DNA of 38,176 nucleotides. It comes from Verrucomicrobiia bacterium. Its GTDB lineage: Bacteria > Verrucomicrobiota > Verrucomicrobiia > Limisphaerales > DSYF01. Position numbers and translations under genes: made by a program. The notes beneath the pieces are model-generated. The model did not search any database, was not told the origin of the DNA, and was given only the letters and a program-made list of their open reading frames with translations. Location: positions 1 through 38,176 of the forward strand of contig DASTWL010000029.1 of assembly GCA_035765895.1 (NCBI GenBank), given 5' to 3'. Within the stretch, counting starts at the first letter, position 1. Each line of letters opens with the position of its first letter. Positions 1 through 38,176 of the stretch are shown one piece after another.

Positions 1-2484
1 GGCACCATGTGGATCGGCACGTCGGCGGAAGGCTTGTTGACCTGGCGCGACGGACGGCTCGAACCATGCGCCGGCCCGCCAGGGTATGAAAAAATCATGC
101 CCCACATCGTCTTCGAGGACCGCCAAAACCGGCTGTGGGTCAGCATCGGCAACGGCAAGGTGCTCTGCCGCGAGGCCAGCCATTGGCGGGTGTTCAGCGA
201 GGAGGACGGCCTGCCCTTCGCCTACATCACGAGCCTCGCGCAGGGCGCCGACGGCACCCTCTGGGCCGGTTCGCTCGACGACGGGCTCTACCGCTTCGAC
301 GGCCAGCGGTTCAGTGTGCTGCGGCACACCGACGGCCTTTCCGCCGACGACATCCGTTCGTTGTATTGTGACCGCGAGGGCAATCTCTGGGTGGGCACGC
401 GCACGGGCGGATTGAACCGCCTGAGCCGGCGCAAATTGCTGGTCATCTCAGCCCGGCAAGGGTTGACCAACGACTTCACGCGTTCCGTGGCGCAAACGGC
501 GGACGGCACGCTCTGGGTGGGCACGATTGGCGGCAGCATTTATCGCGGCAACCTGACCGGTTTCGAGCCGTTCCGGCCGGATCCCATCGTCTATTTTTAC
601 GCGAGCGTCGAATCGGTTCTGGCCACCCCCCGGCAGGGCGTTTGGTGGGGCGGTTCGGGTGCGCTGTTGAACTGGAAAAACGATCGTCTCGCGGGCTGCT
701 ATACCAACCTGCCATGGCTGGAAAACGCCTACGTCACCGCGCTGGCCAACGACGGTCTGGACGGCATCTGGGTGGGCACCACCCGGGGCCGCTTGATTCA
801 CTGGAACGAGGGCCGCTTTCAGGAATCTCCACGGCGCGTGGCCCGCGCCGCCATCACGGCGCTGGCGCCCGAGCCCGACGGCTCGCTATGGGTGGGCGGA
901 CTGGTCGGCGGACTGGTCCGCGTCACGCCGGACGGCGAAGTCGCGGAAACGGTTACCAACGGGTTGTTGAGTCTGGCCATCCGCACGCTGTATCGCGATC
1001 CAGATGGCGTGTTGTGGATTGGCACGGCCGGCGGTGGTCTGAGTTTCCGCCGCGACGGTGCCATCTTCAATTTCACCGCCGAACAAGGCCTCGGCGTCCG
1101 CACCGTGTCGCAAATCGTGGAGGACGATCACGGCAACCTGTGGCTGGGTTGCAGCCGCGGCATCTACAAGGTCAGCAAAACCGATCTGCTGGAATGCGCC
1201 GCCGGCCGGCGCTCGTTCGTGCACGCCAGCTCCCTTGGCATCAATGACGGCATGCTGGCCGAGGAATGTTCCGGCGGATTCTGCCCCGCCGGCTTGAAGA
1301 CCCAGTCCGGCTTGATCTGCATCTCCACGGTCCGGGGACTGGTCTTCATCAATCCGGACGAAAAGCCCGACCCCGCGCCGCTGCCCCAGCCATTGCTCGA
1401 AGATTGTCTCGTCAGCGGCCGGGCCCAACGTCCCGCAACCAACACCATCGCGTCCGGCAACTCCGACGGCGAACCACCGCCGGCCCGGCGCTTGACGGTT
1501 GCTCCCGGCGGCCACGACATCGAACTGCACTACACCGCAATTCAATTCTCGGCCCCGGACAAGATCGGCTTCCGCTACAAGCTCGAAGGAATGGATAACG
1601 CCTGGACGGAGGCGGGCGACCGCCGCGTGGCGTATTACCCGCACATTCCGCCCGGCGACTATGTCTTCCGCATTCAGGCGTGCAACGCGGACGGCCTCTG
1701 GAATCCGCGCTCCACGACGCTGGCCGTCACGGTGCTGCCCTTCTTCTACGAGCGCACCGGATTCCGCGTGGCCGGCAGCCTCGCGTTGCTGGGCCTCTTC
1801 GCCGGCGGCGTCTGGTGGATCATGCGCCGGCGTTACAAGGTGCGGCTCGCCCGGCTGCAAATGCTCAACGCCATCGAACGCGAACGGCTGCGCATTTCGA
1901 AGGACATGCACGACCAAATCGGCGGCATCCTGACCCAGGTTTCCCAGCTGAGCGACATGGGTCTGAATGAAACGGAGAACGAGTCACAGGTGAAAAACCG
2001 GCTCGAGCGCATCGGCAACCGCGCCCGCGTGGCGGTGCAGTCGCTGGACGAAATCGTCTGGGCCACGAACCCGAAGAACGACAACCTCGCCAGCTTTGTG
2101 GAATACGTCAGCCGCTTCAGCGACGAATTCTTTGAATACACAAGCCTGCGTTGCTGGCAGGATGTGCCGCCCTCGCTCCCCGCCCTGCCCCTGCGGGCGG
2201 ACATCCGCCATGACGTGTTTCTGGCCGTCCGCGAAGCGTTCAACAACGCCCTCAAGCATTCGCACGGCACCGAGGTCTGGCTGCGCATTGCCTGCCAGGA
2301 TCATCAGGTGACCGTGCAGATCGAGGACAATGGCTGCGGCTTCACGCCCGGACAAACCACAACGGGCGGCAACGGCCTGGACAACATGCGCGCCCGCCTG
2401 GCCGAAAACGGCGGCGAGGCGCGCGTGACCAGCGCGCCCGGCAAGGGAACCCGGGTGCTGTTCACCTTCCCGCTCGCACCGTAA
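1..2484 (+). CDS. Propeller-type sensor histidine kinase, 5' end missing
   Basis: The reading frame is open from base 1 and the residues before the first ATG (G-T, then M-W-I-G-T) already fit a propeller repeat, so the true N-terminus lies outside the window. The visible 827 residues contain repeated 'LW(V/I)G' blades of the two-component regulator propeller (about 1-465), a Y_Y_Y beta-sandwich (about 500-575), one membrane segment (about 590-608), a HisKA_3 dimerisation domain with motif KDMHDQIGG (phospho-acceptor His637 of the visible part) and a HATPase_c domain with N-box and GNGLDNMRARL. The family senses extracellular or periplasmic ligands, often carbohydrate breakdown products, and phosphorylates a separate NarL-type regulator, here the next gene 59 bp downstream. 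The architecture matches the kinase at 33689-36952, so the two are paralogues. The ligand is unknown. Confidence 0.93.
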   Translation, partial: GTMWIGTSAEGLLTWRDGRLEPCAGPPGYEKIMPHIVFEDRQNRLWVSIGNGKVLCREASHWRVFSEEDGLPFAYITSLAQGADGTLWAGSLDDGLYRFDGQRFSVLRHTDGLSADDIRSLYCDREGNLWVGTRTGGLNRLSRRKLLVISARQGLTNDFTRSVAQTADGTLWVGTIGGSIYRGNLTGFEPFRPDPIVYFYASVESVLATPRQGVWWGGSGALLNWKNDRLAGCYTNLPWLENAYVTALANDGLDGIWVGTTRGRLIHWNEGRFQESPRRVARAAITALAPEPDGSLWVGGLVGGLVRVTPDGEVAETVTNGLLSLAIRTLYRDPDGVLWIGTAGGGLSFRRDGAIFNFTAEQGLGVRTVSQIVEDDHGNLWLGCSRGIYKVSKTDLLECAAGRRSFVHASSLGINDGMLAEECSGGFCPAGLKTQSGLICISTVRGLVFINPDEKPDPAPLPQPLLEDCLVSGRAQRPATNTIASGNSDGEPPPARRLTVAPGGHDIELHYTAIQFSAPDKIGFRYKLEGMDNAWTEAGDRRVAYYPHIPPGDYVFRIQACNADGLWNPRSTTLAVTVLPFFYERTGFRVAGSLALLGLFAGGVWWIMRRRYKVRLARLQMLNAIERERLRISKDMHDQIGGILTQVSQLSDMGLNETENESQVKNRLERIGNRARVAVQSLDEIVWATNPKNDNLASFVEYVSRFSDEFFEYTSLRCWQDVPPSLPALPLRADIRHDVFLAVREAFNNALKHSHGTEVWLRIACQDHQVTVQIEDNGCGFTPGQTTTGGNGLDNMRARLAENGGEARVTSAPGKGTRVLFTFPLAP

Positions 2485-2504
2485 TCCAAACGCCGACAGA
2501 ACTA

Positions 2505-2521
2505 CCCTGAATGTGGTATGG
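2505..2521 (+). promoter_or_regulatory. CCC-N5-GTGGTATGG element (site A)
   Basis: CCC at 2505-2507, then five bases, then GTGGTATGG at 2513-2521, lying in the 59-bp gap between kinase and regulator. The ATG of the regulator follows 24 nt after the GTAT core. This is one of eight copies of the same intergenic element in the window. Its place suggests the regulator has its own promoter or binding site. The function is inferred from recurrence only. Confidence 0.6.
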
Positions 2522-2543
2522 TCAGGCACATAAATTTTGAGGT

Positions 2544-3209
2544 ATGAACAAACGGAAGGTGGAAAAAGCCATTCAAGTTGCCCTGGTGGAAGACGACCCG
2601 AACCTGCGCACGAATCTCGCGGCGATGCTCAACGGTTCGGACGGATTCCATTGTCAGGCGGCGTATCCGGACGCCAAGGCGGCCCTGCGCAACATTCCCG
2701 CCAATCGTCCCGACGTGGTGCTGATGGACATCAATCTCCCGGGCATGCTCGGCACGGAATGCGTCCGGCAGTTGAAGGAACTGGCCCCCGGCCTGCCGGT
2801 GTTGATGCTCACGGTTTACGAGGACAGCGAGCAAATCTTCAAATCACTCATGGCCGGCGCCACCGGCTACCTGTTGAAGCGCACGCCGCGGGACAAACTG
2901 CTGGAAGCCATCCGCGAAGTGAACGACGGCGGCGCCCCGATGTCGCGCCAGATCGCCCGCCGCGTGGTGCAGTTTTTTCAGAAGATCAACGAACTGCCGG
3001 GCGACCAGAAAAAATCCGCGGACGTCAGCAACCTGACGGACCGGGAAAGGGAAGTTCTCGCCGCCCTGGCCAAGGGCTATGCCTACAAGGAAATTGCCGA
3101 CCACCTGAAGATCAGTTTCGAAACCGTGCGCACGCATTTGCGCACGATTTACGAAAAACTGCACGTGCACAGCCGCACCGAGGCGGTATTGAAATACCTG
3201 GGCCACTGA
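2544..3209 (+). CDS. NarL/LuxR-family response regulator
   Basis: A 221-residue two-domain DNA-binding regulator. The receiver domain (about 10-128) has the acidic pocket E16-D17-D18, phospho-acceptor Asp62 in VVLMDINLPG, Thr90 and Lys112. A GerE/LuxR helix-turn-helix follows (about 160-215) with LTDREREVLAALAKGYAYKEIA and the recognition region around FETVRTHL. It is the cognate partner of the kinase just upstream. GAGGT abuts the ATG too closely to be a good ribosome site. A copy of the repeated intergenic element sits 24 nt before the start, which could mean autoregulation. The gene converges with the GH109-type gene, with 15 bp between the stop codons and no clear hairpin there. It is a paralogue of the regulator at 32976-33680. 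Confidence 0.93.
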   Translation: MNKRKVEKAIQVALVEDDPNLRTNLAAMLNGSDGFHCQAAYPDAKAALRNIPANRPDVVLMDINLPGMLGTECVRQLKELAPGLPVLMLTVYEDSEQIFKSLMAGATGYLLKRTPRDKLLEAIREVNDGGAPMSRQIARRVVQFFQKINELPGDQKKSADVSNLTDREREVLAALAKGYAYKEIADHLKISFETVRTHLRTIYEKLHVHSRTEAVLKYLGH

Positions 3210-3224
3210 CGCGGCCCCTGTTTT

Positions 3225-4646
3225 TCAAGCGATGATGCCCAGCGGCGCGGTGGTTTTCCAATCGCCGCGTGTGAAGTCAGGGAACGCCTGCGGGGCACCA
3301 CCCTCCGCCTCCGACCTGGCGCTCAAGGGACGCACGGCGCTCCAGAGCGCGCCCTCGTAAACATTTTGATCCAGCGGTTCGCCCTGACGCAGGCACTCGA
3401 CCATGCGCATGCGCATGATGAAATCCATGCCGCCGTGACCGCCCATCTTCACCGCCTGTTCGCCCATGCGCTTGTAGAGCGGATGTTCAAACTCGGCGTA
3501 GAGCTTTTCAAACTCCTCGTCTTCCTTCCATTCGTGATACGAGCCGCGCCCCTCGATGGCCGCACGCGACGGGTAACCCGCCAGCATCCCCTTTGTGCCC
3601 ATGATCAGGTTGTGCCGTGAGTAGGGCCGCGGACTCGTTTCGTCCCATTGCACCATGATGGTGCGGCCCAGCCGGGTCTTGATGATCTGCGTGCTGAGGT
3701 CGCCACACTCGAACTTCATCTTGTTCCACTTGTGGTCCGGCGGAAAATGTTCGCGCGCAAACTCGGCGCGGCCAAATGCCGGGGTGGCAAACGACACCAG
3801 GCGCTCGAACATGTCCTCGGTGCGCGCCAGATTCATGTATTGCGCCACCGGTCCCAGGCCGTGCGTGGGATACAAGTTCCCGCCGTTGGCCTGGGAATAA
3901 TACTTCGTGCGCCAGCTGCCCGTGCCGCGATCCACCTCCATCATCTGCTCCCGCAACGGATGCAAATACGCCGCCTCGCCGTGCAGCAGGTGACCGAGCA
4001 CGCCCTGGCGCGTCATGTTGAGGAACAACAGCTCTTCGCGGCCGTAGTTGCAATTCTCCATCATCATGCAATGCCGGCCGGTCATTTCGGATGTGTCCAC
4101 AACGTCCCAGAGGTCCTTCAGCGTGAACGCCAGCGGCACTTCGACAAAGGCATGTTTCCCGGCCTTCATCGCGGCAATCGCCATGGGCGCGTGTTCCTCC
4201 CACGGCGTGGCGATGACGACGGCGTCGATGTCCGGGCGCGCCAGCATCTCGTGATACTTGGTCGGCGAACCGAAATACAAATCCGGCCGGCGTTTGCCGA
4301 GCTTTTCGACGCCCGCCGCGCTGCGGTTTGCCCAGTCCTCATACAAATCGCAAATCGCGACGATTTCGCTGCCCTCGATCTGTGCCAGTTGCTCCACGTG
4401 CCCGCTGCCGCGCGCCCCCACTCCGATGGCACCCCAGCGCACCTTCTCCAATTGGGGCGCGGCGAAGCCGCCCATGTAGCGCGCGCCACTGCGGCGCGGA
4501 CGGAGGCCCGTGTTTTCAAACCGGATCTGACCCGCGGCCGCGGGCCGGGCCAGTCCGGCGGCCGAGAGACCGGCTCCGACCCAACCCATGGTCTTGAGAA
4601 AGCCGCGGCGGCTGAAATGCAGAAATCCTTTTTCCTTCGGGTTCAT
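3225..4646 (-). CDS. Tat-exported Gfo/Idh/MocA protein of the GH109 type
   Basis: A 473-residue protein starting MNPKEKG with a twin-arginine signal (SRRGFLK at 12-18, then a hydrophobic stretch and A-rich cleavage region). A Rossmann NAD-binding fold follows (GVGARGSG at 75-82), then the DAVVIATPWEEHAPMA and VEVPLA segments. The motifs NLYPTHGLGPVAQYMN (Y259, H262) and MVQWDETSPRPYSRHN are hallmarks of GH109, whose founding members are NAD-dependent alpha-N-acetylgalactosaminidases that cleave by oxidation and elimination. The specificity here is not proven and could be another alpha- or beta-glycoside. The open frame extends 74 codons further upstream, but that extension has no signal peptide and runs across the repeated regulatory element at 4733-4748, so the ATG at 4646 is preferred. 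It is probably periplasmic. Confidence 0.85.
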   Translation of the reverse strand: MNPKEKGFLHFSRRGFLKTMGWVGAGLSAAGLARPAAAGQIRFENTGLRPRRSGARYMGGFAAPQLEKVRWGAIGVGARGSGHVEQLAQIEGSEIVAICDLYEDWANRSAAGVEKLGKRRPDLYFGSPTKYHEMLARPDIDAVVIATPWEEHAPMAIAAMKAGKHAFVEVPLAFTLKDLWDVVDTSEMTGRHCMMMENCNYGREELLFLNMTRQGVLGHLLHGEAAYLHPLREQMMEVDRGTGSWRTKYYSQANGGNLYPTHGLGPVAQYMNLARTEDMFERLVSFATPAFGRAEFAREHFPPDHKWNKMKFECGDLSTQIIKTRLGRTIMVQWDETSPRPYSRHNLIMGTKGMLAGYPSRAAIEGRGSYHEWKEDEEFEKLYAEFEHPLYKRMGEQAVKMGGHGGMDFIMRMRMVECLRQGEPLDQNVYEGALWSAVRPLSARSEAEGGAPQAFPDFTRGDWKTTAPLGIIA

Positions 4647-4732
4647 GATTGGCAATACAGTTGTCGGCGCAAAACCGTGTCGTGGTTGTGGCAGCCGATT
4701 GATGACAGTCTGGGCCAGGACGGGCGGCGGCC

Positions 4733-4748
4733 AAATACCACATTTGGG
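4733..4748 (-). promoter_or_regulatory. CCC-AAAT-GTGGTATTT element (site B)
   Basis: On the minus strand this reads CCCAAATGTGGTATTT. It ends 88 nt (from GTAT) before the ATG of the GH109-type gene, between that gene and the stop of the peptidase gene. In this copy the flanks happen to form an inverted repeat CCAAAT-N5-ATTTGG (4731-4747). Most other copies lack that symmetry, so the element itself is not a palindrome. Confidence 0.6.
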
Positions 4749-4759
4749 TGAGCGCCGGA

Positions 4760-6007
4760 CTACTTCCGCTGGACCTCCACCCGTCCATCCGCATCGACCT
4801 CGTAACTGAACGTCGCCCGGCTTGCCTTGGCAGCGTTCAAGTGCTGGCCGCTCGCGCTCAATAAGCACACCCGGATTTCACCGTCGGATTTGGCGTTCGG
4901 CAGGGAATCCAACGTGATGGAGAACGTGTCGTCCGGCATCACCGTGCCCACGCTGGTGGGCGCGTCGTAATCGCCATGCCCGGTCGGATCGCGGTAGGCG
5001 ATGACGCCGTAAATCGGCTGGTTGGATTTGAACCTCCCGGCGATGCGCACCGTCCCGTTGGTCACGGTCGTCTCGCATTGGTCCAGCGTGCATTCCCATT
5101 TTTCATCGAGCCCCTTCTCCACGTGCGAAAAGAGCGGGTTGGCCGCCAGGGCCAGTGCGTGCGCCAGGGTGAGGAACGATCCTTTGCCCTCGCCGCGTAG
5201 TTCCTCGCGCAAATGGCGGTTGCCGTCGCCCATCAGTGCGTGGCCCCGCGTGCGCAGGTCTTCGTCGCTTTGGCTGTTGTGCGGCAACCCGAAACAATGC
5301 CCCAGCTCGTGCGCGGTGCCACCAATGAAAATGGAGTTGTAACGGCCGAAGGTGATGTGGCCGTATTGCCGGTCCGTGACCCACCGGTTGGTGACCAGCA
5401 AATTTGGGACGGACAACAGGTCGGAATCGAACTGCCAGCAAAAGCCGCTGTTTGCCCAGCCCATGCCGCAGTAAGGGCTGTTGTGCCACGTGTTCGTCCC
5501 GTCGAAATGACCCAGACGCGTGAACACCACGACGTGGTTGTTGCGCAGTTCCACGCCGACCGCCTCCATCACCGGCTGAACGTCGTTGCGGATTTCATCC
5601 GCCGACTTTGCCTCCGAGTATTCGGACGCGGGATGTTTGCCGGACACGAGATGAACCACCACCTGTCCGGCGGTGTTGGTGTCGAGCGGGATGCCGTCCG
5701 AGGGCAGTCCATATTGGCGCATCTGCGTGGCGTAGAACCGGGAAATTGCCTCCAGCACCTGCGTCAGGCGCGCCTGATAATCCGGAGCCGGTGTGCAATC
5801 CGTCGGACAAAAATAGGCCACGTGCAGCGCCCGGTGATTGCGCGGCGCCCCCTGCTGATACGCCGCCAGCACCTGTCTGGCATACGTCACGCGCGGATCG
5901 GCCGCGGTCGGCCGCACGGCCTCATCCGCCGCCAAAGCCGTCGTTGCCGTCGAACTGCCCGCCAACAGGGCGAGCACCGTGGTGAGAGGAAAGTCCATGA
6001 TGCGCAT
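4760..6007 (-). CDS. Secreted metzincin-like zinc metallopeptidase
   Basis: A 415-residue protein with an N-terminal signal peptide (about 1-26, ending TTALA-A). The zinc motif HELGHCFGLPH gives ligands His233, His237 and His243 and catalytic Glu234. A Met-turn-like ALMG follows at Met259, the arrangement typical of metzincins. Residues 60-160 form the rest of the catalytic N-lobe (VAYFCPTDCTP; VVVHLVSGK). The last ~110 residues (GTVRIAGRF onwards) look like a beta-sandwich accessory domain. Cys67/Cys71 and Cys180/Cys190 could form disulfides. The substrate is unknown; nearby surface proteins or extracellular matrix are possible targets. Met4 is an alternative start. It lies 109 bp downstream of the first lipoprotein gene on the same strand with no terminator seen, so it may be read from that cassette's promoter. 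Confidence 0.8.
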   Translation of the reverse strand: MRIMDFPLTTVLALLAGSSTATTALAADEAVRPTAADPRVTYARQVLAAYQQGAPRNHRALHVAYFCPTDCTPAPDYQARLTQVLEAISRFYATQMRQYGLPSDGIPLDTNTAGQVVVHLVSGKHPASEYSEAKSADEIRNDVQPVMEAVGVELRNNHVVVFTRLGHFDGTNTWHNSPYCGMGWANSGFCWQFDSDLLSVPNLLVTNRWVTDRQYGHITFGRYNSIFIGGTAHELGHCFGLPHNSQSDEDLRTRGHALMGDGNRHLREELRGEGKGSFLTLAHALALAANPLFSHVEKGLDEKWECTLDQCETTVTNGTVRIAGRFKSNQPIYGVIAYRDPTGHGDYDAPTSVGTVMPDDTFSITLDSLPNAKSDGEIRVCLLSASGQHLNAAKASRATFSYEVDADGRVEVQRK

Positions 6008-6116
6008 GTGAAATCAGTGTTCGTGTCCAAACCGGCATTTTTTGATGAATCGGGAAATCGACGCGGGAGCCAGGTGCGGCATTCAACGGGATTCATCGAC
6101 CTTCAGCCCGCACGCC

Positions 6117-6509
6117 TCAGCGGCCCATATTTGACTGGCGGTCCAAATTCCCCAACGTTGCAATCGCCTGGCGCGCCGGCGCGTCGCCTGCCTGCGCCGC
6201 CGCCACGAGCCGTTGATACAACTTTCCCGAAGCCTCTTCGACGGCTTTGAATTGTTCAGGTTTGAGCTGATCCGGCTGCCGCAGGAGTTGTTTGTAGCCG
6301 AGCACCGCAGTCACGTAATCATTCGCCTGGTCCGCCCGCGCCGCGGCATCCCAAGCCTGCTTGAGTTCCGGCATGGCATTGGCAAACACAGCGGCTCCGT
6401 CCGTGCCGGACGGGCGGTGGCAACCGCTGAGCAAGGCGCACCCCAACAGGGCAACCGCCAGCACGCGCGCGCCGAACCGAGCGACATCCCAACGTGGTTT
6501 GGTCTTCAT
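6117..6509 (-). CDS. Small lipoprotein, copy 1
   Basis: A 130-residue protein with a type II signal peptide and lipobox LLSGC (lipidated Cys30), followed by a short, mostly helical domain. I do not recognise a characterised family. It aligns along its length with the lipoprotein at 8174-8530: both share P-E-(L/I)-K-x-A-W, A-D-x-A-N-D-Y, Y-(K/R)-x-L-L-x-Q-P, Q-R and an A-rich C-terminal helix. Each follows a pseudopilin gene, here with a 52-bp gap. A GTG at 6521 would add four residues; the ATG gives a more usual lipoprotein leader. The role is unknown; it may be an envelope-anchored partner of the pseudopilin. Confidence 0.75.
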   Translation of the reverse strand: MKTKPRWDVARFGARVLAVALLGCALLSGCHRPSGTDGAAVFANAMPELKQAWDAAARADQANDYVTAVLGYKQLLRQPDQLKPEQFKAVEEASGKLYQRLVAAAQAGDAPARQAIATLGNLDRQSNMGR

Positions 6510-6561
6510 AAATGAACGCACGAACCGGAGAGGTTTTGTCGGAGGTTGAACGGCGTGGTCT

Positions 6562-7458
6562 TCATTGTGGTCGCGTGACCGGCTCGATCCAGCCGTTGTG
6601 CCACGTCAGCTTCCACAAATCCTCCAGTCGGACCGGCTCCACGTGGCCGTCGGTAAAGCCCACGTTGATCCGCCCAACCATCTTGGCGCCGGCAGGAACG
6701 TTTCGCGGTGCACTCGCGGCGTTGCCCGCGCCGTGACGCGCGATTGTCAAACGCTGCATGCCGTTGGCGTCACCGCCGCCGTGCAGGTTGCGCGCCGGGT
6801 GATCGGTTTCCAGCGGGCCGCCATCGACCCATGTGGAGTCGCTGAAATATGGCGTCGTGGTGGGGTGCAGGATGGCGGCTTCCTTGTCGTAGTAGAAGCG
6901 CGGCGCCGAACTGCCCGCGGACAGCCCGGAATAACACCATGTGTTGATGGCGTAACTCCCATGGTAAGGCGGACCAAACACGCCCCAGTTCCAGGTGTAA
7001 TCCGCGGTGCCAAACCCAACGTAGGCGGCGTCGCCCTGCTGCACCCACGGGCTGGCATCCTGCGTGGTCGGACAGATGCGCGATTGCGTGATGGCGCTGT
7101 AATTGTTTTGCAGACGGCCAATCCAAAGCGCGTATGCGCCGCTGGGGTCGCTGTAGCTGATCAGCTTTCCATCCGCGTCACTGACATACATGGTCATGGC
7201 CAGGCCGATTTGCTTGCTGTTGTTCACGCACTGGATGTCCTTCGCCTTGGCCTTGGCCTTGCCCAAGGCCGGCAGCAGCATGGCCGCCAGAATGGCGATG
7301 ATGGCAATCACCACCAAAAGCTCGATCAATGTGAAAGCACCGACGGGTGACGGTCGGCGGTGGCGCCCCGGAGGCGTTGGACGCGGGCAACGATTCGAGG
7401 ATGTTTCCACGGCAGTCCGCCCCATGCGGACGCCAAAAAAACGGGTTGAGTTTTTCAT
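6562..7458 (-). CDS. Pseudopilin-like protein with N-terminal methylation motif, copy 1
   Basis: A 298-residue protein with a long basic leader (about 41 residues) followed by the prepilin N-terminal motif [16 protein letters not shown], with Glu at mature position +5. The cleavage position -1 is Ala (VGA-FTLIE) rather than the usual Gly. The C-terminal part has [17 protein letters not shown] near the N-helix and ends with [17 protein letters not shown], matching the H-X9-DG tail typical of the many pseudopilin-like proteins of Planctomycetes, Lentisphaerae and Verrucomicrobia. These proteins are thought to sit in the inner membrane or be secreted through a type II-like machinery; individual roles are unknown. 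The start is uncertain: ATG 7485 and GTG 7503 are in frame. It is the first gene of a cassette with the lipoprotein. Confidence 0.85.
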
Positions 7459-7628
7459 GCAAACGGCAGCAGTGTGCCCATTCATGCCAGAATTGAACCG
7501 CACGCAACCACGGGCAGACGCAAACGACTGTCCGATGTCAGCGGCTTCAGCTCCTCCTTGGGCAACCCAAGCCGCGCGTGCGGCCCTGCCTCAAGCGGCC
7601 GTTTTGTAACAGAGAAGCATGTCCCGCC

Positions 7629-7644
7629 AAATACCAAGTTTGGG
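7629..7644 (-). promoter_or_regulatory. CCC-AAAC-TTGGTATTT element (site C)
   Basis: The minus strand reads CCCAAACTTGGTATTT, a copy of the repeated element with one change in the GTG triplet. The GTAT core lies 172 nt before the chosen pseudopilin ATG (145 nt before the alternative ATG at 7485). The leader between contains AAGGAGG (reverse strand, near 7550-7560) without a suitably spaced ATG. Confidence 0.55.
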
Positions 7645-8173
7645 GGAGGAGGCCGCCCTGAATTGTGCGGGGCTTGCGAAGGCTTGTCCGCGGCCGCCGT
7701 GCCCTTCAACTTGGGCTCGGCCAAAGGACGGGGCTTCACGCCCAAGCAGTTCAGCCATCTTGCGCTCAGAACGCGCGAGCCGGCAACGATGGACTGCCGA
7801 TCACGGAGAGTTTTGGCGGCAGACGCCGCTCAACGGCTCAGCAAACTTGAGGTGTGAAAAGCGCTTGTCGCCATTATTTTCCCAGCCTGGCCAACCCGAA
7901 ACGGTGGTTCGGCGGAGCGGTTCCAGAGGGTTGCTGGCCTTGGCCTCATGGCCATGATCCCGGGCCGGTTGCCGTAGAATCAATGCCTCCGCTTTCGCTC
8001 ACTGCCTTCCTGGGCATAACGATCGCCGATAATCCCAAACGACTGCCCGCTGGACCAGGCGGCACCTCGAACAAATGTTCACATCACCCTGCCCGGCCAT
8101 GGATTGAGCGCCAAGCCGGGGAGGTTTCAGGCTGTCGTGGCAGCATCTTTGACGGCATTCCCGGAACCATCGG
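7645..8173. other. Gene-less stretch upstream of cassette 1
   Basis: About 530 bases separate the end of lipoprotein copy 2 from regulatory site C. I see no convincing gene, RNA or clear terminator on either strand. The open frames here have no domain, signal or start-site support, and one of them runs through site C. A decayed sequence between the two pseudopilin-lipoprotein cassettes is possible but cannot be shown. Confidence 0.45.
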
Positions 8174-8530
8174 CTATCTGCGAGGCGCCTCTTTTTTTAA
8201 GGCGTCGAGCGCATTCTTTGCCGCCGTCGAACCTTTGGCCGCCGCCTCGTTCATGCGCTGATTCAAACCGTCCAAAGCGGTTTGCACGGCGACAAGTTGC
8301 TGGGGGGTTATCGGCTGACTCAACAATGCACGATAATCGGTGCTGGCGCCCAGATAATCGTTGGCCGAGTCCGCCTTCCGTCCGTTTTCCCAAGCCGTCT
8401 TGATTTCCGGCTTGGCATCGTTGAAGGCCGCCTTTTCCTGTGCGCTCAATTCGTAGGCGCCGTTGCCGCACCCGGACAAAACAACTCCCGCCACCACCAG
8501 CAGCCAGGCATGCAAGACTAGTTTTTTCAT
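8174..8530 (-). CDS. Small lipoprotein, copy 2
   Basis: A 118-residue protein with a short basic start (MKKLVLHAW) and lipobox VLSGC (lipidated Cys21). The mature part is helical and lysine/alanine-rich, with no recognised domain. It is a paralogue of the lipoprotein at 6117-6509, sharing the A-D-x-A-N-D-Y and Y-x-x-L-L-x-Q-P positions. It starts 16 bp after the stop of pseudopilin copy 2, so the two are almost certainly co-transcribed. A TTG two codons upstream was not preferred. The function is unknown; the conserved pairing with a pseudopilin suggests a shared envelope role. Confidence 0.75.
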   Translation of the reverse strand: MKKLVLHAWLLVVAGVVLSGCGNGAYELSAQEKAAFNDAKPEIKTAWENGRKADSANDYLGASTDYRALLSQPITPQQLVAVQTALDGLNQRMNEAAAKGSTAAKNALDALKKEAPRR

Positions 8531-8546
8531 GGCCAAAGAATAATCG

Positions 8547-9317
8547 TCACCGGCCGTTTACCGAACCCGGATTGCACCACACGCTGTTTTTGACGGGGCT
8601 TTGCGCCATCTGCGCCCACTCCACATATTTCACGAATTGCACATTGCCGCTGACGCCCATGACAATGCCACCGCTTTTTCCGTGCCGGCGCCCCAAGGCG
8701 CCATCCGCCGCGGGATCTGGATAACTCGAAGCATCATTGTAAGCCGTGACGCCCGACGGAGTGTATTCATTGGGCTCCCACCCGATATACGCATCCTGTT
8801 TGAACAGGGTCAGCTTAAATCCGGTGTTCTTTGCGCCAAAACCGCAGACTGCGCCATTCCAGACATACGTCGAAAGTTTGTTCGGCCGGGCCACGTAGCC
8901 CGGCGCGGTGGTGGACATATCGGTGGGGCACTTGTAAACACCAATGGCTTTGATGTAAGGCCAGAGCAACCCACCCTGATACGCCAGGGCTGGATTCACA
9001 TTGTAGGGCGCCGCGGAAAGATTCGGCGGGCTGCCCGCACTCCCGTCATAAAGCCATCCCTGGATCCAAGGCGGATTCCAGTTCGGGTGAGGCAGGGTGT
9101 CTTGATTGTCTCCCGCATACATGTGTGCCGCCAAAATGATTTGCTTTTCGTTGTTCACGCAGGTGGTCCGTTGAGCCTTGTCCTTGGCCTTGGCCAGGGC
9201 CGGCAACAGCATCGCCGCCAGGATGGCGATGATGGCAATGACCACCAGCAATTCAATCAGGGTGAAGGCGGCGGGCTTTGCGGGAGCAATGGAGCGATGG
9301 GTTCGCAATGCATTCAT
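8547..9317 (-). CDS. Pseudopilin-like protein with N-terminal methylation motif, copy 2
   Basis: A 256-residue protein with a 17-residue basic leader (MNALRTHRS...KPAA), then [16 protein letters not shown] with Glu at +5 and Ala at -1. The region after the N-helix ([25 protein letters not shown]) matches copy 1. The tail has [16 protein letters not shown], which aligns with the H-X9-DG tail but has Ser-Gly where copy 1 and most family members have Asp-Gly. The middle of the protein is rich in Tyr, Pro and Asn and resembles the variable region of this family. It is followed by lipoprotein copy 2 and preceded by regulatory site D, repeating the layout of cassette 1. Confidence 0.86.
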
Positions 9318-9392
9318 GGGTGGGCTTGGTGTCTTGGTTCTTTAGTCAAACTTGGGCGACGACACGACTTTAAATTAAATGCGGCCCTTTAA

Positions 9393-9408
9393 TAATACCA
9401 CATTTGGG
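9393..9408 (-). promoter_or_regulatory. CCC-AAAT-GTGGTATTA element (site D)
   Basis: The minus strand reads CCCAAATGTGGTATTA, and the GTAT core is 77 nt before the ATG of pseudopilin copy 2. This is the only copy with a fair -35-like hexamer, TTGGAT, 17 nt upstream of GGTATT. The element sits between divergent genes. By orientation it serves the pseudopilin; whether it also affects the sulfotransferase gene (ATG at 9464) is open. Confidence 0.6.
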
Positions 9409-9463
9409 GGGTGACCATCCAATTTTACTGATTCGGCGGCGGGCGCCCGCTACTGTCGCGGCC

Positions 9464-11020
9464 ATGCAGGGCACGCTGAACCAGTTGCAACGCTCCCCCG
9501 GAGACCGCGCCCGCTGGCAGAAGGCCCAGGAGCAATTGCTGGGCGGCCGCTTCGGACCGGCGCTGGCGGGTTACCGGGAATTGGCCCGGCGTTACCCCGC
9601 GATTCCGGAATTATGGTTTGAACTGGGCAACGCCGCTGCCGGCGAACTGGATTTTGCCCTCGCGAATGAAGCCTACCGCCGCGCCCGCGAACTCGCTCCG
9701 CACAACGCCAGTTTGCTCGGCATGATCGGCCAGCAATATCAGGGGCTGCGCCAGCTCGACGATGCCCGCGCCTGTTACGAGCATGCGGTCCGCGTGGCCC
9801 CGGATTCCGTGGACGCCCGCATCAATCTCGCCGTCTGGTTCGAAAAGGAGCGCCGGCTCGACGAAGCGTGGGAATGCGTGGAAGCGTGCCGCGCCCGCCA
9901 TCCGCACGACGACCAGGTCCGCTATTTTCGCGCCTTTTTGCTGCACCGCCAAAAGCGCGCGGCGGAGGCCGAACAGGAACTGCGCGATTTGATCCGTGAC
10001 GACCCCCAATATCCCTACGTCAAATACGCCAGCCGGCATTTGCTCGGCATCGTGCTGGACCAGTTGGGGCAATACGCGGAGGCGCTCCACTGGCTCCTCG
10101 AGGCCAAAGCGCAGGTCCGCACCATCACGGACACCACCCAGCTCGAACGCGCGTATGACGAAACCGACCGGCGGCGGCGCGCGTTGCTGGCCCAGATGAC
10201 GCCGGACACAATCCGGCACTGGCGCGCCGAAGCCCCGGCCCCGGACGAGCGTTACCAGATTGCGTTTCTGGGCGGACACCCACGTAGCGGCACGACGCTG
10301 CTGGAACAAATCCTCGATGCGCATCCCGATGTTCTCGCGTTTGACGAGCCGGTGTCCTTCACGCAGGAAATCGCCAATCGCCTCGCCCCGCCACAGGGCG
10401 CGAGCTTGACCGTCACCGCGCTTGACGCGCTGCCCGCCGCGCGCCGCGCCGACCTGCGGAGCCGTTACGTGCGCAGTCTGCTGCGCGAAATCCCGGCCAC
10501 CCCCACCGCGCGGGTGCTGCTGGACAAAAACCCCTCACCCACGATGTCCCTGAACTTGTGGCTGCGCATTTTTCCCGAGCTGAAAGTCATCATCGCGCTG
10601 CGCGACCCGCGGGATGTGCTCATCAGTTGCTTTTTTCTGAACATCATGCTCAACACCACCAACGTGAACTTCCTGAGCCTGGAACGCACCGCGCGGCATT
10701 ATGCGGATCTAATGGACGTGTGGCTTCGGTTGCGTGAGCTCGGTGGATTCGACTGGATTGAGACGCGCTACGAGGACGTCGTCGCGGACTTGGCGACCGA
10801 AGGCCGCAAGGTGACGGAATTTCTCGGACTGTCGTGGAGCGGCGACCAGGAACGCTATTACGAGACGGCGCGGCGCAAGGTGCTTTACGCCCCGACCTAC
10901 CACGATGTCACCCAGCCGGTTTACCGCCGGGCCGTGGGCCGCTGGCAGCGTTACGCCGAGGCGCTGGCGCCGGTGCAAGCCAGGCTGGCGCCGTATTGCC
11001 GCGCGTTTGGTTACGATTGA
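9464..11020 (+). CDS. TPR-repeat sulfotransferase
   Basis: A 518-residue protein. Residues 1-240 are tetratricopeptide repeats (blocks such as ELWFELGNAAAG, ANEAYRRARELAPHN, ARACYEHAVRVAPDS). Residues 265-518 are a Sulfotransfer_3-type domain. The 5'-phosphosulfate loop is HPRSGTT (272-278) and the 3'-phosphate motif is RDPRDVLIS (380-388), so PAPS is the expected sulfate donor. The combination is common in bacterial TPR-sulfotransferases whose acceptors (glycan, protein tyrosine or small molecule) are rarely known. No signal peptide is seen, so it should act in the cytoplasm. An in-frame TTG at 9404 would add residues that cross regulatory site D, so the ATG at 9464 is chosen. APS kinase is encoded about 4 kb away and could supply PAPS. 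Confidence 0.88.
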   Translation: MQGTLNQLQRSPGDRARWQKAQEQLLGGRFGPALAGYRELARRYPAIPELWFELGNAAAGELDFALANEAYRRARELAPHNASLLGMIGQQYQGLRQLDDARACYEHAVRVAPDSVDARINLAVWFEKERRLDEAWECVEACRARHPHDDQVRYFRAFLLHRQKRAAEAEQELRDLIRDDPQYPYVKYASRHLLGIVLDQLGQYAEALHWLLEAKAQVRTITDTTQLERAYDETDRRRRALLAQMTPDTIRHWRAEAPAPDERYQIAFLGGHPRSGTTLLEQILDAHPDVLAFDEPVSFTQEIANRLAPPQGASLTVTALDALPAARRADLRSRYVRSLLREIPATPTARVLLDKNPSPTMSLNLWLRIFPELKVIIALRDPRDVLISCFFLNIMLNTTNVNFLSLERTARHYADLMDVWLRLRELGGFDWIETRYEDVVADLATEGRKVTEFLGLSWSGDQERYYETARRKVLYAPTYHDVTQPVYRRAVGRWQRYAEALAPVQARLAPYCRAFGYD

Positions 11021-11071
11021 CGATGCCGGCCGGCGCGCCGCTTGTCCCCCTTGAAGTCCCCCTTCATCTCC

Positions 11072-11087
11072 CCCTTTTGTGGTATTC
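11072..11087 (+). promoter_or_regulatory. CCC-TTTT-GTGGTATTC element (site E)
   Basis: Reads CCCTTTTGTGGTATTC with the same spacing as sites B, D and F. It lies in the 294-bp gap after the sulfotransferase gene, with the GTAT core 229 nt before the ATG of the LamG protein, the longest leader in the set. Three CCCCCTT/CCCCCTTC-like tracts precede it (11046-11075). The leader between holds no convincing small gene. Confidence 0.6.
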
Positions 11088-11314
11088 TAGGGTTTCTTAG
11101 CAGCAGATAAGTTGACTTTGAAACTTCTCCCGAGAATTGCGGCGGCGCAGCCGTGCCGCGGCTTTTCATGGGAATGTTGTTCACGAATGAAATCCCCGTT
11201 GGGCTCGGTGCCCGCGCCAAACCTGTCCGCCCGCCATATCCGCTGCGAACGGCTGGGGAAGCCGGCCCGCCCGACGGAACAACCCAACCCGCACAAGCAA
11301 CAAACTAACCCACG

Positions 11315-14300
11315 ATGAAAAGACAACAATGCATACCGCGGTTCGGCAAAGCCCTGCTGGCGGTCCCGGCCGCGGCCCTGATGCTGGGGGCCTCCCAAGC
11401 CGCCCAGGTCGGCCTCAACTTCCAGGACAACTACAATGGTTCACCCTACGCGCCGTTAACAGACACATCCGCTTTCGGAATTGCACTGGCCGATTGGATC
11501 AATGTGCCGTCAATAGCAAACTCCTCCGGCACCCCCGTCTCCACCAATGCAACCTTCACTTTGCCTGGTGGTCAAAACTTGAGCATGGCTTGGTCATGCA
11601 AGAATACCTGGAGTTTGACAGCCTCCATCCCAACGGCAGGTGACAATCAAGTCATCTACGGTTATTTGGACGACACGGATTACGGTTATTCGGTAACCCT
11701 GTCCGGGTTTCGCTCCTTTGCTTCCGATTATACGGTAACGACCATTGCATCCACCGACGGCGGGACGGGTTTTGAGAACGTAAATGTATTTTCCGCGACC
11801 GAGACGAACACGTTGCAGTATTTGAACAATTTCGTCCCGGACTTTACGTCAAACCTGCGGCCACTAGCCGGCACCAGCACCGTCAGCACCGCATTCGTCA
11901 CCCTAAACGCCAACGACTCAGTAACGATTCGAGGACTGACAAAAACCAACTCAGATATTCGCTCAACTCTCGCCGGCATTCTCATCTCCTACACGCCGGC
12001 GACCAACAATCCGCCCTTGGTGGAGGCCAATCCACAACCACCGGTCGGCGACATCTATCCGGGCGGCTCCTTTGTGCTCGGTTCGTGGGCCTCCGGCGCC
12101 CCCACCCTCCACTACCAGTGGCGGCATGACGGCATGGACATCCCGGGCGCCAATTATGCGAACTACACCAACGCCAGCACAGTCGTGAATGACACCGGCG
12201 ACTACGATGTGGTGGTCACCAACAATTTCGGCGCCGCAACCAGCCTGATGGCCCACGTGACCATCCAGGATGTGGTGGCTCCGGTCATCACCCAGACACC
12301 GCGCTCGCAGAGTGTTTATCCAGGGTATCCGGTCAGCTTCAGCGTGGCGGCAACGGGCGGACAATTGGCCTACCAATGGAAATCCAATTCAGTGGCCATC
12401 GCGGATGCGACCAACACGACCTACAGCATTCCGAGCGCGAGCGCCGGCGATGCGGCCACTTACACCGTGGACGTCAGCAACCCGGTCGGCCCGACGGCCT
12501 CCGCCTCGGCGACGCTCACCGTCACGGTTCCCGCGCCCGGCAGTTACGAAGCCGTCATGGCCCAGACCAAACCGCTGGTGTGGATGCGTTACAGTGAAAC
12601 GGGCGCCATTGGCCAGGACACCGCCGCCAACACGGGAGGCTCGCTTGGCACCGCTGGCACCGGACTTTATGTCAACGCCACGCACCCAGTCGCGGGCGCA
12701 ATCGTGGCGAGCACCAACACCGCCGCCGCTTTTAGCGGCTCGAACTCACGCATGTTCGTGCCCTACGCTGCAGAATTAAATCCGACCACCTTTACGGCCG
12801 AAGCCTGGGTCAAACCAGCGGCGACCGGCGCCAACTTGTGCGTATTGTCCTGTGGCGACTTTGTGGGCAGCAATCCACGAGCGGGTTGGTTGATTTACCA
12901 ACAGACCGGCGGCTGGGATTTGCGGACGTATAATTTGAACGGGACCACCACCTCGATGGAAATTTCAGGTGGCGGCGCGCCTGTCGCGGGAAATTGGTAT
13001 CACCTCGCCGCCACCTACGACGGCACCACGCTTACTCTTTACGTGAATGGCGCCAATGTAGGCACCTTCACCGATGTTGGGGGGCTTTACTACCCCGGCG
13101 CTGCCGGGCCTCTATCCGTCGGCAGCCGGGCTGACGGCAATTTCTATTGGGCTGGCACCGTTGACGAGGTGGCTTTTTATGGCACCTCCCTGAGTGCCGG
13201 ACAGATTCTGGCACACTATCAAAACGGCACGAGCGTTTCTCCCGCGCAGCCCTACAGCACACTGATCGCCAGCGACAATCCGGTTACATACCTGCGACTT
13301 GGCGAACCAGCATTTGTGCAGAACCTGGCCACCAACTTGGGCACGCTCGGCTCGGCTTGGGCCGGCGCTTACATCGACAGCGGCAGCAGCCTCGGCAGCC
13401 CGCAAATCGCCATCGGTCTGGTGGGCCCACGGCCACCTGCCGCGCCGGGACTGGAAGCCGGCAACGTCGCCGTTGGAATGACGAACGGTTACGTCAGCGT
13501 GCCGCAAATGACGGATCTGAATGTGAACACCATCACCGTAACCGGCTGGGTTTACCGGGAAGATCCGAGCAGCGGCAGCGACCTGAGCTTCCTCGCCTGG
13601 CTGGGCGATGGCGGCTTCCACATGGTGAACGACGGCGAACTGCGCTACCACTGGAAGGGCGTCAAATGGGAATTCAGCTCCGGCCTGTATGTTCCGGCCG
13701 AACAGTGGACCTTTGTCGCTCTCGTGGTTGAGCCAACCAAGGCGACGTTCTACATGTCCGATGGCGGGGTGTTGCGCTCGGCCGTGAACACCAGCAGCCA
13801 CGCGGCGTTGGCGGTGAGCACGCCCGTTGAATTTGGCGCGCAACCCGGACGCTCCGACCGGACCTACATTGGGCGGCTGGACGAATCCGCCGTTTACAAC
13901 CGCGCCCTCAGCCAGAGTGAAATCAACACGCTGTTCATGGTGGGCACGGGCGCGCCGCTGGAATTGGGACTGGCGCCCGGCGGCATCATCGAGGACACCA
14001 AGCCCGCCGGCACGCTGCATCATGGTGTGAATGTCGCCGTCAGTTGCATCTGGACCAACGCCATCCTGGACGCCAACGGCACCAACCGGCTGGGCGTCGA
14101 GCAGTTCAGCACGGCCACGCCGAGCCAGATCGTGACCCCCGCCAACCCGGACTTCAATTCGACGGTGGGCACCTTCACGTTCTGGATGCGGGCCAACGCC
14201 CCGATTCCCGGACCCGGCACTGAAGCGGCCATGTTGATCGACCGGCGCACGTCCGGCACAGGCGCTCAAGGAACCGTCATCGCGTTGAACGACAGCGGCG

Positions 14301-14818
14301 CTTTGGAGGTGCAGTGCGCCGGCGGCGCCAACAGCTTCAGCGTTGGCTACCTGCCGGACAACAACTGGCACCACGTTGCCGTCAGCTACGACCAGTCCGC
14401 CAGCGGCGCCATCGCGGTTTACATCGATGGCGTGCTGCAACTCAGCAATCCGAACTCATCCGCCTGGTCGTGGTCGGCGAGCCAGGAAATCGAACTGGGA
14501 CGCTCCCACGACGGCTACTGGAAGCGTTTTGACGGACAGATGGATGATTTCCGCATCTACAACCGCGTGTTGTCGGACAGCGAAGTCGCTTCTGTGTTTG
14601 CCAGCGATGCCATCGTTGACGCGAATGCGTTGAAGCTGCGCTACAACTTTGACAACACCGGCATCGGGCAGACCGTCACCTGGCCCTTCGGCACACTGCA
14701 AAGTTCGCCCACATTGGGGCCGTCTGCGGTTTGGACGCCCGTCACCGGGGCCACCGCACTGGCGTTCCCCTTCCTGCCCACGAACGTGCCGTCGCTGTTC
14801 TTCCGCGCCACGCCTTGA
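11315..14818 (+). CDS. Large secreted LamG/Ig-like surface protein 1
   Basis: A 1167-residue protein with a signal peptide (MKRQQC...VPAAALMLGASQA). Domains by eye: an N-terminal beta-rich module (about 30-230, VGLNF...GYLDD...TIAS.DGG), two Ig-like domains (about 233-314 and 325-406, each with an HYQW/AYQW core and a GDYDV/ATYTV strand), then three LamG/concanavalin-like domains (about 411-644, 648-876, 882-1116) with WVKPA, WYHLAATYDG and WHHVAVSYDQ-type signatures. It ends SLFFRATP. LamG and Ig domains bind glycans or proteins, so a role in adhesion or polysaccharide capture is likely, but no catalytic domain is visible. The N-terminal module and the last LamG are closely related to those in the protein at 15834-19964. 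No Shine-Dalgarno is seen. A strong terminator follows. Confidence 0.85.
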   Translation: MKRQQCIPRFGKALLAVPAAALMLGASQAAQVGLNFQDNYNGSPYAPLTDTSAFGIALADWINVPSIANSSGTPVSTNATFTLPGGQNLSMAWSCKNTWSLTASIPTAGDNQVIYGYLDDTDYGYSVTLSGFRSFASDYTVTTIASTDGGTGFENVNVFSATETNTLQYLNNFVPDFTSNLRPLAGTSTVSTAFVTLNANDSVTIRGLTKTNSDIRSTLAGILISYTPATNNPPLVEANPQPPVGDIYPGGSFVLGSWASGAPTLHYQWRHDGMDIPGANYANYTNASTVVNDTGDYDVVVTNNFGAATSLMAHVTIQDVVAPVITQTPRSQSVYPGYPVSFSVAATGGQLAYQWKSNSVAIADATNTTYSIPSASAGDAATYTVDVSNPVGPTASASATLTVTVPAPGSYEAVMAQTKPLVWMRYSETGAIGQDTAANTGGSLGTAGTGLYVNATHPVAGAIVASTNTAAAFSGSNSRMFVPYAAELNPTTFTAEAWVKPAATGANLCVLSCGDFVGSNPRAGWLIYQQTGGWDLRTYNLNGTTTSMEISGGGAPVAGNWYHLAATYDGTTLTLYVNGANVGTFTDVGGLYYPGAAGPLSVGSRADGNFYWAGTVDEVAFYGTSLSAGQILAHYQNGTSVSPAQPYSTLIASDNPVTYLRLGEPAFVQNLATNLGTLGSAWAGAYIDSGSSLGSPQIAIGLVGPRPPAAPGLEAGNVAVGMTNGYVSVPQMTDLNVNTITVTGWVYREDPSSGSDLSFLAWLGDGGFHMVNDGELRYHWKGVKWEFSSGLYVPAEQWTFVALVVEPTKATFYMSDGGVLRSAVNTSSHAALAVSTPVEFGAQPGRSDRTYIGRLDESAVYNRALSQSEINTLFMVGTGAPLELGLAPGGIIEDTKPAGTLHHGVNVAVSCIWTNAILDANGTNRLGVEQFSTATPSQIVTPANPDFNSTVGTFTFWMRANAPIPGPGTEAAMLIDRRTSGTGAQGTVIALNDSGALEVQCAGGANSFSVGYLPDNNWHHVAVSYDQSASGAIAVYIDGVLQLSNPNSSAWSWSASQEIELGRSHDGYWKRFDGQMDDFRIYNRVLSDSEVASVFASDAIVDANALKLRYNFDNTGIGQTVTWPFGTLQSSPTLGPSAVWTPVTGATALAFPFLPTNVPSLFFRATP

Positions 14819-14850
14819 TCCGGCGGGCGGTTGACAACCGAAGAAATCAA

Positions 14851-14885
14851 AAACGGCCGGGAACCATTTCCCGGCCGTTTCTTTT
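14851..14885. terminator. Bidirectional rho-independent terminator
   Basis: A perfect 13-bp stem (AAACGGCCGGGAA, 14851-14863, pairing with 14868-14880) with a 4-base loop CCAT, followed by CTTTTT on the plus strand and preceded by A-rich sequence that gives T-tracts on the minus strand. It lies between the convergent LamG gene and APS kinase gene and can end both transcripts. Confidence 0.92.
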
Positions 14886-14909
14886 TCCAATTTCGTTGGG
14901 TGCCGCCCA

Positions 14910-15521
14910 TCAACCGGGTTTGCCGCCCGCCGAGGTTTCCTCGTGCTCCCAGCGGTCCACAATCCGCTGCACGCATTCCCGCACCGACAACCGGTCCGTG
15001 GCCAGGTCAACCTCCGGTCGCAAGGGTGGTTCGTAGGGTGCCGAGATGCCCGTAAAGTCTGCCAGTTCGCCGGCCCGTGCCCGGGCGTAGAGCCCCTTCA
15101 CATCGCGGCTTTCGCACACGGCCAGCGGCGCGTTGACAAAGACCTCGATGAAATGGCCCGCCGGCAGCCCCGCTCGCACGGCATCGCGGTCTGCGCGATA
15201 AGGGGAGATGAAGGCCACGATGCAAATGATGCCGGCATCGGCGAACAAGCGCGCCACTTCACCGACCCGGCGGATGTTTTCCCGACGGTCGTCGGCCGAG
15301 AAGCCAAGGTTGCGATTCAAGCCATGCCGGATGCGGTCGCCGTCGAGCACATAGACCTGTCGTCCACGGCGAAAAAGCTCCGCCTCCAGTTCGCGGGCAA
15401 TCGTCGTTTTGCCGGCGCCGGACAATCCCGTCAGCCAGATGACCCCGCCGCGATGACCGTTGCGCGCCGCCCGCTCGGCGGCGCTGACCTGGCTTTCACA
15501 CCTCTGCCGGAGATTGTTCAT
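14910..15521 (-). CDS. cysC: Adenylylsulfate (APS) kinase
   Basis: A 203-residue enzyme that phosphorylates adenosine 5'-phosphosulfate with ATP to give PAPS. The Walker A loop is GLSGAGKTT (32-40). It is followed by the APS-binding region [32 protein letters not shown], the FISPYRADR segment with the conserved active-site Ser106, and [33 protein letters not shown], all diagnostic for the family. The length fits stand-alone bacterial CysC (about 200 residues). An upstream ATG at 15575 would add 18 residues; the ATG at 15521 matches the usual distance to the GHRG motif. No ATP sulfurylase gene is in the window. With the TPR-sulfotransferase at 9464 it suggests PAPS made for sulfation rather than only assimilation (inference). 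Confidence 0.95.
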
Positions 15522-15690
15522 TTCGGTAGCCGGAGATGCTTTGCGCGGGCAAAGATCATGATGATGCGCGGCCATGCTGCCGCGCCCCCGGGAAACTTCA
15601 AGATTCCATTGCCTGCATGTTTAGCTTCCGTTGCGATTGCATGAGGCGCGCGATTTGTGACAAACTGAACGCCAGTTTCCCATGCACTCC

Positions 15691-15706
15691 CCCATTCGTG
15701 GTATGG
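15691..15706 (+). promoter_or_regulatory. CCC-ATTC-GTGGTATGG element (site F)
   Basis: Reads CCCATTCGTGGTATGG with four bases between CCC and GTGGTAT, as in sites B, D and E. The GTAT core is 129 nt before the ATG of the second LamG protein. Confidence 0.6.
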
Positions 15707-15741
15707 AACACAAGAACACCGCTGCGTTATTACTGACCGGG

Positions 15742-15764
15742 CACGTCAAAAGGAGGCTGACGTG
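15742..15764 (+). repeat. Inverted repeat CACGTCA-N9-TGACGTG with SD-like loop
   Basis: CACGTCA (15742-15748) and TGACGTG (15758-15764) are perfect inverted repeats flanking AAAGGAGGC. The loop is a near-ideal anti-16S sequence, unusual in a window where genes lack one. Five bases after AGGAGG, a GTG (15762-15764) inside the right arm opens GTG-TTT-ACG-TGA. It lies downstream of site F and 70 nt before the LamG protein 2 start. It could be a DNA operator palindrome, an RNA hairpin or a leader ORF. Confidence 0.5.
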
Positions 15765-15833
15765 TTTACGTGAACCGGCAGTCATTTGATGGTGATTGCA
15801 AAAACCCGTTGCCCGAACTACCCAATACAACAA

Positions 15834-18800
15834 ATGAAACGAAAGCTATTAACCCCGCGACTCAAGACCGCGCTGGCCGCCGTGCCGGCGGCCGCATTGA
15901 TGCTTGGTGCCAGCCAGGCGCAAACCACCGTCGGCATCAACTTCTGGGGGGCGTTTGGCACTTACGGCTACGGCGGCGCTCCCGTCACCGCCACCGCCTT
16001 TGGCGTGGATGCCACCAACTGGTTCACGACGCCCGCCAGTGATTACCAGACCGCCGCCAACGGTGATTTAACGGCGGGTTCGCTCAGCGTCAATTGGAGT
16101 GCGCCGAACACCTGGATTTCCTCCCTGGAAGGTGATACGAATTCCCCTGCCGGAGCTTGGAATTCCCCCCTGCCCGGCGACCCCGAAGTCTTGTGGGGTT
16201 ACCTCGATGACGGGAACGGCGTGTTTCAGGCGCCGGCCGCCACGATTTCCGGCTTAAGCACCGTGTTCCCGCACGGCTATGTCATTCAAACCATCGCCGC
16301 CGAAGACGCCAACCCGATGACGTTCGCCAATGTGAACGTCAATGACGGCGTGACCGCCGACGTGTTGACCTACCCCTACATCTGGCATCCTTACGACTGG
16401 TCTGGACCGGTCGATGGGGCCGCCAAAGGCACCGCCGGCTTGAGCTTCAAGAGTGTTGAATTCACCGGCGACGTGCTGAGCCTGCAATGCGACCTGAAAG
16501 GAACGACCGGCACGCGGTCGGTGTTGTGCGGGTTCATCATCACCGACCAGCCGATCGTAACGCGATCGGCCACCAACGATGTCGTGGTGGCCAGCAGCAC
16601 GCCTCTGATTTTGCCGCCGGCCAGCATAATCGGTGTGGGCCTAACCTACCAATGGCGGCTCAACGGCACGAACATCCCTGGAGCAACCTTTGCGTCCTAT
16701 ACGAACAATTCGGCAGCCGCGACCGACAACGGCGTGTATGACGTCGTCGCCGCCAGCAGTTTTTATCCTTCAATGATCGTTACCGGCGCGGTGGCCAGCG
16801 TCACGGTGGTTCCTCCACATGTCTCCACCTGGGATGCGGACACCGCAACGACCGGGGCGCAGGACGGCTCCGGCACGTGGACCTACGCCGGCATGAACTG
16901 GTGGGTGGATTCAATGGACTACAACTGGAACGCCATTGACTCGGCCATCTTCGGCGTCGGCGGCGCCGGACCTTACACCGTCACGCTTGGAACCAACATC
17001 GTCGCCAATGCGCTGACGTTTGCAAGCGGCGGTTACACGCTGACCAACGCGGCCGGTGAAACCCTCACCTTGCAAGGCACGAACACCATCACGGCCAACG
17101 CGGATGCCACCATCAGCGTCCCGCTCTCGACGGGCACCAACACCTTCACCAAAGCCGGGGCTGGAGCCTTAACCCTGGTTGGCAGCTTTACGTCCGCCAA
17201 GACCGTGGTCAACGCGGGCACACTGGAGGTGCAATCCAAGAGCGGCGACTCGTCTTATGTCGTGACCAATGGCGCCACGTTGAAGATTGGCTACAGCACC
17301 GGCGGCGGTTACGCGGCGACCGGCCTGCAACTCTACGGCGATGGCACCGCGGCCACTTCCGGTCTCTATTTGAAGGGCGGCACCAGCTACAATGTCAGCG
17401 GTGGCGTGGTGATCAATGGCGCGCCAACCACCATCCGGACCTACGGCACCGGCGTCGCGTCCTTCAACATTTTTGACATCGGCAGCAACCCGGGCCTGTC
17501 CACGACCGCCGCCGCCTCCGGTTCAATTGTTGACAGCAACATTCAGATGGTCCGCGGTGGTTACGGCATGGTCATCACCACGACCCCGGGCGCCAATACG
17601 ACCACCGGCGACCTGATCCTGAACGGCCCGTTGAACATCGACTTCAACAGCTTCTCCGGCGGTTTGAACAAGAAGGGCACCGGATCGCTTCGCTTGAATG
17701 CGATGGCCACGAGCACCAATTCCGGTCTGCGCCTGCTCGCGGGCTCGGTCATTTGCGGCACCAACGATTGCGTGGGCACGAACGCCTTCCTCGACGTGCG
17801 CGCCGGCGCCACCTTCGACCTCAACGGTTACAGCCAGAGCGTCAGCAACGCCGCGCTCAACGGCACGCTCAGGATGTCTCTTAACAAGGGCGGCACGCCG
17901 AACAGCACCGTGCTGACCTGCTGGGGCAACACGCTCAGTTTGGGCGGCAGTCTGGTGGTGACGAATCTCGGGGCCGCTCCGGCGCTCGGGGAAAGCTACA
18001 CCCTGTTCAACGCCCCGCTCGGCCTGGCCGGCGCGTTCACCACCGTCACCTTGCCCACGCTGGCAAACGGTCTGGCCTGGGAAGACGACCTGGCCGTGGA
18101 CGGCACCCTCAAGGTCATCACGGGCTCGACGCCCCCGTCAATCGTGACGAATCTGCCGACAAGCCTCTATGCCTATGCCGGCTCCAGCCGCACCCTCACG
18201 GTCGTGGCCACCGGCGACCCGGTGCTGCATTACGTGTGGAAGAAGAACGGCACCATCCCCGTCGGCACGGACAGCCCGAACTTGGTGCTGAGTTCCCTCA
18301 CGGCCGCTGATGACGCGGATTACTCCGTCACCGTCACCAACAATTACGGACCGGCGCCCAGCGTCACGTGCCATCTGACGGTGGCCACGCCCGGGGTCGC
18401 CGCCAGCGCGGCGGTGCAGGACAGCCCGCAGTCGCTCTGGCCGCTGAGCGAAGCCGCACCCAGCACGGCGTATGATTACCTGGGCGAGCACGACGGCCTC
18501 CAAGGCGGCGCTTTGACGCTCGGCGTTGCGGGCCCGCGGCCACCGGCCTATCAAGGGTTCAGCGCCGGCAAGACGGCGTATCTGTTTGATGGTGCCACAG
18601 CGTTCATCGATTGCGGCACCGGCCCGTCGCTGTCCGGCACCACGGACTTCACGCTGGAAGCCTGGATTCAGACGACCAACACCGTGACGTCCGGCGTCAT
18701 CCTCCAGCAGCGCGATGCGGACGGCTACAACGGCGAGTATCAGCTCCTCGTCAATCCCAACGGCACGTTGCACCTGCTGGTTTACGGCAACAACACGACG

Positions 18801-19964
18801 CAGGTGGACTTCAATTCGTCCATCACGTCCAAATTCGTGAACGACGGCGCCTGGCATCATGTGGCGGCCGTGCGCGCCGGGACCACCTGCACGCTCTACA
18901 TCGACGGCGCGCTCGTCGGTTCGGCCACCGGCACCTTGGTGCCATTGCTCAACACCATCAAGACCGTCATTGGTGCGGACATCCGCAACAACAACACGTT
19001 CTTCAACGGTGCGATGGCCGACGTGGCTGTTTACAACTCCGCTCTGGCGGCGGCGCGCATTGCCGATCACGCGGTCAAAGGCGTGCTTGCCAACAATCCG
19101 TTGGTGTTGAGCCAGGTCGCCGGCGGCCTCATCGAAGATTCCAAACCCGCCGGCACCCCGCATCCGGGCTTCAACTACGGAACCGCCTGGTTGAGCAGCA
19201 GCACGGATGCGAACTCGGTTCTGCGCAGCGGCGTGCAGCAGTTCGTGAACGGCCGGCAACTCGTCATCCCGCCCAGCCCGGACTTCGACACGACCAACGG
19301 CACGATCATGTTCTGGGTGCGGGCGAACGCGCCGCTCCCCGGCCCGGGCACCGAAGCCGCCATGCTGGTTGATCACCGCACGACCGGCGCTGGGGCTAAA
19401 GGAACGGTCATCGTGCTGGCCGATGGTGGCGGCATCAAGGTGCAGTGCGCCGGCACGGCCAACAACTACACGGGCGGTTATGTGGCGGATGGCAACTGGC
19501 ATCACGTCGCCGTCGCCTACGACCAGGCTGCGGGCGGGTCCATCACCCTGTATGTGGATGGCGTGAACAACGGCGCTAATCCGAACACCGCCACGTGGAG
19601 CTGGCCGACCAACCAGCAGATTGAACTCGGCCGGTCCCATGACAACTATTGGCGGGCGTTGGACGGCCAGATGGACGACTTCCGCATCTACAATCGCATC
19701 CTGAACGATTCGGAAGTTGCCTCGGTGTTCAGCAGTGATGCCATTGTGGACACGAACGCCCTGCAGGTGCGCTACAACTTCGGCAACGCCACCGGCGTCG
19801 GCCAGAGTTTCAGCTGGCCCGTGGGCCAATTGCAGGCCACGCCGTCACTGGCACCCGCCGCGTGGGCGCCGGTCAGAAGTGGCAACACCAGCGCCGCGTG
19901 GCGGCTGCCTTCCGGCGTGCCGACAACGACGAACTCCGCGTTGTTCTATCGCGTCGGGTTCTGA
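15834..19964 (+). CDS. Large secreted LamG/Ig/beta-repeat surface protein 2 (mosaic)
   Basis: A 1376-residue protein with a signal peptide nearly identical to LamG protein 1 (MKRKLL...VPAAALMLGASQA). By eye: N-terminal module (about 25-240, VGINF...GYLDD...TIAAED), Ig-like (243-326), an autotransporter-associated beta-strand (PATR-type) module (about 330-766; FTKAGAGALTLVGSF, VVNAGTLEVQSKSGD), second Ig-like (768-851), and two LamG domains (855-1080 and 1087-1320). It ends ALFYRVGF. There is no autotransporter barrel. The last LamG matches the last LamG of protein 1, and the beta-repeat module matches that in the 1917-residue protein downstream, so this protein combines modules of both neighbours. 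It is probably a cell-surface or secreted glycan-binding protein. The ATG at 15834 is chosen because it starts the signal peptide. A strong terminator follows. Confidence 0.85.
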   Translation: MKRKLLTPRLKTALAAVPAAALMLGASQAQTTVGINFWGAFGTYGYGGAPVTATAFGVDATNWFTTPASDYQTAANGDLTAGSLSVNWSAPNTWISSLEGDTNSPAGAWNSPLPGDPEVLWGYLDDGNGVFQAPAATISGLSTVFPHGYVIQTIAAEDANPMTFANVNVNDGVTADVLTYPYIWHPYDWSGPVDGAAKGTAGLSFKSVEFTGDVLSLQCDLKGTTGTRSVLCGFIITDQPIVTRSATNDVVVASSTPLILPPASIIGVGLTYQWRLNGTNIPGATFASYTNNSAAATDNGVYDVVAASSFYPSMIVTGAVASVTVVPPHVSTWDADTATTGAQDGSGTWTYAGMNWWVDSMDYNWNAIDSAIFGVGGAGPYTVTLGTNIVANALTFASGGYTLTNAAGETLTLQGTNTITANADATISVPLSTGTNTFTKAGAGALTLVGSFTSAKTVVNAGTLEVQSKSGDSSYVVTNGATLKIGYSTGGGYAATGLQLYGDGTAATSGLYLKGGTSYNVSGGVVINGAPTTIRTYGTGVASFNIFDIGSNPGLSTTAAASGSIVDSNIQMVRGGYGMVITTTPGANTTTGDLILNGPLNIDFNSFSGGLNKKGTGSLRLNAMATSTNSGLRLLAGSVICGTNDCVGTNAFLDVRAGATFDLNGYSQSVSNAALNGTLRMSLNKGGTPNSTVLTCWGNTLSLGGSLVVTNLGAAPALGESYTLFNAPLGLAGAFTTVTLPTLANGLAWEDDLAVDGTLKVITGSTPPSIVTNLPTSLYAYAGSSRTLTVVATGDPVLHYVWKKNGTIPVGTDSPNLVLSSLTAADDADYSVTVTNNYGPAPSVTCHLTVATPGVAASAAVQDSPQSLWPLSEAAPSTAYDYLGEHDGLQGGALTLGVAGPRPPAYQGFSAGKTAYLFDGATAFIDCGTGPSLSGTTDFTLEAWIQTTNTVTSGVILQQRDADGYNGEYQLLVNPNGTLHLLVYGNNTTQVDFNSSITSKFVNDGAWHHVAAVRAGTTCTLYIDGALVGSATGTLVPLLNTIKTVIGADIRNNNTFFNGAMADVAVYNSALAAARIADHAVKGVLANNPLVLSQVAGGLIEDSKPAGTPHPGFNYGTAWLSSSTDANSVLRSGVQQFVNGRQLVIPPSPDFDTTNGTIMFWVRANAPLPGPGTEAAMLVDHRTTGAGAKGTVIVLADGGGIKVQCAGTANNYTGGYVADGNWHHVAVAYDQAAGGSITLYVDGVNNGANPNTATWSWPTNQQIELGRSHDNYWRALDGQMDDFRIYNRILNDSEVASVFSSDAIVDTNALQVRYNFGNATGVGQSFSWPVGQLQATPSLAPAAWAPVRSGNTSAAWRLPSGVPTTTNSALFYRVGF

Positions 19965-19987
19965 CGAAAGCGTTATTACGATGCGCG

Positions 19988-20019
19988 GCGGCCGGAGAGC
20001 GATCTCCGGCCGCTTTTTT
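19988..20019 (+). terminator. Rho-independent terminator
   Basis: A perfect 11-bp GC-rich stem (GCGGCCGGAGA, 19988-19998, with 20003-20013), tetraloop GCGA (GNRA type), followed directly by six T. It ends the transcript of LamG protein 2, 24 bases after the stop. Confidence 0.93.
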
Positions 20020-20082
20020 CACACTTTTTTCCGGTTCGTGCGGAGTTGGGCGTCGGCGTTGACCTTGCCAGCGCTGCCGTCT

Positions 20083-20100
20083 CCCTAGAATGTGGTATGG
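20083..20100 (+). promoter_or_regulatory. CCC-N6-GTGGTATGG element (site G)
   Basis: CCC at 20083-20085, six bases, then GTGGTATGG at 20092-20100. The GTAT core is 43 nt before the ATG of the DUF3472 protein. The terminator just upstream (19988-20019) means this gene needs its own promoter, which supports a promoter role for the element. Confidence 0.65.
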
Positions 20101-20141
20101 CCGCGCGCGGTCGTCGCTTCTAAAGTTTTTCCCTTCAAATC

Positions 20142-23100
20142 ATGAGTTTCCGCCAACCACCTCTCAAGCCCTGGCGTGCCGCCCTGTTTTGCGCCGTCGC
20201 CGTCCTGCCGCTGGCCGCCCACGCCCAGTATCACGCCTACAATGTGTCCAGCGGTTCGGACTGCATTGTGCAGGAATATCGCTCGGTCAATGTTCCTCCC
20301 GGCATCTACGACGCCATTCACGAAGAAACGCACAGCAGTTCCGATGGCGGCTCGGGCTACTTTTACGGCGGTTTCACGCACCAGAACCAGGGGGGCGCGA
20401 GCACGCTGGTGCAATACGTTTGCTGGCCGGCGAACGGCGGCTTTGCGCCCTACTCGCAGCAGATTCCCGTCTTCGCCGGCACCAACATGGTGGGCTACGC
20501 GCAAATCGGCGAGGGCAGCAGTTGCGCCATCAAGGGCTTCTGGCCGCAGTTTGACGCCAACTTGTGGTATCGCGAGGCGGTGCGGTATTGGCAGCCGGCC
20601 AACGGCACCCCGCATCTTGGCTACCAGGGCATGTGGATCAAGGAACCGGTCAGCGGCAACTGGTATCACGTCGCGACCTTCCTGTATCCGTTCGCCGTCA
20701 CGGGCGTGAACGGCATGAGCGGATGGCAGGAAAACTTCACCGGCTTCAGCGGCGATTACAAGGTGGCCCACGCGGGCGGCTACTATCACAAGAACGGCGT
20801 CTGGCAGCGCGCCAACAGCATCAATTTCACCTCGGGCGGCTACACCTACGCCAACACCGATGCGACGTTCGCGACCAGCTTTGCGGAGTCGGACGTCGGC
20901 CCCAGCTTCACGGGTTCGTATAACAACCCGCACACGGTCACGCTGACGGACCAGCCGGCCGCACCGGTCTTCGACCCCATTGTCGTCAGCAGTTCCAGCG
21001 CGCGCGTCCACAATTCCCAGTTGCTCGTGCAATGGGATCTGCCGCTGACGAGCTCGCCCCAGCTCGGCTACACCATCGAAGTTTTTGACAACGCGGGCTA
21101 CACCGGCTCGCCCGTCGTGACGTTCACCGACCGCGAACCGGAGACGCGACAGAAGCTGTTAAACATCCCGGGCGTCGCCACCCCCTACGTCCGGCTGACC
21201 ATTTCGGACATTTTTTTCAACACCAATTCGCCCATCCTGATCACCCCAACTACGCCCGCACTCAGCCCGGCGGTGAATGCGACCGGAACGGTCGCCGGCC
21301 TCGCCTACCAGTATTTCCAGGCGTCCTCCGGCAACTGGACCACCCTGCCCGACTTCGCATCGCTCACGCCCAAGCGTCGCGGTGCCGTGAGCTTTCCGGA
21401 CGCCAGCCCGCGGCAACGGCGCGTGAACTACAGCTTCACCTACACCGGCTACCTCACCGCACCGAGCGACGGGCTTTACGCCTTCACGTTGCATTCGGGC
21501 GATGGCAGCAAGCTGACCATTGATGGCACAACGGTCATTGATTTCGACGGGTTGCACGATTCGACCCAGTTCAAGAGCGGCAGCATCGCGCTGGCGGCAG
21601 GGAAACACTCGTTTGCACTGCAATTCTTCAAGGGGGCGGCCAATCCGGTGAACACCACCGCCTACACCGACGGCCTCGGCCTGGCGTGGGAAGGCCCCGG
21701 CATCGCGCCGGCGGATGTGCCCGCCTCGGCGTTCTCGCGCATCCCGAGCGGCAGCGAACCGGCCATCACGCTCAATGCGCCCGCCAACAACGCGACGTTG
21801 CTCAACACCGCGCCCGGCCTGAGTGCCTCCGTGACTCCCAACGGCGCGACGATGAACAGCGTCCAGTTTCTGCTGACCGACTACTATTCCTACTACGCCC
21901 GCCCAAACCGCGGGGTGGATTACGTCATCAGCCAGGACGCGCAGGCGCCCTACGCATTCAATGCGATGATCTGGACAGCGCCCACAAACCTCGTCCGGGC
22001 GCGGCTGATTTATGACGGCACCAACACGATTGATTCGGAACCGGTCAGCATCGCCACCACCAACGCGTCGTTGGCGCCGTGGTATTGGTCGCCCCTGGAA
22101 ATGCATAATTACCCCTCCGGCGCGGGCATCCAAAACGGCACGCTGAGCCTGCTGGGCGACGGCATGAACCTGCTCAGTCGCCAGGTCACTGGAGATTGCA
22201 CCCTCATTGCGCATCTGGCCGGCATCACGCCCAACACCACGGGCCCGGAGGGCATTTCTCCCGGCAGCGACTGGCGCGCGGGCATCATTCTGCGCGGCAC
22301 CACCAACACGACCATCGGTCAGCCGTTGGGCGATGGCAGCTCCACCCGGTTTGCGGCGTTGTTCAGTTCCGTGGGCGGCGGCACTTATTTCGAGGATGAC
22401 ACGATGCGCAATGGCAACGGCGATGCGAACCGCTGGTCCGCCAATCTCGGCGGCGGCAACCAGTGGTATAAACTGCAACGCACCGGCGACACCTTCACCA
22501 GTTTCGTCTCGATGGACGGATCGAGTTGGACGCAGGTGAACCGCACCAACCTCGCCAACTTCGGCGCCACGATTTACGCCGGCATGTTCATCCATTCCGT
22601 CCAGTCCCTGAATCCCAACCTTCACCAGGCCAGCTTCGACGGCATCAGCCTGATCGGCACCAACGTCATCGGCGGCGCCAGCATCACGGTCAGCCCCGCA
22701 ACCAACGCGGTGATTGGCGGTCTGCCGGCCACATTCACGGCTGCGGTCATTGGCCCGGCACCCGCCAGCTACCAATGGCAACGCAACGGCACCAACCTCA
22801 GCGGCGCCACCAACGCGAGCTATGCGATTCCCAGCGTCGGTGACAACGACGCTGGCGACTACACGGTGACGGCCGACGGCGTTACCAGCGCTGCGGCGGT
22901 GCTGCTGGTTTCCGCGCCCGCGGGATCCGGCATTTGGACCAACGGGAACGGCGGTTCCTGGACCACGAGCGGCAACTGGAAGGCCGGATCGATTGCGGGC
23001 GGGATTGATGCAGTGGCCGACTTCAGCACCTTGAGCCTGGGCACCAGCCCAACCGTTTCGCTCAACGGCGCCCGCACGAATGGCACGCTGGTCTTTGATG

Positions 23101-25895
23101 ATCTGAACCTCGCGGCCCCGCACAACTGGACTTTGAACACCGGTTCGGGCGGCCCGTTGACGCTGGCCGTGAGCAGCGGCACGCCCAACCTCGCGGTCAA
23201 GGCAGGCACCACGACCCTCAGCGCCGTGGTCGCCGGCACGCAGGGCTTCACCAAGACTGGCACGGGTCAGTTGACCTTGAGTGGCGCCAGCACGATCACC
23301 GGCCCCCTCAACGTGAACGACGGCACGCTGGAAGTTCAGAACAAGTCCGGCGACACCCCCTACGCCGTTGCGCCCGATGGCACGCTGAAGCTGGGCTACA
23401 GCACCGGCGGCGGCTATGCCGACACCGGGCTCACCATCAATGGCGCCGGCGCGAACGCCCCGACCGGCTTCCATCTCGCCGGCGGGACGAGTTACAATGC
23501 CAGCGGCCAGATCGCCCTGCTGACGGCTCCAACCACGATTCGTCAATATGGCGCCGGCTACGCGAGCATCGGCACGTTCGACATCACCGGAAACGGACTT
23601 TGGTGCAGCGCCTCCGCGTCCGGTTCCGCGAGCGATGCCAACGTCCAGTTCATCAGCAAGGGCTACGGCATGTCGGTCTCGATTGATGCCGGCGCCAGCA
23701 CCGCCACCGGTGATTTCACCATCAACGGGCCGCTCAACGTGGGCAGCCTTGGTTTCTACAAGCGCGGTGGCGGATCACTCGTGCTGAAAGGCGCGGCGGC
23801 GTCCGGCAATGCCGCCGTCAAAATTCAGGGAGGCACCGTGATTTGCGGCGTAACCGATTGCCTCGGCACGAATGCCAGTGTGCCCATCTCCACCGGCGCC
23901 ACGCTGGACTTGAACGGCTTCAGCCAGACGATTTCCAGCGCCAGCCTGGGCGGCACCTTGAAACTCTCGCTCAACAAGGGCGGCTCGCCCGCCAGCAGCG
24001 TGCTCACGACGACGGACGGCAATCCACTGACCCTGGGCGGCACACTCATCGTTGCCAACATCAGCACGAATGCCTTCGCCGCGGGCGACACGTTCACCCT
24101 TTTCAATGCGGCAGGCTACGCGGGCGCCTTCAACAGCGTCACCCTGCCGCTATTGCCCGGCGGTTTGATCTGGAACACCAACAACCTTCCGGCTGACGGA
24201 ACGATTTCCATCACGACCAATGGCTTGAGCGTCTGGGACGGCGGCGGCGCCAACGCGAACTGGAGCACGCCCGCGAACTGGACGGCCAGCCTCCCCGCCA
24301 ACGGCGATTCGCTTGTGTTTCAAGGCGCCCTGCGGCCGGGCAACAACAACGATCTGCTCAGTGGCGTGGGTCAGGTGGTCTTCAACAACGGCGGGTTCAC
24401 GCTCACCGGCAACGCCGTGTCGCTTCAGTGGGGACTGGTCAACCAGACGGGGAACAACAACTGGGGCATCAGCGCCACGCTGGCCGCACCTCAATCGTTC
24501 GTGAGCAGCAACGGCACGCTCACCCTCAGCGGCGCCATCAACAACGGCGGCTACGACCTCACGCTGGACGGAGCGGGCAGCCAGTCCATTTCCGGCGTCA
24601 TTTCGGGAAGCGGCCGGCTGATGAAGAACGGCCCGGGCACCGTTTCAATTTCCACCCGTGCCACCTACACCGGCGGAACCGTCATCAACAGCGGCACGCT
24701 GAATCTGACCGGGGGCGGCGGCGGCAGCGGGCCCATTCGCGGCGCCGTCACGGTCAACCCCGGTGGCACGTTGCAAATCAGCACCGGCGATGGCTTCGGC
24801 TACAACGCCGACAGCACGGTCATCAATCCGTTGAACATTGTGGGTGGCACCGTTTATGTAAGCAGCACCGGCAATCAGACTCTCGGCAACGCGGCCATCA
24901 ACCTGACCGGCGGAACCATCACCGGCGTCTCCAATGGCAACCTGGACTTTTTTCAAGGGAACTCGACGCTCAACACGTTTGCCGCCGGCACCACGGCAAT
25001 CATCAGCGGCGTGCCCTTGTCACCCTTGCGTCAGGGCAGCACCACGTTCAACGTCGCGGCCGGCACGACGCCCTCGGGCATTGACCTGGACATTTCTTCC
25101 GTGCTGCGCACCTCGCCAAGTGGCGACGCCGCCAATGCCGTGCTGATCAAGGCCGGCACCGGCACGCTGCGCCTGACAGCCGCCAACACCTTTTCCCGCC
25201 CCGTCAACGTGATGGCCGGCACCCTGTTGGTGAACGGCTCCCTGACTTCCGGCAGTTCCGTGATGGTTGCGCCCGGCGCCACGCTCGGTGGCACGGGCGT
25301 GCTCAACGGCGCGGTGACGAACAACGGCACCCTGACGCCCGGCAACTTCGGCATCGGCAGACTGACCATCAACAACAGTCTCCTGCTGTCGGGCACCGCT
25401 GTCATGGAAATCAGCAAAACCGGCAGCGTTCGCACCAATGACCTGGCATCGGTCAGCGGCACGCTCACGCAGGGCGGCACGCTGGTCGTCACCAACCTCG
25501 GGCCCGCAGCGTTGGCGGCGGGCGACAGCTTCAAGTTGTTCAATGCCGGCACATGGATGGGTGAATTCACGAACGTCAACCTGCCGCCGTTGGCCAGCGA
25601 CCTAGTCTGGGACGCGTCCGCCTTGGCGACCAGCGGAACCATCCTCGTCGTCGCCGCACCACAGTCGATCCCGCCCGGGATCACCGGCCTGGGTTGGTCG
25701 GCCGGAGCTGGCTTCAGCCTGACGGCCACAGGCGGTTTCAACGAAGCGTATGTGCTGCTGGCCACCACGAACTTAAGTTCCGCGACATGGCTGCCGCTAA
25801 AAACGAATCAGGCGGATGATGGCGGCGCGGTGCAATTTGCCGATCCCGACGCGACCAACCATCCGCAGCGATTCTATCGTCTGGGAACGCCTTGA
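20142..25895 (+). CDS. Giant secreted DUF3472/PA14/Ig/beta-repeat protein
   Basis: A 1917-residue protein with signal peptide MSFRQ...LPLAAHA. Domains by eye: DUF3472-like N-terminus (about 27-270; [38 protein letters not shown]), a PA14-like domain (about 382-523; [20 protein letters not shown]), a region resembling a concanavalin/DUF1349-type sandwich (about 640-843; [22 protein letters not shown]), an Ig-like domain (846-927; [16 protein letters not shown]), and two runs of autotransporter-associated beta-strand repeats (about 930-1360 and 1362-1850; [34 protein letters not shown]). It ends [11 protein letters not shown]14 and DUF3472 are carbohydrate-associated, so polysaccharide binding is likely. 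No classical catalytic site is evident and no outer-membrane barrel is present. The first beta-repeat run is shared with the protein upstream. Confidence 0.85.
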
Positions 25896-25980
25896 TTTGC
25901 TCCGTCGGGGCCGGCGGGACTTCGGAAACCTCAGTTCAGCAAGGCAAGCATCAGCATCTCGTGGCGTTAGTTTGACGCGT

Positions 25981-26003
25981 GTTTTGCGCGCCGCGCGGCA
26001 AAC
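25981..26003. terminator. Weak hairpin between convergent genes
   Basis: GTTTTGC and GCAAAC flank a GC-rich centre and can form an imperfect hairpin between the convergent DUF3472-protein and GH35 genes. There is no long T-tract, so a terminator role is only a possibility. Confidence 0.25.
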
Positions 26004-26031
26004 GCACGCACGCCGGGTTCGAGGAAACGTT

Positions 26032-28347
26032 CTACCCCGCAAACGGCTTCGTCCTGAGATAGAGGCGGAAGTCCTTGATGCGGCCATGGTCGCTGTCCTG
26101 TCTCGGCAGCAGCCGGACGCCGGACAATTCATGCTCCGCACCCAGATCAATGACCAGCGTGTGCGGGTGCTTGGGATGCGGCGCGCTCCACAGGGTGTGC
26201 CAGAACGTGTCGCGGTCCCCATCGATGGCCAGTTCGGCCTGGTCGCCTTCGGCGAAGTTTTCCTCGCTGTCCGCGTAAAGGATTTTCCAGCCCTTGTGCC
26301 CGACCGACTGCCCTTCCGCGTTTAATGCGTCCAACTCGGCCAGCGTGGTGAACTCATCGCCGTTTTGCGAGGAAAGCGCCACCAGGCAGAGGTAGCGCCC
26401 CCGCCGGGCGGAAAAGCGAATTTCCTGCGCACTCGCACCAGCGGCCAGCGAACCTTCCTTGACCAGGTCCGAGGCTTCGAGTTTTGGAGCGGGCGTGTTT
26501 TTGCGACCGGGTGCGTTGTCGTCGTTGTTCAACTGGTCAAGAATGGGCGCCGCCAGTCCGCTGATTGCCGGCGTGCCGTCCTTGATTTGCTCGAACACCA
26601 CAACGTCGTTGCGACCCTTTTTGAGCCAGGCTCCCGGCAGATACAGCGTTTGCTGCGGTCCAATGTGCCAGTAGCGGCCCAGATTGTGACCGTTGACGAT
26701 GACGATGCCTTTGCCGCCGCCGCGCAAATCCAGGAACGCGTCGCCGAGCTGGGACAGCTCAAACGTTCCGTGATAAACCGCCGGCGCCGCAGGCGCCGTC
26801 CCCGACTTGAAGCGGAGCTGCGAAAGATCATCGAACGGAAACTTGAACATCTCCCAGCCGGTCAGTTCGCGGCCGTCCAGGGTGACGGATTCGGTGATGC
26901 CCTTGCGATTGTCGGGTATCTGCCCGCCGTAATTGATGCGACCGCCGTTTTCGACGAGGATGTCGAGTGTGCCGGACGATTCCGGAATGTTGAGTTCCAA
27001 GGAATCCTGCCGGTAACGCCGGTCCAGCACGCCCACCCGCCGCCCATTGAGGCACACCACGGCGTAATCGCGGAGTTCCTTGATCTTCAGCAAGCCGTTC
27101 GCCGGCCCCTTGATCTGGGTGCGATACAACACATAACCGTATCCTTGATTGAGATCTTCAAAGCTCAGCGGCCGCTCGGCTTTTACCGGCGTGCCCAGTT
27201 CGTCAAACAAGCTTGCAGCCCCGGTGAGGGCGATGGGCGGAATGGTGATGACCGGCGTGGTGGGCGGAACGTCCGGCAGCGTTTCCCCCGGCGCCAGATG
27301 CCGCGCCAGCACCTCGCGCAGCGCGAAGTATTTCTTCGTCGGCCGGCCCATTTCGTCCATGGGCGAATCATAGTCGTAACTGGTCGGCTGCGGCTGGAAG
27401 CGCCCGCCAAAGTTGGCGCCGTTCATGAAGCCGAATGAGGTGCCGCCGTAGATCATGTAGTAGCAGAACGAAACATTGTTCGTCAGCTTCCAGGCGGTTT
27501 CACGGACGAGACCGGGAATGCCCACGCGCGCGTGCGGCTCACCCCAGTGATCCAACCAGCCGGGATAAAACTCGGGCACGAAATACGGACCCTGCGGACG
27601 ATATTTGCCGATTTCCTTGAAGATGCCCGGGCCGCTGCCGCCGTTCAGTCCCGGCAAGACATCCGGCAGGGAGCCGTTTGCCATCATCTGCCCGCCGCCA
27701 TCCGCCGTAAACAACGGCACGTCAAAACCCGCGGCGCGAATCATGTCCCGAATCTTCCCCATGTAAACGTGATCGCCGCCGTAGCTGCCGTATTCGTTTT
27801 CCACCTGAACCATGATAATGGGGCCTCCTTGGGTGATTTGCAGCGGGGCGAGCTGTTCACCGAGCTTTTTCAAATACGTTTCCGACGCCGCCAGAAAACG
27901 CGGATCCTGGCTGCGGACCTTCAAATCGTGCGGCTTCAGGAGCCACCACGGAAATCCGCCAAACTCCCATTCCGCGCAACAATACGGTCCGGGACGCACA
28001 ATCACCCACAGCCCTTCCTTTTGCGCCAGCCGCACGAACTCCGCCATGTCGCCATCGCCGTGAAAATTGAACTCGCCCTCGCCCGGCTCCAGTTGATTCC
28101 AGAACACGTAAATCGAGACGGTATTCAACCCCATGGCGTGAATCATCCGCAGGCGGTCCGCCCAATACTCATGCGGCACCCGCGCCGGATGCATCTCGCC
28201 GGCCTTGATCTGAAAGGGCTTGCCGTTCAGCAGAAACGCTGAATCGCCCACCGTGAAGGTGTCCTTGGCCACTGCGCCCGCCCCCCACGCCAGCCAGGCG
28301 CAGGCCAGCACGACCGGCCAACTGAACGAACAGAATATTTTTTTCAT
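26032..28347 (-). CDS. Secreted GH35 beta-galactosidase
   Basis: A 771-residue enzyme with a signal peptide (MKKIFCSFSWPVVLACAWLA...AVA). The (beta/alpha)8 GH35 domain (about 30-380) carries the family signatures AGEMHPARVPHEYW, RPGPYCCAEWEFGGFPWWLL, the acid/base in QVENEYGSYGG (Glu185) and the nucleophile in FVPEFYPGWLDHWGE (Glu259). Jelly-roll domains follow (about 430-620; GHNLGRYWHIGPQQTLYLPG). The C-terminus (about 640-771; ARRGRYLCLVALSSQ, DGDRDTFWHTLW, HPHTLVIDLG) is an F5/8-type (CBM32-like) domain. It releases terminal beta-linked galactose, e.g. from arabinogalactan or RG-I side chains. The open frame runs 54 codons upstream, through the regulatory element, but the signal peptide fixes the start at 28347. 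It is probably periplasmic. Confidence 0.94.
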   Translation of the reverse strand: MKKIFCSFSWPVVLACAWLAWGAGAVAKDTFTVGDSAFLLNGKPFQIKAGEMHPARVPHEYWADRLRMIHAMGLNTVSIYVFWNQLEPGEGEFNFHGDGDMAEFVRLAQKEGLWVIVRPGPYCCAEWEFGGFPWWLLKPHDLKVRSQDPRFLAASETYLKKLGEQLAPLQITQGGPIIMVQVENEYGSYGGDHVYMGKIRDMIRAAGFDVPLFTADGGGQMMANGSLPDVLPGLNGGSGPGIFKEIGKYRPQGPYFVPEFYPGWLDHWGEPHARVGIPGLVRETAWKLTNNVSFCYYMIYGGTSFGFMNGANFGGRFQPQPTSYDYDSPMDEMGRPTKKYFALREVLARHLAPGETLPDVPPTTPVITIPPIALTGAASLFDELGTPVKAERPLSFEDLNQGYGYVLYRTQIKGPANGLLKIKELRDYAVVCLNGRRVGVLDRRYRQDSLELNIPESSGTLDILVENGGRINYGGQIPDNRKGITESVTLDGRELTGWEMFKFPFDDLSQLRFKSGTAPAAPAVYHGTFELSQLGDAFLDLRGGGKGIVIVNGHNLGRYWHIGPQQTLYLPGAWLKKGRNDVVVFEQIKDGTPAISGLAAPILDQLNNDDNAPGRKNTPAPKLEASDLVKEGSLAAGASAQEIRFSARRGRYLCLVALSSQNGDEFTTLAELDALNAEGQSVGHKGWKILYADSEENFAEGDQAELAIDGDRDTFWHTLWSAPHPKHPHTLVIDLGAEHELSGVRLLPRQDSDHGRIKDFRLYLRTKPFAG

Positions 28348-28442
28348 GTCTGCGTGAACTGTTGCGAAGACGCCCAGCCTCCAGGAAATGGTGAACACAG
28401 GGCGCCGTGAACCGCACGCTAGCATCACGGTTCGGCCGGCGG

Positions 28443-28458
28443 CCATACGCAATTTGGG
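28443..28458 (-). promoter_or_regulatory. CCC-AAAT-TGCGTATGG element (site H)
   Basis: The minus strand reads CCCAAATTGCGTATGG: the CCC-AAAT part and the GTATGG part match at the common spacing, but GTG is replaced by TGC. The GTAT core is 97 nt before the GH35 ATG. It is the most divergent member of the set. Confidence 0.45.
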
Positions 28459-28540
28459 TGAGGACCACACCCTAACCGCCGTCTTTCGGGGAGAGTGACC
28501 ACGACGCATTGACGTTCATCGTCGCCGCGCCGCGCCGGAA

Positions 28541-31500
28541 TCATTTCGTTTTCACCCGCAGCACGGTCACAGAAATGGGAGGAAACGCATGCGTGAATTG
28601 CGGACTGCTAATGGTAAACGTGGACAGCTTCGGCGCGACGGCTTGCGGCTGTGCGAATGAGTTTTCATCCGTCAAATGCGCGGCGGTCAGCAGGACGGCC
28701 TGGGCCGGGCCCGTCACGCGGGTCTGGCCCGCGAGGTCAAGCGTGCCCGCCACGGTTCGCGCCGAAGCGTTGACCACCTTGACGATGACTTCCCGCGTCG
28801 CCGTGTCGTAAGCGGCACTGGCAAACAGTTGCGGCACGTCACCGTCCTGCAATTCAGGCGCGTCGAGCGTGACCGGCAGGACGACGTCGCCCCGGTTCCG
28901 GCTGAACAGTTGTTGGACGTAATAATTGGGCGTGCCGTAAACGTGCAGGTTGTTCACCCAGATGAGGTCGGGCGTCCATTGCCAGGCATCCACGTTGGCA
29001 AAGAGCGGCGCGTAACTGGCCATGCGCACGACATCCGCGTTGCGCTCCAGCCCGGTCATGAACGCCGCCTCCGACAACGCGCATTCCCAGGTGTTGCGGT
29101 TTTCCGGACTGCCGGTGTTGACACTTTGCGCGGCGTATTCACCCATGAAAACTTTCGGTCCGCTGCGGTCATAATCGTCATAACGGGTCGCAGCCTTGAA
29201 GAACCAGTCCGGTCGGGCGTAGCTGTGTTCGTCCACAATGTCCGGACGCAGCTCGCGCCACTTGGACCAGAGGAATTTGAAGCGGTCGTCCGCCGGCGAC
29301 GGTCCCGCCGCGACGACGAGCGAAATCTCCGGATGCTTTTCCTTGAGCACCCGGGCAAAGGCCGTGTAGCGCTCGACGTATTGTGGTCCCCATTGCTCGT
29401 TGCCCACTCCCAGCAGTTTCATGTGAAACGGCGCGGGATGGCCCATGGCGGCGCGTTTGGCCCCCCACTCGCTGGTGGCCGGGCCGTTGGCGAATTCAAT
29501 CAGGTCCAGCGCGTCCTGGATGTATTGGTCAAGCTGGTCGGGCGGGCAAAGCTCCCCGGAGTTGAACTGGCAGGCCATGCCGCAATTCAGAATCGGCAGC
29601 GGCTCCGCGCCGATGTCCTCGCACAACTGGAAGTATTCAAAGAAGCCCAGCCCAAACGACTGGTAATAGTCGGGCGTGAGCCGGTGTCTGAACTCATCAT
29701 TCCAGCGGTTCTTGATGAGCTTCCGCTCCTCGACCGGACCGATGGTATTCTTCCATTGGTAGCGATTCGCCAGCGTGTGGCCCTCGACAATGCATCCACC
29801 GGGAAAGCGCACAAAACCCGGCTTCAAGTCGGCCAGCATCTGCACCATGTCGGCACGCAGCCCTCCGGGCCGATGTTTCCACGTGTTCACCGGGAAAAGC
29901 GACACCATGTCCACGTCCGCCGTGCCCTGCCCTTCGACGACCAAATTCAGCCGCGCCTTGGCCTCCGTGGTTTTGGGCTGGAGCGTGGCATGCAGTTTCT
30001 GCCACGTGGCGCCCAGCCGCTCGATGCGCGCATACGCCAGCACCTGCCCTGCGCCGCTGACCAGTTCCACGCCCAGCGCCGGTGAGCCGTTGACCGCCCG
30101 TGCCTGCACGGAAAAATCATAATCCTCTCCCGCGCGCACCCCCATGCCGCGGAAACCCTCGTTGGACACCCCGAACGCAGCGGCGCCGTCCGAAGCAATG
30201 CGCAGATAATGCACGTTGGCCGCGTCGAAGGGATCTGCGTCGCGAATCTCCAGTTTACCCTGCGCTCCGCCGGCGCGCAGCTCGCTCCATCCCATCATCG
30301 CATTGGGGAATTCAAAGGCGCGGTTCTTGACAAGTTCCGCATAAAGCCCGCCGTCAGCGCCAAAGTTGATGTCCTCAAAAAACACGCCCCACATGGCCGG
30401 ATTGATTCGGGCTCCCGGATGATCCACGGCCACGGTGAGTTTCACCTCCGTCGGAACGCGCCGCACGACGCGCACCCCAAACAAACCGCCCGCGTAATTG
30501 CCCGGATGCGCACTCAGTTTCACGGTGACGCGCGCTTTGCCCTGCGTCAGTTGCTCCGGCACCGGATAGGTTTTGTCCCAGAACTTCCCCGGTTGATCCT
30601 CATGCAGACTGGTGGTGGCGATGCGTTCCCCACCCACGAGCACATCGAACGTGCGATTGCCGGTTTCACCGCCCCAGTAAGTGAAGATCAAGTCCGCCGG
30701 GCCATTGGTCGGCACGGCCACTTCAAAGCTGAACCAGCCGCCGTCCCATGCGTGTCGCAGTTTGCGTCCGCTGAATTCGCCCGGCCCGGACTTGTCGCCC
30801 TGCACGTTGTGATCCCGCTCAGGCTGCATCTCGCCGGGTTGGAACAACTCCACGGTGCGGTCGGCCAGCGCCTTCAAGCGCGCCTGTTCAGCCGCGTAGG
30901 CCTTTTCCCGCGCGGCCCATTCCGCGGTCGTAAAAACATCCCAGTAAACCGAGTAACGATCGGCGTAAGTCGAGTAGAATGGATGGAGTTCGACATCCGC
31001 GGGGCGGCCCACGCCCGTCGTGCGGAACGTCAGCGGCCTGCCCGCCACAGGCTTCACCCAGTCCGCCACCGTTTGGTCGCCCGTGACGAACACGGGCACC
31101 GCCGTTTCTGAGCCAATCGCCCCCAGGTCGCCCGCCAGCAAAATTGGGCCGTCGAAAAGGGCGATGCGCTCCGGATTGTCGGGCATCGCCTCCGTGCGGA
31201 GCTGTAACGGCATGTCAACTTCCAGCGTGTCGCCATCGTGCCATTCGCGGGTGATGCTGGCGTAGCTCTGCGGCGCACTGTCCACATCCAGCGCCCGGCC
31301 GTTGAGCTTCACGACAAACCCGTTTGTAACCCAGAACGGATGCCGGACGTGCACGGTGAGTTTAACCGGCTGCGCGCAGGTGAAGCGCAGCGTGCTCTGG
31401 CCGGTCTTCGGGAAATCCGTTTCCTGCCGGACCCGCAGCCCGTGCGCCGCCCAGTTCAACTCCGAGGCAATGAAGAGGTTCACCCACAACGCATCGCTGC

Positions 31501-32797
31501 TGTGGTAGTAAATGTTGTCGCCATAGCGGGCATGGTTCTCCATGCCGGTGCCGTTGCAGCAGGTGAAATCTTCCGCGCCGAGGAACTGCTTGTGCCCGCC
31601 CTGCGCGAGCGAGAGGAAATAGCACACCTGGCCCGTGGCCGGATTTTGCGATGCCAGAATGTGATTATGGACCGCGCGTTCGTAGTAATCCGCATAGCGG
31701 GCCTGCGGCTCCAGCTCGAACAGCTTCCGCGCGAGCTTCAGCATGTTGTAGGTATTGCAGGTTTCCGTCGTGTTCGCGCCCAGCCGGTCGTTGAGTTTGC
31801 CGGAAGGACCGAAATGTTCGCCCAGGCTGTTGCCGCCCGTCACGTAGGTGTGGTTGGTCAGCACGATGTTGAAGAAGTTCCGGGCGATGTTGCCGAACTT
31901 CGCCTCACCCGTGAGCTCATAAATCCGGGCCGCGCCAATGATCTTCGGTATCTGCGTGTTGGCGTGCTTGCCCGGCAGATCATCCCGTCCCGCCGCCAGC
32001 GGATCCAGAATCGCCCGGTGGTAAAACTTTTTCGCCAGATCGAGATACCTGGTTTCACCCGTCAGCGCGTAAAGATTGGCGAGCGCCTCGTTCATGCCCC
32101 CGTGTTCGCAGGCGAGCATTTTCTGCCATTGCTCGTCGGTCAGGTTTTTGGTCGTTGCAATGGTCCAATCGCCGAGACGCGACGCGACCTGCAGGGCCTT
32201 TGCATTATCGCAATAGCGGTAAGCATCGATCAACCCCGCGAACTCCTTGTGCAGCGTATACCACGGCACCCAGGCACCATTCAGGTCGAAGCCCGCCGAA
32301 CGAATGTCACCGCGCGCCACCTCCGCAAAAACCTTTTTGCCGCCCGGAATGGCCGCGAGGTAGCCGTTGCCGTTGGCCCGCTGGCACTCGTCGAGTTGGT
32401 CAACGATGTAATTGACGCGCTCGAGGAAACGCCGGTCGCCCGTGTCCTGATACATGCGGGCGCACGCGGACAGATAATGCCCGAGACTGTGACCGGCCAC
32501 GCCCCGGGCCTCCCAGCCGCCGTAATTGGCCGCTTTCACGGGCAGCCCCGCCTCCTTGCGGAACCAACTGAGCAGGCGGTCCGCGTCCAGGCTCAACAGC
32601 CCCGCCGCGTCACGGTCCATCGCTTCTTTGAACGGCCCGTCAAGGAGGCGCACTTCCCGCGGCAGAAACGGCACCGCCTGCGGCGCGACCACCGGCGCCA
32701 CCCTGTCGTCCGCCGCCCGGGCGGAGACCGATAAATAAAGAAACCCAAGTAAAACGACTTGCAACGTCCCAGCGAAACGTTGACCGGCGGAATTCAT
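28541..32797 (-). CDS. Fused GH127/GH146-type beta-L- and GH51 alpha-L-arabinofuranosidase
   Basis: A 1418-residue secreted protein with signal peptide MNSAGQRFAG...SVSARA. Residues about 35-600 are a GH127/GH146-type (alpha/alpha)6 domain: RLLDGPF, WEARGVAGHSLGHYLSA, AWVPWYTLHK, GGMNEALANLY, and the zinc-thiolate site E345-T-C347 with C413-C414 in FTCCNGTG, as in characterised beta-L-arabinofuranosidases. A linker beta-sandwich (about 649-776) follows. Residues about 785-1418 are a GH51 alpha-L-arabinofuranosidase with INPAMWGVFFEDINFGADGG, a CBM4_9-like insert, FVRFPGGC, acid/base Glu1134 in GVGNEQWG and nucleophile Glu1220 in VFMGEYAA. All key residues are intact in both halves, so both activities are expected. 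The GTG at 32806 is an alternative start. No clear copy of the repeated element is seen upstream; it may be read through from the regulator gene 178 bp upstream. Confidence 0.92.
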   Translation of the reverse strand: MNSAGQRFAGTLQVVLLGFLYLSVSARAADDRVAPVVAPQAVPFLPREVRLLDGPFKEAMDRDAAGLLSLDADRLLSWFRKEAGLPVKAANYGGWEARGVAGHSLGHYLSACARMYQDTGDRRFLERVNYIVDQLDECQRANGNGYLAAIPGGKKVFAEVARGDIRSAGFDLNGAWVPWYTLHKEFAGLIDAYRYCDNAKALQVASRLGDWTIATTKNLTDEQWQKMLACEHGGMNEALANLYALTGETRYLDLAKKFYHRAILDPLAAGRDDLPGKHANTQIPKIIGAARIYELTGEAKFGNIARNFFNIVLTNHTYVTGGNSLGEHFGPSGKLNDRLGANTTETCNTYNMLKLARKLFELEPQARYADYYERAVHNHILASQNPATGQVCYFLSLAQGGHKQFLGAEDFTCCNGTGMENHARYGDNIYYHSSDALWVNLFIASELNWAAHGLRVRQETDFPKTGQSTLRFTCAQPVKLTVHVRHPFWVTNGFVVKLNGRALDVDSAPQSYASITREWHDGDTLEVDMPLQLRTEAMPDNPERIALFDGPILLAGDLGAIGSETAVPVFVTGDQTVADWVKPVAGRPLTFRTTGVGRPADVELHPFYSTYADRYSVYWDVFTTAEWAAREKAYAAEQARLKALADRTVELFQPGEMQPERDHNVQGDKSGPGEFSGRKLRHAWDGGWFSFEVAVPTNGPADLIFTYWGGETGNRTFDVLVGGERIATTSLHEDQPGKFWDKTYPVPEQLTQGKARVTVKLSAHPGNYAGGLFGVRVVRRVPTEVKLTVAVDHPGARINPAMWGVFFEDINFGADGGLYAELVKNRAFEFPNAMMGWSELRAGGAQGKLEIRDADPFDAANVHYLRIASDGAAAFGVSNEGFRGMGVRAGEDYDFSVQARAVNGSPALGVELVSGAGQVLAYARIERLGATWQKLHATLQPKTTEAKARLNLVVEGQGTADVDMVSLFPVNTWKHRPGGLRADMVQMLADLKPGFVRFPGGCIVEGHTLANRYQWKNTIGPVEERKLIKNRWNDEFRHRLTPDYYQSFGLGFFEYFQLCEDIGAEPLPILNCGMACQFNSGELCPPDQLDQYIQDALDLIEFANGPATSEWGAKRAAMGHPAPFHMKLLGVGNEQWGPQYVERYTAFARVLKEKHPEISLVVAAGPSPADDRFKFLWSKWRELRPDIVDEHSYARPDWFFKAATRYDDYDRSGPKVFMGEYAAQSVNTGSPENRNTWECALSEAAFMTGLERNADVVRMASYAPLFANVDAWQWTPDLIWVNNLHVYGTPNYYVQQLFSRNRGDVVLPVTLDAPELQDGDVPQLFASAAYDTATREVIVKVVNASARTVAGTLDLAGQTRVTGPAQAVLLTAAHLTDENSFAQPQAVAPKLSTFTISSPQFTHAFPPISVTVLRVKTK

Positions 32798-32975
32798 GCG
32801 CGCCACGATAATCCACTTTATGCCGGAGCGTCCAGAACGTTGCAGCCGCCGTGCGGGTGCGAAGCGGCGCAGCGGACAGTTTCACCGCCGGCTGTCACCA
32901 TCCCCCGTCGAAGTGATCTGCCTTTGCCCAATATTTTCCGCCGTCTACCGCAAAGCAACCCTGTTTTGAAACACC

Positions 32976-33680
32976 TCAGCGCGCGGCGGCGGACGCCGTG
33001 CTGCGCGGCTCGTTCTGCTGTCCAAGATGCTTGGCCACGGCCTGGGCCCGCGAACGCACGTGCAGTTTTTCGTAAACGCGGCGGATGTGCGTGTGCACGG
33101 TGTCGTAACCGATGCCGAGGGCTTCGGCGATTTCCTTGTAGAGAAAGCCCTTGGCCAGGTAATCGAGCACTTCCTTTTCCCGCGGGGACAGGCTCGCCGT
33201 TTCCCGCGCCACCGGGGCGGGCTGTTGAAACGAGGCCACGACTTTGCGGGCGATGTGGCTGCTCATCGGGGAGCCGCCGCGGTTCAGCTCCTGAATTGCC
33301 GCGAGCAATTCATCGGGCGGCGTCTGCTTGAGCAGGTAGCCGCTCGCCCCGGCGGATAATGCACTGAAGATGTGGTCGGTGTTCTCGTAAACGGTCAGCA
33401 TCATCACCTGCGCCCGGGGCTGGACCTCCTTGAGCAGTCGGACGCATTCGACACCGCTCATGCCGCCGAGGTTGATGTCCATCAGCACCACGTCGGGCTG
33501 ATGCGCCGGCAGGTCGCGCAACGCGTCCTCGGCCGAAGGGTGTTTGCTGACGCAGACGAAGCCCGGCGAACGGTCGATCAGCCGCGCCAGACTTTCACGC
33601 ACGCGGTGATCGTCTTCCACGATGGAGACGCCGATGGGTTTTTGCCCGGTGGATGCCGCATTCGCCATTTTCGACTTCAT
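32976..33680 (-). CDS. NarL/LuxR-family response regulator, second system
   Basis: A 234-residue regulator. The receiver domain (about 16-135) has E22-D23-D24, phospho-acceptor Asp68 in VVLMDINLGG, Thr96 and Lys118. The LuxR-type HTH (about 163-220) has LSPREKEVLDYLAKGFLYKEIA and YDTVHTHIRRVYEKLH. It begins 8 bp after the stop of the kinase gene, so the two are co-transcribed. It is a clear paralogue of the regulator at 2544-3209 but has an extended Ala/Ser-rich C-terminal tail and lacks its own copy of the intergenic element. It is a likely regulator of the arabinosidase and GH35 genes downstream on the same strand. Confidence 0.93.
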   Translation of the reverse strand: MKSKMANAASTGQKPIGVSIVEDDHRVRESLARLIDRSPGFVCVSKHPSAEDALRDLPAHQPDVVLMDINLGGMSGVECVRLLKEVQPRAQVMMLTVYENTDHIFSALSAGASGYLLKQTPPDELLAAIQELNRGGSPMSSHIARKVVASFQQPAPVARETASLSPREKEVLDYLAKGFLYKEIAEALGIGYDTVHTHIRRVYEKLHVRSRAQAVAKHLGQQNEPRSTASAAAR

Positions 33681-33688
33681 GCTGGACT

Positions 33689-36600
33689 CTACCCTGACCC
33701 GGGGCCAGTCGCCAATACTGGCGACTCATCCGTCACCACTGGCAGTGCAAACACCACGCGCGTGCCCTGCCCCGCCGTGCTGGAGACGTCACAGCGCCCG
33801 CCAATGTCTTCAAGCCGCCGCACAATGTTCCGCAGGCCGTGCCCCGAACTGGCGCGCTCGCTACGGCCGGCCGCCGCGGTCGGGGCGTTGATTCCCCGGC
33901 CGTCATCCTCGATGGTGATCCGGATCATCCGCGGCTGGCATTCGAGGCGCAACGTGGCCACGGTGGCGCCCGAGTGCTTGACGATGTTGTTCAGGGTTTC
34001 CTTGATGGCGAGATACAGGTTGTGCCGCGTCTCGGCACCGAGCACGCAGTTGGGCAGTTGCGTGGGCACGTCCAGCCGGCAGCGGATTCCCGCCAGCGTC
34101 AGGTATTGCTGGGCAAATTTGCTGATGTAAGTGATCAACCCTTCGAGGGTGTCGTTCTGCGGATTGATGGCCCAGACGATTTCATCCATTGCGCGCGTCA
34201 GTTCCCGGGCCGTGCTCGAAATCTGGCCGACATGCGCCTCCACCTCCTCGGGTGTGTCGCGCCGCGCGAGTTCGCTCAGCAGCGTAATCTGCGTCAAGCC
34301 CGCGCCCAGGTCGTCATGAATGTCCTTGGCAATGCGCGCCCGGTCGCGTTCCACGGCGCGTTGCCGTTCAACGCGCTCCATCTCCGCGCGCAGCCGCCGC
34401 CGGAACGTCCAGCGCACGGTCAAAACCGCCAGGCTGCCGGCCAGCCCCGCGAGCGTCACGGCAAACCACCAGGTTTCATAGAATTGCGGTTCGACGTGCA
34501 GCCGGAGAATCGCTCCCCCCTTGTTCCAGACGCCCTCGTTGTTGCAGGCCGTCACGTGAAACGTGTATTCGCCCGGCCGCAAAAAACTGTATTGCACAAA
34601 CCGCCGCGGCCCGGCCTCCACCCAGTCCTTTTCCAATCCCTCCAGCCGGTAACGAAACCGCACCTTGTCGGGCGAAACGAAGCTCAGCCCAGTGTAATGA
34701 AACTCGAACTGACGCTTGCCCGGCGGCACATCGAGGACGCGTTCCGGCGCAACCGCATGACTGCTGCGCTCGCCGGCGGACGGCAGTTCGACGGTCATAC
34801 CGCGCAGATTTTGTTCGACACCATCAATCAGCAGTTCCTCGATGGCGACGGGCGGCGGACGCAAGTTGGGCGCGACATCGTCCGGCTGGATGGAGACGGC
34901 GCCTTTGAGCGTGGTGAACCACAGTCGCCCGCCCTGCGTGCGCCAGCAGGCTGGCTGGTAACTGCCGGAACATTCCAGCGCCGGCAGGCCGTCGTAGCGT
35001 CCGTAAGCCGTGCAGGGAATGGCGGGGAGTTCTCCGCGGGCGTAATTGTTCAGCGCCGCCCGCGCCACGCGGAAAATGCCCTGATGCGAACCCGCCCACA
35101 GATTGCCTTTGTCGTCGGAGAGCAACTGCGCAATGACATTGTCCGGGAGCCCGTCCTTGACCGTGAAGCGGCGAAACTTTCCATCCGCGTAGCGCAACAG
35201 CCCGCCGCGGAAGGTGCCGGCCCAGACGGTGCCGTCCGGGTCCACCTGCAAGGACCAGACCGGATGTCGCCCCGCGCTCGCACCGGGATTCAACATCACG
35301 ACATTGGTGTTCCGGATGCGATACAGATTCCCATCGCCCCCGCCCGCCCACAAAACACCGTCCTTCCCTTCCGCCAGGGCCCGGATGTCCACCGACCGCG
35401 GGACGCCGGGATACGGCGAGAAGAGGTGCGTCTCCAGATTGGTGCACACGAACAGGCCGTCCTTGCGTCCGGTCCAGACCATTTGTCCATCGCGACTGGT
35501 CAGAATGACTTTCACACCGTGATTGACCGGCAGGCAGCGCTGCAATTGTCCTCCGGTGAAGGTGAACAAATCCTCGTCGCCCACACTCAGCCACAGCCGG
35601 TCGCCCAGGCCGGGATAAACGCTGAAGACAAATCCATGGCCGCGCCCGCCCGGCACGTCAAACAGGTCCAGCTGGCCGTTTCGCCAGCGGGCGAGGCCGC
35701 TGCCTTGCGTGCCGAACCACATCGCACCGCCGGCGTCTTCACATACCGAAACCATCGCCGCCGGCTGCGCGCCCTCAGCCACGCTGAACGACTGGAAACG
35801 CTTTTTGCGCAAACGCACCAGGCCGCCGCGATTGACCCCCGCCCAGAAATCACCCTCCGAATCCTCGCAAAAACAATCCACCCGGTCGCCGGGAAAACCT
35901 TCATCCGGCGTGAAGCGGCGGGTGACGCGGTTGGTTTCCACGCGCACGAGTCCGAGGCCATATTGCCGGAACCACATGCTGCCGTCGCGCTCCTCGTGAA
36001 CGCCCAAGCGTTGCACGGCGGCGCCGTCCAGGGCTTCCCCCCAGGGCCGGAAGCCGGGCTGCCACTGGCGCTGCCGGCTGTTTTGCAAATGTTGATCCGC
36101 CACCAGCCAGGTTCCGTCGTGCTGGGTCTGGTAGACGAAGGTGATGTCTGCGGGCGTCGTCCCGTTCGTCGGCGTCTGATCCACGAACCGGTTCTGTTCC
36201 CAAACCACCACGCCGCGATCGGTTCCGACCCAGATGCGCCCGGCGTCGTCCGCCGTCACGCACCGGATGCGTCGCCCCTCCAGCCCGCTCTCCACCGGCG
36301 GCGGCTCAAATGTTCCACCGCGCAGCCGCCAGAGCTGCGCATCACGCCCCCGATACCACAACGTCCCCGCCGCGTCTTCACACGCGGCCGTGCCCAAGCC
36401 CTTGGCCGGTGGCTCCAGAATCTGCCAGGCATTGGTGCGGCTAAAATCGCGGCGGATGAGGTCGCCCGTTGGCAGCAGAAAGGTCACATGATCCGGCTTG
36501 GACACCACCTGCAGGATTTCCAGGTCGGCGTATTCCCGACTGCGCCATTCCAGCCTGAATACCCCGCCGCGACACGACGTCAGCGAGCCATCGTAAGTGT

Positions 36601-36952
36601 TGATCCAAAGCGTTCCCTGCGCGTCGAGGTAAAGTTTGCGGATGCGCGCGTGCATCAATTGCGGGGTGTTTTCGGGATCAAACGTGACGAAGCGCACACC
36701 GTCAAAACGCGCCAGGCCGTTGTAGGTGCCAATCCAGAGATAACCATCCGGCGTTTGCACGATGCCGGTCACGGAGCTGTTTGGCAGGCCGTCCTCCGTG
36801 GTCCAGACGTCGATGAGATAATCACTGCCCGCGCCGTTTTGATTGGTGAGCGTGCCGTTGGCGGTCGTTGGCTGCCCGGCCGCCGCCATGAGCCCGCCGC
36901 AAATCAGGGCCAAGCACCAGGCCAAGCCGCGGATTCGGGGCGACGGAGTCAT
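33689..36952 (-). CDS. Propeller-type sensor histidine kinase, second system
   Basis: A 1087-residue membrane sensor. It has a signal peptide (MTPSPRIRGLAWCLALI), about fourteen propeller blades (YLWIGTYNGLARFDG, RIWVGTDRGV, NLWAGSHQGIF; about 35-700), a Y_Y_Y domain (about 730-800; VRFRYRLEGLEKDWVEAG), a membrane helix (about 815-840), HisKA_3 with KDIHDDLGAG (His879), and HATPase_c with N-box KETLNNIVKHS and GHGLRNIVRRLEDIG. It probably binds an oligosaccharide outside the cytoplasmic membrane and signals to the regulator encoded 8 bp downstream. The frame is open back to GTG 37012, which overlaps the TGA of the rhamnosidase gene, but the ATG at 36952 gives a proper signal peptide. Confidence 0.94.
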   Translation of the reverse strand: MTPSPRIRGLAWCLALICGGLMAAAGQPTTANGTLTNQNGAGSDYLIDVWTTEDGLPNSSVTGIVQTPDGYLWIGTYNGLARFDGVRFVTFDPENTPQLMHARIRKLYLDAQGTLWINTYDGSLTSCRGGVFRLEWRSREYADLEILQVVSKPDHVTFLLPTGDLIRRDFSRTNAWQILEPPAKGLGTAACEDAAGTLWYRGRDAQLWRLRGGTFEPPPVESGLEGRRIRCVTADDAGRIWVGTDRGVVVWEQNRFVDQTPTNGTTPADITFVYQTQHDGTWLVADQHLQNSRQRQWQPGFRPWGEALDGAAVQRLGVHEERDGSMWFRQYGLGLVRVETNRVTRRFTPDEGFPGDRVDCFCEDSEGDFWAGVNRGGLVRLRKKRFQSFSVAEGAQPAAMVSVCEDAGGAMWFGTQGSGLARWRNGQLDLFDVPGGRGHGFVFSVYPGLGDRLWLSVGDEDLFTFTGGQLQRCLPVNHGVKVILTSRDGQMVWTGRKDGLFVCTNLETHLFSPYPGVPRSVDIRALAEGKDGVLWAGGGDGNLYRIRNTNVVMLNPGASAGRHPVWSLQVDPDGTVWAGTFRGGLLRYADGKFRRFTVKDGLPDNVIAQLLSDDKGNLWAGSHQGIFRVARAALNNYARGELPAIPCTAYGRYDGLPALECSGSYQPACWRTQGGRLWFTTLKGAVSIQPDDVAPNLRPPPVAIEELLIDGVEQNLRGMTVELPSAGERSSHAVAPERVLDVPPGKRQFEFHYTGLSFVSPDKVRFRYRLEGLEKDWVEAGPRRFVQYSFLRPGEYTFHVTACNNEGVWNKGGAILRLHVEPQFYETWWFAVTLAGLAGSLAVLTVRWTFRRRLRAEMERVERQRAVERDRARIAKDIHDDLGAGLTQITLLSELARRDTPEEVEAHVGQISSTARELTRAMDEIVWAINPQNDTLEGLITYISKFAQQYLTLAGIRCRLDVPTQLPNCVLGAETRHNLYLAIKETLNNIVKHSGATVATLRLECQPRMIRITIEDDGRGINAPTAAAGRSERASSGHGLRNIVRRLEDIGGRCDVSSTAGQGTRVVFALPVVTDESPVLATGPGSG

Positions 36953-37008
36953 GTTAAAGTCTGCGTAGAGTGCGCGTGAAACGCAAGCCGCCCCGAACAT
37001 GCCCCACA

Positions 37009-38176
37009 TCACGGCTGGACTGCTGTCACCGGCGTCAACGTCACCGGCCCCAGCAACCCCGCATCCGCCAGCGGCCAGTTCGAGGCGTCAAATGGCCGGT
37101 AGTCGAGATTCACAAAATTGATGTCGTGATAGCTCTTCCATTGAACCCCGCGCCGGTCCAGGTCGCGAATCCGGTTGGCATCCGTATTCGTCACTTCCAC
37201 TTCGAGCAGGTTGTTGGTCGGCGCAAGCCGGACCGCCGCCACCCGAAACGGCGGGGTGAAGAGCGTGCCGAGGTCCACTCCATTCAAACGCACCCGCGCG
37301 CTCTGGCATACCTTGCCGAGATCCAATTCATAAACGCCCGGCGCCGGCGCATTCGTCGGCGCGTCAAAACGGATGACATAACGCGCCGGGCCGGCAAACC
37401 GCTGGGCATTGGCATCGCCCAGTTGCGTCCACGAGGCCAGTTGATCGGTTTTGAACGGCGCCGGCAATTCGGGCCCGCCATCAATGAACGACACCTGCCA
37501 CTCGCCCGACAACGGTTCGGACCGCCCGTCCGCCTGCCACCACTTCCAGACCGGCCCGTTCAATTTGCGAGCCGCACTTTCCCGCAGCACCAGCGCATCG
37601 CCCGGGCGCAATTGCACCCGCGCTTCGATCGGGCTCGTCTTGCCCCGGCGGACCGATGTCGTGCCCGTCTGGCCGGTCAATGGGTCAAGAACGACAACCG
37701 ATTTGGCCGTGCGCGCCAGCGGCAGCCAGCCATCAAACGGCGTGTCGCCGCGATTCGCGACGAAGTAGGTGGTTCCCGAATCCGCCCGGCGACGAATGCA
37801 CATCAAGCCCGGATGATCAAACAGGGTTTCGCGGGTTACGCCAGCCGCCGTCAGCGCGGGTTTCAACGGGCCCACCAGCACTTTGCCACGGCCAAAGCGC
37901 ACGGATTGCACTTTTCCATTTTCGCCGGATTTTGCGGGCGGCAAACGCAACGATTGCACCAGTTGCGCGAACTCGGCGCGGCGTTGCTCAAGCTGAGCCA
38001 GCCCCGACACATCGCCCGGCAAACGATCCTGGAACAACACCGTCGCCCCGCCGCGCGCGAGTTCCAACGCGCGCCGCAGGGTGGCCAGTGGCATGACGTT
38101 GCACGGCGGCAGCAACAGCACCTGATGGGTTCCGTGCCCGGACACCGGCATGCCGGTCAACTGCCGGTCGGAGATG
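37009..38176 (-). CDS. GH106-type alpha-L-rhamnosidase, C-terminal part only
   Basis: The frame is open to the right edge, so the N-terminal catalytic region is outside the window; about 388 residues are visible. The first part (GHGTHQVLLLPPCNVMPLATL...LARGGATVLF) and the next (FVANRGDTPFDGWLPL, VVVLDPLTGQTG, LRPGDALVLRES) match the C-terminal half of GH106 enzymes. The final jelly-roll (ELDLGKVCQSARVRLNGVDL, PPFRVAAVRLAPTNNLLEVEVTN, AGLLGPVTLTP) is the GH2-like sugar-binding domain found in that family. GH106 enzymes release alpha-L-rhamnose from pectic and other polysaccharides. The stop (37009-37011) lies 56 bp before the kinase ATG, on the same strand, so enzyme, sensor and regulator appear to form one operon. 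Confidence 0.75.
   Translation of the reverse strand, partial: ISDRQLTGMPVSGHGTHQVLLLPPCNVMPLATLRRALELARGGATVLFQDRLPGDVSGLAQLEQRRAEFAQLVQSLRLPPAKSGENGKVQSVRFGRGKVLVGPLKPALTAAGVTRETLFDHPGLMCIRRRADSGTTYFVANRGDTPFDGWLPLARTAKSVVVLDPLTGQTGTTSVRRGKTSPIEARVQLRPGDALVLRESAARKLNGPVWKWWQADGRSEPLSGEWQVSFIDGGPELPAPFKTDQLASWTQLGDANAQRFAGPARYVIRFDAPTNAPAPGVYELDLGKVCQSARVRLNGVDLGTLFTPPFRVAAVRLAPTNNLLEVEVTNTDANRIRDLDRRGVQWKSYHDINFVNLDYRPFDASNWPLADAGLLGPVTLTPVTAVQP

Follow-up and report, generated by a model that had tools for sequence, protein, structure and literature searches.

A Predicted Secreted GH146-GH51 Fusion Protein for Arabinan-Type Side Chains in a Verrucomicrobiia Bacterium

Introduction

A gene on contig DASTWL010000029.1 of a Verrucomicrobiia bacterium (GCA_035765895.1) appears to encode two arabinofuranosidases of different families in one reading frame, and the locus raises the question of whether this is a genuine product of gene fusion and whether both halves are equipped to act on L-arabinofuranose of opposite anomeric configuration. 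A preliminary description of the window, by which we mean the whole analyzed stretch of 38,176 nucleotides, read the gene as a single secreted protein with GH127/GH146-type and GH51 domains. We examined this reading using domain searches, alignments with solved enzymes, predicted structures, and a search for similar fusions in other genomes.

Results and Discussion

The reading frame and its domains

The gene is one unbroken ORF of 1421 codons on the minus strand, from a GTG at 32806 to 28541, and the window contains no ambiguous base (N). The position 32797, at which the preliminary description began the gene, corresponds to the ATG codon for Met4, nine bases downstream of the in-frame GTG, and the two starts lead to an identical Sec-type signal peptide. 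On inspection by eye, the peptide lacks a lipobox Cys. The single ORF, the signal peptide, and the Pfam domains bear out both the presence of the two catalytic types on one polypeptide and its description as a single secreted fusion protein. The features of the gene are as follows.

28541..32806, minus strand: GH146-GH51 fusion gene, 1421 codons from GTG 32806, with the ATG of Met4 at 32797
32714..32797, minus strand: Sec-type signal peptide, residues 4-31 (MNSAGQRF...YLSVSARA), read by eye
31517..32656, minus strand: GH146 catalytic (alpha/alpha)6 barrel, residues 51-430 (Pfam GH127 catalytic, 2.8e-125)
31205..31489, minus strand: GH127 middle beta-sandwich domain, residues 440-534 (Pfam)
30941..31102, minus strand: DUF4986, the second beta-sandwich region of GH146, residues 569-622 (Pfam)
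30467..30871, minus strand: DUF6805, residues 646-780 (Pfam), the C-terminal jelly roll of GH146 enzymes such as BT0349
30422..30466, minus strand: fusion join, residues 781-795, ..GVRVVRR|VPTE|VKLTVAV.. (alignment with stand-alone relatives)
28544..30439, minus strand: GH51 half, residues 790-1421, with E811, C1005, N1136, E1137, Y1196, and E1223

In a search of solved structures, residues 47-763 matched BT0349 (PDB 5opj, GH146) with 508 bits; the same half scored 251 bits against Bll3HypBA1 (8k7x, GH146) and at most 74 bits against the solved GH127 enzymes, and a fold search with the predicted model of residues 31-1230 likewise ranked GH146 structures above those of GH127. Thus, the N-terminal half belongs to GH146 and not to GH127, by which the earlier GH127/GH146-type label stands as to type and is narrowed to one family. 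DUF6805 is the GH146 enzyme's own jelly roll and not a linker.

Active sites of the two halves

In Bll3HypBA1, Zn is bound by E723, C725, C804 (the nucleophile), and C805, while E694 serves as the acid/base and E578 is essential (PMC10850190). In our alignment to 8k7x, the four Zn-site residues correspond to E348, C350, C416, and C417, and E694 and E578 to E330 and E234, respectively. The E345-T346-C347 and C413-C414 motifs of the preliminary description are therefore present as E348-T349-C350 and C416-C417 when counted from the GTG (the earlier numbers being lower by three), and the acid/base E330, absent from its list, is present as well. These GH146 sites are intact in 14 of the 15 aligned sequences, the sole exception being a protein of another genome (L029, described below). 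The window enzyme has W179 at the position of W162 in BT0349, where Bll3HypBA1 has I522, which hints at a beta-linkage preference like that of BT0349. BT0349 is active on arabinan-derived oligosaccharides and is encoded in a rhamnogalacturonan I (RG-I) locus (PMC10850190). From these residues, the GH146 half is predicted to hydrolyze beta-L-arabinofuranosides.

The C-terminal half matched two GH51 families of Pfam far above the cut-off, the barrel ASD1 (PF22848) at residues 989-1225 (7e-60) and Alpha-L-AF_C (PF06964) at 1222-1412 (1.5e-39), and most of it was modeled with pLDDT >90 in the predicted structure of residues 640-1421. The closest solved GH51 enzyme is MgGH51 (PDB 6zps), which matched residues 792-1420; together with the 5opj match (47-763), this match spans nearly the whole mature chain, and the fold search with the 31-1230 model recovered both of these enzyme types. 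Glu23, Asn350, and Tyr402 of MgGH51, described together with the acid/base Glu351 and the nucleophile Glu429 (PMC7604909), align with E811, N1136, and Y1196, and the two catalytic glutamates align with E1137 and E1223, confirming the earlier observation that both are present. These two residues were unchanged in all nine sequences of the GH51 alignment, and C1005 occupies the position of Cys74 in bacterial GH51 enzymes. Hydrolysis of alpha-L-arabinofuranosides is accordingly the predicted activity of this half.

The fusion join

Alignment with stand-alone relatives located the join closely. The window protein reads ..GGLFGVRVVRR-VPTE-VKLTVAVDHPGARINPAMWG.. in this region; GH146 relatives that stand alone terminate at ..GGVFGVRVVRR* or a few residues from there, and in stand-alone GH51 relatives a signal peptide directly precedes the same VKLTVAVDHPG-type start, so that only four residues separate the natural end of the GH146 enzyme from the mature N-terminus of the GH51 enzyme. 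Since the join lies where the stand-alone GH146 enzymes end and the mature GH51 enzymes begin, exactly three elements have been removed: the stop codon of the first gene, the spacer, and the signal peptide of the second. GC content is even across the region, and the codon usage of the two halves matches (RSCU r=0.94; GC3 0.785 and 0.769). Both predicted structures (31-1230 and 640-1421) recover the halves and define neither an interface nor a mutual arrangement; the two-domain model had a pTM of 0.54, and the segment around the join had pLDDT <50.

Relatives and rarity of the fusion

With the exception of L029, the genes that best matched the two halves were separate in the 58 relatives compared. 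The closest stand-alone genes, each 71% identical to its half (L063 for GH146 and L052 for GH51), lie in different genomes and were not seen adjacent to one another. Tandem genes of the two families do occur. The same genome carries such a pair on another contig (C49, L039), in which a GH146 gene ending in ..GIRIVKTK* is followed about 70 bp later by a GH51 gene that starts with its own signal peptide; four Rufibacter loci (L071, L126, L129, and L142) have GH146 and GH51 genes in tandem on one strand, the GH51 of L071 retaining its own signal peptide; the two genes overlap in L076; and a Planctomycetales pair (L072) has the reverse order. The only other genome of the same genus lacks both enzymes.

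With a junction probe of 369 residues across the join, we searched four sets of genomes: the order (320 genomes) and the phylum (387) of this bacterium, the class to which Rufibacter belongs (395), and the phylum that includes a Planctomycetales MAG (392). This amounts to approximately 1,490 genome searches with slight overlap, and the best five or six candidates were scored per genome. No full-probe match outside the window was found among the matches listed from these searches, which by design pass over fusions with one divergent half, such as L029. That protein (G049:C148, 7209-11966, minus strand), of another Limisphaerales genome, is a GH146-CBM4_9-GH51 chain of 1586 amino acids in one ORF without N. 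Its GH146 has an intact Zn/Cys site and Val in place of the acid/base Glu, and judged by these residues it is possibly a half-dead bifunctional enzyme. Because its GH146 falls in a different, well-supported clade from that of the window and the relationship between the two GH51 halves is remote, L029 represents a separate fusion event. Among the genomes searched, L029 was the only other true GH146-GH51 chain found.

Two kinds of candidate were rejected. L066 (G253:C13, 1765 amino acids), considered as a second close fusion, has a run of N between its halves, retains the GH51 signal peptide intact, and is a tandem pair; other tandem pairs with open-frame lengths of 1515-1729 have stop codons between the genes. 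No chain with both GH146 and GH51 was found among the other long proteins with a GH146 or a GH51 domain (L151-L155, L158, and L162-L172). Three proteins are GH43-GH146 fusions: L164 (469-5493), L165 (434-5500), and L152 (1146-5735), all on the plus strand. Taken together with L029, they indicate that the fusion of GH146 with arabinan-type enzymes is recurrent.

Other architectures were also seen. L151 (4663-9267, plus strand), of another Verrucomicrobiota genome, joins a GH127/146-like domain with a domain of the GH59 galactocerebrosidase type, and L056 (4404-9512, plus strand) and L040 (6894-11831, minus strand) each have two GH127/GH146-type catalytic domains per chain.

This exact GH146-GH51 protein is so far unique, and we found no GH146-GH51 or GH127-GH51 protein named in the literature, our coverage of which is incomplete. 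As each half is an ordinary member of a known family, with chemistry that is already known, the protein represents a new combination of domains from known enzymes.

Gene neighborhood

The genes around the fusion gene are as follows.

26032..28509, minus strand: GH35 beta-galactosidase with an F5/8C domain, the next gene downstream, 31 bp away (Pfam)
32976..33680, minus strand: LuxR-type response regulator, upstream on the same strand (Pfam)
33689..37012, minus strand: two-component sensor (Reg_prop/Y_Y_Y/HisKA_3/HATPase; Pfam)
37009..38175, minus strand: possible GH106 alpha-L-rhamnosidase, C-terminal part, cut by the contig end (22 bits against a Pfam cut-off of 29)

The GH35 gene downstream, together with the regulators and the weak GH106 match upstream, fits a pectic (RG-I) or arabinogalactan locus, and this context agrees with the trimming of pectic or arabinan side chains; the preliminary description had proposed pectic or AGP side chains. 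Elsewhere in the window, a second pair of a Reg_prop sensor kinase and a LuxR-type regulator lies at 7-3209 on the plus strand, opposite to the 32976-37012 pair. A TPR-sulfotransferase protein is encoded at 9404-11020 (plus strand), and a 1917-amino-acid protein with DUF3472, PA14, Ig, and PATR repeats at 20142-25895 (plus strand) is adjoined by LamG/Ig-rich giants at 11315-14818 and 15786-19964.

Proposed function and alternative explanations

We consider that the gene quite probably encodes a bicatalytic exo-arabinofuranosidase that is secreted, serves to trim arabinan-type side chains, and arose by gene fusion, its activity being predicted from the sequence. A GH146 gene would have fused with the GH51 gene following it when three elements were lost: the stop codon of the former, the signal peptide of the latter, and the spacer between them. 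The GH146 module would remove terminal beta-L-arabinofuranose with the Zn-bound Cys nucleophile C416 and the acid/base E330, and the GH51 module would remove alpha-L-arabinofuranose by a retaining Glu/Glu mechanism (E1223/E1137). Exported as one chain, the two activities may thereby reach beta-capped alpha-arabinan (RG-I), or side chains related to it, at a constant 1:1 stoichiometry. The single ORF, its domains, catalytic residues, and signal peptide, the position of the join, and the tandem relatives are observations; the activity of each half, the substrate, and the benefit of tethering we infer. Specificities vary within both GH51 and GH146, and targets of the AGP, extensin, or RG-II type are therefore possible as well.

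An assembler that joined two neighboring genes in frame could produce a similar sequence, and several circumstances are in keeping with such an artefact: the genome is fragmented into 96 contigs, of which the window is one, relatives have tandem GH146-GH51 genes, the exact fusion occurs in no second genome among those searched, and the halves of the look-alike L066 proved to be bridged by a scaffold gap that had been translated as X. However, the join in the N-free window keeps the frame and removes exactly a stop codon and a signal peptide, which random misjoining would not favor; the halves agree in GC content and codon usage; and a fusion of separate origin, likewise without N, is present as L029 in a different genome of the order. 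For these reasons, we regard an assembler join as highly improbable. It is also conceivable that just one half is catalytically relevant, the other having turned into a binding or structural module. The Val at the acid/base position in the GH146 of L029 makes decay of one half after fusion possible, but in the window protein all tested catalytic and Zn residues of both halves are present, and the halves are 60-71% identical to stand-alone enzymes; we judge this explanation unlikely.

A further explanation is channeling, in which a beta-capped chain would be handed over from one pocket to the other, GH146 first, without being released in between. On beta-capped alpha-arabinan, the two activities would follow each other logically, and just about four residues link the halves. 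Enzymes of families GH146 and GH51 are exo-glycosidases of the retaining type and split off one arabinose unit at a time, and a processive enzyme, which repeats catalysis without release, usually has a cleft or tunnel. Both families consist of exo-acting pocket enzymes releasing a monosaccharide, and the structure models define no interface, which tells against channeling; in BT0349, moreover, the jelly roll shields the pocket from the polymer (PMC10850190). The processive handover raised in the preliminary description thus found no support, and we hold channeling to be very improbable. A more general proposal is that placing GH146 next to GH51 would give intramolecular synergy on beta-capped arabinan and might have been selected more than once in Verrucomicrobiota with GH51, in parallel with GH43; we offer it as a speculation that is rather doubtful.

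A natural enzyme from a single gene, with predicted action on beta-linked as well as alpha-linked L-arabinofuranose, would be useful for opening pectic arabinans. It also provides a convenient system for asking whether tethering two exo-enzymes helps, and a clean example of a CAZyme gene pair turned into one protein.

Comparison with known systems

BT0349 of Bacteroides thetaiotaomicron (PDB 5opj, 6yqh, and 8qf8) has the same order of barrel, two beta-sandwiches, and jelly roll/DUF6805 as the window GH146, and shares with it the Cys3-Glu Zn site and the active-site Trp. However, BT0349 stands alone and stops at the jelly roll, whereas the window protein continues into a complete GH51 enzyme. 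MgGH51 of Meripilus giganteus (PDB 6zps) corresponds over its full length to residues 792-1420 with conserved pocket residues, but it is fungal and stands alone, while the window GH51 is attached to GH146 and has no signal peptide of its own. In the tandem pairs (C49/L039, Rufibacter, and L072), enzymes of these two families are likewise encoded next to each other on one strand, but as two proteins with a stop codon between them instead of one chain. L029 has the same order of catalytic families in a single ORF, although its GH51 is only about 25% identical to that of the window and it differs further in the additional CBM4_9 linker domain and the replacement of the acid/base Glu by Val. In L164, L165, and L152, a possible alpha-arabinofuranosidase family (GH43, activity putative) is joined to GH146, as in the window protein; there the GH43 partner lies on the N-terminal side, whereas the partner in the window is GH51.
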